Shown piece after piece: positions 1 to 64,000 of a stretch of DNA of 64,000 nt (positions are counted from its first letter, which is position 1; the number at the start of each line of letters is the position of its first letter). The position numbers and the translations under genes are program-made. Below the pieces are notes generated by a model. It saw only the letters and a program-made list of their open reading frames with translations. It searched no databases and was not told the origin of the DNA. The stretch is taken from contig CP110972.1 in the NCBI GenBank assembly GCA_028869255.1, positions 4,531,001-4,595,000 on the forward strand, written 5' to 3'. Source of the stretch: Pseudomonas poae. Its GTDB lineage: Bacteria > Pseudomonadota > Gammaproteobacteria > Pseudomonadales > Pseudomonadaceae.

Positions 1-560
1 CGGTGATCAACGGCCTGTCCGATGACCTGCACCCGTGCCAGTTGCTGGCCGATATGCAAACGTTCCTGGAGCACCGTGGTTCGATCCAAGGCAAGACCGT
101 GGCCTGGATCGGCGACGGCAATAACATGTGCAACAGCTATATAGAAGCGGCGATCCAGTTCGACTTCCAACTGCGCGTTGCCTGCCCGGAAGGCTACGAG
201 CCGGATGCGCGTTTCCTGGCACAGGCCGGTGATCGCGTGACCATCGTGCGCGACCCGCGTGACGCGGTGATCGGTGCGCACCTGGTGAGCACCGACGTGT
301 GGACCTCCATGGGCCAGGAAGAAGAAACCGCGAAGCGCCTGGCCCTGTTCGCGCCGTTCCAAGTGACCCGCGCCCTGCTCGACCTGGCCGCGCCGGACGT
401 GCTGTTCATGCACTGCCTGCCCGCGCACCGTGGCGAGGAAATCAGCCTCGACCTGCTCGACGATGAACGCTCGGTGGCCTGGGACCAGGCTGAAAACCGC
501 CTGCACGCGCAGAAGGCCCTGCTCGAATTCCTCGTCCCGCCGTCGTACCACCACGCATGA
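1..560 (+). CDS. argF: Ornithine carbamoyltransferase, C-terminal part (5' end outside window)
   Basis: Makes citrulline from ornithine and carbamoyl phosphate in cytoplasmic arginine synthesis. The visible C-terminal domain carries the family's [10 protein letters not shown] block, which includes the catalytic Cys and ornithine contacts, and the WIGDGNN segment after the carbamoyl-phosphate domain. The reading frame is open from the first base, so the N-terminal domain lies upstream of the window. The in-frame GTG at position 3 is internal and not the start. The stop overlaps the next gene by four bases (ATGA), so the two are probably cotranscribed. Choice of argF (anabolic) over arcB (catabolic) is inference: no arcA or arcC is seen next to it. 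Confidence 0.93.
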
Positions 561-1666
561 GCCAGCCCTTCCTGCTGAACCTGCGCAATCTGGCATGCGG
601 CTATCAAGATCAACGCGTGGTGCAGAACCTCAACCTGCACCTCAACGCCGGCGACATCGGTTGCCTGCTGGGCTCCTCGGGCTGCGGCAAAACCACCACC
701 TTGCGTGCAATCGCCGGGTTTGAGCCGGTGCATGAAGGTGAAATCAGCCTGGCCGGCGAAGTAATCTCCACCGCCGGATTCACCCTGGCACCGGAGAAAC
801 GTCGAATCGGCATGGTGTTCCAGGACTACGCGCTGTTTCCCCACCTCAGCGTGGCCGACAACATTGCGTTCGGCATTCGCAAGCACCCGCAAAAAGACCG
901 GGTGGTCGCTGAGCTGCTGGAGCTGGTCAACCTGAAAAACCTTGGCAAGCGCTTTCCCCACGAGCTTTCGGGCGGCCAACAGCAGCGTGTGGCCCTGGCC
1001 CGTGCCCTGGCGCCGGAGCCGCAACTGTTGCTGCTGGATGAACCTTTCTCCAACCTCGACGGCGAACTGCGGCGCAAGCTCAGCCACGAAGTGCGTGAGA
1101 TTCTCAAGGCTCGCGGCACCAGTGCGATCCTGGTGACCCATGATCAGGAAGAGGCATTCGCCGTGAGTGATCAGGTGGGTGTGTTCAAGGAAGGCCGGCT
1201 TGAACAGTGGGACACGCCCTACAACCTCTACCACGAACCGCAAACGCCATATGTCGCCAGCTTTATCGGCCAGGGTTATTTCATCCGTGGCCAACTGAGC
1301 TCGCCGGAATCGGTCAGTACCGAGCTGGGCGACCTGCGGGGTAATCGCGCCTACAACTGGCCTACGGGCGGCGCGGTGGATGTGTTGCTGCGCCCCGACG
1401 ATATTGTCTACGCGCCGGACAGCGCGTTGAAAGCGCGGATTGTCGGCAAAACCTTCCTGGGCGCTTCGACCCTGTATCGCCTGCAACTGCCAACGGGTGC
1501 ACAGCTGGAGTCGATTTTCCCCAGCCATGCCGACCATCCGGTCGGAGCGGAGGTGGGCATTCGCGTGGCCGCCGAACATCTGGTGCTGTTCCAGGCTTCG
1601 GGCAGCGTCGCGGCGCATATTCCTCAATCCGATTCTGGTGTGCGGCGCTACAGCCACGCCACCTGA
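557..1666 (+). CDS. ABC transporter ATP-binding protein, FbpC/PotA-like
   Basis: Cytoplasmic ATPase subunit of an importer of the iron(III)/spermidine type. Walker [10 protein letters not shown] is at residues 39-47, followed by the Q-loop [10 protein letters not shown], the signature LSGGQQQRV, Walker [13 protein letters not shown] and the switch His in LVTHDQEE. Residues from about 240 onward look like the TOBE-type substrate-sensing domain of this subfamily. At 369 residues the length is normal. The ATG overlaps the argF stop. No permease or binding-protein gene is adjacent in the window, so the substrate cannot be read from context. Confidence 0.9.
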
Positions 1667-1685
1667 CGAAACCGGATCAAAACAG

Positions 1686-1772
1686 GTGGGAGCTGGCTTG
1701 CTCGCGAATGCGGTTTTTCAGCAACGAATCGGATGCCTGACACTCCGCTTTCGCGAGCAAGCCCGCTCCCAC
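1686..1772. repeat. Class I REPIN (mixed arms)
   Basis: Two inverted REP sequences face each other across about 40 bases. The left arm reads GTGGGAGCTGGCTTGCTCGC and the right arm is the reverse complement of GTGGGAGCGGGCTTGCTCGC. It lies between the convergent ABC ATPase and YbaK-family genes. Confidence 0.88.
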
Positions 1773-1805
1773 ATTTTGATCTTCATGCACTTCAAGATGA
1801 TGCGG

Positions 1806-2276
1806 TCAAGCCCGGCCAATCGGCGCGAATTTGGCCTGGGTATGCTCCGCCAGTACCGCTGCTGGCAATTCAACTTCCAACCCCCTCCTCCCGGCGCTCA
1901 CAAAAATTGTTGCGAACGGCTGCGCCGTCACGTCGATAAATGTGCGCAAACGCTTCTTCTGCCCCAAGGGGCTGATGCCACCCAACAGGTAACCGGTTGA
2001 ACGCTGCGCTGCAGCCGGGTCGGCCATTTCGACTTTTTTGACGCCCGCCGCGTGCGCCAGGGCTTTCAAGTCCAGACTTCCGACGACCGGCACCACCGCC
2101 ACTAACAATTCGCCCTTTTCACTGCTGGCCAGCAGGGTCTTGAAGACTTGCGCCGGGTCGAGGCCCAATTTTTCCGCGGCCTCCAGGCCATACGAAGCCG
2201 CCTTGGGGTCGTGCTCGTAGCTGTGGATGCGATGTTCGGCGCGAACTTTTTTCAACAGGTCCAAAGCGGGGGTCAT
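1806..2276 (-). CDS. ybaK: YbaK/EbsC family Cys-tRNA(Pro)/Cys-tRNA(Cys) deacylase
   Basis: Editing enzyme that hydrolyses cysteine mischarged onto tRNA(Pro). The 156-residue protein has the YbaK fold signature: an N-terminal helix, then [12 protein letters not shown] with the conserved Lys, [13 protein letters not shown], and the glycine-rich [14 protein letters not shown] loop with [10 protein letters not shown] near the C-terminus. Length equals the family norm. It stands alone, convergent with the ABC ATPase and divergent from glpF. Confidence 0.93.
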
Positions 2277-2403
2277 AGAGTCTCCGGGCGTAGCAAACAG
2301 ATGGCCAATTCTAGGCCAAGCCCACGCAAAACGCTCTAGTGCGCACGCTACCGCAACCCAGCCCGGATGGCGCCAGCGTGATCATTCACCAGACCAATAG
2401 TTT

Positions 2404-2427
2404 GAAAGTGACTAATGGTTCACTTTC
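2404..2427. promoter_or_regulatory. Inverted repeat upstream of glpF
   Basis: GAAAGTGA (2404-2411) and TCACTTTC (2420-2427) form a perfect 8-bp inverted repeat with an 8-base spacer, about 175 bases before the glpF ATG. The binding protein is unknown. It could be a second operator or a catabolite-control site. The rest of 2277-2602 holds the candidate GlpR site below and no convincing gene. Confidence 0.45.
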
Positions 2428-2461
2428 GACCTTTGACAGCAGTCATTCTTGTCTATATTTT

Positions 2462-2473
2462 TTCGTTTCCGAA
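2462..2473. promoter_or_regulatory. Candidate GlpR operator upstream of glpF
   Basis: TTCGTTTCCGAA is TTCG-N4-CGAA, the same core geometry as the enterobacterial GlpR operator (GTTCG-ATAA-CGAAC). It lies about 130 bases before the glpF start, in a promoter region driving glpF-glpK, with glpR two genes downstream. Assignment to GlpR is inference. Confidence 0.5.
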
Positions 2474-2602
2474 TACTGTAGGAATAGACCTGCGGATTCG
2501 TAGCAGTAAGCCGTTTAAGAGATGGGGATCTTTTTCACGGTGAAAATCGCGCATGGCCCGTTGAGGCCAATCGCCAGACAAGAACAACAATTGAGGTTTT
2601 CC

Positions 2603-5042
<2,440 letters not shown>

Positions 5043-5137
5043 GCCAAGCGCCGGACCCCTATAGGGTTGTAACTGGCGGGGAGCCGCTTGCTGCGTCATC
5101 ATGGGCCACTTTTGTATGGCAGCCCAAAGGACGCCCC

Positions 5138-5893
5138 ATGAATCTGCCTCCCCGCCAGCAACAAATCCTCGAACTGGTCCGCGAACGCGGTTACGTCAGT
5201 ATCGAGGAAATGGCGCAGTTATTCGTTGTGACCCCGCAAACCATCCGCCGCGATATCAACCAGCTGGCGGACGCCAACCTGTTGCGCCGCTACCACGGCG
5301 GCGCGGCCTATGATTCCAGTGTCGAGAACACCGCGTACGCCATGCGTGCCGACCAGATGCGCGACGAGAAACAGCGCATCGGTGAAGCCATTGCGGCGCA
5401 AATTCCCGATCACGCCTCGCTGTTTATCAATATCGGCACCACCACGGAATCGATTGCGCGTGCGCTGCTGAATCACAATCACCTGAAGATCATCACCAAC
5501 AACCTCAACGTCGCCACGATGCTCAGCGCCAAGGACGACTTCGATGTGTTGCTGACCGGCGGTAACGTGCGCCGTGATGGAGGGGTGGTCGGTCAGGCCA
5601 GTGTCGACTTCATCAACCAGTTCAAGGTCGACTTTGCGCTGGTGGGCATCAGCGGTATCGACGAAGACGGCAGTTTGCTGGACTTCGATTACCAGGAAGT
5701 CCGGGTTTCCCAGGCGATTATTGCGAATGCGCGCCAAGTGATTCTGGCAGCCGACTCCAGCAAATTCGGGCGCAATGCCATGATTCGCCTGGGGCCGATC
5801 AGTTTGGTGGACTGTTTGGTGACGGATCAGCAACCGGTGCCGGCGCTGGTGCAGTTGTTGAATCAGCACAAGGTTCGGCTGGAAGTGGTTTAG
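5138..5893 (+). CDS. glpR: Glycerol-3-phosphate regulon repressor, DeoR family
   Basis: DNA-binding repressor of glp genes, released by glycerol-3-phosphate. The N-terminus has the DeoR helix-turn-helix ([30 protein letters not shown] with flanks, about residues 10-40). It is followed by the sugar-phosphate-binding DeoRC domain with [15 protein letters not shown] and [14 protein letters not shown]. The length of 251 is typical. It lies 95 bases after glpK, between the kinase and dehydrogenase genes, the usual Pseudomonas order. An AAAGGA precedes the ATG. Confidence 0.95.
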
Positions 5894-5908
5894 CGTCTGC
5901 ACTGCCGC

Positions 5909-5993
5909 CTTCGCGGGCAAGCCCGCTTCCACATTCGACTGCATTCCCATGCTGGAACTCGGTCAAGGGTGGGAGCGGGCTTGCCCGCGAAAG
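5909..5993. repeat. Class I REPIN
   Basis: CGCGGGCAAGCCCGCTTCCAC faces an arm reading GTGGGAGCGGGCTTGCCCGC across about 40 bases, so the pair is oriented head-in compared with the other class I copies. It separates glpR from the glpD promoter. Confidence 0.85.
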
Positions 5994-6120
5994 CGATTTA
6001 TCCAGCACCCTTCCCTTGAGCCTTGCCAGGCTTATGTTCACAAATTTTCCTTTCCCCGCCCTTCGATGAGTTTTTTCAATCGAACTTGGGTGGCTGCGCG
6101 CGCGTTTATCAGCTACCATT

Positions 6121-6158
6121 TTCGCAAATGAACATTAATGTTCGAATTCCAATACGAA
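6121..6158. promoter_or_regulatory. Candidate GlpR operator cluster upstream of glpD
   Basis: Three overlapping one-mismatch versions of TTCG-N4-CGAA sit 20-60 bases before the glpD ATG: TTCGCAAATGAA (6121-6132), TTCGAATTCCAA (6141-6152) and TTCCAATACGAA (6147-6158). Between them is a perfect 14-bp palindrome, GAACATTAATGTTC (6130-6143). Clustered degenerate sites are a usual GlpR layout. Protein assignment is inference. Confidence 0.5.
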
Positions 6159-6178
6159 AAAGATCGCGAGGCCAGCCG

Positions 6179-7714
6179 ATGAACCCTTCTACCTTGCCTG
6201 CTCCACCGCTTGCCGAAGTCTATGACGTTGCCGTTATCGGTGGCGGGATCAATGGCGTCGGCATTGCAGCAGACGCAGCCGGGCGTGGGTTGTCGGTTTT
6301 CCTTTGCGAAAAGGACGACCTGGCCAGCCACACGTCTTCCGCCAGCAGCAAGCTGATCCACGGCGGCCTGCGCTACCTTGAACATTACGAATTCCGTCTG
6401 GTGCGCGAAGCCCTGGCTGAACGTGAAGTGTTGCTGGCCAAGGCCCCGCACATCGTCAAGCAAATGCGCTTTGTGTTGCCGCACCGCCCGCACCTGCGCC
6501 CGGCGTGGATGATTCGCGCCGGCCTGTTCCTGTACGACCACCTGGGCAAGCGCGAGAAGCTCGCCGGGTCGAAAAGCCTGAAGTTCGGCGCCGACAGCCC
6601 GCTCAAAAGCGAAATCACCAAAGGCTTCGAATACTCAGATTGCTGGGTCGACGATGCCCGCCTGGTGGTGCTCAACGCCATGGCCGCCCGCGAAAAAGGC
6701 GCGCATATCCACACCCAGACCCGTTGCATCAGCGCGCACCGCAGCAACGGCATGTGGGAAATGAACATGGAACGCGATGACGGCAGCCTGTTCTCGATTC
6801 GTGCCCGTGCCCTGGTGAACGCGGCAGGCCCGTGGGTCGCCAAGTTCATCAAGGAAGACCTGAAGCTGGACTCGCCTTACGGCATCCGCCTGATCCAGGG
6901 CAGCCACCTGATCGTGCCGAAGCTGTACGAAGGCGCCCACGCGCACATCCTGCAGAACGAAGACCAACGCATCGTCTTCACCATTCCGTACCTGAACCAC
7001 CTGACCATCATCGGCACCACCGACCGCGAATACACCGGCGACCCGGCGAAAGTGGCGATTACCGAAGGTGAAACCGACTACATGCTGAAAGTGGTGAATG
7101 CGCACTTCAAGAAACAGCTGAGTCGCGAAGATATCGTGCACACCTATTCCGGCGTGCGCCCACTGTGCAACGACGAGTCGGATAACCCGTCGGCGATCAC
7201 TCGCGACTACACACTGTCGCTGTCGGGCGGCACTGGCGAGGCGCCGATCCTGTCGGTGTTCGGCGGCAAGCTGACCACCTACCGCAAACTCGCCGAGTCG
7301 GCGATGGCCCAACTGGCGCCGTACTTCACGCAGATGCGCCCAAGCTGGACCGCCACCGCCAGCCTGCCGGGCGGCGAAGATATGAGCACGCCAGAAGCGT
7401 TGGCCGAAGCGATTCGCGCCAAGTTCAACTGGGTGCCTGAGGGAATCGCCCGTCGCTGGTCCACCACTTACGGCAGCCGTACCTGGCGCTTGCTGGAAGG
7501 CGTGCAATCGCTGGCAGACCTGGGCGACCACCTGGGGGGCGGCCTGTACACCCGCGAAGTCGATTACCTGTGCACCGAAGAATGGGCGACTCAACCGCAG
7601 GACGTGCTGTGGCGTCGCACCAAGCTCGGGCTGTTCACCACCCAGGAAGAGCAGGACAACGTGCAGCGTTACCTGTCCAAGGTCGAGCAGAACCGCAAGA
7701 TCGAAGCGGCCTGA
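6179..7714 (+). CDS. glpD: Aerobic glycerol-3-phosphate dehydrogenase
   Basis: Membrane-associated FAD enzyme oxidising glycerol-3-phosphate to dihydroxyacetone phosphate and passing electrons to quinone. The FAD Rossmann motif VAVIGGGINGVG is near residue 15, followed by SSASSKLIHGGLRYLE, the GPWVAKF segment, and the C-terminal FGGKLTTYRKLAE block typical of GlpD. The ATG at 6179 gives 511 residues. The in-frame ATG at 6023 would place the operator cluster inside the gene and adds 52 residues without homologous character. A terminator follows. Confidence 0.96.
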   Translation: MNPSTLPAPPLAEVYDVAVIGGGINGVGIAADAAGRGLSVFLCEKDDLASHTSSASSKLIHGGLRYLEHYEFRLVREALAEREVLLAKAPHIVKQMRFVLPHRPHLRPAWMIRAGLFLYDHLGKREKLAGSKSLKFGADSPLKSEITKGFEYSDCWVDDARLVVLNAMAAREKGAHIHTQTRCISAHRSNGMWEMNMERDDGSLFSIRARALVNAAGPWVAKFIKEDLKLDSPYGIRLIQGSHLIVPKLYEGAHAHILQNEDQRIVFTIPYLNHLTIIGTTDREYTGDPAKVAITEGETDYMLKVVNAHFKKQLSREDIVHTYSGVRPLCNDESDNPSAITRDYTLSLSGGTGEAPILSVFGGKLTTYRKLAESAMAQLAPYFTQMRPSWTATASLPGGEDMSTPEALAEAIRAKFNWVPEGIARRWSTTYGSRTWRLLEGVQSLADLGDHLGGGLYTREVDYLCTEEWATQPQDVLWRRTKLGLFTTQEEQDNVQRYLSKVEQNRKIEAA

Positions 7715-7729
7715 TCAGACCGCCGCTGC

Positions 7730-7766
7730 AAAAGCCCCTGCGCCGTAAGGCTCAGGGGCTTTTTTA
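7730..7766 (+). terminator. Rho-independent terminator of glpD
   Basis: AAAAGCCCCTG pairs with CAGGGGCTTTTTT around a GCGCCGTAAGGCT loop region. The GC stem followed by a T run starts 15 bases after the glpD stop. Confidence 0.9.
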
Positions 7767-7805
7767 TATCTCAAGGGACTGGCGCTGATAGCGCAGCCCC
7801 ATTTG

Positions 7806-7922
7806 ATGATTACCCCGCTACCGGTCAGCTTTAGTGACCTGAGGTACTACGGGGCCGGGCCCTTCAACTTCACCTGCGCCGACAATGTCGACGGGGCAGC
7901 GGGCGGGGGTTGTGTCGGCTGA
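7806..7922 (+). other. Possible small ORF or gene remnant (38 codons)
   Basis: ATG-to-TGA frame encoding a short peptide that starts MITPLPVSFSDLRYYGAG and ends CADNVDGAAGGGCVG. The frame remains open upstream to the glpD terminator. No good ribosome-binding site is seen. The composition is protein-like, but the assignment is weak. It may be the remnant end of an older gene left between the terminator and module A. Confidence 0.2.
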
Positions 7923-7950
7923 TTAGACGTTTTGATGGGGTGGGGTTTTG

Positions 7951-8815
7951 GGGGGCATATCCGTTATTGGGGTGACGGCGGCTTATGGTTCCGCCCTTAC
8001 GGCGGGTCACTTTTGGAAAAGAGCCCCAAAAGTAACCAAAAGGGCTCTTGCCCCACCACTCGGCACCTCGCCTCCGGCTCGGTGTGCCCGCACGCAGACT
8101 TGAATCCGTGGGCCGCCGCGATGGGCCATCCATGGCCCAGCGCGGCTAACCCGGCGTCCTGCCGGGTTACCCACGGATTCAAGCCCGCGTGCGGCCAGCG
8201 TGGTTAATGGGGCGCCTAGGATCAAGATCAAGATCAAAAGCAGAGCACGGCGGCCTAGTAGCCGACCTGAGTGGTGTAGATCAAGAGCGGGTCGGCGTGC
8301 GCAGTGGGGTGCCTTTCTGTGGGAGCTGGCTTGTCGGGTCGCCGCATCGCTGCGATGCAGACACCTCGGTACATCAGGCAAATCCAGTTGATGCTTTCGC
8401 AGGCAAGCCAGCTCCCACATTTGAACCGAGGAAAGCTTCAATGCTCAGGTCGGCTGCCAGGCCGCCTCGCTTTGTTTTTGATCTGGCCCTTACATCCTTA
8501 CCGCTGACGAAGTCAGCGATCTTTTGATCTGCGCTCTTGATCGTGATCTGAGGCGCCCCGTCAATCACGATGGCCGAACGCAGGCTTGAATCCGTGGGCA
8601 ACCCGGCAGGACGCCGGGTTAGCCGCGCTGGGCCATGGATGGCCCATCGCGGCGGCCCACGGATTCAAGCCGGAGTGAGGGCATGCCGAGCCTAAGCGAG
8701 GCACCGAGTGATGGGGCGAAGCGTTTTTGGTTACTTTTTGCGCTCTTCAAAAAGTGACCCGCTGTAAGAGCGGAACCATAAGCCGCCGTTACCCCACCAA
8801 CGGATATACCCCCAC
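7951..8815. repeat. Mega-palindrome module A
   Basis: An approximately 865-bp imperfect inverted repeat. The outer arms carry CATATCCGTT...GGCGGCTTATGGTTCCGC on the left and its reverse complement on the right, followed inward by GGGTCACTTTTGG, a segment containing GGTTACTTTTG, and CACTCGG/CCGAGTG. Each arm contains an approximately 85-bp hairpin beginning CTTGAATCCGTGGGC (8099-8183 and 8584-8670). A class II REPIN sits near the centre (8319-8418). It is nearly identical in layout to module B (24655-25499) and related to inverted module C (62849-63509). Open frames inside it are by-products of the palindrome and not supported as genes. Confidence 0.85.
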
Positions 8816-8825
8816 CCCCAGCCCA

Positions 8826-8870
8826 TTCGGTTTTCCGAACGCCCCACCCCATATCATTCGGTTAGCCGGA
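8826..8870. promoter_or_regulatory. AauR-type activator binding sites
   Basis: TTCGGTTTTCCGAA (8826-8839) exactly fits TTCGG-N4-CCGAA, the AauR recognition sequence as recalled from P. putida work. TTCGGTTAGCCGGA (8857-8870) matches in all but one base of the right arm. The two sites are 31 bases apart and about 80-120 bases upstream of the sigma-54 promoter, the expected place for an enhancer. The gene for the activator is in the same locus. Confidence 0.7.
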
Positions 8871-8946
8871 CCCAACACCCAAAACCCTCCCTTCACAAAA
8901 AATTAATACCTATATAAATCATACAGTTAACCTTTAACCCCAGGTG

Positions 8947-8962
8947 TGGCACGACTCATGCT
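8947..8962 (+). promoter_or_regulatory. Sigma-54 promoter of aatJ
   Basis: TGGCACGACTCATGCT matches TGGCACG-N4-TTGCW at every fixed position except one T. The -24 GG and -12 GC are correctly spaced. It lies about 110 bases before the aatJ ATG and downstream of the AauR boxes. Confidence 0.82.
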
Positions 8963-9074
8963 CTACACTCCTTGACGATTGCCTGAGACGCCTCAGGAGC
9001 CGTCACGGGCATTCGCTGTACAAGAGAGCCGTCTAACCGGCTTCATAAAAAAAACAAATGTCGAGGAAGTATTG

Positions 9075-10001
9075 ATGCGCATCGTTCCCCATATCCTGGG
9101 CGCAGCTATCGCTGCTGCTCTGATCAGCACTCCAGTTTTCGCCGCCGAACTCACCGGCACACTGAAGAAAATCAACGACTCCGGCACCATCACTCTCGCT
9201 CACCGCGACAGCTCCATTCCGTTTTCCTACATCGCGGATGGTTCGGGCAAACCAGTGGGCTACTCCCACGACATCCAGTTGGCTATCGTCGAACAACTGA
9301 AAAAAGACCTGAACAAGCCCGACCTGAAGGTCAAATACAACCTGGTGACCTCGCAAACCCGTATCCCGTTGATCCAAAACGGCACCGCGGACGTGGAATG
9401 CGGCTCCACCACCAACAACACCGAACGCGCCCAGCAAGTTGATTTCACCGTCAACATCTTCGAAATCGGCACCCGTCTGCTGGTCAAGAAAGACAAGGAT
9501 GGCAAGCCGTCCTACACCGACTTTGCCGACCTGAAAGGCAAAAACGTCGTGACCACCGCCGGCACCACGTCCGAGCGCATCATCAAGGCGATGAACGCCG
9601 ACAAGCAGATGGGCATGAACGTCATCTCCGCCAAAGACCACGGCGAATCCTTCCAAATGCTGGAAAGCGGCCGCGCCGTGGCTTTCATGATGGACGACGC
9701 CCTGCTGGCCGGTGAAGAAGCCAAGGCCAAGAAGCCGGATGACTGGGTCATTACCGGTACTCCACAATCCTTTGAAGCCTACGCGTGCATGGTTCGTAAA
9801 GACGACCCTGCGTTCAAGAAAGCCGTGGATGGCGCCATCGTCGCCCTGTTCAAATCCGGCGAAATCAACAAGATCTACAGCAAGTGGTTCGAGAGCCCGA
9901 TTCCACCAAAAGGCCTGAACCTGAACTTCCCGATGAGCGACAAGGTGAAGGAGCTGATCGCCAACCCAAGCGACAAGCCAGCGCCTGACGTAAAAATCTG
10001 A
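9075..10001 (+). CDS. aatJ: Glutamate/aspartate ABC transporter substrate-binding protein
   Basis: Periplasmic receptor for acidic amino acids (GltI/AatJ family). The first ~24 residues form a signal peptide ending VFAAELTG. The mature part has the family-3 solute-binding features: the segment with HRDSSIPFSYI, the hinge around NLVTSQTRIPLIQNGTADVE, and the second lobe with VVTTAGTTSER. The ATG at 9075 is chosen because it begins the signal peptide; the in-frame start at 8979 would add 32 hydrophilic residues. The product has 308 residues. It is the first gene of aatJQMP, under the sigma-54 promoter and AauR boxes upstream. Confidence 0.93.
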   Translation: MRIVPHILGAAIAAALISTPVFAAELTGTLKKINDSGTITLAHRDSSIPFSYIADGSGKPVGYSHDIQLAIVEQLKKDLNKPDLKVKYNLVTSQTRIPLIQNGTADVECGSTTNNTERAQQVDFTVNIFEIGTRLLVKKDKDGKPSYTDFADLKGKNVVTTAGTTSERIIKAMNADKQMGMNVISAKDHGESFQMLESGRAVAFMMDDALLAGEEAKAKKPDDWVITGTPQSFEAYACMVRKDDPAFKKAVDGAIVALFKSGEINKIYSKWFESPIPPKGLNLNFPMSDKVKELIANPSDKPAPDVKI

Positions 10002-10020
10002 TACCTGACTAAGCTTATGT

Positions 10021-10045
10021 CCTGAGGGAGCCAAACTCCCTCAGG
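10021..10045 (+). promoter_or_regulatory. Intra-operon mRNA hairpin between aatJ and aatQ
   Basis: CCTGAGGGAG and CTCCCTCAGG form a perfect 10-bp stem with a CCAAA loop, 20 bases after the aatJ stop and without a T run. Such hairpins often stabilise the abundant binding-protein mRNA while letting some transcription continue into the permease genes. That role is inferred. Confidence 0.6.
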
Positions 10046-10194
10046 CGTCTGTTACTACCTGCTGGCTTTAATTTGGAACACTCGACCTGGCGGATTCCGA
10101 GCCGATCGCGTGTGCCTGACGTTCAACGTCGGGCGGGAAAGGATCTTCCCCAAGCGGGTGCTTGTACATCGATCGATCTCGAGGGGAGACCCTA

Positions 10195-10941
10195 ATGAAT
10201 TACAACTGGGACTGGGGCGTGTTCTTCAAGTCCACCGGCGTTGGCAGCGAGACTTATCTCGACTGGTATATCGCCGGCTTGGGCTGGACCATCGCCATCG
10301 CTGTCGTGGCATGGATTATCGCCTTGTTGCTGGGGTCCGTGCTGGGCGTCATGCGCACCGTGCCGAACCGCATCGTATCGGGCATCGCGACCTGCTACGT
10401 GGAACTGTTTCGTAACGTACCGCTGCTGGTGCAGCTGTTTATCTGGTACTTCCTCGTACCCGATATGCTCCCGCAAAACCTGCAGGACTGGTACAAACAG
10501 GACCTCAACCCGACCACCTCGGCTTACCTGAGCGTTGTCGTGTGCCTGGGCCTGTTCACCGCCGCCCGTGTGTGTGAACAAGTGCGTACCGGTATCCAGG
10601 CGCTGCCACGTGGCCAGGAATCCGCTGCACGCGCCATGGGTTTCAAGCTGCCGCAGATCTACTGGAACGTGCTGCTGCCCCAGGCCTATCGGATCATCAT
10701 TCCGCCGCTTACCTCGGAATTCCTCAACGTGTTCAAGAACTCCTCCGTGGCGTCCTTGATCGGCCTGATGGAATTGCTGGCGCAAACCAAGCAGACCGCC
10801 GAGTTCTCGGCCAACCTGTTTGAAGCCTTCACCCTGGCTACGCTGATCTACTTCACCCTGAACATGAGCCTGATGCTGCTCATGCGCGTGGTCGAGAAGA
10901 AAGTCGCCGTGCCCGGCCTGATCTCCGTGGGGGGTAAATAA
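10195..10941 (+). CDS. aatQ: Glutamate/aspartate ABC transporter permease
   Basis: Inner-membrane permease subunit (GltJ/AatQ). It has several transmembrane helices and the family signature ESAARAMGFKLPQIYWNVLLPQA (split here by description: EAA-like loop around residues 140-165), which contacts the ATPase. The ATG at 10195 is preferred because GAGGGGAG precedes it and homologues begin with a short MNYNWDWGVF leader. The stop overlaps the next start by one base (TAATG). It pairs with AatM as a heterodimeric channel. Confidence 0.92.
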   Translation: MNYNWDWGVFFKSTGVGSETYLDWYIAGLGWTIAIAVVAWIIALLLGSVLGVMRTVPNRIVSGIATCYVELFRNVPLLVQLFIWYFLVPDMLPQNLQDWYKQDLNPTTSAYLSVVVCLGLFTAARVCEQVRTGIQALPRGQESAARAMGFKLPQIYWNVLLPQAYRIIIPPLTSEFLNVFKNSSVASLIGLMELLAQTKQTAEFSANLFEAFTLATLIYFTLNMSLMLLMRVVEKKVAVPGLISVGGK

Positions 10942-11612
10942 TGGAATTCGATTTCAGCGGCATCATCCCCGCCATTCCGGGCCTGTGGAACGGCATGGTC
11001 ATGACCTTGCAGTTGATGGTCATGGGCGTGGTCGGCGGCATCGTGCTGGGTACCCTCCTCGCACTGATGCGCCTGTCGTCCAGCAAACTGCTGTCACGCC
11101 TGGCCGGCGCCTATGTGAACTATTTCCGTTCAATCCCGCTGCTGCTGGTGATCACCTGGTTCTACCTGGCGGTGCCGTTCGTGCTGCGCTGGATCACCGG
11201 CGAAGACACGCCGATCGGCGCGTTCACCTCCTGCGTCGTGGCCTTCATGATGTTTGAAGCCGCGTACTTCTGTGAAATCGTGCGGGCCGGCGTGCAGTCG
11301 ATCCCCAAGGGCCAGATGGCGGCGGCACAAGCGATGGGCATGACCTACGGCCAGACCATGCGCCTGATCATCCTGCCCCAGGCGTTCCGCAAGATGACCC
11401 CGTTGCTGCTGCAACAGTCGATCATCCTGTTCCAGGACACTTCGCTGGTCTACACCGTAGGCCTGGTGGATTTCCTCAACTCCGCCCGCTCCAACGGCGA
11501 TATCATCGGCCGCTCCAATGAGTTCCTGATCTTTGCCGGTGTCGTCTACTTCATCATCAGCTTTTCCGCCTCGCTGCTGGTCAAGCGTCTGCAAAAAAGG
11601 TTTGCCGTATGA
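10941..11612 (+). CDS. aatM: Glutamate/aspartate ABC transporter permease
   Basis: Second permease subunit (GltK/AatM), 223 residues, with helices and an EAA-loop ([20 protein letters not shown], about residues 130-150). It overlaps aatQ by one base and aatP by four (ATGA), indicating tight translational coupling. Confidence 0.92.
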
Positions 11613-12343
11613 TCTCTATCAAGAACATCAACAAGTGGTATGGCGACTTCCAGGTGCTGACCGATTGCAGCACCGAGGTTAAAAAAGGCGAAGTGATCGT
11701 GGTGTGCGGGCCGTCCGGCTCGGGCAAATCCACGCTGATCAAGTGCGTCAACGCGCTGGAGCCGTTCCAGAAGGGCGATGTGGTCGTCGACGGCACCTCC
11801 ATCGCCGACCCGAAGACCAACCTCCCGCAACTGCGTTCACGGGTGGGCATGGTGTTTCAGCACTTCGAGCTGTTCCCGCACCTGACCATCACCGAAAACC
11901 TGACCATCGCGCAGATCAAGGTGCTTGGCCGCAGCAAGGAAGAAGCCACCAAAAAGGGCCTGCAACTGCTTGAGCGCGTAGGCCTGTCGGCACACGCCCA
12001 CAAGCACCCGGGCCAGCTCTCCGGCGGCCAGCAACAACGTGTGGCAATTGCCCGCGCCCTGGCCATGGACCCGATCGTGATGCTGTTCGACGAACCGACC
12101 TCCGCCCTCGACCCGGAGATGGTCAACGAAGTGCTCGACGTGATGGTGCAACTGGCCCACGAAGGCATGACCATGATGTGCGTGACCCACGAAATGGGCT
12201 TCGCCCGCAAAGTGGCCGACCGCGTGATCTTCATGGACGCCGGCAAGATCATCGAAGACTGCCCGAAAGAGGAGTTCTTCGGCGATATCAGCGCCCGCTC
12301 CGAGCGTGCGCAGCACTTCCTTGAGAAGATCCTGCAGCACTAA
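11609..12343 (+). CDS. aatP: Glutamate/aspartate ABC transporter ATP-binding protein
   Basis: ATPase of the acidic amino acid importer (GltL/AatP). Walker [10 protein letters not shown] is near residue 34, followed by the Q-loop [10 protein letters not shown], signature LSGGQQQRV, Walker [15 protein letters not shown] and switch-His CVTHEMGFA. The 244-residue length is typical of polar amino acid ATPases. It is the last gene of the transporter operon, and a class I REPIN follows. Confidence 0.95.
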
Positions 12344-12380
12344 GCCCTACAGCGCTTCCACTGTGAAAACCGGATCCATT

Positions 12381-12467
12381 GTGGGAGCGGGCTTGCTCGC
12401 GAAAGCTATCTGTCAGTTGATACATCAGTAACTGGCAGACCGCTTTCGCGAGCAAGCCCGCTCCCAC
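12381..12467. repeat. Class I REPIN
   Basis: GTGGGAGCGGGCTTGCTCGC and its reverse complement face each other across about 45 bases, between aatP and aauS. Confidence 0.9.
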
Positions 12468-12515
12468 ATTGGACCGCGCAGGCTGGCAAGCTCTGGTTGA
12501 CCCAAGGCATCTGTG

Positions 12516-14417
12516 ATGAAATGCGACCCCAACCAATTTCGCGCCGCACCGCCATCACTTGCCGTGAAACCTCGTCTGATTCGCCAACTGTTCCTGCCGC
12601 CGTTGATCATCGCCTTGATGATCGGCCTGGGTTATATCGGCTTCTGGGTCAGTGAGTACTATGGCATCCGCACCCTCAGCGACACTGGCGAACGCCAGCT
12701 GGAACTGCACGCCCGCACCGTCGAAAGCGAACTGAGCAAATACACCTACCTGCCCAGCCTGCTGGAGTTGGAGTCCAGCGTTTCCGCGCTGCTGGCCGAC
12801 CCGAACCAGGAAACCCGGCAAACGGTCAACGATTACCTCGAGGGCCTGAACCGACGCAGTCGCAGTCGGGCCATTTACGTGATGGACACCACCGGCCGTG
12901 TGCTGGCCACCAGTAACTGGCGCGATGCCGACAGTTATCAGGGTGAAGACCTGTCCTTCCGTGCCTATTTCCAAAATGCCGTGCGCGGCCAGCCCGGGCG
13001 TTTCTACGGCATCGGCAGCACCAACGGCGAACCTGGCTACTACTTGGCCCACGGCCTGGAAGAGCACGGCAAGATCATCGGCGTGGCCGTGGTCAAGGTG
13101 CGCCTCGAAGCGCTGGAAGAACGCTGGCAGCGCGCCCGTCTCGAAGCGTTTGTCAGCGATGAAAACGGCATCATCATCCTCTCCAGCGACCCGGCCCGCC
13201 GCCTCAAGGCCGTACGCCCTTTGAGCGATGACACCAAGGAACGCCTGGCCCACAGCCTGCAATATTACTGGGCGACCCTGAACGAGCTGGAGCCGCTGGC
13301 CCGCGAACGCTTGAACGAAGGCACCGAAAAACTGACCTTCCCGGCCAACAGTGAAGTGGTTAACGACGAGCATGAAGTGAGCTACCTGGCGCAAACCCGC
13401 CCACTCAACGACACCCCGTGGAATTTCACCCTGCTTACGCCACTCAATGACTTGCGCCGCGCTGCGATCAACCAGGGCATTCTGGTGGCCGTCGCCTTTG
13501 GTCTGGTGGCCTTCCTGCTGATCGCCTGGAACGAACGCCGCAAGGTCATCGCCACCCGCCTCGCCGCCCGCGAAGCCTTGCAGGAAGCCAACAGCCAGCT
13601 GGAGCGTCGGATTGCCGAACGCACCGCCGACCTGCGGGCCAGCAACGAACGGCTCAAAGGCCAGATCCGCGAACGGCGCCAGGCCGAAGAAACCCTGCGC
13701 CGCGCCCAGGATGAACTGGTGCAGGCCGGCAAACTGGCGGCCATCGGCCAGATGTCCACCAGCATCGCCCATGAATTGAACCAGCCGTTGGCCGCGTTGC
13801 GCACTCTGTCGGGTAACACCGTGCGCTTCCTCGAACGGGGCGCCCTGGACACCGCCAGCGCCAATCTCAAAACCATCAACGAGCTGATAGACCGCATGGG
13901 CCGTATCACCGCCAGCCTGCGTTCGTTTGCCCGGCGCGGCGATAACCAGGGCGAAGCCAACCTTGCCAAGGCCGTGGACGCGGCGTTCCAGGTGCTGGGC
14001 GCGCGCCTGGACGGCCTGCCGCTGACCCTGCACCGCGAGTTCAACAATGCGCAGTTGCAGATCGACCAAACGCGCCTGGAGCAAATCCTGGTCAACCTGA
14101 TCGGCAACGCCCTCGATGCGATGCAGGCGCAACCGGCCCCCGAACTGTGGCTGGAAGGCCACAGCACCGACGGCAAGTACCGCCTGCACGTGCGCGACAA
14201 CGGCCACGGTATCGACCCCGAGGCGCGCAAACATCTATTCGAACCGTTCTTCACCACCAAACCCGGCGAACAAGGGCTGGGCCTGGGCCTGACCCTGTCC
14301 GCCAGCCTCGCGGCGGCCACCGGCGGCAACCTCGCCGTGGAGCACCCGGCCAGTGGTGGTACGGCCTTTGTCTTGTGCCTGCCGCTGGCGGGCACTCAGA
14401 AAGCTGAGTCGACATGA
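12516..14417 (+). CDS. aauS: Sensor histidine kinase of acidic amino acid uptake (DctB-like)
   Basis: Membrane kinase that phosphorylates AauR in response to external acidic amino acids. One transmembrane helix is near residues 25-47 and another near 325-343, enclosing a periplasmic double-Cache-like domain as in DctB. A coiled coil follows, then the H-box STSIAHELNQPLAALR with the phospho-His near residue 420, and the ATPase with N-box LVNLIGNALDAM, DNGHGID and GLGLGL. The annotated frame can also start at the GTG at 12513, directly before this ATG. The stop overlaps aauR by four bases. Naming follows the adjacent aatJQMP operon. Confidence 0.88.
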   Translation: MKCDPNQFRAAPPSLAVKPRLIRQLFLPPLIIALMIGLGYIGFWVSEYYGIRTLSDTGERQLELHARTVESELSKYTYLPSLLELESSVSALLADPNQETRQTVNDYLEGLNRRSRSRAIYVMDTTGRVLATSNWRDADSYQGEDLSFRAYFQNAVRGQPGRFYGIGSTNGEPGYYLAHGLEEHGKIIGVAVVKVRLEALEERWQRARLEAFVSDENGIIILSSDPARRLKAVRPLSDDTKERLAHSLQYYWATLNELEPLARERLNEGTEKLTFPANSEVVNDEHEVSYLAQTRPLNDTPWNFTLLTPLNDLRRAAINQGILVAVAFGLVAFLLIAWNERRKVIATRLAAREALQEANSQLERRIAERTADLRASNERLKGQIRERRQAEETLRRAQDELVQAGKLAAIGQMSTSIAHELNQPLAALRTLSGNTVRFLERGALDTASANLKTINELIDRMGRITASLRSFARRGDNQGEANLAKAVDAAFQVLGARLDGLPLTLHREFNNAQLQIDQTRLEQILVNLIGNALDAMQAQPAPELWLEGHSTDGKYRLHVRDNGHGIDPEARKHLFEPFFTTKPGEQGLGLGLTLSASLAAATGGNLAVEHPASGGTAFVLCLPLAGTQKAEST

Positions 14418-15763
14418 ATACAGACACCACAGCCGCAAAAGACGACCTTACCGTGCTGATCGTCGAAGATGACCCGCATGTGCTGCTCGGCTGCCAGCAG
14501 GCGCTGGCGCTGGAAGACATTCCCAGCGTGGGCGTAGCCAGTGCCGAAGAAGCCCTCAAGCGTATCGGCGAGAATTTTGCCGGTATCGTCATCAGTGATA
14601 TTCGCCTGCCGGGCATCGACGGACTGGAGCTGCTGACCCGCCTCAAGGCGCTGGATAAAAGCCTGCCGGTGGTGCTGATTACCGGGCATGGCGATATCTC
14701 GATGGCCGTCGGCGCCATGCGCAACGGCGCCTATGATTTCATGGAAAAACCCTTCTCCCCCGAGCGCCTGGTCGACGTCGCCCGCCGCGCTCTGGAGCAG
14801 CGCGGGCTGGCGCGGGAAGTCTGGTCGCTGCGCCGCCAGTTGGCCGAGCGCGACTCTTTGGAAGGCCGCATCATCGGCCGCTCGCCGGCCATGCAGAACT
14901 TGCGCGAGCTGATCGCCAATGTGGCCGACACCTCGGCCAACGTGCTGATCGAAGGCGAGACCGGCACCGGCAAGGAACTGGTTGCGCGCTGCCTGCATGA
15001 TTTCAGTCGGCGCCATTCGCATCAATTCGTCGCCCTGAACTGCGGCGGCCTGCCGGAAAATCTCTTCGAAAGCGAGATTTTCGGCCATGAAGCCAACGCG
15101 TTTACCGGCGCCGGCAAGCGCCGCATCGGCAAGATCGAACACGCCCACGAAGGCACGCTGTTCCTCGATGAGGTGGAAAGCATGCCGATTAACCTGCAGA
15201 TCAAACTGCTGCGGGTCTTGCAGGAGCGCACCCTCGAACGCCTGGGTTCGAACCAGAGCGTGGCGGTGGATTGCCGAGTGATCGCCGCCACCAAGTCCGA
15301 CCTCGACGAACTGAGCCGCGCCAATCAGTTCCGCAGCGACCTGTACTACCGCCTCAACGTGGTGACCCTGGAACTGCCGCCCCTGCGCGAACGCCGCGAA
15401 GATATCCTGCAACTGTTCGAACACTTCCTGCAGCAGTCGTCGCTACGCTTCGACCGCGCCGTGCCGGAACTGGACAACCAGACCGTGTCGAGCCTGATGA
15501 GCCACGACTGGCCAGGCAATGTGCGTGAACTGCGCAACGTGGCCGAGCGTTTTGCCTTGGGCTTGCCGGCCTTCAAGAAAAGCGGCACCGGCAACGCCAA
15601 CCATGGCCTGGCCTTCACCGAGGCGGTGGAAGCCTTCGAACGCAACCTGCTGGTGGATGCCCTGCAACGTAGCGGCGGCAACCTGACCCAGGCCAGCCAG
15701 GAACTGGGGATGGCCAAGACCACGCTGTTCGACAAGGTCAAGAAATATGGGTTGAACCACTGA
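14414..15763 (+). CDS. aauR: Sigma-54-dependent response regulator of acidic amino acid uptake
   Basis: NtrC-family activator for the aatJ promoter. The REC domain has Asp-Asp (IVEDDPH) and phospho-Asp in VISDIRLPG. The AAA+ domain has Walker A GETGTGKE and Walker B GTLFLDEVES. A Fis-type helix-turn-helix is at the C-terminus (NLTQASQELGMAKTTLFDKV). The sigma-54-contact loop reads NAFTGA where GAFTGA is canonical, so the first Gly is Asn. It overlaps aauS upstream and glpM downstream. Confidence 0.9.
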   Translation: MNTDTTAAKDDLTVLIVEDDPHVLLGCQQALALEDIPSVGVASAEEALKRIGENFAGIVISDIRLPGIDGLELLTRLKALDKSLPVVLITGHGDISMAVGAMRNGAYDFMEKPFSPERLVDVARRALEQRGLAREVWSLRRQLAERDSLEGRIIGRSPAMQNLRELIANVADTSANVLIEGETGTGKELVARCLHDFSRRHSHQFVALNCGGLPENLFESEIFGHEANAFTGAGKRRIGKIEHAHEGTLFLDEVESMPINLQIKLLRVLQERTLERLGSNQSVAVDCRVIAATKSDLDELSRANQFRSDLYYRLNVVTLELPPLRERREDILQLFEHFLQQSSLRFDRAVPELDNQTVSSLMSHDWPGNVRELRNVAERFALGLPAFKKSGTGNANHGLAFTEAVEAFERNLLVDALQRSGGNLTQASQELGMAKTTLFDKVKKYGLNH

Positions 15764-16101
15764 TGGATCTTATAGTGAAGGCCGCCCTTGGCGCGGCAGT
15801 GGTGTTGATTTTGGCCGCACTGGCCAAGACCAAAAACTATTACATCGCCGGATTGGTACCGCTGTTTCCGACCTTTGCGTTGATCGCGCACTACATCGTC
15901 GGCAAGGGGCGCTCGGTAGACGACCTGAAGACCACTATCGTGTTTGGGATGTGGTCGATCATTCCGTACTTTGTATACCTGGCGACGTTGTATGTGATGG
16001 TCGATCGGATGCGACTGGAAGCGTCGCTCGCCGTGGCGGCGGTGGCGTGGTTGATGGCGGCGACCCTCTTGGTGAGCATTTGGGTACGCGTTCATACCTG
16101 A
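15763..16101 (+). CDS. glpM: GlpM family membrane protein
   Basis: A 112-residue integral membrane protein with about four hydrophobic helices and the GlpM-family segment NYYIAGLVPLFPTFALIAHY. In P. aeruginosa, GlpM was described near glp genes and linked to alginate production; its biochemical role is unknown. The TGATG overlap couples it to aauR. Confidence 0.8.
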   Translation: MDLIVKAALGAAVVLILAALAKTKNYYIAGLVPLFPTFALIAHYIVGKGRSVDDLKTTIVFGMWSIIPYFVYLATLYVMVDRMRLEASLAVAAVAWLMAATLLVSIWVRVHT

Positions 16102-16119
16102 CCCAACTCGGTCAAACAT

Positions 16120-16206
16120 GTGGGAGCGGGCTTGCTCGCGAATGCGCTGTATCAGGCACTTAAATATTGGCTGACCGACCGCTTTCGCGAGCACGCCCGC
16201 TCCCAC
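16120..16206. repeat. Class I REPIN
   Basis: GTGGGAGCGGGCTTGCTCGC faces its reverse complement (one variant base, GCACGCCCGC) between the convergent ends of glpM and the response-regulator gene. Confidence 0.88.
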
Positions 16207-16232
16207 ATTTGGATCGGTGACAGACAGATAAA

Positions 16233-17630
16233 TCAGCGGACGATCTTGTCGACCTGGATGCCGAGCTTCTTCAGGCGATACCAAAAGCTCCTCTCGGAAA
16301 TCCCGATCTTCGCCGCCGCTGCCGCCTGCACGCCGTTGCTCTCCTGCAACGCCGCCAGGATGTAGGCTTTCTCCACCTCCGCCAGCGCCGCATCAAGGTC
16401 CTGGGGAATGCCCGGCCCGTCGCTGAGAATAGCCGTTACCCCGCTCTCGCTCGGCCTGGAAGCGAACAGATACCCCGGCAGGTCGATATCTTCGATCACA
16501 GGCGTTGCGGCCACGATGGTCGCACGCTCCACGCAGTTTTGCAGCTCGCGGATATTGCCCGGCCAGTGGTAAGCCGCCATGGCCTGCAACGCCTCCGGGC
16601 TGAAGCCGGTGATGCGTTTGCCGGCGGTGGCGCTGAGGGTCTGGGCAAAGTGGCGAGCCAGAGGCGCGATGTCTTCCACGCGTTCACGCAGGGCCGGCAA
16701 TGGGATCGGGAAGACGTTGAGACGGTAATACAGGTCTTCGCGAAACTCCTTGTTGGCCACCGCGTCCAGCAGGTTCTTGTTGGTGGCGGCGATGACCCGC
16801 ACATCCACCTTGCGCTCCCGAGGGTCGCCTACTGGCTCGATCACCCGCTCCTGCAGCGCCCGTAGAATCTTGGCTTGCAGTGCCAGCGGCATATCGCCTA
16901 CTTCGTCGAGAAACAGCGTGCCCTTGTCGGCCTGCATAAAGCGCCCGACCCGGTCGGCCACAGCGCCGGTAAACGCGCCTTTGCGGTGGCCGAACATTTC
17001 GCTTTCCAGCAGGCCTTCAGGGATCGCCGCGCAGTTGACCGCCACAAACGGCTTGTCGGCACGGCTGCCGTGCTTGTGGATGGCGCGGGCGACCATTTCC
17101 TTGCCGGTGCCGCTTTCGCCGGTCAGCAGGATCGTGGCGCTGCTGTCGCGCACCGAATCCACCGCTTGCAGGACTTTGCGAAAGGCCGGGCTGTCGCCGA
17201 CCAGGCTGTCGAACTGCGCGTGTTCATCCAGCTCGGCGCGCATGCGGGCGTTGTCGCGCATGATGTCGCGAAACTGCAGCGCCTTGGCCACGGTGATGTC
17301 CAGTTCGTCGATATCGAACGGCTTGGCAATGTAGTCATAGGCGCCGTTGCGCATCGACTGCACGGCGTTTTTCACCGTGCTGTAGGCGGTCATCACGATC
17401 ACCGGCACCTGCGGGTAACGCACTTTGATCTCAGCCAGCAGCGCCGGCCCGTCCATGCCGGGCATGCGCCAGTCGCTGATCACCAGGTCGATGTCTTCCT
17501 GCTCCAGCACCTTGAGCGCGTGCAGGCCGTTGCCGGCAATAAATACCTGCACGCCGTTCTGGCCCAGGGCCGACGCCAGCAGGTCGCAGAGCTTGGGTTC
17601 GTCGTCGACTACCAGAATGTTATGCGTCAT
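16233..17630 (-). CDS. Sigma-54-dependent response regulator (last gene of orphan operon)
   Basis: NtrC-type activator of 465 residues. The REC domain has VVDDEPK and phospho-Asp in LVISDWRMPGMDG. The AAA+ core has GESGTGKE, a canonical GAFTGA loop (HRKGAFTGAVAD) and Walker B GTLFLDEVGD. The C-terminal Fis helix-turn-helix contains AAAAKIGISERSFWYRLK. The ATG at 17630 is chosen because it begins exactly at the REC domain; an upstream in-frame start at 17789 reads through the kinase gene in another frame. It overlaps the sensor kinase by 11 bases. The likely target is the sigma-54 promoter at 23668-23683 that heads its own operon, which would make the system autoregulated. Confidence 0.9.
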   Translation of the reverse strand: MTHNILVVDDEPKLCDLLASALGQNGVQVFIAGNGLHALKVLEQEDIDLVISDWRMPGMDGPALLAEIKVRYPQVPVIVMTAYSTVKNAVQSMRNGAYDYIAKPFDIDELDITVAKALQFRDIMRDNARMRAELDEHAQFDSLVGDSPAFRKVLQAVDSVRDSSATILLTGESGTGKEMVARAIHKHGSRADKPFVAVNCAAIPEGLLESEMFGHRKGAFTGAVADRVGRFMQADKGTLFLDEVGDMPLALQAKILRALQERVIEPVGDPRERKVDVRVIAATNKNLLDAVANKEFREDLYYRLNVFPIPLPALRERVEDIAPLARHFAQTLSATAGKRITGFSPEALQAMAAYHWPGNIRELQNCVERATIVAATPVIEDIDLPGYLFASRPSESGVTAILSDGPGIPQDLDAALAEVEKAYILAALQESNGVQAAAAAKIGISERSFWYRLKKLGIQVDKIVR

Positions 17631-19387
17631 GACTGTCCTCGTCGTCTTCGCCAATCGCCGGAATGTACAGGCTGAACGTGGCGCCGGCATCTTTCTCGCT
17701 GGCACATTCGATGCTGCCGTCGTGACTTTCCATGATCGAATAGACTTTGGCCAGACCCAGGCCAGTACCGGAAGCCTTGGTGGTGACAAATGGCGTGAAG
17801 ATGCGCTCGATCATCTCCGCCGGAATGCCCTGGCCGGTATCGGCGATGCTGATCAGGGTGTTGTCGCCCAGGCTGCGGATGCCCAGGGTCAGGCGGCCGC
17901 CTTCGGGCATGGCGTCGATGGCGTTGAGAATCAGGTTCAGGCAAGCCTGCTTGAGTTGCTTGGCGTCCGCGTAAATCGTCGCGCCCGGCGCCTGGTCGTC
18001 TATCTGGGCGTCGATGTTATGGGTCGCGAGTTCCGGCGCGCAGAAGCCGAGGATTTCTTCCACCAGCGGGCGCGCCGGTTGCAGCACGCGCAAGGGCGGG
18101 TTGGGCTTGGCGAAGTCGAGGAACTCGGTGATCAGGTCGTTGATGCGGCTGACTTCACTGATCACGTATTCCAGGTGGCGCTTGTCGGCTTCGGGCAGGT
18201 CGGCGCGGCGGTGCAGCAATTGGGTGGCGGTCTTGATGATGCCCAGCGGGTTGCGGATCTCGTGGGCCAGGCCCATGGCGACTTCGCCCAGGGCATGCAG
18301 GCGGTCACGCCGACGCAACTGGGCTTCGAGGTGATGCAGCTCGCCCAGGCGCTCGGTCATGTGGTTGAAGGTGCTGCTCAATTGCGCCAGTTCATCGCCG
18401 CCGGTGACCCGCACGCGGTGCTCGTAATTGCCGGAAATCACCGCGCCCACGCCTTGGGACAAGTCGCGCAGCGGCTGGTCAGGCGCCGCGACACCAACAC
18501 TCCGGCCGCCAGCGACAGCGCCGAACTGAGCAGGAAAATCAGCACAAACAGATTGCTCTGGTTCACCAGCCCCACCAGGCTGGTATGGCGCAGCAGGCCG
18601 CTGAAGATCACGCCTTGCAAGTCGCCGGCATCACTGAAAATCGGCCAGTACAAACCGCTGTAATTATTGGTGAACTGCTCGCTGGGCTGCTTGGTGCTGC
18701 GCATCGCGGCTTCGACATTTTTGGAATACGCGACGGGTGATCTTCAAAGCGCTGGGTCGAGAATATCTCCGAGAAGCCGTCGGGGTTGGCCAGGTAAAGA
18801 CGCAGGTCGAGGGAATGCACATCGGCCACGCTGGTCAGGAAGCTGCTGTCCAGGTAGGTCGCCACCAGCAACAGGTAGTCGACGCCGTCCTGGGTAGTTT
18901 CGAAGGTCGAGACCACGATGCCCGTGCTCACGCCCGCCACCTGAACGGTCTGCAACACCGCGTTGCTGGTCAGGCTGATCTGCTTGACGATGTCATCGGA
19001 CGCGGTGCTGAACACCACTTTTTTATCGCTGGTGCGGATCAGTGCCACCACGTCGATGTCGGTGGCATCGGCGATGTCGGCGGTCAGGCGGTCGTGCTTG
19101 GCGGCTTGCCGGCTCGAGGGCGGGCTGGTGTAGCGCAGGAACAGTTTGGCCATGCGTGCATTGTCGTGAAGGATGTCGCCGATCTCGTCCTTGACGATCT
19201 TGGTCGACTCTTGCAGCCAGATACGCACGTTGCTGTCGAAAATCTGCGACAGCGTGGTGGCGGCCAGTTCCGCCGCGATCATGGTGGGGATCACGCTGAC
19301 CAACCAGAACGCCAGCACCAGCTTGCGCTGGACGCTCCAGCGCGAAATGGCAAAGGGACGGGCTTTCTGGCGGGTCTTGGTGATCAT
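17620..19387 (-). pseudogene. Sensor histidine kinase, broken by two single-base deletions as sequenced
   Basis: Read through both breaks, this is an approximately 589-residue membrane kinase. It has an N-terminal helix (LVLAFWLVSVIPTMIAAELA), a periplasmic sensor domain, a second helix (NLFVLIFLLSSALSLAAGVL), HAMP, the H-box MGLAHEIRNPLGI, and an ATPase with NLILNAIDAMPEG, DTGQGIP and GTGLGLAKV. The first break is in the T5 run at 18718-18722, where one more base joins ...SRIPKN to VEAAMRS. The second is at 18477-18478, where CTGACC-AGCCG needs one more C to read LTQPLRDLSQG. Both lie in mononucleotide runs, so sequence error or slippage is as likely as true decay. The C-terminal half from 18462 could be made alone. 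It overlaps the upstream gene (ATGA). Confidence 0.85.
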
Positions 19388-20511
19388 CAGGTTTCGCTTA
19401 TCGCAGCAGCCATGGCAGGGTCGGAACGATCCGGTCGAATAAACAGTTTTACAAGCTTGAGCAGGCCGTTGACCAGCCGGTTGCGGTGGCGGAAAAACAC
19501 ACTGTTGCCCTGGAACTCGCAGCCCAGGCGCAGCTTACTGGCATACCCGGCCTGCCCGCACTCATACACCGCAATATTGTGCTGGATACAGTAGTCGACA
19601 TTGGTCAGCCAACTGCGGAAGTACAGGTTGTAGTCGCGGGTGAATGCCACGTCATGCCCGAAAAACTTGTCGACCAGCCGGTGTTCGTCCACCAGGACCG
19701 GGTTGAACGCCACCAACTGCTCGTCCACCCAGTAAAGAACACAAACGGCGCGCTGTTCAAGACGTTCGAGCACACCGGTGAAGTAACCGGCGGGCAGGCG
19801 CTCGAACTGCAACTCGGCCCGCGTCAGGGTGGCTTCGTACAGGCGCATGACGTCGGGCAGTACGTCGTCGATATTGCGCCGCCATTCTACCCGAGGCCCC
19901 GGTGCGCGCAGTTTGCGGCGCAGGTCCTTGCGCGTGGACTTGCCCAGCGAGCCGAGGTAGGCATCCACCGAACCGTAAGGCAGCGGCAACACGCCCGTGG
20001 GCAAACTCGGCATGCTTTGAAAGCCTGCCGCCCGGCAGCTGTCGAGCCAGTGCGGGTCTTGAGAAGGAGCGTCCTTGACCGCTAGCAGGCCGATGCCGAA
20101 GTCATCCGCGTCCTGGCGTGCGGCCGCCAGCAAGTGCTTGAGCAACAGCGCACGGCGCGACGCAGGTACGTGGCTGGCCACCCCGGCGTCGCAGCGTTCG
20201 GCCACCGGCGAGCCGATGGCATACAGGCCCAGCTGCAAAACACCCGGCCACAGCCGCTCCAGGCGCTCGGTCAAGCGCTTGCCGGCACCCGACACGGTGG
20301 TGTCGAGCCGATAATGGGTGATGAACGCGGCGGCCACGGCCACCAGCGTTCCATCCTGGTAAACCGCCAGGTAACGCCACTTGAAATCAGCGATGGCGGC
20401 GTTTTCCACGGCGATGTAATAGTCCCAGTCCTCCAGGGCACCGGGAAAGCAGTCGTTCCAGGCACTGCGCTGGATGCCCCGGATAGTCGGGAAGGCTTGG
20501 GTGGTGATCAC
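19387..20511 (-). CDS. GNAT-fold / peptidogalycan-biosynthesis-like acyltransferase
   Basis: A 374-residue soluble protein resembling the double-GNAT proteins annotated as peptidogalycan biosynthesis or recognition (FemAB/BioF2-like). Recognisable parts are SLGKSTRKDLRRKLR, common at the start of the second GNAT lobe, and the C-terminal substrate segment DYNLYFRSWLTNVDYCIQ with ECGQAGYASKLRLG. The acceptor is unknown. The stop overlaps the kinase start. It is separated from the upstream hydrolase by a class III REPIN, the only sizeable gap in the operon. Transfer of an acyl or aminoacyl group to an amine or lipid is an inference from fold and neighbours. Confidence 0.7.
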   Translation of the reverse strand: MITTQAFPTIRGIQRSAWNDCFPGALEDWDYYIAVENAAIADFKWRYLAVYQDGTLVAVAAAFITHYRLDTTVSGAGKRLTERLERLWPGVLQLGLYAIGSPVAERCDAGVASHVPASRRALLLKHLLAAARQDADDFGIGLLAVKDAPSQDPHWLDSCRAAGFQSMPSLPTGVLPLPYGSVDAYLGSLGKSTRKDLRRKLRAPGPRVEWRRNIDDVLPDVMRLYEATLTRAELQFERLPAGYFTGVLERLEQRAVCVLYWVDEQLVAFNPVLVDEHRLVDKFFGHDVAFTRDYNLYFRSWLTNVDYCIQHNIAVYECGQAGYASKLRLGCEFQGNSVFFRHRNRLVNGLLKLVKLFIRPDRSDPAMAAAISET

Positions 20512-20560
20512 ATATATCCCTTACGCGTAAGCAAGTTCATGGCGGTCGCAAGCGGCCCCT

Positions 20561-20683
20561 GTGGCGAGCGGGCTTGCCCGCGTTGGGCTGCGAAGCAGCC
20601 CCCCTCAAAGTCTCCCGGTTAAACCGCAGTCGGCAGGTTTTGGGGCGGCTGCGCCACCCAACGCGGGCAAGCCCGCTCGCCAC
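20561..20683. repeat. Class III REPIN overlapping the hydrolase 3' end
   Basis: GTGGCGAGCGGGCTTGCC at 20561 and its reverse complement ending at 20683 flank a GCGCAGCC/GGCTGCG-bearing centre. The right 65 bases encode the last ~21 residues and stop codon of the hydrolase on the minus strand. Confidence 0.88.
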
Positions 20684-21533
20684 TAAGGGGTTCGGTGCGA
20701 GCGCTAGAGGTGTGCTGCTCGACGAACTCGGCACTCAACTCGATCACCCGACGGTATTGCAGGTCGACGGTGATCATGTGGTAACAGTTGTCCAACAGGA
20801 TCTTGGTCACCGGCCCGCCGAGGTGGCGTTCCACGTAATCGGCATTCCAGCGGCTGGTGATGTCGTCTTCGATGGAGTGCAACACCAGCGCCGGCACCTT
20901 GACCTGCGGCATGCATTTCTTGACCACGGCGTTCATCCGGTGCAATTCGCGCACGGTGATACCCTCCATGGTCAGCAAGCCGGCCTCGCTGCTCTCCCCT
21001 TCCTTCATCTGCCGCTCGACGATGGCTCGCAGGCGTTCATTCTTGATGCCGTAGGGCGGTTTTTCTTCGAAGCTGCAAAGGTGCACACCGAATGGAATCG
21101 TCATCAGCAACGGCGTCAAGAACGCCAGCTTGTTGATGCTCCAGCCGTCGTACTTCAAGGTGGTGGAATACATCAGCAGCCCGGCGACTTGCCCCGGATG
21201 TTCGGCGGCCACGTACATCGACATCACCGCGCCCATGGACAAGCCACCGACAAACACCTGCGCGTGCCGTTGCTTGACCTGTACGAAGGTCTTGCGCACG
21301 CCTTCGTACCAGTCGCGCCAGCCGGTGGCCTGCAAGTCGCTGTTGTCGCCACAGTGCCCGGCCAGGGTAGGCACGTACACCGTGCAGTTGCCCGCTTTGG
21401 CCAGGCCCTTGGCGACCTGGCGCAATTCCGTCGGGGTGCCGGTCAGGCCGTGGATCAACAGGATCCCGACCGGACCTTCACCGAGAACGAAGCCGGCGGT
21501 ACCTTCACCGAGGTCGATCTCGTGGCTATTCAC
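20619..21533 (-). CDS. Alpha/beta hydrolase, monoacylglycerol lipase/carboxylesterase-like, with REPIN-encoded tail
   Basis: Cytoplasmic serine hydrolase. The oxyanion segment LLIHGLTGTP, nucleophile elbow GGLSMGA, acid in LVLHSIEDDI and catalytic His in NCYHMITVD are all present, and the size of the core matches short-chain carboxylesterases. After EFVEQHTSSARTEPL the frame enters a class III REPIN and ends with SGERACPRWVAQPPQNLPTAV, so the C-terminus is repeat-derived. The start overlaps the aminotransferase stop by four bases. In this operon it may release or modify an acyl product; the substrate is unknown. Confidence 0.82.
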   Translation of the reverse strand: MNSHEIDLGEGTAGFVLGEGPVGILLIHGLTGTPTELRQVAKGLAKAGNCTVYVPTLAGHCGDNSDLQATGWRDWYEGVRKTFVQVKQRHAQVFVGGLSMGAVMSMYVAAEHPGQVAGLLMYSTTLKYDGWSINKLAFLTPLLMTIPFGVHLCSFEEKPPYGIKNERLRAIVERQMKEGESSEAGLLTMEGITVRELHRMNAVVKKCMPQVKVPALVLHSIEDDITSRWNADYVERHLGGPVTKILLDNCYHMITVDLQYRRVIELSAEFVEQHTSSARTEPLSGERACPRWVAQPPQNLPTAV

Positions 21534-22924
21534 CGTTTGGTCGCCCGCACCAGCAGTTGCTCAAGCAGCTTCAGGCCCAGGTCGATTTCCGGGTAGCTGA
21601 TTTCCAGGGACGGTGCCAGGGTGATCACGTTTTTGTAGTAACCGCCCACGTCGAGGATCAGGCCGAGTTTCTGACCGTCCACCACCATGTCGCCTTTCAT
21701 GCCCTCTTCGACCATGTAATCCAGGGTCGCCTTGTCCGGCGTGAAGCCATCCGGGCCGCAGATTTCACAGCGCAGGGCCAGGCCCAGGCCGTCGACGTCG
21801 CCGATGATCGGGAAACGTTTCTGCAGGTCCTGCAAACCTTCAAGGAAGTATTTGCCCTTGGCCATGACCATCGCGCCATAGTCGACTTCGTTGGTCATCT
21901 TGAACATTTCCAGGCCCACCGCCGTGCCCAACGGGTTGGAGGCGAAGGTGGAGTGAGTCGAACCTGGCGGGAACACCTTCGGGTTGATCAACTCTTCACG
22001 GGCCCAGATGCCGCCCAGTGGGTTGAGGCCGTTGGTCAGCGCCTTGCCGAACACGATCACGTCCGGTTGCACATCGAAGTGCTCGATCGACCAGAGTTTG
22101 CCGGTGCGGTAGAAGCCCATCTGGATTTCGTCGGACACCATCAGGATGCCGTGCTGGTCCAGCACCTGCTTGAGTTCGCGGTAGAAGTTCATCGGCGGGA
22201 TCACGTAGCCGCCGGTGCCCTGGATCGGCTCCACGTAGAACGCGGCGTATTCGCTCTGGCCGACTTTCGGGTCCCACACGCCGTTGTATTCGGTCTCGAA
22301 CAAACGCGCGAATTGCTGCACGCAGTGGCTGCCGTACTCCTCCTTGGTCATGCCTTTGGGGCCGCGGAAGTGATACGGGAACGGGATAAATTGCGCACGC
22401 TCGCCGAAGTGGCCGTAGCGACGACGGTAGCGGTAGCTGGAAGTGATCGACGAGGCGCCGAGGGTACGGCCGTGGTAGCCGCCTTCGAAGGCAAACATCA
22501 GGCTCTTGCCGTTGGTGGCGTTACGCACCACTTTCAGGGAGTCTTCGATGGACTGCGAACCGCCGACGTTGAAGTGCACGCGACCGTCGAGGCCGAACTT
22601 GTTCTTGGCGTCGACCGCGATCATTTCCGACAGCTCGATCTTGCCTTTGTGCAGGTATTGGCTGGCGATTTGCGGCAGGGTGTCGATCTGTTGTTTCAGC
22701 GCGTTGTTCAGGCGCGGGTTGGCGTAGCCGAAGTTGACCGCCGAGTACCACATTTGCAGGTCGAGGTAGGCCTGGTCTTCGGTGTCCCACACATAGGAGC
22801 CTTCGCAGCGGCTGAAAATGCGCGGCGGCTCGATGTAATGAACGGTGTCGCCGTAGGAGCAATACTTGGCTTCTTTATCCAGAAGGACCTGGTCTTCGGC
22901 GGTAGCGATACGGATATCAGACAT
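21530..22924 (-). CDS. Class III PLP-dependent aminotransferase
   Basis: A 464-residue fold-type I enzyme of the ornithine/4-aminobutyrate aminotransferase group. It has FNVGGSQSIEDSLK for cofactor phosphate binding, FEGGYHGRTLGAS, the Asp of the ring-nitrogen motif SDEIQMGF, and the Schiff-base Lys in VFGKALTNGLNPLGG. The closest named reaction cannot be told from sequence alone. It overlaps the HAD phosphatase by 8 bases upstream and the hydrolase by 4 downstream, so the three are one transcriptional unit. Confidence 0.85.
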   Translation of the reverse strand: MSDIRIATAEDQVLLDKEAKYCSYGDTVHYIEPPRIFSRCEGSYVWDTEDQAYLDLQMWYSAVNFGYANPRLNNALKQQIDTLPQIASQYLHKGKIELSEMIAVDAKNKFGLDGRVHFNVGGSQSIEDSLKVVRNATNGKSLMFAFEGGYHGRTLGASSITSSYRYRRRYGHFGERAQFIPFPYHFRGPKGMTKEEYGSHCVQQFARLFETEYNGVWDPKVGQSEYAAFYVEPIQGTGGYVIPPMNFYRELKQVLDQHGILMVSDEIQMGFYRTGKLWSIEHFDVQPDVIVFGKALTNGLNPLGGIWAREELINPKVFPPGSTHSTFASNPLGTAVGLEMFKMTNEVDYGAMVMAKGKYFLEGLQDLQKRFPIIGDVDGLGLALRCEICGPDGFTPDKATLDYMVEEGMKGDMVVDGQKLGLILDVGGYYKNVITLAPSLEISYPEIDLGLKLLEQLLVRATKR

Positions 22925-23618
22925 GGTGGAAGAGTTCCTGATTGTCGGCAGCAGTAAAGGAGGTGGCGTTGGCAGCGATGCCCTGAGGCAGTTGGGCCAG
23001 CAATGCAGGCACTTCGGCGAAGGTGTCGAAGCGCGCGTGAGGGATCTGGTTGGCGACGCAGTAGTCGGCGAGGCTGCCCTTGGCGAACACGAAATCGGCG
23101 GTCGAAGCCACGCACATGTCGGACTTGCCGTCGCCGATCACCAGCACGCGTTTGTTGCGCGGAGTGGATTTGCACTTGCAGTTGCCGGAGGCGGCGCGGC
23201 AGGCATCGCTGGCGTAGGGGAAGTCGATGCGCCAGCTGTTCTGGTCGACCTGACGCAGGCGGTTGGCAAGGATCGGCAGCAAGGTCACGTAGTTGCGCGA
23301 CAGAATCCGTGCGATGCCTTGCTCGATGCCGTCGCTGACCACTTCGATGGACGCGCCCAGGCCGATCACGTGATCGACGAAATCGGGGAAGTCCGGGTCG
23401 ATCTCGACGCTGTCGAAATACGCCAGCAGTTCGGAGGGGGTGGCCTTGATCAGCGCCAGTTGGCGGCTCAGGCATTCGCGTGAACCGATATGCCCGTCCA
23501 GCCATTCCTGTTCGATGGTTTCCCACTCGGGGCCGGCGAAGCGTTGGAGGACGTTGTCGATGACATCGGTGGGGGTAATGGTCCCGTCGAAGTCACACAC
23601 GATATGCCAGTGGATCAT
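22917..23618 (-). CDS. HAD-IB phosphatase, MtnX/phosphoserine phosphatase-like
   Basis: First gene of the operon. The HAD motif I nucleophile loop CDFDGTITPTD is at residues 8-18, motif II is EVVSDGIEQ, and motifs III/IV are around IGDGKSDMCVASTADFVFAKG. An inserted CKCKS pair of cysteines near residue 150 could bind a metal. The 233-residue length fits MtnX-like enzymes, but no methionine-salvage genes are near, so the substrate is probably another phosphomonoester. A sigma-54 promoter lies 50 bases upstream. Confidence 0.82.
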   Translation of the reverse strand: MIHWHIVCDFDGTITPTDVIDNVLQRFAGPEWETIEQEWLDGHIGSRECLSRQLALIKATPSELLAYFDSVEIDPDFPDFVDHVIGLGASIEVVSDGIEQGIARILSRNYVTLLPILANRLRQVDQNSWRIDFPYASDACRAASGNCKCKSTPRNKRVLVIGDGKSDMCVASTADFVFAKGSLADYCVANQIPHARFDTFAEVPALLAQLPQGIAANATSFTAADNQELFHHV

Positions 23619-23667
23619 CTGTGTTTACCTAAAAGGAGCGCGCTGTATGCGCTTGCACAAGGGGTAG

Positions 23668-23683
23668 AGCAGGGACTGTGCCA
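23668..23683 (-). promoter_or_regulatory. Sigma-54 promoter of the six-gene operon
   Basis: On the minus strand TGGCACAGTCCCTGCT aligns with TGGCACG-N4-TTGCW, keeping -24 GG and -12 GC with correct spacing. The start of transcription would fall near 23656, leaving an approximately 38-base leader before the phosphatase ATG. Confidence 0.75.
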
Positions 23684-23746
23684 ACTGGCCGACGCCCAGC
23701 GGGGCTGGGGCTTTGCCGGGTATATGCGGGGTTTTGTGTCGTGGGA

Positions 23747-23773
23747 GCTACAATTTTTGTAGCTTGCTACAAA
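23747..23773. promoter_or_regulatory. Three-half-site palindrome, candidate enhancer of the orphan response regulator
   Basis: GCTACAA (23747-23753), TTGTAGC (23757-23763) and GCTACAA (23766-23772) alternate. They form two overlapping inverted repeats, including the perfect TTTGTAGCTTGCTACAAA (23756-23773). The centre lies about 100 bases upstream of the predicted sigma-54 start, the usual distance for NtrC-type enhancers, and between the operon and the divergent mipA-like gene. Confidence 0.55.
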
Positions 23774-23845
23774 CAAGATGAGTGCTTGCGCGAGGAAGGC
23801 TCTTCGCGCGTTCATGCGCGCATGTCCAGATAAGGAAACCGCTTC

Positions 23846-24616
23846 ATGCTCAAGCTCAGTTCTGCTGTATTCGCCGGTTTGCTGGGGCTGTGGGGGGTTG
23901 CCGGCAGCGCCCTGGCGGACCCGATCACTGGCGAAGTCGGCGCGGGCGTCAGCTACCAACCCCACGACCCCACCGGCAGCCGCTACGAAACGCGCCCCGT
24001 GCCCTACGTGGACCTGGACTGGGGCAATGTCAGCCTGAGCACCGATGACGGCCTGACCTGGAGCGCCCTGAATACCAACGGTTTTACCGCCGGGCCCTAT
24101 ATCAATTACCTGCAGGGGCGCACGTCCAACGGCTCGCTTCAGGGGCTGCGCAATGTGTCGGACATGGCCGAGATCGGCGGTTTCGTTCAGTACGCCCCGG
24201 CCGACTTCTGGCGCGTGTATGCGCGGCTGGGCCAGGCTGTGGGCGGTGGGCATTCGCAGAGCGGCACGCTGGGCAAGGTCGGCGGTGAACTTGGATACCC
24301 GCTGGGCGGTGGGATTATCGGCAGCAGCGGCCTCGCAGCGAACTTCGCCGATGCCCGCCAAACCCAGACTTATTTCGGTGTGGACGCCAATGAATCCGAG
24401 GCTTCCGGCATTCGCCCGTATAACGCCAGCGGGGGCTTTCAGAACATGACGCTGACACAGAGTTTCGAGTTTCCCCTGGCTCCAAAATGGTCACTGCTGA
24501 CCAGCGCCAGCTGGGTGCACCTGGTGGGCTCGGCGGCCAACAGCAGCATCGTCAAGGAGACCGGCGACGTGAACCAGGGCCAGGTGCAGACGGCGATCAG
24601 CTATACGTTTGACTGA
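23846..24616 (+). CDS. MipA/OmpV family outer-membrane protein
   Basis: A 256-residue outer-membrane barrel. A signal peptide of about 24 residues ends GSALADP, the mature protein is rich in alternating strands and glycine, and the last residues ITYTFD-like (SYTFD) form the aromatic barrel end. AAGGAAACC precedes the ATG. MipA/OmpV proteins act as scaffolds or small porins. It is divergent from the sigma-54 operon across a 227-base region holding the promoter and palindrome, so shared control is plausible. Confidence 0.8.
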   Translation: MLKLSSAVFAGLLGLWGVAGSALADPITGEVGAGVSYQPHDPTGSRYETRPVPYVDLDWGNVSLSTDDGLTWSALNTNGFTAGPYINYLQGRTSNGSLQGLRNVSDMAEIGGFVQYAPADFWRVYARLGQAVGGGHSQSGTLGKVGGELGYPLGGGIIGSSGLAANFADARQTQTYFGVDANESEASGIRPYNASGGFQNMTLTQSFEFPLAPKWSLLTSASWVHLVGSAANSSIVKETGDVNQGQVQTAISYTFD

Positions 24617-24654
24617 CTTACCGGTGGATACACTCTTGCGTCTGGTTGTTGGGT

Positions 24655-25499
24655 GAATATCCGTTGTTTGGGTGGGGGCGGGAATTGGTTTCGCTTTTAC
24701 AGCGAGTCACTTTGGAAAAGAGCCCCAAAGTAACCAAAGGGCTCTTGCCCCACCACTCGGCACCTCGCCTCCGGCTCGGTGTGCCCGCACGCAGACTTGA
24801 ATCCGTGGGCCGCCGCGATGGGCCATCCATGGCCCAGCGCGGCTAACCCGGCGTCCTGCCGGGTTACCCACGGATTCAAGCCTGCGTGCGGCCAGCGTGG
24901 TTAACGGGGCGCCTAGATCAAGATCAAGATCAAAAGCAGAGCACGGCGGCCTAGTAGCCGACCTGAGTGGTGTAGATCAAGAGCGGTTCGGCGTGCGCAG
25001 TGGTCTGCTTCTCTGTGGGAGCTGGCTTGTCGGGTCGCCGCATCGCTGCGATGCAGGCACCTCGGTACATCAGGCACACCGAGTTGATGCTTTCGCAGGC
25101 AAGCCAGCTCCCACATTTGAACCGAGTACAGCTTCAATGCTCAGGTCGGCTGTCAGGCCGCCTCGCTTTGTTTTTGATCTGGCCCTTACATCCTTACCGC
25201 TGACGAAGTCAGCGATCTTTTGATCTGCGCTTTTGATCCCAGGCGCCCCGTCAATCACGCTGGCCGAACGCAGGCTTGAATCCGTGGGCAACCCGGCAGG
25301 ACGCCGGGTTAGCCGCGCTGGGCCATGGATGGCCCATCGCGGCGGCCCACGGATTCAAGCCGGAGTGAGGGCACACCGAGCCGGAGGCGAGGTGCCGAGT
25401 GATGGGGCGAAGCGTTTTTGGTTACTTTTGGCGCTTTTCCAAAAGTGACCCGCTGTAAGAGCGGAACCCATTTCAGCCATCACCAAAAAAACGGATATG
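24655..25499. repeat. Mega-palindrome module B
   Basis: Same orientation and layout as module A: outer AATATCCGTT/ACGGATAT arms, inner GAGTCACTTTGG and AAAAGTGACCCGCTG segments, two CTTGAATCCGTGGGC hairpins, and a central class II REPIN at 25015-25114. Most of the interior reads the same as module A with scattered substitutions and short indels. It fills the whole gap between the mipA-like gene and the transporter genes. No gene is supported in it. Confidence 0.85.
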
Positions 25500-25541
25500 T
25501 ACTCCCACAGACAATCCCGCAATCCCCCACCGCCCCGCGCT

Positions 25542-25946
25542 TCAGTTTTCCTCCCCCTCCGCCAACAGCGCAATCCCACCAATAATCACCGCGACCCCCA
25601 CCCAGTGCAGCGGGCTGATATGCTCCCCAAGCCCCAGCCACGACCCCAGCAACACCACCACAAACACCAGCGAACTCAAGGGGAAGGCCAGAGACAAACT
25701 ACTGCGCCGCAGAATCAGCATCCACACGAAAAACGCGCCGATATAGCTGGCAATCGCCGCCAGGATCCCAGGGTTACGCGCCACTTCACCCAGCCACTGC
25801 CAGTTGAAATCCATCTGCCCCAGTTGATCCCCGGCCACCTTGGTAAACAACTGCCCGGCGCTCTCGGTGCAAATCAGCAAGGCCCACAGCACCACGGTGC
25901 CCAGACGCCCGTGCAGCCACCCCGTATTCAAAGTTTGCGAACTCAT
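25542..25946 (-). CDS. Half-size EamA/SMR-type membrane transporter
   Basis: A 134-residue protein with four hydrophobic helices, starting MSSQTLNTGWLHG. The later helices (FPLSSLVFVVVLLGSWLGLGEHISPLHWVGVAVIIGG) match one EamA repeat, as in ArnE/ArnF and other half-size DMT proteins that work as pairs. The start at 25946 overlaps the stop of the upstream homologue (ATGA). The longer in-frame ORF to 26129 reads antisense-like residues and is rejected. It probably forms a heterodimer with the next protein. Confidence 0.78.
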   Translation of the reverse strand: MSSQTLNTGWLHGRLGTVVLWALLICTESAGQLFTKVAGDQLGQMDFNWQWLGEVARNPGILAAIASYIGAFFVWMLILRRSSLSLAFPLSSLVFVVVLLGSWLGLGEHISPLHWVGVAVIIGGIALLAEGEEN

Positions 25947-26323
25947 GCCTGACTCCCTGCAATCGCCACCAACATCACCCCCAAGGTAATCACCAGAGTG
26001 CCCAGCCAGCGTCGGCGGCTGACCGTCTCGCCCAGCACCACCTTGCCCGCCAGCACCACCCCGCAATAAGCCAGTGCCGCCGCCGGAAACAACAGGCTCA
26101 ACGGTGCACGGGACAAGGCTTCGAGCCATACGAAAAACTCAATCACGTACGCGCCGATCCCGGCCCATAGCAACGGCGCATTGAACACCTGGCCCCAGAA
26201 CGCACTCAGGCGAAAGCCGCCCTCCAGCTCCGGCAGGCGGTCCAGGCCGATCTTGAAACACAGCTGGCCGATCACATCGAGCACGATGGAAAACGCCACC
26301 AGCAACACCACAGTCAGGGTCAC
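25943..26323 (-). CDS. Half-size EamA/SMR-type membrane transporter
   Basis: A 126-residue four-helix paralogue of the preceding transporter. It has VLLVAFSIVLDVIGQLCFKIGL at the N-terminus (conserved SMR-like helix with Lys/Gln) and ALAYCGVVLAGKVVLGETVSRRRWLGTLVITLG at the C-terminus. It overlaps both neighbours by four bases, making a three-gene unit with the arginase-fold gene. The substrate is unknown. Confidence 0.78.
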   Translation of the reverse strand: MTLTVVLLVAFSIVLDVIGQLCFKIGLDRLPELEGGFRLSAFWGQVFNAPLLWAGIGAYVIEFFVWLEALSRAPLSLLFPAAALAYCGVVLAGKVVLGETVSRRRWLGTLVITLGVMLVAIAGSQA

Positions 26324-27240
26324 GGGAACAGCTCCTCAAACAGGTCGATCAGGGCTTCATTGGTGGCCGCGTTGCGCTGCAAGTCCTGCGCGCTCCAACG
26401 TTCGGGCGGTGGCTGGTCGGACTTGGCCTCCCAGCGTTTGAATGCGTTGCTGAACGCCGGCTGGGCGAATTCGCCGCACACATCGATGCCGATAATCCGC
26501 TTGCGCGCCGCCAAGGCCCGTAGCGCCTGCAGCAAGTGGGTCAGGCGCATGCCGCCCTGGTCCCAGTTGGTGGCCGCGTCTTCGATGGCGAGCACGTCTT
26601 TGTCGAGGGTGATCCAGATCGCTTCAGTGGGCAGGCTGCCGATCATCTGCTCAAGAAACGCGGCCCAGTCCAGCTCGGCCAGGTTGCGCCAGTGCAGGTG
26701 GTTTTCCTGCTGCTGGTGGCCGGCACCATCGCCCACCCTGCCCCAGACTTTCGACGGCGCGTGCTGCCAGGGAAACAACTGCAAGTGCCCGCGCTTGAGG
26801 GCGCCGAGGTTGCCGCCGCGCAGTTGCGGGTTATGCAGGTCATCGCTGCACGGGCCGAGGGTGACGATGCGCTTGATCGCCGGCATTTTCAGCGCCCGGT
26901 TGACCCACGAACCACAGTGGCGCTTGGGCGCGAAGCGCACCCAGTCGGGGTGGTTGTCGAAGTGAATCAGGCTGATCGGCTCTTTCAGGTCGGCGAGAAA
27001 CGCCGGTGTCAGGTGATGATAATCACCGGAGCCGACAAACAGGATTTCCGGGCGCGCATCCACCGGCCGGGGCCGTTTGGCCAGGCGCTCGGCAAAGCGT
27101 TTCCAGGTTTTTTCGGTGGACCACAGGCGCAGCTTCGGGCCCAGGTCCAGCAGGTCGATGCGCGTTGCACGGCCGCTGGCCAAACGCCGGGCAATCGGTG
27201 CCTGGCCGGTGAGGCTGTGGTCGAGGTCAAGAATGTTCAA
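26320..27240 (-). CDS. Arginase-fold (ureohydrolase-like / UPF0489-like) protein
   Basis: A 306-residue protein with ureohydrolase-type metal motifs: FDNHPD near residue 96, like the family DxHxD, and LDKDVL near residue 215, like DxD. The region between differs from true arginases, and WNRHHQ-like spacing is not preserved, so the substrate may not be a guanidine. It heads a unit with two half-size transporters, suggesting hydrolysis and export or import of a common small molecule (inference). Confidence 0.7.
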   Translation of the reverse strand: MNILDLDHSLTGQAPIARRLASGRATRIDLLDLGPKLRLWSTEKTWKRFAERLAKRPRPVDARPEILFVGSGDYHHLTPAFLADLKEPISLIHFDNHPDWVRFAPKRHCGSWVNRALKMPAIKRIVTLGPCSDDLHNPQLRGGNLGALKRGHLQLFPWQHAPSKVWGRVGDGAGHQQQENHLHWRNLAELDWAAFLEQMIGSLPTEAIWITLDKDVLAIEDAATNWDQGGMRLTHLLQALRALAARKRIIGIDVCGEFAQPAFSNAFKRWEAKSDQPPPERWSAQDLQRNAATNEALIDLFEELFP

Positions 27241-27325
27241 GGCAGTACGCCCCCTAATGGCTGGCTTTAGGGGGGCAATGCAAGGGACGGGCCAGCGTTT
27301 GTCCTGAGGGCAGTGCTAAGTAAAT

Positions 27326-27395
27326 GTGGGAGCTGGCTTGCCTGCGATGGCGGACTGTCAGTTACCACCGTCATCGCAGGCAAGCCAGCTCCCAC
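27326..27395. repeat. Class II REPIN
   Basis: GTGGGAGCTGGCTTGCCTGC and its reverse complement are separated by about 30 bases, just downstream of the DsbA-family gene. It is the only free-standing class II copy in the window; the others are inside the mega-palindromes. Confidence 0.9.
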
Positions 27396-27407
27396 ACTAG
27401 AGCAGTG

Positions 27408-28061
27408 TCAGGATCGGGCTTCGTTGATGATCTGCCGAATCGCGCCCACAAAGGCTTCGGCCGGCTGGCCACCGCTCACCGCGTACTGGTCGTTGAACAC
27501 AATGGTCGGCACCGAGCTTACGCCCCGGGAGATCCACAGCTGCTCTTGCTCGCGGACATCGGCGGCGTATTCATCGCTGGCGAGAATCTCGGCAGCACGC
27601 TTGATATCCAGGCCTACGCTTTCGGCGATGATTGCCAGGGTCGCGTGATCGGAAGGGTCTTGCCCATCGGTGAAATACGCCTTGAACAGCGCCTCCTTGA
27701 GGTTGTACTGCAAGCCCTCCAGCCCGGCCCAATGCAACAGGCGGTGCGCGTCGAACGTGTTGTAGATACGGCTCTGGCCATCGGTACGGAAAGCAAAGCC
27801 CAACTCGGCGCCCATATCGCGAATGCGCGCACGGTTGGCCTGGGATTCTTCGGCGCTGGAGCCGTATTTTTCAGTGATGTGCTCGACGATATTCTGCCCG
27901 TCGGCGGGCATGTTCGGGTTCAGCTCGAACGGCTGAAAATGAATCTCGGCCTGGACTTCGGCGCCGAGCTGGTCGAGGGCTTCGGTCAGGCCGCGCAGGC
28001 CGATGATGCACCAGGGGCAGGACACGTCGCTGACGAAATCGATTTTCAGGGGAGTACTCAT
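27408..28061 (-). CDS. DsbA-family oxidoreductase (FrnE-like)
   Basis: Cytoplasmic thioredoxin-fold protein with an alpha-helical insertion. The redox motif CPWC is near residue 15 (VSDVSCPWCIIG), and the cis-Pro region is VSSVPTIVFNDQYAVSGGQ. No signal peptide. The start at 28061 (MSTPLKID) is chosen because it gives the usual short lead to the CxxC; the longer ORF to 28106 adds 15 arginine-rich residues. The product has 217 residues. Often annotated as 2-hydroxychromene-2-carboxylate isomerase-like or polyketide FrnE-like; the role is general thiol-disulfide exchange. Confidence 0.88.
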   Translation of the reverse strand: MSTPLKIDFVSDVSCPWCIIGLRGLTEALDQLGAEVQAEIHFQPFELNPNMPADGQNIVEHITEKYGSSAEESQANRARIRDMGAELGFAFRTDGQSRIYNTFDAHRLLHWAGLEGLQYNLKEALFKAYFTDGQDPSDHATLAIIAESVGLDIKRAAEILASDEYAADVREQEQLWISRGVSSVPTIVFNDQYAVSGGQPAEAFVGAIRQIINEARS

Positions 28062-28118
28062 GGCAGGCAACCTCGCTGGCAGTAAAATGCGCCGCAAAGG
28101 TTGCACGATACACCAATG

Positions 28119-29138
28119 TCACAACAGCTTCGAAGGCGCGACCGGGTCAATCTGCGCCCAATGCGCTGCATCTTCACGATGGGCTTGCAGGTACGGCAGC
28201 ACCGCCGTGAGCAAGGGGTCCTTGAATGCCTCCTGGAAACGATGGGCCATGCCGGGAATCAGCTTCAATTGGCTGCCCTGGATATGCGCCGCCAGGTGCA
28301 CGCCGTGCATCACCGGCAGCAACGGGTCGGCGGTGCCGTGCACCACCAGGGTCGGCACGCGCAGTTGATTGAGCAGCCGCACGCGGCTCGGCTCGGCGAG
28401 GATCGCCATGATCTGGCGTTTCACGCCGTCCGGGTTGAACGCGCGGTCATACGACAGCGCCGCCTGGTGCAGCAGCGCCTGGCGATCATCCTTCACCGTG
28501 GGGCTGCCCAGCGCAGCGAGCAAATCGGCCTGTTGCTCCAGCGCCACTTCGCGATTGGGCGCGCTGCGCCGCGATAACAACTGCACCAGCGCCGCACTTG
28601 GCGCCGGCAAGCCCTCGGCGCCGGAGCTGGTCATGACCAGCGTGAGGCTTTCCACACGCTGCGGCGCCATGGCCGCCAGGTGCTGGGCGATCATCCCGCC
28701 CATGCTCGCGCCCAGCACGTGGAATTGGCGGACCTGCAACGCATCCATCAAGCCCAGGGCGTCATCGGCCATATCGGTCAAGGTGTACGGCGCGGATACC
28801 GGCAGGCCGAGCTTGTAGCGCAGCACTTCAAAGGTCAGGTTGGCGCTGGCCGGCGCCTGGCGCCAACTGGACAGGCCGACATCGCGATTGTCATAGCGGA
28901 TCACCCGGAACCCCTGTTGGCACAGGGCAACCACCACCTCATCGGGCCAGTGGATCAGTTGCCCACCCAGGCCCATCACCAGCAGCAACGCCGGGTCGGA
29001 CGCACGGCCGATGCTCTGGTAGGCGATGCTCACCTGAGCCAGGTCGACCGTTTGGGTCGGGACATTGACATCACATCGAGAAGCCGCAAAAGACGGCAGG
29101 CCGAACAATAGAGCGGCCAGTAAAAGCAACACGCGCAT
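28119..29138 (-). CDS. Secreted alpha/beta hydrolase
   Basis: A 339-residue hydrolase with a signal peptide ([20 protein letters not shown]). The fold motifs are [10 protein letters not shown], the nucleophile elbow [10 protein letters not shown], the acid in [11 protein letters not shown] and the catalytic His in IPGMAHRF. The start at 29138 is chosen because it begins the signal peptide. It is divergent from metR. Related proteins are esterases or lactonases; the substrate is unknown. Confidence 0.83.
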
Positions 29139-29320
29139 GAAAAACACCGAAACGCAGAACCCCAGTAGAGCGCGAGTCTGATGAAGTTTGTTCAAGCGCG
29201 CTGCCACAGTTACGTGACAGTTTGATGAAGAGTGCCCGGCGGTCATGGTCGACACGACCTATAACATGAGACAAACTCACGCTATACGACTTCATCACAA
29301 ATTGTTTTCATGGAGAGCCT

Positions 29321-30238
29321 GTGCTCGAAATCCGTCACCTCAAGACCCTGCACGCCCTGCGCGAAGCCGACAGCCTGGTGGAAGCCGCCGAGCGCCTGCA
29401 CCTGACGCAATCGGCACTGTCCCACCAGTTCAAGGAACTGGAAGAGCGCCTGGGCATGCAGTTGTTCGTGCGCAAGACCAAACCGCTGCGCTTCACCAGC
29501 GCCGGCCTGCGCCTGCTGCAACTGGCCGACGCGACCCTGCCGCTGCTGCGCGGGGCCGAGCGCGATATCGCACGGTTGGCCGGCGGCACCGCCGGGCGTT
29601 TGCACATGGCAATCGAGTGCCACAGCTGCTTCCAGTGGCTGATGCCGACCATCGATCAGTTCCGCGATGCCTGGCCGGAAGTCGAACTGGACCTGGCCTC
29701 GGGTTTTGCCTTCGCGCCGCTGCCGGCCCTGGCCCGTGGCGACCTGGACCTGGTAGTGACGTCCGACCCGCAGGAGCTGCCGGGCATTACCTATGTGCCC
29801 CTGTTCACCTACGAGGCCATGCTGGCCGTGGCCAACCAGCATGCGCTGGCGAACAAGTCCTATATCGTGCCGGAAGACTTGCTGAGCGAAACCCTGATCA
29901 CCTACCCGGTGGAGCGCGACCGCCTGGACATCTTCACGCGCTTTTTGGAACCGGCCGATGTGGAACCGGCGCAGGTGCGCACCTCGGAGCTGACGGTGAT
30001 GATGATGCAACTGGTGGCCAGCGGCCGTGGCGTCTGCGGCATGCCCCATTGGGCGCTGCATGAATACAGCTCACGCGGTTATGTGAAGGCCAAGCGCCTG
30101 GGCGAGAAAGGCTTGTTTGCGACGTTGTATGCGGGGATTCGTGCCGACATGCTGGATGCGCCGTATATGCGCGACTTCTTGCTCACGGCCAAGGACACTT
30201 CGTTTTCGACGCTGGATGGGGTCAGCGCAGTGCGTTAA
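29321..30238 (+). CDS. metR: LysR-type regulator of methionine synthesis
   Basis: A 305-residue LysR-family activator with high resemblance to MetR: the N-terminal MLEIRHLKTLHALREADSL and TQSALSHQFKELEERLG helix-turn-helix, LFVRKTKPLRFT, and the effector domain that senses homocysteine. The start codon is GTG, preceded by TGGAGAG. MetR activates metE and related genes. A class I REPIN follows. Confidence 0.9.
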   Translation: MLEIRHLKTLHALREADSLVEAAERLHLTQSALSHQFKELEERLGMQLFVRKTKPLRFTSAGLRLLQLADATLPLLRGAERDIARLAGGTAGRLHMAIECHSCFQWLMPTIDQFRDAWPEVELDLASGFAFAPLPALARGDLDLVVTSDPQELPGITYVPLFTYEAMLAVANQHALANKSYIVPEDLLSETLITYPVERDRLDIFTRFLEPADVEPAQVRTSELTVMMMQLVASGRGVCGMPHWALHEYSSRGYVKAKRLGEKGLFATLYAGIRADMLDAPYMRDFLLTAKDTSFSTLDGVSAVR

Positions 30239-30255
30239 GCGCCGCAGGTGAACAT

Positions 30256-30343
30256 GTGGGAGCGGGCTTGCTCGCGAAGGCGTTGTGTCAGTCAACACAT
30301 GTGCTGACTGAACCCCCGCTTTCGCGAGCAAGCCCGCTCCCAC
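30256..30343. repeat. Class I REPIN
   Basis: GTGGGAGCGGGCTTGCTCGC and its reverse complement face each other between the convergent metR and GNAT genes. Confidence 0.9.
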
Positions 30344-30351
30344 ATTGGCCA

Positions 30352-30855
30352 TCACACGTCTCGCAACTCGCGCCACATGTGGAGCTTGTCGAAGTAATCG
30401 ACGCCGACCCGCACCGCCAGCGGCTCCAGGCCGTACTGGGCGAACCCGCAACGCTGGTACAGCGCAATGGCGGCGTAGTTGCCGGCGGTGACGGTCAGTT
30501 GGATCACCTTGAGGCGCGAGTGCCGGCGCGCTTCGGCCAGGGCTGCCTCCACCAACTGATGCCCCAGGCCCTTGCGTTGAAAAGCCGCGTTCACGTACAT
30601 ACCGAACAAGGTCACTTTGTGCCGTGCCTTCTCACGGGGTTCGAACGCCAGGCCGACAATGCCGGCCAGAGTTGGCCCTTCAAAAGCGCCGAGCAACCGG
30701 TCCAGCGGGTTGTCCAGGCGCTTTTCCCACCAGCTCAACGGCATCGCGGCGCGCTCCGCCACGCTGGAGGTAAACGCCTGGGGATAGGCGCCGTAAGCCT
30801 CAAGCATCAACGCCCGATAAGCCTCGGCGTCGTTGGCCCCCAGTGCACGGATCAT
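30352..30855 (-). CDS. GNAT family N-acetyltransferase
   Basis: A 167-residue acetyl-CoA-dependent transferase. The acetyl-CoA loop is GMYVNAAFQRKGLGHQLVEAAL (R/Q-x-x-G-x-G/A motif near residues 108-116), and the C-terminal part ALYQRCGFAQYG is typical. It lies two bases after the Nudix gene stop, so they are cotranscribed. The acceptor is unknown. Confidence 0.85.
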   Translation of the reverse strand: MIRALGANDAEAYRALMLEAYGAYPQAFTSSVAERAAMPLSWWEKRLDNPLDRLLGAFEGPTLAGIVGLAFEPREKARHKVTLFGMYVNAAFQRKGLGHQLVEAALAEARRHSRLKVIQLTVTAGNYAAIALYQRCGFAQYGLEPLAVRVGVDYFDKLHMWRELRDV

Positions 30856-30857
30856 CG

Positions 30858-31271
30858 TCAGGCCGTTGCGGTCAGCGAAGCGCGGTAAAACGGCAGGATC
30901 AGGTCACGGGTCAACGGCGCCAAGTGCAAACCGCCATCACCGGCCGGGTCGATCCAGCGCACCTCTTCAATCTCGGCGGCGGGGCTGACCGCTACGTCGA
31001 TCTGCACCTGGAACAGCTGCGCCTCCACGGTGAACCCCGGTTCATTGGCGGCCGGGGCTGAAAATGTGCCGAGGTAGATCGCATCGCTCGGGTCGATACG
31101 CAGGTTGAGTTCTTCATGCAGCTCGCGGGCCAGAGCCTGCGCAGGGTGTTCGCCGGCGTCGATCTTGCCGCCGGGCTGCATGAACGCCTGGGTGCCGCGC
31201 TTGCGCACCAACAGGGTCTGGCCGTCATTGCCGATCAGGAACGCGGCGGCGATGCGGATGGTCGAGGTCAT
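30858..31271 (-). CDS. Nudix hydrolase
   Basis: A 137-residue pyrophosphohydrolase. The Nudix box GGKIDAGEHPAQALARELHEEL (described: G-x5-E-x7-REL-x-EE-L, residues about 34-55) has all catalytic glutamates. It probably cleaves a nucleoside diphosphate derivative. It is transcribed with the downstream GNAT gene. Confidence 0.88.
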   Translation of the reverse strand: MTSTIRIAAAFLIGNDGQTLLVRKRGTQAFMQPGGKIDAGEHPAQALARELHEELNLRIDPSDAIYLGTFSAPAANEPGFTVEAQLFQVQIDVAVSPAAEIEEVRWIDPAGDGGLHLAPLTRDLILPFYRASLTATA

Positions 31272-31319
31272 GAACAGGTCTTCCTTGAAGGTAAAGACGC
31301 AAGGATCACAGAAAGCACC

Positions 31320-32666
31320 TTAATCGCAAAGCTGCGCCTCATCAGGTTCTTTGATAAACACGGAATACTTGGCCCCTTCCATCGCCTCGAACGCAATCAA
31401 CTTATCCACCAGCGGCAGGTTAAGCACCTTGCCGGCGTTGAGCAGCAGCATGCCGTTATCCGCATTCAGGTTGCGCGCCAGCACCATGCCCTCGGCCAGT
31501 TCGCGGGTAGTCAACACCTTCACGCTCGGGTCACCCAAGGTCACGTCACTGAGGAACGCGGCGCACGCCTGCACGAAGTCTTCGACCATATCCGGGTCGT
31601 AGAGCCTGCCTGCGTATTTGCGGATGTAGAGCAGCGCTTCATCGCTGTTCATCTGGCGCTCGAGGATCAAGCCCTTTTGCAGCTCGATAAAGTCCACGGC
31701 AAGCTTCAATAAGCGCGCGCCGGAGGGGATCAAATCGCCCTTGAGGTGATCCGGAAAACCACTGCCATCCCAGCGCTCCTGGTGATGGCGGATCAAGCGT
31801 GCGGCGTCTTTCATCGGCTCCAGGGTCATCAGCAGCGATTCGCTCTGGGTCGGGTAGTCCCGATAGCGCTCGCGGTCCGTGCTGTGCAGCAGGTCGGAGG
31901 GCGCGACCATCATGCTGTCGCTCCAGCTCAGCTTGCCGATGTTATACAGCGCGGCGGCCATGGTCAGGTCACGGGCGCTGGCTTCGTCCATCACCTGGGC
32001 CTTGCAGTACACGCGTATCAGCTCGATCAACTGGCGGTTGGTCTGCTTCTGCTTGGGCAACCGCAAGTTGGCCAGCAGAGAAAACACTTCGGTGCCGGTC
32101 ACGTAGCTGCGCTTGAGTTCATCGTAGGCCAGGTCGAGCATGTCGGCGGTTTGCTGCAGCTCGCTGGTGCGGGCAATCACGCGTTTTTCCAGGGTGGCGT
32201 TGAGGGCCTTCAACTGGTCGTTCTGCTCGCGGATCAACTGCTCAAGGCGCAGCCGTTCGCGTTCGGAATGCTGGTGCTCCAGGGACTGACGCAACGTCAG
32301 GAGCATTTCTTCATCGTTCCAGGGTTTGCTGATGTAGCGGTGGATCTGACCTTCGTTGATCGCCTTTATCATCATGCTCATGTCGGCATAGCCGGTCAGC
32401 AGGATGCGGGTGGTGGCCGGATACAGGCGGTGGGTCTCGGCGAGCAGCATCGCACCGTCCATCGTCGGCATGCGCGCGTCGGTCATCACCAGGTCAATGG
32501 GCTGGGCCGCCATGATTTCCAGGGCCTGGGCCCCACTGCCGGCCAGCAGCACTGCATAGGGTTGGCCACGCAGCAGGCGGCGCAGGCTGTTGAGGATCGA
32601 TTCTTCGTCGTCGACCAGCAAAATCGTGGGGGTGTAAGCGGACGTCGTAGCACTTTGTTCATCCAT
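31320..32666 (-). CDS. Response regulator with degenerate HD-GYP domain
   Basis: A 448-residue cytoplasmic protein. The REC domain has LLVDDEE and phospho-Asp 63 (VMTDARMP). A coiled coil follows at about 135-185, then an HD-GYP-type domain. The metal-binding HD of HDIGK is replaced by Tyr-Asn (YNIGK, 241-245), while HHQERWDGSGFP (294-305) keeps the second His pair and a GFP version of GYP. It therefore probably cannot hydrolyse c-di-GMP and may bind it or a partner. The start at 32666 follows a strong AGGAGGT; an in-frame start at 32690 lacks one. It is divergent from the REC-GGDEF-EAL operon. Confidence 0.87.
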   Translation of the reverse strand: MDEQSATTSAYTPTILLVDDEESILNSLRRLLRGQPYAVLLAGSGAQALEIMAAQPIDLVMTDARMPTMDGAMLLAETHRLYPATTRILLTGYADMSMMIKAINEGQIHRYISKPWNDEEMLLTLRQSLEHQHSERERLRLEQLIREQNDQLKALNATLEKRVIARTSELQQTADMLDLAYDELKRSYVTGTEVFSLLANLRLPKQKQTNRQLIELIRVYCKAQVMDEASARDLTMAAALYNIGKLSWSDSMMVAPSDLLHSTDRERYRDYPTQSESLLMTLEPMKDAARLIRHHQERWDGSGFPDHLKGDLIPSGARLLKLAVDFIELQKGLILERQMNSDEALLYIRKYAGRLYDPDMVEDFVQACAAFLSDVTLGDPSVKVLTTRELAEGMVLARNLNADNGMLLLNAGKVLNLPLVDKLIAFEAMEGAKYSVFIKEPDEAQLCD

Positions 32667-32882
32667 GGCGACACCTCCTGGCAATGACACACAATTGCTT
32701 CATTGCGACCCGGTGCAATCCATTGCTGTACTTGCTACAGCATTGAGCGCTAGATGATCACCGAGGTAACTGGCGTTGATTTGACGCCAACTGGCCGACT
32801 TATTCAAGGGAGCCGACTATGCTTGTGGCAACAAGCTGGTGACCGCTCCTGTTTAACGAAGCATTCAAGGTAAGGAAGCCGT

Positions 32883-32923
32883 ATGCGCCAGAAATCGCCG
32901 TTGCGCACCCCGCAGAATCAGCT

Positions 32924-32927
<4 letters not shown>
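32883..32927 (+). CDS. 14-codon leader ORF coupled to the REC-GGDEF-EAL gene
   Basis: ATG at 32883 follows AAGGAAG with a 5-base spacer and encodes MRQKSPLRTPQNQL. Its TGA overlaps the downstream ATG (CTATGACG). The downstream gene lacks its own clear ribosome-binding site, so translation probably depends on this leader. The rest of the 257-base divergent region 32667-32882 holds only a further 7-codon frame at 32819. Confidence 0.45.
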
Positions 32928-34798
<1,871 letters not shown>

Positions 34799-34822
34799 CC
34801 CTTTGCCCCAAGGAGCGACCGT

Positions 34823-35812
34823 TTGAGCAGCACTACGCAACGTTCTTCTCACCTGTCGCCTCAGGCACTGGGCCTGGCCGTCGCCCTGGGGTATGGCGCC
34901 TGCCTGCCCACTGCGGCCGCGCCGCTGGATGAGCCCCTCAAACCGCTGCCGCCGGTGCCGACGCTGGATGCGGCCACCGTGGAGCTGGGGCGCCAGTTGT
35001 TCAATGAGACGCGGCTGTCAGTCAATAACACCAAATCCTGTGCCAGCTGCCATCAGTTGGAAACGGGCGGTGCGGATAACCGGCCGTTTTCCCTGGGCTT
35101 CGAGGGTAAGCCCGTCGGGCTCAACACCCCGACGGTGTTCAATGCCAGCCTGAACTTCAAACAATTCTGGAACGCCCGGGTCGACACCCTGCAAGCGCAG
35201 GTTGAGCAGGTGGTCACCAGCCCCATGGAAATGGGCAACACCTGGCAGACCGTGACCCAGACCTTGCAGGCCCTGCCCAACTACCAGGCGGCGTTCCGGC
35301 AGATCTATGCCGACGGCGTGACAGCCGCCAACGTGCAAAATGCCCTCGCCACCTATGAACGCACCCTGCTCACCCCCCATTCGCGCTTCGACCAGTACTT
35401 GCAAGGCAACACCGATATCCTCACCACCCAAGAGAAATACGGCTACCAGCGGTTCAAGGACTATGGCTGCATCGCCTGCCATCAGGGCGCCAATATCGGC
35501 GGCAACATGTACCAGAAATTCGGTGTGATGGGCGACTACTTCAAGGCCCGTGGCAACCCTACCGAAGCCGACCTGGGCCGCTACCTGCTGACCCAGGACG
35601 AAGAAGACCGCAACGTGTTCAAGGTACCGAGCCTGCGCAATGTTGCGGTGACCGCCCCGTACTTTCACGATGGCTCGGCCAAGACCCTCGAGGAGGCGGT
35701 CGATGTGATGTTCAAGTACCAGCTGGGGCGCATCCCCTCGGCTGAGGACAAGACGCTGATCATCCAATTCCTCAAGACGCTGACCGGTGAATGGGCGGGC
35801 AAGCCGCTATGA
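34823..35812 (+). CDS. Di-haem cytochrome c peroxidase family protein
   Basis: A periplasmic protein of 329 residues with a signal-like N-terminus (ALGLAVALGYGACLPTAAA). Two c-type haem sites are at CASCH (73-77) and CIACH (216-220), with the family blocks TPTVFNASLN and FKVPSLRNVAVTAPYFHDG. The start is TTG at 34823 with AAGGAG eight bases upstream. Family members reduce hydrogen peroxide or oxidise a cofactor (MauG-like). Its place inside a signalling operon, overlapping the kinase gene by four bases, suggests it supplies or removes the signal. Confidence 0.88.
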   Translation: MSSTTQRSSHLSPQALGLAVALGYGACLPTAAAPLDEPLKPLPPVPTLDAATVELGRQLFNETRLSVNNTKSCASCHQLETGGADNRPFSLGFEGKPVGLNTPTVFNASLNFKQFWNARVDTLQAQVEQVVTSPMEMGNTWQTVTQTLQALPNYQAAFRQIYADGVTAANVQNALATYERTLLTPHSRFDQYLQGNTDILTTQEKYGYQRFKDYGCIACHQGANIGGNMYQKFGVMGDYFKARGNPTEADLGRYLLTQDEEDRNVFKVPSLRNVAVTAPYFHDGSAKTLEEAVDVMFKYQLGRIPSAEDKTLIIQFLKTLTGEWAGKPL

Positions 35813-37620
35813 AATCATCCCGTCTCGCCAGCCTGCTTACGCTCAGCGGCATCGCCCTGGTACTGGCCTCGGTGTTGGTGTTTTTGTACCTCAAGTCGCT
35901 CGGCGACCAGTCCACCACCTACACCGAGTCCCGCGACCTGATCCGCCAGATCAAGCAACTCAACTCCCAATGGGACGTCGAGGTGCTCAAGGCGCGGATC
36001 GCCCTCACCCACAACTATGACCCGCTGGTGGCGCCGCTCGAACAGATGCACACGTTGTGGACCACGCTGGAAAGCCGTGAAGGGCAACACCGCCACGATC
36101 GCCCGGCCGATTGGCAGGCCGCGCAGCAAGCTTATCGCCAGTCGATCCAGGAAAAGGCCCGGCTGGTGGAACAGTTCAAGTCGCACAATGCGGTGCTGCG
36201 CAACTCCCTGGCCTTTTTGCCGACCGCCGAGGACGACATACAGGCGCATTTCCTGCGCCTGAAAGATGCCGACAAACTGCAACTGCAAGACATCGCCACC
36301 GACACTTACGACTTGCTGCTCAGCGCGCTGGAGTTTGCCCAAGTGACCAGCGACGACAAGGCTGCGGACATCCTCGTGGGCCTGAACAAGCTGGCGATCA
36401 ACAAGGAAAGCCTGCCTGAGGCGTTTCAGTTGCCGGTGGAAATTCTCAGCAATCACATTTCGCTGATTCTGCGCGAACAACCGCTGGTCAACGACCTGCT
36501 GGATCGTATCGCCGCAATCCCCTTGTCCGACCAGCTGGACGCCATGACCACCCAGCTCAACCAGGACCAGACCGCTGCCGATTTGATCGATCAGAAATAC
36601 CACCGCTACCTGCTGGTGTTTTCCACACTGTTGGTGGTGCTGCTGGTGTACCTGGCGGTACGCCTGTTGCGCAGTTTTGCCGAGATCAACCGGGTCAACC
36701 GCGCCTTGCAGGCGGTGAATGAGAGCCTGGAACAGCGCGTTGAAGCGCGCACACAGGAACTCAAGGATGCCCAGAGCGAACTGCTCGACAGCGCTCGCCA
36801 GGCCGGCATGGCGGAGATCGCCACCAACGTGCTGCACAATGTCGGCAACGTACTCAACAGCGTGAATATTTCCGCCGAACTGGTGACACGCAAACTGCGT
36901 TCCAGCAAGGCTTTGGGGCTCGGCAAGGCCATGCAATTGATCAACGAGCACCCTGACGACCTGGGGGCTTACCTGCGCGAAGACGAAAAAGGCAAACTGC
37001 TGCCTGGCTACCTCAACCAACTGGTGGCCGCGATTGCCACCGAGCAACAGGGCCTGACCGAAGAACTGGCGCAGTTGAGCAAAAGCGTGGACCACATCAA
37101 AGACATCGTCTCCACCCAGCAATCCTACGCCGGCGTTTCCAGCCTGTTGGAGCCCGTGCAGATCAGTGCCTTGATGGAGGATGCCCTGCGCATGAACTCC
37201 GGGGCGCTGAATCGCCACCACGTGACGGTGGTCAAGGAGTACGCCCAAGTACCGCAACTAATGGCAGACAAACACCGGCTGCTGTTGATCATGGTCAACC
37301 TGATCAGCAACGCCAAGTACGCCATGTCGAACCTCACCGACCGCCCGCGGCAGATCACCTTGTCGATCAAGACCGTGGAGGACAGCCTCCTGCAAATCAG
37401 CGTCAAGGACGAAGGCGAAGGCATCCCCGCAGAAAACATGACGCGAATCTTCACCCACGGTTTCACCACCCGCAAGGAAGGCCATGGCTTCGGCCTGCAC
37501 AGCTGTGCGCTGGCCGCCATTGAAATGAATGGCCGCCTCACCGCCCATAGCGATGGGCCGGGCAAAGGCGCCGTGTTCACCTTGCAAATCCCCCTCAACG
37601 ATGCGGCAGGCCCAGCATGA
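35809..37620 (+). CDS. Membrane sensor histidine kinase with all-helical periplasmic domain
   Basis: A 603-residue kinase. One transmembrane helix is at about 10-30 and another near 265-290 (YLLVFSTLLVVLLVYLAVRLL), enclosing an approximately 230-residue, mostly helical DAHL-like sensor. The H-box is atypical (IATNVLHNVGNVLNS, phospho-His near 341). The ATPase has MVNLISNAKYAM, DEGEGIP and the FTTRKEGHGFGLH lid. It overlaps the peroxidase gene and the REC-kinase gene by four bases each, making a peroxidase-kinase-kinase unit. Confidence 0.87.
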   Translation: MKSSRLASLLTLSGIALVLASVLVFLYLKSLGDQSTTYTESRDLIRQIKQLNSQWDVEVLKARIALTHNYDPLVAPLEQMHTLWTTLESREGQHRHDRPADWQAAQQAYRQSIQEKARLVEQFKSHNAVLRNSLAFLPTAEDDIQAHFLRLKDADKLQLQDIATDTYDLLLSALEFAQVTSDDKAADILVGLNKLAINKESLPEAFQLPVEILSNHISLILREQPLVNDLLDRIAAIPLSDQLDAMTTQLNQDQTAADLIDQKYHRYLLVFSTLLVVLLVYLAVRLLRSFAEINRVNRALQAVNESLEQRVEARTQELKDAQSELLDSARQAGMAEIATNVLHNVGNVLNSVNISAELVTRKLRSSKALGLGKAMQLINEHPDDLGAYLREDEKGKLLPGYLNQLVAAIATEQQGLTEELAQLSKSVDHIKDIVSTQQSYAGVSSLLEPVQISALMEDALRMNSGALNRHHVTVVKEYAQVPQLMADKHRLLLIMVNLISNAKYAMSNLTDRPRQITLSIKTVEDSLLQISVKDEGEGIPAENMTRIFTHGFTTRKEGHGFGLHSCALAAIEMNGRLTAHSDGPGKGAVFTLQIPLNDAAGPA

Positions 37621-39002
37621 ACCAACCTTCGAACCGGCGCATTCTGCTGATCGACGACACGCCATCGATCCACGAAGACTTCCGCAAAATCCTCACGCCG
37701 CCCCCGGAACAGAACCAGGCCCTGGACGAGATGGAAACGGCGCTGTTCGGTACCTGCGACGCGCCGCAGGGTCCAGCGTTCGAGCTGGACTCGGCTTACG
37801 GCGGCCAAGAAGGGTTGAAGTTGCTTGAAGTGGCCATGGCCGAACTCAGGCCGTATGCCTTGGCCTTCGTCGACATGCGCATGCCTCAGGGCTGGGACGG
37901 CGCCCAGACCATCGAAGAACTCTGGAAAGTCGACCCGAACCTGCAAGTGGTGGTGTGTACGGCGTACTCGGACTATTCCTGGGAAGAGTTGCTGTTTCGC
38001 CTGCACGCCCATGACCGACTGCTGATCCTGAAAAAACCGTTCGACAATATTGAAGTGCAGCAGATGGCCAATACCCTGGCCGCCAAATGGGATATGGCGC
38101 GGCGTGCCTCGTTGCAAACCAGCCACCTGGAACACCTAGTGGAACAGCGCACCCTGGCCCTTACCCAGGCCGGCCAAGCGTTGCAGCTGGAAATCGACGA
38201 GCGCAAACAACTGGAAAGCCAGTTGGTGCAATCAGAAAAACTCGCCTCCCTGGGCCAACTGGCGGCCGGCGTGGCCCACGAAATCAACAACCCGGTAGGG
38301 TTTATTTCCTCCAACCTCGGCACCCTGGGCGGCTACTTCAACCAGTTGCAGGAAATGCTCGACGCCTATCGGCAAGCGGAAACCGCAGTGGGCGGTGATC
38401 ATTTAGAAGCCTTGCGGCGGCGCCTGGACCTGGACTTCCTCAAGGAAGACATCCCCACGCTGCTGCGTGAATCCAGGGATGGGATTGGCCGCGTAGCGCA
38501 GATCGTCAAGGATTTGAAAGACTTTTCGCGAGTGGACAACGACCAGACCTGGCAATGGGCCAACCTGCAACAGGGCATCGACTCGACCTTGAACATCGTC
38601 GCCAGCGAACTCAAGTACAAGGCCGATGTGATCAAGCACTACACGCCGCTGCCCGACATCGAATGCCTGGCATCACAGCTCAACCAAGTGGTGATGAACC
38701 TGGTGATCAACGCCGCGCAAGCCATGGGTCCGGAACGCGGCACCATCACGATCAGCAACGGGGTGGAAGGCGAAAACATCTGGCTGGAAGTCGCAGACAA
38801 CGGCTGCGGGATTGCCCCGGACAGCGTGCAGAAAATCTTCGATCCATTCTTCACCACCAAGCCGGTGGGCGAAGGGACGGGGCTGGGGCTGTCACTCTCC
38901 TACGGCATCGTCAAAAAACACCGTGGCGCGATCTCCGTCAGCAGCGAATTGGGCAAAGGCACCACGTTCCGGGTGGTGCTGCCCATTCGCCAAACACTGT
39001 AG
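37617..39002 (+). CDS. Hybrid REC-histidine kinase
   Basis: A 461-residue cytoplasmic protein. The N-terminal REC ([15 protein letters not shown], phospho-Asp 86 in [12 protein letters not shown]) is paralogous to that of the GGDEF-EAL protein. It is followed by a coiled coil, the H-box [15 protein letters not shown] (His 221), and an ATPase with [19 protein letters not shown] and GTGLGLSLS. With the receiver first, it is built to be phosphorylated by the upstream kinase and pass the signal on. It is the last gene of the operon. Confidence 0.88.
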
Positions 39003-39008
39003 CCGTGC

Positions 39009-39281
39009 TCACGCCTCGGCTTGTTTCGGGCTGGAGCCAAACGCGGCAAAACGCTTGTTGAACCCGGCAATGCGGCCTTCGACCTGGGTCTTGCGCTGTT
39101 GGCCGGTGTAGATCGGATGCGAAGCGCTGGACACGTCCAGGGGGATGTAAGGGTAGGTGTTGCCGTCGCTGTGCTGATGCGTGCGGTCGCTGTCGGCGGT
39201 GGAGCCGATCAGGAAAAACACGTCGGCGGCAGTGTCGTGGAACAGCACGGTGCGGTAGTCGGGATGGATACCAGCTTTCAT
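39009..39281 (-). CDS. rpmE2: 50S ribosomal protein L31 type B (zinc-free)
   Basis: A 90-residue L31 paralogue beginning [16 protein letters not shown], with HPIYTGQQ near residue 50. It contains no cysteine, so it lacks the zinc ribbon of type A L31 and can replace it when zinc is short. The start at 39281 follows a CCGGAGG; the longer ORF to 39329 runs through the Zur-like box and is rejected. Confidence 0.92.
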
Positions 39282-39312
39282 AGGGCCTCCGGGGCGTCTG
39301 GGTGCGTTACAA

Positions 39313-39329
39313 GTGTTATACAGTAACAC
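39313..39329. promoter_or_regulatory. Zur-like box upstream of rpmE2
   Basis: GTGTTA (39313-39318) and TAACAC (39324-39329) form a perfect 6-bp inverted repeat around TACAG. It resembles the GTTATA-N-TAAC core of known Zur sites and lies 31 bases before the rpmE2 ATG. Repression by zinc-loaded Zur is inferred from the site and the gene. Confidence 0.6.
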
Positions 39330-39381
39330 AAATCATGCGCCCAAACGAGAACCGATTGCAATAAGAATAGACTCGCTGCTT

Positions 39382-40707
39382 CTATGCGCTTTCCTGGAAG
39401 TCCATCTCCGGCGGTTGTTGCGAGAAGCCACGCGTGAGCACGCCGAGGTAAACCAGGCCAATCGCCAACCACACCAGGCCCAGGTAGATCGCCAGGTGAT
39501 CGAGGCTGACCATCAGCCACAAATCAGCCAACAAGCCAATGGCCGGGAAGATCAGGAACAGGATCAATTCACGCACGCCACGCTGCTTGGCGCCGATCCA
39601 GTAGTGAAAGATCACCGACAGGTTCACCAGGCTGAATGCCAGGAATGCGCCGAAGTTGATGAACGAGGTGGAGGTGGTCACGTCCAGCTTCAACGCCAGC
39701 AACGCCACCGCTGCGCACAACAGGATGCTGTTGACCGGCGTACCAAACCGCGCATGCAAGGTGCCGAAAAACGACTTGGGCAACACCCCATCGCGGCCCA
39801 TCGCAAACAGCAGGCGCGACCCACTGGCCTGGGCCGACAACCCCGAGGCGAACTGGCCGACGATCAGGCCGATCAGGAAGATCGATACGAACAGGTCGCC
39901 ACCGATATTGCGCGCAATTTCATAGGCTGCCGAATCCACATTGGCGAATTCGAACGACGGATGGGCGATCTGCACAAAGTAGGAGACTGCCACGAAGATC
40001 AGCCCGCCGATCAGGGTGATCAGCATGATCGCCCGTGGAATGGTGCGGCGTGGGTCGCGGGTTTCTTCGGTCAAGGTACTGACCGCGTCAAAGCCCAGGA
40101 AGGAGTAGCAGGCGATGGCCGCGCCGCTCATGATCAGCGGCATGTGCATCTGGCCGTTGAAGAAGGGGGCGATGGTCCACAGGGGTTTGCTCGCATCACC
40201 ACCGATGTAGTGGATGCACAGCGCGACAAACGCGATCAGCACCAGAAACTGCACCAGCATCAGCAAGGCATTGATGCCGTTGGCCAGCTTGAGGCCAACG
40301 ATATTGATGGCGCTGGTCACACCGATAAACGCCAATACCCAGACCCACTGCGGTACCGCTGGAAACGCCGAATTAAGATAAGCAGCCCCGATCAGCCAGA
40401 TGGCCATGGGCAAGAACAGGTAATCGAGCAACACCGCCCAACCGGCGATAAACCCCAGCTTGGGGCTGATGGCCTTGCGCACATAGCTGTAGGCGGAACC
40501 GGCCACCGGGAAGGCCGAGGCCATACGCCCGTAACTCATGGCGGTGAAGAACATCGCTACCAGCGCGGCGAGGTAAGCGGCGGGGACCATGCCGGCGGTG
40601 GATTGCGCCAGGATGCCGAAGGTGCCGAGCACAATGATCGGCGTCATATAGGCGATGCCAAACAGCACCACCGACCCTAATGACAGGGTGCGTTGCAAAC
40701 GAGCCAT
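39382..40707 (-). CDS. APC family permease, PuuP-like
   Basis: A 441-residue, 12-helix transporter of the amino acid/polyamine/organocation group. It has SLGSVVLFGIAYMTPIIVLGTFG in helix 1 (unwound GI-A region) and GFDAVSTLTEETRDPRRTIPRAI in the loop after helix 6. The pattern is closest to putrescine importers (PuuP). The start at 40707 is preceded by GGAG at good spacing. A nitrilase-family amidase gene follows upstream on the same strand after 286 bases that hold a class III REPIN. The substrate is uncertain. Confidence 0.82.
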   Translation of the reverse strand: MARLQRTLSLGSVVLFGIAYMTPIIVLGTFGILAQSTAGMVPAAYLAALVAMFFTAMSYGRMASAFPVAGSAYSYVRKAISPKLGFIAGWAVLLDYLFLPMAIWLIGAAYLNSAFPAVPQWVWVLAFIGVTSAINIVGLKLANGINALLMLVQFLVLIAFVALCIHYIGGDASKPLWTIAPFFNGQMHMPLIMSGAAIACYSFLGFDAVSTLTEETRDPRRTIPRAIMLITLIGGLIFVAVSYFVQIAHPSFEFANVDSAAYEIARNIGGDLFVSIFLIGLIVGQFASGLSAQASGSRLLFAMGRDGVLPKSFFGTLHARFGTPVNSILLCAAVALLALKLDVTTSTSFINFGAFLAFSLVNLSVIFHYWIGAKQRGVRELILFLIFPAIGLLADLWLMVSLDHLAIYLGLVWLAIGLVYLGVLTRGFSQQPPEMDFQESA

Positions 40708-40818
40708 GAGTGATTCTCCGCGCAATTATTAGATTTATGGCAGAACTGAAGTCGGTGAAGCTGGTGTCATTTTTCTTATGGTCAAAACACTTTTATGGCT
40801 ATGGCGAGCGGGCTTGTT

Positions 40819-40948
40819 GTGGCGAGCGGGCTTGCCCGCGTTGGGCTGCGAAGCAGCTCCAATACAGTCACCGCGTTTCTCCAGACAAAACGGGGTGGCA
40901 GGTTTCAGGGCCGCTGCGCGCCCCAACGCGGGCAAGCCCGCTCGCCAC
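40819..40948. repeat. Class III REPIN
   Basis: GTGGCGAGCGGGCTTGCC at 40819 faces its reverse complement ending at 40948 (130 bases). An extra partial REP (GGCGAGCGGGCTTG) lies just before at 40803. Confidence 0.9.
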
Positions 40949-40993
40949 ACAAGCCTGATCACCACCAAGCCTGCCAGCCAAAAAGAATCGATT

Positions 40994-41815
40994 TCAACCT
41001 TTGGGGATCAGCAACTCGCGCGTGCCGTTGCTGTGCTCAAGCACCTCACCCGGCAACTTCATGCGCTGGTCGTCCAGGTAGCGGTAGTCTTTGCGAGCCG
41101 CTGCCAGTTGCTCGAGTTCCAGCTCGACCGTGAATTGCCCTTCCTCACGCCCGGCCTCGAACAGCAACGTGCCAAACGGGTCGACCAAGGCGCTGCCGCC
41201 GGCAAACACCAGCTCGCCATCGCCCTCCTCCACGCGGTTGACCATCAGCGCAAACGCCTGGTTTTCCTGGGCTCGCGCCATGATCGCGGTGCGATGCGTG
41301 GGGCCGTAGGGGTCCATGTTGCCGTTGGTGACGATCAGCAGTTCGGCGCCCAATTGCGCCAAAGCGCGGGCAGTTTCCGGGAACTCGATGTCGTAGCAGA
41401 TCAACAGGCCGACGCGCAGCCCATTCCACTCGCAGGTGGCGTAGCGATCACCCGGGGTGAACACGCCGCGCTCCAGAGGCCACAGGTGGGTCTTGCGATA
41501 GCGCAGGGCGATGCCCTCGGGCGTGATCAGCAAGGTGCTGTTATAGAATTGGCCGCCGTCGTGCTCGGCCATGCCGATCACCACGGCGATATTGCGCGCA
41601 CGTGCAGCCTGGATAATGGCCTGCACGGTAGGGCCATCCAGCGGCTCGGCGATGGCGGCGACGGTCTCGGCCGATGGGAAACCAGTGAGGTGGGTTTCCG
41701 GGAAGACGACCAGTTGCGTATCGGCAGCCGTTGCAGCAATCGCCGCCAAAGCCCGCTCAAGGTTGTAAGCTGTGTCGTTATCGCGACCCGCCAATTGGGC
41801 AAATTCGACCTTCAT
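40994..41815 (-). CDS. Carbon-nitrogen hydrolase (nitrilase superfamily)
   Basis: A 273-residue amidase-type enzyme. The Glu-Lys-Cys catalytic triad is Glu40 (VVFPETHL), Lys108 (RYRKTHLW) and Cys140 (LLICYDIEFPE). The start at 41815 follows AGGATGT; the longer ORF to 42301 overlaps the divergent regulator and is rejected. It is divergent from a LuxR-type regulator gene. The neighbouring PuuP-like permease suggests a role in nitrogen scavenging, e.g. deamidation of an amide, but the substrate is unknown. Confidence 0.88.
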   Translation of the reverse strand: MKVEFAQLAGRDNDTAYNLERALAAIAATAADTQLVVFPETHLTGFPSAETVAAIAEPLDGPTVQAIIQAARARNIAVVIGMAEHDGGQFYNSTLLITPEGIALRYRKTHLWPLERGVFTPGDRYATCEWNGLRVGLLICYDIEFPETARALAQLGAELLIVTNGNMDPYGPTHRTAIMARAQENQAFALMVNRVEEGDGELVFAGGSALVDPFGTLLFEAGREEGQFTVELELEQLAAARKDYRYLDDQRMKLPGEVLEHSNGTRELLIPKG

Positions 41816-41908
41816 GGGACATCCTGTGGTTTTATCTGTGGCGCAGTATGCGCAGGCGCACCCGCTGGGGAAATCACGCCGCCGGGGTAACCCTATGGGG
41901 GTAGACGA

Positions 41909-42673
41909 ATGACCGTTTCGCTGCAAGACATCGCCTGGCACCGTTCGGTGGGGCAAATGATAGACGCCCTCGACCAGGCCAATTTCTGGACCCAACTGGT
42001 GCGGCTGCTGGGCCAGTACGTGCCCTTCGACAGTTGGGTGGTATTGCTCTTCAGCAGCGAACACCGCCCGCTGGTATTCGCCGAGTGCCCGGGCGCCGAC
42101 GGCACCCCGGACAGCTTGTTCCAGGACTACCTCAACGGCCTGTACCTGCTCGACCCCTTCTACATCGCCAGCCGCGAACACTCGCGCACCGGCCTGTTTC
42201 GCCTGGCGGACGTCGCGCCGGAGCATTTTGAACTCACCGAGTACTACCAGCGCTACTTCCGCCTGAACGTGGTGGCGGATGAAATCCAATTTAATTGCCA
42301 ACTGCCGGATGGGCGTACGCTATGCCTGTCCCTGGGCTCGAAACAGCGTTTTGACCCGCAGCAGATCGCCCTGCTGTCGCTGATCCAGCCCTGGGTGCTG
42401 AGCTTGCTGCGCCAGCGCCTGCCCTATGAAGTCAACCAGGTCAGCGCCCCGCAACCACCGATTCAAAACGACGGCTGGGGCGCGCAGCTCACCGCCCGCG
42501 AGCTGGACGTAGGCCGCTTGATGCTCAGCGGTTGCTCCAGCAAGGAAATCGCTCGTAAGCTGGAAATCTCTGTTGAAACCGTGAAAGTCCATAAGAAACA
42601 CATGTACAGCAAGCTAGGGATCAAATCCCAGTCGGAGCTGTTCTCGATTTTTCTTCAGGCGCAAAACGCCTAG
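41909..42673 (+). CDS. LuxR-type helix-turn-helix regulator
   Basis: A 254-residue regulator. The C-terminal GerE-type HTH has LTARELDVGRLMLSGCSSKEIARKL and ISVETVKVHKKHMYSKLG. The ~180-residue N-terminal domain is not recognised; it lacks REC and autoinducer-binding hallmarks. It probably controls the divergent hydrolase-permease genes and the downstream FMN protein set. GGGGGT precedes the ATG. Confidence 0.82.
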   Translation: MTVSLQDIAWHRSVGQMIDALDQANFWTQLVRLLGQYVPFDSWVVLLFSSEHRPLVFAECPGADGTPDSLFQDYLNGLYLLDPFYIASREHSRTGLFRLADVAPEHFELTEYYQRYFRLNVVADEIQFNCQLPDGRTLCLSLGSKQRFDPQQIALLSLIQPWVLSLLRQRLPYEVNQVSAPQPPIQNDGWGAQLTARELDVGRLMLSGCSSKEIARKLEISVETVKVHKKHMYSKLGIKSQSELFSIFLQAQNA

Positions 42674-42700
42674 CCGATGAGTGAACCCAAGGAAACCCGT

Positions 42701-44320
42701 ATGAGCCTGTCGTTACTAAGCCGTTACGCCTTCTTTGCCGTGTGCGTCATTTTCACCCTCGCCAGCCTGCCGTTTATCGAACATGAATGGCTGCGGCCCA
42801 TCACCCTGGTCACCGGCGTATTAAGCCTGATAGGCCTGTTCGACCTGTTGCAGAGCCCCCACGCGGTACGCCGCAACTACCCGATCCTGGGCAATATACG
42901 TTACCTGGTGGAAGGCATCCGCCCGGAAATCCGCCAATACCTGCTGGAGTCCGACAGCGACGCCCTGCCCTTTTCCCGGGCCCAGCGTTCGCTGGTTTAC
43001 TCACGCGCCAAAAACGAATCCGCCGACAAACCTTTCGGCACGCTGATCGACGTGTACCGGTCGGGCTTCGAATTTATCGGCCACTCCATGCGCCCGGCGC
43101 CGTTGAGTGACCCGAGCGCCTTCCGTGTCATGGTCGGCGGCCCGCAGTGCACACAGCCGTACTCGGCCTCGGTGTTCAATATCTCGGCGATGAGCTTCGG
43201 CTCACTGAGTGCCAACGCCATCCGCGCCCTTAACCAGGGCGCCAAGCTCGGCAATTTCGCCCACGACACCGGTGAAGGCAGCATCAGCCCCTACCACCGT
43301 GAAAACGGCGGCGACCTGACGTGGGAGCTGGGCAGCGGCTACTTCGGTTGCCGCACCAGTGACGGCCGTTTCGACCCGGAACGCTTTGCCGTGCAGGCAC
43401 AGAACCCGCAAGTGCGGATGATCGAAATCAAGATGAGCCAGGGCGCCAAACCCGGACACGGCGGGATCCTGCCCAAGCACAAAGTCACCCGGGAAATTGC
43501 CGAAACCCGCGGCATCATGATGGGCGAAGACTGCATCTCGCCGTCGCGCCACAGCGCGTTTTCCACGCCGATCGAACTGATGCAGTTCATCGCGCAACTG
43601 CGCGAACTGTCTGGCGGCAAGCCGGTAGGTTTCAAGTTCTGCCTGGGTCATCCGTGGGAGTTCATGGGCATCGCCAAGGCCATGCTGGAAACCGGCATCC
43701 TCCCGGACTTTATCGTGGTCGACGGCAAGGAAGGCGGCACCGGCGCCGCGCCCGTGGAGTTCACCGACCATATCGGCGTGCCGCTGCGTGAGGGCCTGCT
43801 GTTTGTGCACAACACCCTGGTGGGCCTGAACCTGCGCGACAAAATCAAGCTGGGCGCCAGCGGCAAGATCGTCAGCGCGTTCGATATCGCCAGCGTCCTG
43901 GCCATCGGTGCCGACTGGGCCAACTCGGCGCGTGGCTTTATGTTCGCCATCGGCTGCATCCAGTCGCAAAGTTGCCACACCAACAAATGCCCGACCGGTG
44001 TCGCCACCCAGGACCCGCTGCGCCAACGCGCCCTCGTGGTGCCGGACAAAGCCCAGCGCGTGTTCAACTTCCACCGCAACACCCTCAAGGCCCTGGCCGA
44101 GATGCTCGCGGCGGCGGGCCTGGATCACCCCTCGCAGCTGTCGGCCAAACACCTGGTGCGGCGCATGTCGGCGACCGAGATCAAGCTGTTCTCGCAGCTG
44201 CATGTGTTCTTGAAGCCTGGGGAATTGCTCACCGGCGAAGTGAACGGCGCGTTCTATTCGCGCATGTGGCAAATGGCGCGGGCGGACAGTTTTGAGCCGC
44301 ATGAACCCGTTGCCGCCTAA
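42701..44320 (+). CDS. FMN-binding glutamate synthase family protein
   Basis: A 539-residue protein with two N-terminal hydrophobic helices, then a GltS FMN-binding TIM barrel. Recognisable blocks are FNISAMSFGSLSANAI, the GEGSISPYH loop, QGAKPGHGGILP, VDGKEGGTGAAPVEF and the Cys-rich SCHTNKCPTGVATQDP. It lacks the glutamine amidotransferase domain, so it would use ammonia or another amine and electron donor. The ATG at 42701 (after AAGGAA) is preferred to the one at 42677. The small ABM and cupin genes follow. Confidence 0.85.
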   Translation: MSLSLLSRYAFFAVCVIFTLASLPFIEHEWLRPITLVTGVLSLIGLFDLLQSPHAVRRNYPILGNIRYLVEGIRPEIRQYLLESDSDALPFSRAQRSLVYSRAKNESADKPFGTLIDVYRSGFEFIGHSMRPAPLSDPSAFRVMVGGPQCTQPYSASVFNISAMSFGSLSANAIRALNQGAKLGNFAHDTGEGSISPYHRENGGDLTWELGSGYFGCRTSDGRFDPERFAVQAQNPQVRMIEIKMSQGAKPGHGGILPKHKVTREIAETRGIMMGEDCISPSRHSAFSTPIELMQFIAQLRELSGGKPVGFKFCLGHPWEFMGIAKAMLETGILPDFIVVDGKEGGTGAAPVEFTDHIGVPLREGLLFVHNTLVGLNLRDKIKLGASGKIVSAFDIASVLAIGADWANSARGFMFAIGCIQSQSCHTNKCPTGVATQDPLRQRALVVPDKAQRVFNFHRNTLKALAEMLAAAGLDHPSQLSAKHLVRRMSATEIKLFSQLHVFLKPGELLTGEVNGAFYSRMWQMARADSFEPHEPVAA

Positions 44321-44332
44321 AAGGATGTTGCC

Positions 44333-44617
44333 ATGCTGAAAGTTATCGCCGAAGACTTTATCAAGCCCGAACACCTGGAAACCGTGCGCCCGTGGTACGC
44401 CGAACTGGTGGAAAAAACCCGCCTGGAACCGCTGTGTATCGCCTACGATCTGTTTGTCGATCAAAAAGACCCAGGCCACTTTATTTTTATCGAGCTGTGG
44501 CCTGATCAGGCCGCGCTGGATGCGCACTGCCAGACGGAACACTTCACCCGGCTGGTGCCGCAGATCAACGCATACCAGGCTAAACCTTGCCGGTTTTTAT
44601 TGATGGATGCGTTTTGA
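44333..44617 (+). CDS. Antibiotic-biosynthesis-monooxygenase (ABM) domain protein
   Basis: A 94-residue ferredoxin-like alpha-beta barrel protein of the YgiN/ABM type: VIAEDFIKPEH, a middle helix ETVRPWYAELVEKTR, and FIFIELWPDQAALDAHCQTEHF. Such dimers oxidise quinols or degrade small aromatic compounds without a cofactor. It lies 12 bases after the FMN protein, so it is in the same operon. Confidence 0.83.
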   Translation: MLKVIAEDFIKPEHLETVRPWYAELVEKTRLEPLCIAYDLFVDQKDPGHFIFIELWPDQAALDAHCQTEHFTRLVPQINAYQAKPCRFLLMDAF

Positions 44618-44677
44618 AAATACCCACACCGCGCTGAACCGGACCACCGACGGCATTGATCAAACAAGGAGATTCAC

Positions 44678-44974
44678 ATGCCGTTACTGGACTTCGCCGA
44701 CATCGCAGGGCAACTGCCCGCCACTTGGAAATCCACCTGCCTGGGCCAGGTCGGCCCGGCGCGGGTCAAGGTGCTGCGCATGGATGAGCAGGCGTATGCA
44801 GAAGAAACCCATGACTACAACGAAGGGCTGCTGGTGATCAACGGATGCTTGCGCCTGAGCATCGGCGGCAGTGAAATCCGCGTGGAGGCGGGCCAGATGT
44901 ACCTTGTGCAAGCCGGCATCGCACATGCTGTGCTCGCCGGTAGCCAAGGTACTCTTGTGATCATTGACGTTTAG
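44678..44974 (+). CDS. Small cupin-domain protein
   Basis: A 98-residue single cupin barrel. Motif-like residues include HDYNEGLLVINGCLRLSIGG and GQMYLVQAGIAHAV, with two histidines. Function is unknown. An AAGGAG precedes the ATG. It is probably cotranscribed with the preceding two genes. Confidence 0.78.
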   Translation: MPLLDFADIAGQLPATWKSTCLGQVGPARVKVLRMDEQAYAEETHDYNEGLLVINGCLRLSIGGSEIRVEAGQMYLVQAGIAHAVLAGSQGTLVIIDV

Positions 44975-45106
44975 AGACATTCAGTAATACCCAACCTTTG
45001 CAATTGCTCACAAATACCGCCAACCTGCGCCCGCCCGACGTGCGGCGTACGACTACGTGCCCGTTCGCCTGTCATTACTAAACCTTTTGTACAAGAGCCC
45101 GCTGCC

Positions 45107-46249
45107 ATGCTGAACGGACGCGACCCGCGCATCGATTTTTTTCGGGGCCTGGCGTTGATCTTCATTTTCTGGGATCACGTCCCCCACAACCCCCTCGGCC
45201 AGATCACCCTGCGCAACTTCGGTTTCAGCGATGCGGCGGAGGTGTTTGTGTTCCTCGCCGGTTACGCCTCGGTGCTGGCCTACGGCAAGGTCATGCAACG
45301 CGACGGTTACTGGATGGCTTCGCTGAAAATCCTGCGCCGCGCCTGGGTGCTCTACGTGGTGCATATCTTCTTGCTGGCGATGCTGATGGGGATCGTGTTC
45401 TTCGCCAACAGCCATGTGGAAACCCGCGACCTGGTCGAAGAAATGGGCCTGACGCACTTCGTCACCCACCCGCAACAAGCCCTCACCGACGAGCTGCTGC
45501 TACGCTTCAAACCTAACCTGATGGACCCATTGCCCCTGTATATCGTGCTGCTGGCAGGCCTGCCGCTGGTGTTGCCGCTGATGCTGCGCAAGGCCTGGCC
45601 GGTGGTGGCCGTATCGGCCACGGTGTATTTCCTGGCGCCCTGGATGGGCTGGAACCTGCGGGCGATTGCCGATGGCGTGTGGTACTTCAACCCGGTGACC
45701 TGGCAGTTTCTGTTTATCCTCGGTGGTGCGGCGGCGATCCATGCCGGGCAGGCGCGCCCGGAGGAAAACCGGCCACTGACGCGCCAACCGTTGTTCGTGG
45801 CGGCGGCGCTGTACACGCTGCTGGCGGGAGTGCTGACGCTCTCGTGGCGCTGGCCCGAGGTGCACGACGCGCTGATGCCGTCGCTGGCCAGCGACCTGCT
45901 GTACCCAATCAGCAAGACCGACCTGTCGCCGGTGCGCCTGTTGCATTTTCTGGCCCTGGCCTATGTCACCGCCAAGCTGTTGCCCAGCAGCGGTTGGACA
46001 AAAAACTGGTTGGGGCAGCAAACCTGCCGCATGGGTCGTTATTCCCTGGAGGTGTTTTGCCTCGGCGTGCTGCTCGCGCCGCTGGCGGACATGGTCAACG
46101 CCCTGGCGGAAGATGCCGTGGCCATGCAATTGCTGACGGCGATCATCGGCGCAGCCTTGATGGCCGGGCTCGCGGCGTGGCTCGAATTCAACAAGCGGCT
46201 GGACGCGGCACAGGCCGCCAGGCTCAGTAAACCCGGCTTAAATAGTTAG
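45107..46249 (+). CDS. opgC: OpgC family membrane acyltransferase-like protein
   Basis: A 380-residue integral membrane protein with about ten helices. The N-terminal RDPRIDFFRGLALIFIFWDHVPHNPLG holds the acyltransferase-3-type Arg/Asp and the His of the fold's active-site helix. OpgC proteins add succinyl groups to periplasmic glucans. There is no opgG or opgH nearby, and the symbol is by family. Confidence 0.78.
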   Translation: MLNGRDPRIDFFRGLALIFIFWDHVPHNPLGQITLRNFGFSDAAEVFVFLAGYASVLAYGKVMQRDGYWMASLKILRRAWVLYVVHIFLLAMLMGIVFFANSHVETRDLVEEMGLTHFVTHPQQALTDELLLRFKPNLMDPLPLYIVLLAGLPLVLPLMLRKAWPVVAVSATVYFLAPWMGWNLRAIADGVWYFNPVTWQFLFILGGAAAIHAGQARPEENRPLTRQPLFVAAALYTLLAGVLTLSWRWPEVHDALMPSLASDLLYPISKTDLSPVRLLHFLALAYVTAKLLPSSGWTKNWLGQQTCRMGRYSLEVFCLGVLLAPLADMVNALAEDAVAMQLLTAIIGAALMAGLAAWLEFNKRLDAAQAARLSKPGLNS

Positions 46250-46392
46250 CCCTGGAGCGGCGCCAATGGTTTGTCGATCATCAATTGGCTGAGCACCAAC
46301 GCCTGATCCGCCAATTGACTCAGGCCGAGCAAGTCGGCCAGAGCCACACTTGAAGGTAGCCGGTATTGGCACAGGCCAGTACCGGCAACGTA
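46246..46392 (-). other. Protein-like tail in frame after the permease stop
   Basis: After the TGA at the end of the permease gene, the same frame stays open for 48 codons and reads YVAGTGLCQYRLPSS then VALADLLGLSQLADQALVLS and QLMIDKPLAPLQG before TAA at 46246, overlapping the opgC stop. The content is protein-like. It may be a readthrough tail or a remnant of a lost gene; no start signal is seen. Confidence 0.2.
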
Positions 46393-47811
46393 TCACGCGA
46401 CGTGCGTTTCACCTTGGCCAGCCTGAGTCGGCTGCAGCTTGAAGGTGTAGAACAGCACCGTCAGCAGCACCAGGAACACCGGGCCCACGTACAGCGCAAT
46501 CCGGGTGTCCGGAAAGTACGCCATCAGGCCCACCACCAGCACCAGGAACGCCAGCGCCAGGTACGAGCTGACCGGGTACAACCACATGCGGTATTTGAGC
46601 CCGGCCCGTTCAGCAGGGCTCAGGCCGCGACGGAACTTGAGCTGGGCCAGCAGGATCATCACCCAAGTCCAGATCGCGCCGAAGGTGGCGATGGAGGTGA
46701 CCCAGACGAAGACTTTTTCCGGCACCAGATAGTTGAGCAACACGCCGAGCAACAGCGCGAAAATCGACAGCAGCAGTGCCTTGCGTGGCACCCCATTGCT
46801 GGAGGTGGTGCCGAAAGTCGCCGGGGCCTGGCCGTTTTGCGCCAAGCTGTAGAGCATGCGGCCGGTGCTGAAAATACCGCCGTTGCACGAGGACAACGCC
46901 GCTGTGATCACCACGAAGTTGATGATCCCGGCGGCGGTCTTGATGCCCAGGCGCTCGAAGGTCATCACAAAGGGGCTGCCCTGGGTGCCGATTTCATTCC
47001 ATGGGTAGATCGACAGAATCACGAACAACGCACCGACGTAGAACAGCAGGATGCGCCAGAACACCGAGCCGATGGCGCGGGGGATGGTCTTCTGCGGGTT
47101 CTTCGCTTCACCGGCGGTGAGGCCGATCATCTCGACGCCCAGGTAGGCGAACATCACCATTTGCAGGGACATCAACACGCCCTGCACGCCATTAGGCATA
47201 AAACCGCCGTGGGCCCACAGGTTGGAGATCCCCAGCGCGACCCCGTCATTGCCGAAACCGAACGCGATGATGCCCACGCCGCCGATCACCATGGCAATGA
47301 TGGTGACGATCTTGATCAACGCAAACCAGAACTCGAACTCACCGAACGCCTTGACCGCGATCAGGTTGATGGTGCCCATGCTGATCAGCGCCGCCAGGGC
47401 CCAGATCCAGCGGGGCGTCTCGAGGAACCACACGCCCATGTACACGGCCACGGCGGTAATTTCCGCGACGCAAGTCACCAGCCACAGGAACCAGTAGTTC
47501 CAGCCAGTGAGAAAACCCGCCAACGGGCCGAGGTAATCCTGGGCATAGCGGCTGAAGGAGCCGGCGACCGGGTTGTGCACGGCCATCTCACCAAGGGCGC
47601 GCATGATCACCAGGATCGCCAGGCCGCCGATGATGTAGGACAGCATGATCGCCGGGCCGGCCATTTCAATGGCCTTGGCCGAGCCGAGGAACAGACCGAC
47701 ACCGATACAGGCGCCGAGGGCCATCAGGCGAATATGCCGTTCGCCGAGTTCGCGTTTCAGCGGGCCGCCTTGAGCGGTGTCGCCGTGGGGCAGGTGATTG
47801 CCAGCGGGCAT
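46393..47811 (-). CDS. Amino acid permease, ProY/AAT family
   Basis: A 472-residue, 12-helix transporter. It contains ERHIRLMALGACIGVGLFLGSAKAI (helix 1 with the GxG substrate loop), VHNPVAGSFSRYAQDYLGPLAGFLTGW and GLTAGEAKNPQKTIPRAI, all typical of bacterial AAT permeases, and is most like ProY. The start at 47811 (MPAGNHLPHG) has GAGG ten bases upstream; the longer ORF to 47964 is arginine-rich and rejected. The 430 bases upstream hold a class III REPIN and no gene. Confidence 0.88.
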   Translation of the reverse strand: MPAGNHLPHGDTAQGGPLKRELGERHIRLMALGACIGVGLFLGSAKAIEMAGPAIMLSYIIGGLAILVIMRALGEMAVHNPVAGSFSRYAQDYLGPLAGFLTGWNYWFLWLVTCVAEITAVAVYMGVWFLETPRWIWALAALISMGTINLIAVKAFGEFEFWFALIKIVTIIAMVIGGVGIIAFGFGNDGVALGISNLWAHGGFMPNGVQGVLMSLQMVMFAYLGVEMIGLTAGEAKNPQKTIPRAIGSVFWRILLFYVGALFVILSIYPWNEIGTQGSPFVMTFERLGIKTAAGIINFVVITAALSSCNGGIFSTGRMLYSLAQNGQAPATFGTTSSNGVPRKALLLSIFALLLGVLLNYLVPEKVFVWVTSIATFGAIWTWVMILLAQLKFRRGLSPAERAGLKYRMWLYPVSSYLALAFLVLVVGLMAYFPDTRIALYVGPVFLVLLTVLFYTFKLQPTQAGQGETHVA

Positions 47812-47993
47812 AGAGTACAACCTCGTCTTGTTATTGGAGATGAGCCACCGAGTCTCGGAGGCCACAGCGGGTAAGCCGCGACGCCCTGATGGCGGGCCTG
47901 CCTTTTGGGCAAACCCGTCTGGCCGAGCCAGATCAGCGGGGTGTAAGGGCGGCGAGTATTGCACGGTAATGGTGCATCGTCATGCGGGCTTGT

Positions 47994-48123
47994 GTGGCGA
48001 GCGGGCTTGCCCGCGTTGGGTCGCGAAGCGGCCCCAAAAAGGTTGACGCGGTGTGTCAGGCAAAACCGGTAGGCAATAAGAGGGGCTGCTGCGCAGCCCA
48101 ACGCGGGCAAGCCCGCTCGCCAC
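47994..48123. repeat. Class III REPIN, left of RAYT
   Basis: GTGGCGAGCGGGCTTGCC opens the element and its reverse complement closes it 130 bases later, with the TCGCGAAGCGGCCCC inner segment. It lies 120 bases upstream of the RAYT start. Confidence 0.92.
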
Positions 48124-48242
48124 ACAAGCCTGTTTGCCACGTAAGCATGATGGTTACATCCGGATATTGATCTGCCGAGCACCAGCCCTGCCTGCTGCTA
48201 GCGTGAGCTTGTCACTTCATCAATTTCAAAAGGAGCAAAGGA

Positions 48243-48719
48243 TTGCCTCCCCAGCCCAACTCTCATCTTCTACGGCGCGGCAGATACTCGGGTGTGGGTC
48301 ACGCCTACCTTGTTACGGCGGTGGTTCATCAACGAAAACCGCTCTTCGCGGATTTCCACATCGGCAGGCTGCTGGTCGCGGAACTCAAGAGAACCCACGA
48401 CCAGGGATGGGTCAACTCCCTGGCCTGGGTGGTAATGCCGGACCATTTTCACTGGCTGCTCGAATTACGAAATGGCACCCTCCCCGAGGTCATAGGGCGA
48501 ACAAAATCGCGCAGCACGCTGAGCATCAACAGGGCGTGCCAAAGCGGCGGTGCTTTCTGGCAGAGGGGTTACCACGACCGAGCGGTCCGAGCGGAAGAAG
48601 ACCTGCGCAGAATTGCCCGCTACATCATCGCCAACCCTTTACGTGCGGGTTTAGTGGAGCATATCGGCGACTACCCGCTATGGGATGCAGCCTGGCTGCG
48701 GGACGATTGCGTGCTCTGA
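48243..48719 (+). CDS. REP-associated tyrosine transposase (RAYT)
   Basis: A 158-residue IS200/IS605-related Y1 transposase. The HUH-type motif is PDHFHWL near residue 66. The catalytic Tyr is in RRIARYIIANPLRAGLV near residue 127, a RAYT hallmark. An N-terminal RRGRYSGVGHAYLVTAVVHQRK is present. The start is TTG with AAAGGAG upstream. Class III REPINs lie on both sides (47994-48123 and 48800-48930), the usual arrangement for a resident RAYT and its cognate repeats. RAYTs are usually single-copy and not self-mobile. Confidence 0.92.
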   Translation: MPPQPNSHLLRRGRYSGVGHAYLVTAVVHQRKPLFADFHIGRLLVAELKRTHDQGWVNSLAWVVMPDHFHWLLELRNGTLPEVIGRTKSRSTLSINRACQSGGAFWQRGYHDRAVRAEEDLRRIARYIIANPLRAGLVEHIGDYPLWDAAWLRDDCVL

Positions 48720-48799
48720 AGACGGCCCTGCCTGGCAAACAGGCCTGTGTAGCAATCCGACTTGTGTGGAGAGCAGGCTTGTGTGGCGAGCGGGCTTAT

Positions 48800-48930
48800 G
48801 TGGCGAGCGGGCTTGCCCGCGTTGGGGCGCGAAGCGGCCCCAAAAAGGTTAACGCGGTATGTCAGGTAAAACCGGGTCGCAGGTTTTGGGGGCTGCTACG
48901 CAGCCCAACGCGGGCAAGCCCGCTCGCCAC
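48800..48930. repeat. Class III REPIN, right of RAYT
   Basis: Full element with an extra REP start (GTGGCGAGCGGGCTTA) at 48783 directly before it. The 326-base gap from the RAYT to the PBP gene holds only these repeats. Confidence 0.92.
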
Positions 48931-49045
48931 ACAAGCCCGATCGCCACAGACCCCGCTCGCCACAGTGCAATAAAAATCCAACAAAATCGCTGGCGCTCCC
49001 ACCACCGTCTAAGCTTCAACCAAGTCCGATCAATCTGCGCAGTAA

Positions 49046-52000
49046 ATGGATCAATCGACTATGGGCGCTTTATGGCAAACCGGTACCACCAGGGCTGCAG
49101 TTCCCACTGACAGCCCGGATGAACCGCCATTGCCACAACGCCCACGCCGCAAGCGGCGCGGGTGGCGGCTGGCAGGGCTGGTAGTGCTGCTGGGGCTGAT
49201 TGCCGTAACGTATGCGGCTCACCGCGAAACCCTCACGTCTGCCTGGCAGGCGCAGCAGTTCAGTCGCTGGGCGGCGCAGCTGACTTACCGCCTGCAACCC
49301 GGGCCCAGCGATGCCATGGTGTATCCCGGCGACGGTCCTTTTGATAAACGCTTGGGCTATAGCGACCTCGACACGTTCCTGCCGCGCCTGCTCAAGCGCG
49401 ACTACCTGATACAGCGCCAGGTGCGCTTCTCACCCGCGCTGATGGACTACACCGATCACGGCCTGTTCGTCCCCTATGACGAGAAAATCCAGGCCGGCCT
49501 GACCATCACGGATTGCCGCGCACAACCGCTCTACACCTTCACTTACCCACAGCAGCTTTACCCCAGCTTCACCGCCATCCCACCGGTGGTCGTAAACAGC
49601 CTGCTGTTTATCGAAAACCGTGACCTGCTCGACCCGGCCCTTCCCCAGGCCAACCCCGCCGTGGATTGGCCACGCTTCGCCAAAGCCGCGTGGTCTCAGG
49701 CGGCCAAGGTGTTGCACCTGCCAGGCCAAAGCGCCGGCGGCAGTACGCTGGCGACCCAGCTGGAAAAATACCGCCACTCGCCCGACGGCCTGACGCTGTC
49801 GGGCGGCGAAAAAATCCGCCAGATGATTTCCGCCAGCGTGCGCGCCTACCACGATGGGCCCGACACGCTTGCCGCCCGCCAGAACATCGTGCGCGATTAC
49901 CTCAACAGCGTGCCGCTGTCCGCCGTACCGGGCCATGGCGAAGTGCATGGCATGGCCGAAGGCTTGCGTGTGTGGTACGGCGCCGACTTCAGCCAGACCA
50001 ACACCCTGCTCACCAGTACCGACCCCGCACAGTTGCCGCAAAAAGGCCTGGCCCTGCGCGAGGTGTTGTCGCTGATGATTGCCCAGCGCCGCCCCTCCCA
50101 CTACCTGACCAAGGGTCACGCGGAACTGGCCGACCTCACCGACAGCCACCTGCGCTTGCTGGCACAGAACGGCGTGATCGACCCAGCGCTCGCCAAGGCC
50201 GCCCTCGCCAGCCAAGTCACTTACCGCGACTGGCAGCAACAGCCGACGGTGCAGCCGATCGAAACCAACAAGGGCATCAGCGTCGCCCGTAGCCGCCTGG
50301 CCGCCCTGCTCAACCGGCCGCTGTACGACCTGGACCGCCTCGACCTGGCGGCCACCAGCACCTTGCAAAGTGACCTGCAAGCCCAGGCTTCCGCCTACCT
50401 CAAGCACCTCGCCGACCCCGCCTTCGCCGGCCAGATCGGCCTGCTCGGCGAACGCCTGCTGACCCCGGCCAGCACCGCCCAGGTGCGCTACAGTTTCACC
50501 CTCTACGAAATGACCGCCGACGGCGCCCGCGTGCGCGTGCAGACCGACAGCACCGACCAGCCCTTCGACATCAATGAAGGCAGCAAGCTGGAGCTGGGCT
50601 CCACCGCCAAGCTGCGGGTGCTCACCACCTACCTGCAAATCATCAGCGAACTGCACGAGCGCTACGGCGCCCAAACCACCCCCGAGCTGAAAAAGGTCCA
50701 GGTCGACGACCAGGACCGCCTGACCCGCTGGGCCCTGGATTACCTGATGCAAAACAGCGACCGCAGCCTGCCCAGGATGCTCGGCGCGGCCCTGGACCGG
50801 CAATACTCCGCCAGCCCCGGTGAGAGCTTTTTCACCGGCGGCGGCATTCATCGCTTCCATAACTTTCGCAATGAGGACAACGGCCGCAACCCGACCCTGC
50901 GCGAAGCCCTGCGTGAATCGATCAACCTGCCGTTCATTCGCCTGATGCGCGATCTGGTGCGCTACAGCACCTACCAGGCACCCAACAACAGCGCCCAATT
51001 GCTCAAGGACGACAACGACCCGCGCCGCCAGGAATACCTGGCCAAATTCGCCGACCGCGAAGGCACCACCTTCCTCCTCAAGTTCTGGAAAAAATACCGC
51101 AACAAAGACACCCAGGCGCGGCTCGACACCTTCCTTGACAGCATGCACCCCACCGCCCAACGCCTGGCTGCAGTGCATCGCTACCTGTTGCCCAACGCCA
51201 GCCAGACCAGTTTCAACAGCTTCGTGCGGTCGCACCTGAGCAGTGTAAAAAGCAGCGAAAAACTCACCGACGAGCGCCTGGCCAAGCTCTACCAGAACTA
51301 CGGCCCCGGCGCCTATGACTTGCCCGACCAAGGCTATATCGCCAAGGTCCACCCACTGGACCTGTGGCTGATGGGTTACCTGCTCAACCACCCCGACGCC
51401 ACCTTCACCCAAGCCACCGTCGCCAGTGAACACGAACGCCAGGAGGTCTACAGCTGGCTGTTCAAGAGCCGCCATCAAAGCGCCCGCGACAGCCGCATCC
51501 GCACCATGCTGGAAATCGAAGCCTTCCTGGATATTCACCAACGCTGGCAGAAAGTCGGTTACCCCTTTGACCATTTGGTGCCGTCGCTGGCCACGGCTAT
51601 CGGCAGTTCCGGCGACCGCCCCGCCGCGCTGGCCGAGCTGGTGGGGATCATCCTCAACGACGGCGTACGCCAACCCACCTTGCGCATCGACAGCCTGCGC
51701 TTTGCCGCCGAAACGCCCTATGAAACCCAGCTGACCAACGACCCTAATCGTGGCAAACGGGTGATGCCGGCCGAGGTCGCCACCGCACTGCGTGAAGCCC
51801 TGTCGCAAGTGGTCGACGCCGGCACCGCACGCCGCGTGTCCGGCAGTTTCAAACTGGCAGACGGCACACCGTTGGCCATGGGCGGCAAGACCGGTACCGG
51901 CGACAACCGCATCGAAGCCATCGGCGCCGGTGGGCGGGTCCTGAGTTCCAAGGCGATCAACCGCACGGCGACCTTCGTGTTCTATATCGGCGAGCATCAT

Positions 52001-52168
52001 TTCGGCACGCTGACCGCGTTTGTCCCTGGGGCTTCGGCGCAAGGTTTCAGGTTCACCTCGGCGCTGCCGGTGCAGGTGCTCAAGGGCATGGCGCCGATTC
52101 TCACGCCGTATCTGCAACCGGGCGACAGCACCCTGTGCCTGGCACTTCCCACGAGCGCTACACGCTGA
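49046..52168 (+). CDS. Large bifunctional class A penicillin-binding protein-like protein
   Basis: A 1040-residue inner-membrane anchored protein. A basic cytoplasmic N-terminus is followed by a helix (LAGLVVLLGLIAVTYAAH, about 40-57). A GT51 glycosyltransferase-like domain contains ENRDLLDP (near 190, replacing the usual ED-x-x-F) and AGGSTLATQLEKYRHS. The transpeptidase has Ser of STAK near 520, SIN in RESINLPF, and KTGTG near 947. STAK and KTG are about 430 residues apart, roughly twice the usual distance, so a large insertion is present. The start may instead be the in-frame ATG at 49061. The gene stands alone. Confidence 0.83.
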   Translation: MDQSTMGALWQTGTTRAAVPTDSPDEPPLPQRPRRKRRGWRLAGLVVLLGLIAVTYAAHRETLTSAWQAQQFSRWAAQLTYRLQPGPSDAMVYPGDGPFDKRLGYSDLDTFLPRLLKRDYLIQRQVRFSPALMDYTDHGLFVPYDEKIQAGLTITDCRAQPLYTFTYPQQLYPSFTAIPPVVVNSLLFIENRDLLDPALPQANPAVDWPRFAKAAWSQAAKVLHLPGQSAGGSTLATQLEKYRHSPDGLTLSGGEKIRQMISASVRAYHDGPDTLAARQNIVRDYLNSVPLSAVPGHGEVHGMAEGLRVWYGADFSQTNTLLTSTDPAQLPQKGLALREVLSLMIAQRRPSHYLTKGHAELADLTDSHLRLLAQNGVIDPALAKAALASQVTYRDWQQQPTVQPIETNKGISVARSRLAALLNRPLYDLDRLDLAATSTLQSDLQAQASAYLKHLADPAFAGQIGLLGERLLTPASTAQVRYSFTLYEMTADGARVRVQTDSTDQPFDINEGSKLELGSTAKLRVLTTYLQIISELHERYGAQTTPELKKVQVDDQDRLTRWALDYLMQNSDRSLPRMLGAALDRQYSASPGESFFTGGGIHRFHNFRNEDNGRNPTLREALRESINLPFIRLMRDLVRYSTYQAPNNSAQLLKDDNDPRRQEYLAKFADREGTTFLLKFWKKYRNKDTQARLDTFLDSMHPTAQRLAAVHRYLLPNASQTSFNSFVRSHLSSVKSSEKLTDERLAKLYQNYGPGAYDLPDQGYIAKVHPLDLWLMGYLLNHPDATFTQATVASEHERQEVYSWLFKSRHQSARDSRIRTMLEIEAFLDIHQRWQKVGYPFDHLVPSLATAIGSSGDRPAALAELVGIILNDGVRQPTLRIDSLRFAAETPYETQLTNDPNRGKRVMPAEVATALREALSQVVDAGTARRVSGSFKLADGTPLAMGGKTGTGDNRIEAIGAGGRVLSSKAINRTATFVFYIGEHHFGTLTAFVPGASAQGFRFTSALPVQVLKGMAPILTPYLQPGDSTLCLALPTSATR

Positions 52169-52327
52169 AAACCGGGTGTTAGGTATGCGCTTTATAGGCG
52201 CACTTTTCCGCTGATTCGCCTCGGGTTTCCAGCCATTATTCGAACTTATCCAACGAGCAGCGCTACACGGAGAAGTTTTTCAAGCATGAAGATTTGTAGG
52301 AGGCACAGTGCCATAAACAACGCTCTT

Positions 52328-53161
52328 GTGGCGAGCGGGCTTGCCCGCGTTGCGGCGCGAAGCGGCCCCGGAAAGCCGGATGCGTCGGGCCAGGCAGAAC
52401 CGGCATGCAAGCAGAGGGGCTGCTGCGCAGCCCAACGCGGGCAAGCCCGCTCGCCACGGATATTCCGGCCACCACACATCGCCGAAGACTGAACAACACC
52501 TTTGTGGCGAGCGGGCTTGCCCGCGTTGGGGCGCGAAGCGGCCCCGGAAAGCCGGATGCGCCGGGCCAGGCAGAACCGGCATGCAAGCAGAGGGGCTGCT
52601 GCGCAGCCCAACGCGGGCAAGCCCGCTCGCCACGGATATTCCGGCCACCACACATCGCCGAAGACTGAACAACACTTTTGTGGCGAGCGGGCTTGCCCGC
52701 GTTGGGGCGCGTAGCGGCCCCGGAAAGCCGGATGCGCCGGGCCAGGCAGAACCGGCATGCAAGCAGAGGGGCTGCTGCGCAGCCCAACGCGGGCAAGCCC
52801 GCTCGCCACGGATGTTCCGGCCACCACACATCGCCGAAGACTGAACAACACTTTTGTGGCGAGCAGGCTTGCCCGCGTTGCGGCGCGAAGCGGCCCCGGA
52901 AAGCCGGATGCGCCGGGCCAGGCAGAACCGGCATGCAAGCAGAGGGGCTGCTGCGCAGCCCAACGCGGGCAAGCCCGCTCGCCACGGATGTTCCGGTCAC
53001 CACACATCGCCGAAGACTGAACAACACTTTTGTGGCGAGCGGGCTTGCCCGCGTTGGGGCGCGAAGCGGCCCAGGAAAGCCGGATGCGCCGGGCCAGGCA
53101 GAACCGGCATGCAAGCAGAGGGGCTGCTGCGCAGCCCAACGCGGGCAAGCCCGCTCGCCAC
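52328..53161. repeat. Tandem array of five class III REPINs (176-bp period)
   Basis: REPINs start at 52328, 52504, 52680, 52856 and 53032, so each period is exactly 176 bases: a 130-base REPIN plus a 46-base linker that contains CGGCCACCACACATCGCCGA. The last unit ends at 53161 without linker. Units differ by a few substitutions (e.g. CGTTGC versus CGTTGG, GATATTCC versus GATGTTCC). Long ORFs on both strands here are by-products. Confidence 0.95.
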
Positions 53162-53174
53162 GGTTAGAAGGGGG

Positions 53175-54152
53175 TCAGGGGACGCCCATCACGAGCACAC
53201 CGCTGCCGCTGATGGGGCCGGCGGCAGGGAGGGTACCCGCGCGTTTGACAAGGGTAAATGTCACGTCGTCGCCGCCTGCATTGTTGGTGATCTGGGTGAG
53301 GAACGAACCGTTTACCCGTACCGCCGTCCCCCCACGGACAAGGCCCGTTCCCACATCCGGATTGCTCATCGTCAGCAGGTTCGAGTTGAACGACGAAGGC
53401 GTGCCTTGGTAGGTAATGGTAATAGGCGTGGTAACGCTTCCAGGGCCAGGGCAGGAATAGTTAAGCCTGCGGTTGGTGCGGATGGCCGTGGTCAGCGGGT
53501 CGGTGCCGATTGCACGCTGGTGCACGTCGTTGAAGTTGATCTCGAGCGGGTTGTTATTGCTGATGGTGCAGGTTGATGGGGAAACGGTGAAGTTGTTGTT
53601 GGCGATGTATACAAGGCTGAGGCTCGTCGAGAGGGAATCATAATTGTTTGTCTGATCGAGCCGTAAGGTGCCAAGGGTGTCGCCTACTCGAATATCAATC
53701 GGCGTCACCGGATTGTTGCGCTGTAAAATATAAGGTATTACCTCGATCGGCATAGGGGCGAAGCCACTATCCGTCATGGTCGCAATCCGAATACCTGACG
53801 GGATCGGAACATCCCGATACGTCCCATTGATTCGCAAGCCAGCGCTTTGGTTGGTGAATTTTGGGCCCGGTGTCCACGCCGGGCCGACCCTGGTTCCGGT
53901 TGCCCAATAATCTTGCCGCCCATACCCGGGGTAGCTATCAGGTTCGAATCGGCAACTCAGCCTCACACCTTCTAGGAGGATACGCGGTGTATTCACTTCC
54001 GGCCGGACATTGACTGGGACCTGCAGGGTTAACGTCGTGCCAGCGCCTATCCTTTGCCACGGCCCGCCGTTGACACTGCAATCCGCTGCTCTCACGGTGG
54101 TTGTCATGCCCATCAGAGCGAAAAGCCCAATGGCTGCATATAGTCGTTTCAT
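53175..54152 (-). CDS. Fimbrial tip adhesin-like protein
   Basis: A 325-residue secreted protein with signal peptide ending VRAADCS. The N-terminal half (with DYWATGTRVGPAWTPGPKF) looks like a receptor-binding lectin-type domain. The C-terminal half resembles a pilin domain, with Cys in VSPSTCTISNN and NYSCPGPG and the closing strand VTFTLVKRAG. Its last place in the operon and two-domain build fit a FimH/MrpH-like adhesin. The ligand is unknown. Confidence 0.75.
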   Translation of the reverse strand: MKRLYAAIGLFALMGMTTTVRAADCSVNGGPWQRIGAGTTLTLQVPVNVRPEVNTPRILLEGVRLSCRFEPDSYPGYGRQDYWATGTRVGPAWTPGPKFTNQSAGLRINGTYRDVPIPSGIRIATMTDSGFAPMPIEVIPYILQRNNPVTPIDIRVGDTLGTLRLDQTNNYDSLSTSLSLVYIANNNFTVSPSTCTISNNNPLEINFNDVHQRAIGTDPLTTAIRTNRRLNYSCPGPGSVTTPITITYQGTPSSFNSNLLTMSNPDVGTGLVRGGTAVRVNGSFLTQITNNAGGDDVTFTLVKRAGTLPAAGPISGSGVLVMGVP

Positions 54153-54163
54153 GTTGATCTCTA

Positions 54164-54712
54164 CTATGGATAATCCAGCGTAAAAATTGAGGTCACCCTG
54201 TAAGCACCCTCTCCTATGGTCTGATCCCGAATAGCATTCGGCTCGCCCTGCACAAAGGCTTTGAGCTCGATCACGTTGTTGCCAGGGGTCAAACGCTGTT
54301 CGTCGCTGGCGGTGTTCACGGGCACCAGCTTTTTACTCGGCGTCTCGATACCGAGCCCGATACCGCTGGCACCACTGCCGCCATCCAGGGCGAACAACCC
54401 AGGCAGCGCGGCGTTTTCCCGACCGGCGAAGGTGATGGAAACCGATTCGCTGATTGTGGTGTTGCAGTCGTCCAGGTGCAGCCTGAACCCCTTACCCACG
54501 GTGCGCGTGTTGATGTAGAGGTGGGTGCTGGTAACGTCCCAGAGTTCCACCGTAAGGGCCTCATCGCCGGGGCGGATGCTGCAGGCCTGTTCGACCAGAT
54601 TGCCCATGAACCGCAGGTTGTCCGCGGCCTGCCCGGTAGGCGCCAGGCCAACGCTGAGCAGCATTGCCAACCCGGCACATGACCAGCCCTTATGAACGCT
54701 TTCATGTCGCAT
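54164..54712 (-). CDS. Minor fimbrial subunit
   Basis: A 182-residue pilin. The signal peptide ends APTGQAADN. The pilin Cys pair is in EQACSIRP and LDDCNTT, and the C-terminal donor-strand region ends SIFTLDYP. The start at 54712 follows AGGAG; the longer ORF to 54928 is rejected as arginine-rich frame noise. It is part of the fimbrial operon. Confidence 0.85.
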   Translation of the reverse strand: MRHESVHKGWSCAGLAMLLSVGLAPTGQAADNLRFMGNLVEQACSIRPGDEALTVELWDVTSTHLYINTRTVGKGFRLHLDDCNTTISESVSITFAGRENAALPGLFALDGGSGASGIGLGIETPSKKLVPVNTASDEQRLTPGNNVIELKAFVQGEPNAIRDQTIGEGAYRVTSIFTLDYP

Positions 54713-54722
54713 ACACTGACTC

Positions 54723-55202
54723 CTACTGGTATTCGGCCAACAGCGTGGCCACCGCGGTAAACCGTGCCGGGGCCAGAACCGCGCCTGGCCGTTTGACGGG
54801 GACGACTTCCAATGTCGGGGGTGCAGCGATGGTGATATCCAATGGCGTATTGAGTAGAAACGGCACGTTGTTTTGCAGCAGGCGAATGCCCAGGTCCGGC
54901 GCAGTGGTCTGTAACGCCGCGCCATCAAACGTGGTTGCGGTGCCGTTGATGCTCAACTTGAGCAACCACGGCAGCGGGGAGGTGCCGCAGTTGATGGTGT
55001 AGCCCACTGCCCTGCGGTACTTCACGCCGTCGACGCGCTTGGTGCCGACATCGCCAAAATCGACTTCAATGTTGCGCCCGGAATCTATAGTGCAGGGTGG
55101 CGGCTCGTTCAGCGTTCCGTTGAACGTCAGGTTGGCCGACGCCGCGCTGCACAAGCCGATTGAACACAAGGCGAGCAGGACTCGCTGCGGCCAAAAAGTC
55201 AT
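54723..55202 (-). CDS. Minor fimbrial subunit
   Basis: A 159-residue pilin. The signal peptide ends CSAASANLT, the cysteines are in EPPPCTIDSG and YTINCGTSP, and the C-terminus ends VATLLAEYQ. GAGGAA precedes the start. It is a close paralogue of the next upstream gene (NLTFNG/NLTIRA, ..PPPC..IDGV.YRR pattern), suggesting duplication. Confidence 0.85.
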   Translation of the reverse strand: MTFWPQRVLLALCSIGLCSAASANLTFNGTLNEPPPCTIDSGRNIEVDFGDVGTKRVDGVKYRRAVGYTINCGTSPLPWLLKLSINGTATTFDGAALQTTAPDLGIRLLQNNVPFLLNTPLDITIAAPPTLEVVPVKRPGAVLAPARFTAVATLLAEYQ

Positions 55203-55215
55203 TGATCATTCCTCA

Positions 55216-55713
55216 TCATTGGTACTCGATCACAAGGGTCGCGGAGGCATCGAATGCCCCGCCCGTCAGCGTGCTGCCCACGCGCTTGACCGGCACCGCC
55301 TGCACGGCTGGAAAGTTGGGATGAGTGAACCTGACGGGCGTATTCAGCGGCCAGTCGGCGCCATTGACGAACAGCTTCACCCCAAGGTCGGTCTTGCGGG
55401 TGGAGAGCACGCCGCTGTCAAACGAAGCCCCTGTGCCCTGCAGCTCCAGGGTCATCGCATTGCTGTAGACAGGGGGGCTGCAGCTGACCGTATACGGCAC
55501 ATCGCGGCGATACGTGACGCCGTCGATGCGCGTGGTATGCAGGTCGTTGCCGAACGGCACATTGAGCGTGCTGCCGCCGTTGATCACACAGGGTGGCGGC
55601 GCAATGATGACTGCGCGGATCGTCAGGTTCACATTGGCCTGCGCGCCCTGGCTGACCGCCCATAGCAGCCCCCCAATGATTAAAATGGCCCGTGAGCCGG
55701 TTAACTTAGCCAT
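55216..55713 (-). CDS. Minor fimbrial subunit
   Basis: A 165-residue pilin with the same pattern as its downstream neighbour (IIAPPPCVINGG, TRIDGVTYRRDVPYTVSC, ASATLVIEYQ). The start at 55713 (MAKLTGSR) is chosen because AAGGGC precedes it; a start at 55731 overlaps the upstream stop but has no ribosome-binding site. Confidence 0.83.
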   Translation of the reverse strand: MAKLTGSRAILIIGGLLWAVSQGAQANVNLTIRAVIIAPPPCVINGGSTLNVPFGNDLHTTRIDGVTYRRDVPYTVSCSPPVYSNAMTLELQGTGASFDSGVLSTRKTDLGVKLFVNGADWPLNTPVRFTHPNFPAVQAVPVKRVGSTLTGGAFDASATLVIEYQ

Positions 55714-55723
55714 TGCTCTGCCC

Positions 55724-56296
55724 TTACTCATAATTGAGCCTGAAATCCACCACGGCCCTGAATGCCCCGCTGGTCAATGGCGCGGAGGTACGCGTGGGCT
55801 GGACATTCCAGGTTTGCGTGTTGCTGCCCAAGGGCAAAAACAACGGCTCGCCCCGTGAGCCCAGCTGTACATCCCGCCCCTCGGGGTCGGTCAATCGCAA
55901 GCCCATGCCGGTGATGCCCTGCACTTTGACCAGGCGTGGATCATCGGCATCGGCGGGTGCGATAAACATCACCGACAGCACTGGCTGATGGGCACTCCAG
56001 GTCAGGTTCCCGGTGCGCTCACTGGTGATCTTGCCGGCGGTACGCTGGCAATCCTGAAAGCGCAGCAGAAATGGCAGGGCAGTGGCCTGATCGCCGGGCC
56101 GTTGCAACTGGCCAGCCGATATCGCCCCCAGGTCAATCGTTTGATGGAGGGAGGTCATCTCCAGGCCGCACGGCATTTCATGCATGGCCCCCCGTATGTT
56201 CAGCATTCCCATCATGCCTTCGACATCCTGGGCGTGTGCCCGCCCCATCAGGGCCAGTAACAGGCAGCCCCAGACCTTCACTTTGTACAACTTCAT
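55724..56296 (-). CDS. Minor fimbrial subunit
   Basis: A 190-residue pilin. The signal peptide ends GRAHAQDV, the cysteines are in HEMPCGLE and RFQDCQRT, and the protein closes VVDFRLNYE. Its size fits an adaptor or terminator subunit. CGGAGAAC precedes the start. The stop overlaps the possible long start of the next gene. Confidence 0.83.
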   Translation of the reverse strand: MKLYKVKVWGCLLLALMGRAHAQDVEGMMGMLNIRGAMHEMPCGLEMTSLHQTIDLGAISAGQLQRPGDQATALPFLLRFQDCQRTAGKITSERTGNLTWSAHQPVLSVMFIAPADADDPRLVKVQGITGMGLRLTDPEGRDVQLGSRGEPLFLPLGSNTQTWNVQPTRTSAPLTSGAFRAVVDFRLNYE

Positions 56297-56317
56297 GATG
56301 TTCTCCGGCGGCAGGCA

Positions 56318-57080
56318 CTACTGATTGGGTGCGGAGGCGTTCACATTCACCGTGCAGGTTTCGCCACTGCAGGTGAAGGCCAGTACCGGTCGGCCGCCGT
56401 AATCATTCACGTAGGCCAGATAGGGGGTTGTACCGAGCGCCTTTACCGTCAGCCCCAAGGCCTGTGAACCTTTGGGCGCAACCATCAGGGGCTCGAAGCC
56501 TTCCAGGGTCTTGCCGTCCTTGCTGCTGCGCGCATCCACCAGGGTCACGTAGTACGGCGTAGGGTTATTGACCTGATAGCTGTCGCCTTGGCGGGTCAAT
56601 GTCAGCTTCTGCTGCCAAGGGGTGGACAGGTCTTGCTGGCTGGGGGTAATGGCTTGCGGCCGGTAGAACAATTTGATCCGGGTTTGCAGCGCGATTTGCA
56701 GGGTGTTGGCCTTGTCGCTGCGCGGCGGGATTTCCCGCAAGTTGAAGTAGAAGACCGTCTCTCGATCCTGCGGCAGTGACTTGGCCGCCGGCAGTGCCTG
56801 GACTTTCACCTGGCTTTGTTTGCCAGGCTCCAGGCGTTGCAGGGGTGGCAGCACGATCAACGGCGAGGTGATTTTCTTGCCTGATTCGTCCTCGATCCAA
56901 CCCTGGGCCAAATAGGGCAGCTGGGTGTTGTTATTGGTGATGTTCACGCTGGTGGCATCTTTGCCGCCATCGAAAATCACGCGGGTTCGATCCAGCGCCA
57001 CCGCAGCGTTGGCGCTCTGGCTGAAGGCCAGGGCCAGCAATGCGAAGACCTGGGGGGGTGAGGCGCATATTCAGCATCAT
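56318..57080 (-). CDS. Fimbrial periplasmic chaperone, PapD-like, frameshifted in signal peptide
   Basis: PapD-type chaperone that donates a strand to pilins and hands them to the usher. The mature part has DRTRVIFDGG with the Arg of the subunit-anchoring pair, the FYFNLREIPP block with nearby Lys, and FIKLFYRP-like (RIKLFYRPQAI). Read from ATG 57078-57080 the frame is MMLNMRLTPP; it would continue QVFALLALAFSQSANA if the C run had one more base. The run is seven C (plus-strand G at 57052-57058). As sequenced, translation could begin only at a TTG at 57040, leaving a very short signal peptide. The gene overlaps the usher end. Confidence 0.8.
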
Positions 57081-59691
57081 GAGGATGTGTTCTCCATATC
57101 GTTACGCTGCCCGGTCAGCCCTGCTGGCTCGGGTAAGGATTGATCGGTGGCGACCATTGGCTGGCAGCTCAGTTGCAGGGCGTCGGTCAAGCCATCAGCA
57201 GGCAACACGACAGGCAGCGTGAGGATGCAACGCTCGGTCCCGCCCCAACTGACGACCATCTGCTCGCCGGCCTGAATGCCGCTGAGGTAGACGTCCCCGC
57301 CATCGTTCACAACCCCGGTGTCTTGCTGCTTCATGTTCCTCACCGTCGCGCCGAAGGGCGGTGAGCTGCCATCCATCAGGCGAAGAACAGCCATGGCTTT
57401 GTGACCGGAAATCACTTCCAGCGACCGATAGCCGATAGCCCCTTCGGTGAGCGTCAGTTGGGTGACGGACTGCGTGGCTTCGACATCGCTCGGCAGGCGC
57501 TCCAGGTCCACGCTGGCCGCCGTACGCTGATAGCTGCCGATGTCGGCGATGACCGCCTTGCCGAAGGCGTTACTGCGGGTCGGTGTGCCATAACCGCGTA
57601 CGGGCACATCGGGTACACCGCCGGTGTCGACCATCAACCGGGTGCCGCCCGTGCTCATCGTACGGTGCAGTGCCCCACCGTAAGGCGTGAGCGTACCGCC
57701 GCCGCGCACGGACGCACTGAGGGTGCGGTTATTGCCTTCGCGTGCACTGGCGCTCAGGTCGATGTCGGCCTGGTCGCCGATATGGCTCAGGTAACCACTG
57801 GCGGAGTCGTCGCTGGCACTGAGTTGGTAGCTGTTGCGCTCATCAATGCGATCGTTGAAGCGCGTTGAAAAGCTGTTTTTGCCGGCGGCTCTGTTAGCGT
57901 CCATCGATAGCGTGCCGCTAGGCCCCAACGGCAGACTGACCGTCAGCGACAGGCCGTTATCCTTGTAGTGGTACTCCCGCGTGCGATAGACATTCAGGGC
58001 CATGTTCAGGTTTTTTACGGTGCCGATATTGAAGTAGCGCGAAGCCGACAGGTTCCAGCGTTGCGTCTCTGGTCGGTTCCAATAGGTTTGCTTGTTGTAG
58101 CTTGCGTAGACGGTGGCGCCCAGGTCACGGAACTGCTTGTTCACCGTTATCGTATAAAGCGCCTTGTTGCCGCCGATGGGGTTCCAGTGCTCAACGTAGT
58201 CGCCGTTCTCGTCGTATACGCCGCGCCCGCCCAGCTCGCCGTTCAGCCCGTAATGCTGGGCATCCAGGTATTGGCTCATGCTCAAGAAGTTTTTCTCGGA
58301 AAACCGGTAACCGGCGAAGGTCACTTGGCTGTCGTATTGTTCAAAGTTCTTGGAGTATTGAAGGCGGTAGGATTTACCCGAGAGTGTGTCGTTCCACAGC
58401 GTTGCCTGGGACTGCGTGACATCCACGGAGATGGCCCCAAACGCCAGCAAATCGCGCCCGACCCCGAGCGACAGCGCACGGTAATTGTTATCCGTTATCG
58501 CGCCGCCCAATAGCGACCAACCATTACTGACCCCCAGGAAAACTCGCCGGTGCCGAAAAATGCACCGTCAGCGTGGTACTGAAGATTCGACGGTCGCCCG
58601 GCAGACACTTTGTAACGCACTTGCCCTGGGCGAGTCAGGTAAGGAACGCCTGCGGTATAGACCTGGAACTTGTGTTCCGTACCGTCCTGCTCCTCTACCC
58701 GCACATCCAGCATGCCGGACACTGCGTCATTCAGATCCTGAATACGAAACGGCCCTGCAGCCACCAGCGTTTCATAGAGCACACGCCCCTGTTGGCTGAT
58801 GATGACTTTGGCATTGGTCTTGGCCACGCCAACCACTTCCGGCGCGTAACCGCGCAAGTTGGGCGGCAGCTGGCTTTCGTCCGACTTGAGCGCCGCGCCA
58901 GTAAAGCGAAAGCTGTCAAACAGGTCGGAATACAAGTAGTCCTCACCCACGACCAAGCGCGCTTTCAGCTCGGGAATGGCGCGATAAGCGTAGTAACGGC
59001 TCCACTCCAGTTTTTGCTGGTTGTTCGCCGACTCGCGGTCTTTTTCGACTCGTCCCTGCCAATCCGCCCGCAAGCGCCAGGCACCGGCATTGGCGCCAAC
59101 GGTGCCGTTACCACTGAGGTCATTGCGAGTACCGTTATGCCGACGGTAGCTGGACTGGGCCGTCATGTTGTAGTCCACCAGCAGTCCTGGCACCCCTTCA
59201 TCCCAACGCGAAGGTGGGTCCCAGTTGATGGCGCTGTATTCGAGGTAGGCTTGGGGCAGGCTGATATTCAGCGTGGAAGTGGCCAGGTCTGCGCTCACCT
59301 CCATGCCTGGCAAACCCTGAGGGTCCAGGCACTGTCCGCCTTTCCACCACAGCAGTTTTTCAAGGCTGGCCTTTTTCAGGCCCAACAGCTCTACCAGTTC
59401 AGCGGTTAAACAGGCCTGACTGCCTTTGGGATCGTCATCGGGAGGATAGAACGCCACGGCGTGTTCAGAAATGGCCTGAGTATTTATTTGCACGACCATT
59501 GAATAGTTGCCGGGCAAAATAAAGCCACTGCGTGCGAACCGAGACAAGTCAATATTAGTGCGATCAGTCAGATCAAGAACGTCGGTATTGAATTCAATTT
59601 CTCCGGCGCCTGTTACAGTTCCCGCCAGTGTTATCAACCCACCCAACAGGCCCGGACGAAGTGTATGTATGACTTTCGAGGCATTCCACAT
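57077..59691 (-). pseudogene. Fimbrial outer-membrane usher (FimD-like), frameshifted as sequenced
   Basis: Reads as an approximately 871-residue usher when one base is restored. The N-terminus begins MWNASKVIHT, with signal peptide and the FNTDVLDL domain that binds chaperone-pilin. The barrel contains GRVLYETLVAAGPFRIQDLND and PYLTRPGQVRYKVSAGRP. The two frames meet at a G5 run (plus CCCCC at 58531-58535): the first frame ends GEFSWGSVMVGRYWAAR, and the second starts inside ...GVSNGWSLLGGAITDNNYRA. One more G gives GEFSWGVSNGWSLLGGAIT, which is usher-like. Whether this is a sequencing error or a real mutation is open. Confidence 0.85.
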
Positions 59692-59709
59692 GCAAGCAAC
59701 CCATCATCT

Positions 59710-60271
59710 TCAAAAGTATTCCAACTTGAACCGCACTGCGGCAGTGTGATCGCCGGCTAACAGCGGCACTCCGTTGCCCATTAAGCGAACCGTGTAGTTG
59801 AGCGTCATACTCCCCCTCAACGATCGGGTACAGGCCCAGTTGCTTACCTGGCATGCACGCCTCACCGGCAGCATCCTCAATGTGGAAGGCGACCCCCTGT
59901 GAACCACCAAAGGCTGCAAATGAGCGCCCTCCCCGATCAGTAGCGCCGTCGAACGTCACGCGCAAATGCTCCCAATCCGGCAGGCTTTCACCGGGGCGCA
60001 TGGGGTCGGGACGGCTCAGTGAGCAATTGATCAAGCGCAACTGGAAGGACTGTGCCTGCCCCTGCCCGTCACGCAAAAGCCGGCCTATGGGTTCTGAAGC
60101 CATTTCGATGGTTTGATCGACGGAGCTCGATTCCAGCCCGCAAGCGGAATCAATGACCGTGCCTCCCAGCGTGACGACGCCATCACCTTGCGGTTGCGCC
60201 TGCGCGAATGCCCAAGGGCTGATGAACATCGTCAAAGAAGAGGCAACAGCGAGACTTATGAATGTTTTCAC
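59710..60271 (-). pseudogene. Fimbrial subunit, frameshifted near the 3' end as sequenced
   Basis: Starts GTG at 60271 (after GGGAGG) with VKTFISLAVASSL and signal peptide ending SPWAFAQAQ. The pilin Cys pair is in IDSACGLESS and RLINCSLS. The frame breaks in a G5 run (plus CCCCC at 59812-59816). As sequenced it goes on as EYDAQLHGSLNG through unrelated DNA. With one G fewer it reads IVEGSMTLNYTVRLMGNG and ends AAVRFKLEYF, the normal pilin C-terminus with TGA at 59710. Confidence 0.83.
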
Positions 60272-60291
60272 CTGAACCTCCCGCCAGTTTC

Positions 60292-60317
60292 CCCCCGCCA
60301 CCCCTGAGTGGCGGGGG
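60292..60317 (-). promoter_or_regulatory. GC-rich hairpin after the major pilin gene
   Basis: CCCCCGCCA (60292-60300) pairs with TGGCGGGGG (60309-60317) around an 8-base loop, just after the fimA stop on the minus strand. There is no T run, so it probably processes or attenuates the message. That would keep major pilin above downstream products (inference). Confidence 0.6.
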
Positions 60318-60323
60318 AAACCC

Positions 60324-60845
60324 TTACTGATAAGCCAAGGTGAAGTTGGTGACTGCGCTGAACTCACCAGGCACGATTGCGCCCGCAGCCTGGCCTTGTA
60401 CGTAGGCGCCGAACTCCAGGGTGTTATTGCCGGTGGCAATAAGCTGCGGTGCAGTAGGCGTACCCAGTACGACGGGGCGACCGCCGTGGGTCATCATGAC
60501 GCCCACACCACCCGCGCTGCCGACGGTGCCGATCGCACCTGGAACGGAGCCCGACGGCGCGCCGGTAAAGGTAGTGGTCACGGTGTTATCGGTGAGGCCG
60601 GTCAGGTCGCAACCTTCGAGCTCGATACGCACCGGGCGGGATTCAGAACGGCCGCCGGTTTCCAGCTGATGCTTTGCGATGGCGCCAAGGTGAACCGACT
60701 GATCTACGGATTCAGGCTTGATGGAGCAAGCACCCGAGTGGACCGACCCCAGGAACGTAATGGTCCCATCAGCCGCTTGAGCAACAGATACCGAACCCGC
60801 CAACAGGCCGATAGTCAACAGTGCAGTTTTCACTTTAGATTTCAT
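60324..60845 (-). CDS. Major fimbrial subunit
   Basis: A 173-residue pilin, first gene of the operon. The signal peptide ends SVAQAADGT. The Cys pair is in HSGACSIKP and LEGCDLTG. The VDQSVHLGAI and GAYVQGQ segments and the terminal FTLAYQ are typical of type 1/F17-like major pilins. The start at 60845 (MKSKVKTALL) is chosen over 60875 because it begins the signal peptide. Confidence 0.88.
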   Translation of the reverse strand: MKSKVKTALLTIGLLAGSVSVAQAADGTITFLGSVHSGACSIKPESVDQSVHLGAIAKHQLETGGRSESRPVRIELEGCDLTGLTDNTVTTTFTGAPSGSVPGAIGTVGSAGGVGVMMTHGGRPVVLGTPTAPQLIATGNNTLEFGAYVQGQAAGAIVPGEFSAVTNFTLAYQ

Positions 60846-61117
60846 TAGCAGACGCTCACATAATATTAAAATCACAACGGAATCCCGTTCGCAGTTATGC
60901 GCGGGACTTGTTAGGCATTAAACGCTTTACTGACAGCATTGAAGTGCTTGGTTTTTTCCAACTACTTGCATTGCAATTCAGCAAACCGTTCGACGCCTGG
61001 CAATTATCCATGGCGATAGTGAATACGAAAGCCGTCCGATTCGCTTAGTTGCGTAGCCCTGTTACATCAGGATGCATAGGAAAATTATGGCACTTTGCCA
61101 AAACTTTGAAATGGACT

Positions 61118-61188
61118 GTAAGAACAGGACTACACGCCAACTAATGAGAATGATTTGCAGCAGGAGAAGTCCGTAAGAATAGGATTAC
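61118..61188. promoter_or_regulatory. Two imperfect direct repeats in the fimbrial promoter region
   Basis: GTAAGAACAGGACTAC (61118-61133) and GTAAGAATAGGATTAC (61173-61188) match at 14 of 16 bases, 55 bases apart. A weaker inverted relative (GTAGCCCTGTTAC, 61053-61065) lies nearer the operon. The TAAGAAT half recalls RcsB-type boxes, but no regulator is assigned. The rest of 60846-61388 is relatively AT-rich and contains no gene. Confidence 0.45.
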
Positions 61189-61341
61189 AGACTCTAAAAA
61201 ACAACAGCAATTACTTGGTAAAACCAACTAGTAAGTTGAAAAATATGTCGAGTGCATGTGCGGTCTGAGGGCAGCGAGGCAATGCTCGCTGTGCCGAAGG
61301 TGCAGGATCGACCGTTCGTCTGGTCCGGTTGCCCTCCATTA

Positions 61342-61353
61342 AAGATATATCTT
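61342..61353. promoter_or_regulatory. Palindrome upstream of the PadR-family gene
   Basis: AAGATATATCTT is a perfect 12-bp palindrome in an AT-rich stretch (TTAAAGATATATCTTAAG), 36 bases before the padR-type ATG. It is a natural autoregulatory operator candidate. Confidence 0.5.
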
Positions 61354-61388
61354 AAGTTGTATCTAAACCAAACGAGAGCACCCTGAAA

Positions 61389-61937
61389 ATGAGAGACCAT
61401 CATTCCCACCGAGACCACGGTGACGACCGCGACGGCTTCGAAAAACGCCCAGGCCCCGGGCGCGGCGGCCGTGGCCCACGGGTCTTTGCCCCCGGCGACT
61501 TGAAACTGCTGCTGCCGGCACTCATCGCCGAACAGCCGTGCCACGGCTACGACCTGATCCGCCAGATCGAAACCCTGTTCGACGGCGCCTACAGCCCCAG
61601 CCCCGGGGTGATCTACCCCACGTTGACCTTTCTGGAAGAAAGCGAATTGATCAGCGGCGACGCCGAGGGCGGAAAAAAACGTTACACAATCACCGACGCC
61701 GGTCGTCTCTTCTTAAGCGAACAGGCAGTGGCCCTCGAAGGCATTCGCCTGCGCATGGAAGTGAGCAAGCGTTCGCTGCGCGGCCATGAGCGCCCGCCAC
61801 AAATCCACGAGGCGGTGCACAACCTGCGCCACGCCTTGCATTCGCACCATGGGCGCTGGAGCCCGGAAGAAATCACGCGTGTCGCCGCGCTGCTCAACGG
61901 CACCGCCCAAGCCATTGCCGACGGGAAAACTCAATGA
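61389..61937 (+). CDS. PadR-family regulator, YqjI-like
   Basis: A 182-residue regulator. The N-terminus is His/Asp/Gly-rich (MRDHHSHRDHGDDRDG), which could bind nickel or iron. The PadR winged helix follows (LLLPALIAEQPCHGYDLIRQIE, SPGVIYPTLTFLEESELI, KKRYTITDAG). It overlaps the reductase gene by four bases. In E. coli the related YqjI represses yqjH under metal control; here the pair is in one operon. Confidence 0.85.
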   Translation: MRDHHSHRDHGDDRDGFEKRPGPGRGGRGPRVFAPGDLKLLLPALIAEQPCHGYDLIRQIETLFDGAYSPSPGVIYPTLTFLEESELISGDAEGGKKRYTITDAGRLFLSEQAVALEGIRLRMEVSKRSLRGHERPPQIHEAVHNLRHALHSHHGRWSPEEITRVAALLNGTAQAIADGKTQ

Positions 61938-62701
61938 ATACTCAAGCCATCCATCGCGTTACCCACGAAATCAAACGCCGCCGCCTGCAGGTGTTGCGCG
62001 TGGTCGACATTACCCCGCGCATGCGCCGCATCACCTTGGGCGGGCCGGAACTGGCGGGGTTTGTCAGCCTGGGCAGCGACGATCACATCAAGCTGCTGTT
62101 CCCGCAGAACGCCGCCGAGCAAGCGGCACTGGAAAGCCCCAGCTTCAGCATCAAGGGCGACGGCCCGCAACCGGCAATGCGCGACTACACACCCCGCAGG
62201 TACGACCTGGACATCGGCGAACTGGATATCGACTTCGTATTGCACGGCGATGGCCCCGCCTCCACCTGGGCGGACCAGGCCAAGGTCGGCCAGTATCTGT
62301 ACATCGGCGGCCCACGCGGCTCGATGATCGTGCCGGACATCTTCGACAGCTACCTGTTGATCGGCGACGAAACCGCCCTGCCGGCCATCGGCCGACGCCT
62401 GGAAGAGTTACCTGCCGGGCGCCAGGTATTGGCGGTGATCGAAATCGAAAATGCAGCGGAACAGCAGGCGCTGCAAAGCGCTGCCAATGTGCAAGTGATC
62501 TGGGTAGTGCGTGGCCAGGATGACCTGCTGCAAACCGTGCAGAACCTGACGCTGCCAGGCGGCACGCTGTACAGCTTTGTCGCGACCGAAACCAAACTGT
62601 CGCGCCAGGTGCGGCGTGTATTGCTGGACACGCACAAGGTCAATGAGGAGTTCCTCAAGGCCGTGGGTTACTGGCGCGCCGAGGGCAGCGAAGAAGAGTG
62701 A
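61934..62701 (+). CDS. Siderophore-interacting protein (FAD ferric-chelate reductase), YqjH-like
   Basis: A 255-residue flavoprotein. The FAD-binding beta-barrel has RRITLGGPELAGF, DGPQPAMRDYTPRRYD (the RxYT flavin motif) and GPASTWADQAKVGQYLYIGGPRGS. The NAD(P)-binding lobe starts YLLIGDETALPAIGRRL. It reduces iron in ferric siderophores to release it in the cytoplasm. It is controlled by the overlapping PadR gene. Confidence 0.9.
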   Translation: MNTQAIHRVTHEIKRRRLQVLRVVDITPRMRRITLGGPELAGFVSLGSDDHIKLLFPQNAAEQAALESPSFSIKGDGPQPAMRDYTPRRYDLDIGELDIDFVLHGDGPASTWADQAKVGQYLYIGGPRGSMIVPDIFDSYLLIGDETALPAIGRRLEELPAGRQVLAVIEIENAAEQQALQSAANVQVIWVVRGQDDLLQTVQNLTLPGGTLYSFVATETKLSRQVRRVLLDTHKVNEEFLKAVGYWRAEGSEEE

Positions 62702-62766
62702 GCCTCAAGCCCATTTGGCAAGTGGGCTTGTTGTGGCGAGCGAGCTTGTATGGCTTGCGGGCTTAT

Positions 62767-62842
62767 GTGGCAAGCGGGCTTGCCCGCGTTGGGCTGCGAA
62801 GCAGCCCCCAATAAAACCACCGCGCTTTTTCTGACAAGCCGG
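62767..62842. repeat. Half class III REPIN, left of module C
   Basis: GTGGCAAGCGGGCTTGCC opens a class III element that runs through GCGAAGCAGCCCCCAATAAA and stops at CTGACAAGCC, without its closing REP. Module C begins a few bases later. The same inner segment recurs at 63534-63579. Confidence 0.75.
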
Positions 62843-62848
62843 CAATCG

Positions 62849-63509
62849 CAGCTTATGGTTCCGCTCTTACAGCGGGTCACTTTTGGAAGAGTCCGAATGC
62901 GGCCCAGCCAAAAGCAACCAAAAACGCTTCGCCCCATCACTCGGTGCCTCGCCTAGGCTCGGCATGCCCTCACTCCGGCCATCGTGATTGACGGAGCGTC
63001 TCAGATCACGATCAAAAGCGCAGATCAACAACAAAGCGAGGCGGCCTGACAGCCGACCTAATCATTAAAGACGCACTCGGTTCAAATGTGGGAGCTGGCT
63101 TGCCTGCGATGCAGACACCTCGACCTGTAAGGCACACCGAGTTGATGCTTTCGCAGGCAAGCCAGCTCCCACAGAAAAGCACCCCACTGCGCACGCCGAA
63201 CCGCTCTTGATCTACACCACTCAGGTCGGCTACCAGGCCGCCGTGCTCTGCTTTTGATCTTGATCTTGATCCTAGGCGCCCCATTAACCACGCTGGCCGC
63301 ACGCGGGCTTGAATCCGTGGGTAACCCGGCAGGACGCCGGGTTAGCCGCGCTGGGCCAAGGATGGCCCATCGCGGCGGCCCACGGATTCAAGTCTGCGTG
63401 CGGGCACACCGAGCCGGAGGCGAGGTGCCGAGTGGTGGGGCAAGAGCCCTTTGGTTACTTTGGGGCTTTTCCAAAGTGACTCGCTGTAAGAGCGAAACCA
63501 ATATCCGCC
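62849..63509. repeat. Mega-palindrome module C (inverted, shortened)
   Basis: Carries the module A/B outer arms (GCTTATGGTTCCGCTCTTAC on the left, GTGACTCGCTGTAAGAGCG on the right) and a class II REPIN at 63088-63172. Only one of the two CTTGAATCCGTGGG hairpins (63309-63393) is present. The order of internal sequence is reversed relative to A and B. Confidence 0.82.
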
Positions 63510-63523
63510 ACAACGCAAAACCT

Positions 63524-63636
63524 GCGTTGGAATGCGAAGCAGCCCTCAATAAAGCCACCGCGTTTTTTCTGAACAAGCCGCGCTGCCTGATTTCAGGGCC
63601 GCTTCGCGCCCCAACGCGGGCAAGCCCGCTCGCCAC
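63524..63636. repeat. Half class III REPIN, right of module C
   Basis: Starts in the inner part of an element (GCGTTGGAATGCGAAGCAGC), repeats the GCGAAGCAGCCCTCAATAAA segment of the left half, and ends with a complete closing REP. It lacks a proper opening REP. Confidence 0.75.
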
Positions 63637-63693
63637 ACAAGCCTGCTCACCACACAAGCCTGAAGCCACCACAACCCTGCTCGCCACAACGGA

Positions 63694-64000
63694 TCAGCGC
63701 TGAGCCGAAAGCAGCCTGTCCAGCCCCACCACCACCAGCGCAACCAGCACAAACCCCGCCAGAATCCCCCCTGCATTCACAAACACTTGTGGATAACCCA
63801 GGGTGCCGACATCAATGAAGGGGTATTGATACTGCCCCAGCAAATCCCCACGCAGCAGCGCATAAGCGAAATACACCAGCGGGTAGATCACCCACAGCCC
63901 AATGTGCTTGAGCCGCAGCTGGCCCTTAGGCACCCACCGCCACCAGTACACGACAAACAGCACCGGCATCACGTCGTGCAGCAATTCGTCGGCAATCAAC
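63694..64000 (-). CDS. Membrane protein, Pr6Pr/FAR-17a-like, C-terminal part
   Basis: Truncated by the window edge; the frame is open to the last base. The visible ~101 residues have at least three hydrophobic helices (VMPVLFVVYWWRWV, LWVIYPLVYFAYALLRGD, AGGILAGFVLVALVVVGL). They also carry the HD-V and Y-P-F-x-D-V segments (ELLHDVMPVLF, QYPFIDVGTLGYPQV) seen in Pr6Pr-type proteins of unknown function. Confidence 0.7.
   Translation of the reverse strand, partial: LIADELLHDVMPVLFVVYWWRWVPKGQLRLKHIGLWVIYPLVYFAYALLRGDLLGQYQYPFIDVGTLGYPQVFVNAGGILAGFVLVALVVVGLDRLLSAQR

Follow-up and report, generated by a model that had tools for sequence, protein, structure and literature searches.

Which product is made, and in response to which signal, by the genes that in Pseudomonas poae share a strand with a sensor kinase and an NtrC-type regulator? 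The genes lie in the stretch of 64,000 nucleotides that was analysed (the window; positions 4,531,001 to 4,595,000 of contig CP110972.1, with all coordinates below counted from its first letter). An earlier note on this DNA had described them as a six-gene operon, joined by short overlaps and encoding its own two-component system. The six minus-strand genes are real:

22917..23618, minus strand: HAD, a HAD-IB (MtnX-like) phosphatase, gene 1 of operon 1
21530..22924, minus strand: AT, a class III PLP aminotransferase, the most conserved gene of the set
20619..21533, minus strand: ABH, an alpha/beta hydrolase, monoacylglycerol-lipase-like
19387..20511, minus strand: FemAB, a FemAB-like tandem-GNAT protein, an optional gene
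17620..19387, minus strand: sensor histidine kinase region, three frames in this genome
16233..17630, minus strand: NtrC-type sigma-54 response regulator, assigned by family scans

They constitute, however, only part of the set, which comprises two operons with mipA in between. The second operon is located around 2 kb upstream of the first on the same strand, and the whole unit reaches ~27.3 kb:

23846..24616, plus strand: mipA, divergent from operon 1 (PF06629, 129.1 bits)
26320..27240, minus strand: ARG, an arginase-fold enzyme, gene 1 of operon 2 (PF00491, 37 bits)
25943..26323, minus strand: SMR1, a half-size EamA transporter, ArnF/ArnE-like and under the curated cut-offs
25542..25946, minus strand: SMR2, a half-size EamA transporter, ArnE/ArnF-like and under the curated cut-offs

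The genes of operon 1 are connected by four overlaps, of 8, 4, 1 and 11 bases, but the description as uniformly overlapping does not hold between ABH and FemAB, which are instead separated by a gap of 107 bases that contains part of a REP-like inverted repeat. The last codons of ABH extend into this repeat; the protein counts 304 amino acids in the window, and the matches of its relatives often stop near residue 277. REP-like inverted repeats were observed at 20561-20683 (the ABH-FemAB gap), 16118-16208 (downstream of the regulator) and 27325-27396 (upstream of ARG). In operon 2 the SMR1 and SMR2 genes overlap. A large inverted repeat (24657-24914 and 25241-25498, with arms of 258 nt that are 87% complementary and 326 nt apart) occupies the space in which mipA and SMR2 converge, between the ends of the two genes.

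The upstream regions of the two operons contain the following elements:

23668..23683, minus strand: -24/-12 element of operon 1, TGGCACAGTCCCTGCT, 49 bases before the HAD start
23747..23773, minus strand: candidate activator site, consisting of the palindrome TTTGTAGCAAGCTACAAA (23773-23756) and the half-site TTGTAGC (23753-23747)
27279..27294, minus strand: -24/-12-like element of operon 2, TGGCCCGTCCCTTGCA

The first of these had been reported at 50 bases before HAD, and it is indeed there. It was recovered at a conserved place before HAD in all 27 Pseudomonas loci inspected, the window included, which are relatives and not independent. Of 5000 random 300-bp pieces taken from the window, 104 contain an equally high-scoring site, but given the conservation in all 27 orthologous upstream regions a chance promoter before HAD was rejected. 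The palindrome is located ~90 bp upstream of the HAD element and is followed by a third half-site, TTGTAGC. An activator-like palindrome of this kind is present in 27 of 27 loci, 26 of them fitting one pattern and the last being a close variant, and the 6.8-Mb genome contains the inner palindrome only once. A palindrome of this kind was looked for around the ARG element but is absent up to a distance of 300 bp, so the likely regulator site pertains to operon 1 only. TGGCCCGTCCCTTGCA or close variants precede ARG in all 15 loci that have ARG in reach, and in four loci without ARG the element stands before SMR1. Judging from these sequences, both operons probably have sigma-54-type promoters, from which we infer a dependence on RpoN. 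The HAD leader also contains, after the -12 box, a GCGC-rich inverted element (~23630-23655), which was found in 27 of 27 loci using a loose pattern.

Conservation of the gene order across Pseudomonas had been named in the earlier note as a check on the operon, and the order turned out to be conserved well outside this strain. Using a threshold of 90% identity or more, AT orthologs were identified in 83 of 298 Pseudomonas genomes (the window's own included), one ortholog being in two pieces; in relative L060 the AT gene is split by a frame break. The six-gene order is kept in the eight relatives that were first examined, which had been picked by a close FemAB. Within a hand-chosen set of 26 relatives, made up of these eight and 18 spread over the list of AT orthologs, the series HAD-AT-ABH-kinase-regulator does not vary, and eight are without FemAB. 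The mipA gene is at the same place in all 26, and within the fetched flank ARG was found in 14 and the transporter pair in 18 (inverted in L050).

The presence of FemAB and ARG was counted in 80 AT-positive Pseudomonas genomes (G000, G072 and G244 were excluded). FemAB is present in 65 of them and ARG in 51; with 15 AT-positive genomes lacking FemAB, the idea that this protein is an essential part was rejected. All 51 ARG-positive genomes hold FemAB and all 15 FemAB-negative genomes are without ARG (Fisher 1.2e-8, a value that ignores kinship), while 14 FemAB-positive genomes lack ARG. On a tree of the 27 loci the joint absence of the two needs only two changes, so that the independent evidence for their coupling inside Pseudomonas is thin. 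The distribution of FemAB and ARG would suit a single decoration step that is optional, even though few independent changes on the tree stand behind this.

The two-component system that the locus was said to own is present as far as the kinase and NtrC-type genes go, but the kinase is split here by two frameshifts (open reading frames 19387-18608, 18704-18438 and 18462-17620), whereas it forms a single frame in all 26 related loci, which were fetched whole. The damage may stem either from mutation or from a sequencing error. The kinase looks dead in this genome, where the response may in consequence be missing or changed. Family scans assigned HAMP, HisKA and HATPase domains to the downstream piece of the kinase, and a receiver, a sigma-54 AAA+ and a Fis-type HTH domain to the regulator. 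The same kinase and regulator architectures, combined with a -24/-12 promoter, are found in AtoSC and AauSR, from which the system differs in scoring under the AtoC and AtoS cut-offs and in having other target genes. The sensor domain of the Pseudomonas kinase has no Pfam match; matches that were weak and below the cut-offs were obtained for the sensor domains in L107 (sCache) and L140 (CHASE4).

AT matches Pfam Aminotran_3 with 246 bits, and the PLP lysine K294 is found in 83 of 83 aligned rows. The fold family and this lysine are shared with the known class III aminotransferases (GABA, ornithine, alanine/serine racemase, and the RtxA aminotransferase 4ppm), but unlike these AT has a Thr for Arg at the carboxylate position. 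T435 is present in 83 of 83 rows, where the related solved enzymes carry Arg (four of five, being those that reach the position). In class III enzymes that use glutamate/2-oxoglutarate, of the GABA and ornithine type, this Arg holds the carboxylate, a feature that AT thus fails to display. Among the 25 models shown, no equivalog cut-off was reached by AT. HAD passes the MtnX-like and HAD-IB subfamily models, scores 82.9 bits against TIGR01489 (cut-off 81.55) and has intact HAD motifs. Its identification as MtnX itself, the DK-MTP-1-P phosphatase of methionine salvage, was rejected, with 92.6 bits versus an equivalog cut-off of 303.2.

The fourth gene had been taken for a GNAT-fold, acyl-type transferase. 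Family scans classify its product as FemAB_like/Acetyltransf_6 and it has the tandem-GNAT fold of the FemX/MprF kind, so the fold stands; in the fold comparison, however, the best results were obtained on streptothricin peptide synthases, FemX, FemA and MprF, and the modelled protein thereby seems to resemble aminoacyl-tRNA-dependent transferases. It differs from MprF, the lysyl- and alanyl-phosphatidylglycerol synthases and FemX/FemA in that identities in the alignments are 10-19%, and from MprF in that it is soluble-looking and without the flippase domain. Sequence searches against solved structures retrieved nothing for FemAB or for ARG (for the latter at E <= 0.1), and ARG had no NCBIfam match either. 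By fold comparison, ARG does possess the ureohydrolase fold, and it has the metal-ligand motifs, with the ligands in 19 of 19 rows; unlike the arginase/agmatinase/guanidinase superfamily at large, it always stands beside AT/FemAB-type genes in the loci described. The best NCBIfam matches of the SMR pair are the ArnF/ArnE models, at 52.4 and 35.3 bits for ArnF (cut-off 99) and 34.3 and 38.8 bits for ArnE (cut-off 92), so both cut-offs were missed. The combination of a PLP aminotransferase with such a half-size EamA pair is reminiscent of the Arn (Ara4N) lipid A pathway, and envelope charge would be the likely outcome in both cases. Apart from the missed ArnE/ArnF cut-offs, the set differs from Arn in that the aminotransferase in the window is of class III and not of the DegT type, and in that no ArnC/ArnT-like glycosyltransferase is present among the genes described.

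Outside Pseudomonas, a scan of the class (274 genomes) yielded an AT match at a strict cut-off in two genomes besides the window's own, with 74% and 64% identity, and a scan of the order (390 genomes) yielded two further matches. When the 64% relative served as query in a protein search, 5919 of the 8000 proteins that were scored had E <= 1e-100; the 120 shown carry names ranging from Rhodocyclales to Thermoanaerobaculia, and the member names seen are generic. Gene neighborhoods were compared in 82 loci, being the best 80 of 572 that were confirmed in a scan of named genomes plus two earlier ones, whose shares are not those of all bacteria. This sample includes Extensimonas, Rhodocyclales, Legionella-type, Acidobacteria, Omnitrophota, Bosea and Caulobacter members, and AT identity to the window's protein is at least 59% throughout. 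In these best 80 plus two, the genes found beside AT encode HAD (78), ABH (50), a transporter (38), FemAB (30), a ketosynthase (28), ARG (27) and a DegT-type aminotransferase (13), and HAD, ABH, FemAB, ARG and the transporter are all there in 25. ARG occurs with FemAB in 25 of the 82, FemAB alone in five and ARG alone in two.

Gene order is fluid between phyla, and the same families recur together in different orders. The ketosynthase is beside ABH in nine of the 82 loci (best 80 of 572 plus two). A second version of the locus, with an adenylate-forming ligase, was found in 28 of this sample, mostly in Acidobacteria and often with a ketosynthase and an MGDG-synthase-like glycosyltransferase; ligase and ABH were together in none of the 82. 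In L087, L094, L103 and other acidobacterial loci the series reads (carrier protein), ketosynthase, MGDG-synthase-like glycosyltransferase, ligase, HAD and AT, which is suggestive of a separate pathway for a lipid or glycolipid. The Legionella-type locus L077 encodes a fusion protein that combines an AMP-ligase and a carrier domain with ABH at its end, and relatives of the ligase, which we read as of the fatty-acyl kind, are present in L078 and L079. No other observation hints as strongly at acyl chemistry as this one; a fatty acid hydroxylase is furthermore among the neighbors in L068.

The switch itself was also encountered elsewhere. Nine alphaproteobacterial loci (L107, L118, L122-L124, L131, L134, L135 and L140) have a regulator that is 52-57% identical to that of the window, and a -24/-12-like site scoring at least 10 at -45 to -55 before HAD was present in exactly these nine of the 76 loci examined and in none of the other 67. 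Three loci with regulators of 41-48% identity showed no such site. The upstream region of L107 also has CTACAA and TTGTAG, and a MipA-like gene follows the regulator in L122 and L124. Considering these sequences, the two-component switch is apparently older than Pseudomonas.

The earlier proposal of a pathway for an amine-containing metabolite or lipid is supported as far as the amine is concerned, with a lipid as the likelier product. In logic the gene set resembles Arn and MprF, and it would belong with systems for the modification of an envelope aminolipid or the export of an amine. We favor, at slightly less than an even chance, a regulon of two operons with sigma-54-type promoters that makes and exports a modified amine-carrying envelope lipid, most likely an aminoacylated amino lipid that is flipped outward. 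The kinase would sense an envelope or outside signal and phosphorylate the regulator, which would bind the TTGTAGC repeats and open the HAD promoter together with RpoN. AT and HAD could convert a phosphorylated keto precursor into an amino head group or amino lipid, the acyl chain of which would be handled by ABH. Where present, FemAB would add an amino acid from an aminoacyl-tRNA, and this addition may be reworked by ARG. The ArnE/ArnF-like pair would flip the product, MipA would work with it at the outer membrane, and the envelope would become more cationic, following a logic like that of Ara4N or lysyl-phosphatidylglycerol. A specific form of this scheme, which we consider very doubtful, has FemAB loading arginine (or the like) from tRNA onto the AT/HAD amino lipid and ARG cutting the attached guanidino group, to leave an ornithine-like head group for the ArnE/F-like pair to flip.

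Somewhat unlikely as the product of this regulon is a small soluble amine (serinol- or polyamine-like, or a signal) that is exported by the half transporters, with the acyl chemistry being secondary. A keto-phosphate can become an amino alcohol through the action of an aminotransferase and a phosphatase, as in the known route from DHAP to serinol, and SMR1 and SMR2 are half-size EamA proteins, for which the spermidine exporter MdtIJ offers a comparison. The recurrence of ABH, ketosynthase, ligase, carrier protein and fatty acid hydroxylase (L068) as neighbors nevertheless speaks for more than a side role of acyl chemistry. Distinctly unlikely is a catabolic regulon, in which the kinase would sense an outside amine or amino compound for the enzymes to degrade, with the half transporters or MipA aiding uptake. 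NtrC-type systems often control the use of nitrogen or carbon, breakdown would suit an aminotransferase, a hydrolase and an arginase-fold enzyme, and the locus adjoins genes for a glutamate/aspartate-type transporter that has an NtrC-type system to itself; yet the FemAB fold and the occurrence of HAD-AT with lipid-synthesis genes in Acidobacteria point to synthesis, and an ordinary glutamate-linked transaminase would be expected to have arginine where AT has T435. That the two operons and mipA are neighbors by genomic history and not one pathway is extremely improbable, given that the same families reunite in different orders across loci of several phyla, even if gene order is fluid between phyla and FemAB and ARG come and go.

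The envelope-lipid reading would add a further route to the control of surface charge beside Arn and MprF if an aminoacyl-lipid system is indeed encoded, and the arginine-loading form, if true, would amount to a tRNA-dependent, ureohydrolase-edited lipid modification. The literature searched contained no title on this gene set, which, as far as these titles go, is apparently undescribed. The AT family is large and very conserved, and the partners that keep recurring beside it suggest a single unrecognised pathway, envelope or secondary, that spans Proteobacteria, Acidobacteria, Omnitrophota and one chlamydial genome. A dedicated sigma-54-type two-component switch accompanies it in Pseudomonas and some Alphaproteobacteria, so that signal and product can be tested directly with one promoter, one palindrome and one set of deletions.

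The window further contains an amino-acid ABC transporter operon (8979-12343, GltIJKL/Aat-like by eye) with a -24/-12-like site at 8947, followed by an NtrC-type two-component pair (12513-15763; the stretch as a whole covers 8947-15763) that we take to be AauSR-like. Regulator pairs similar to the latter adjoin the AT locus in many relatives.
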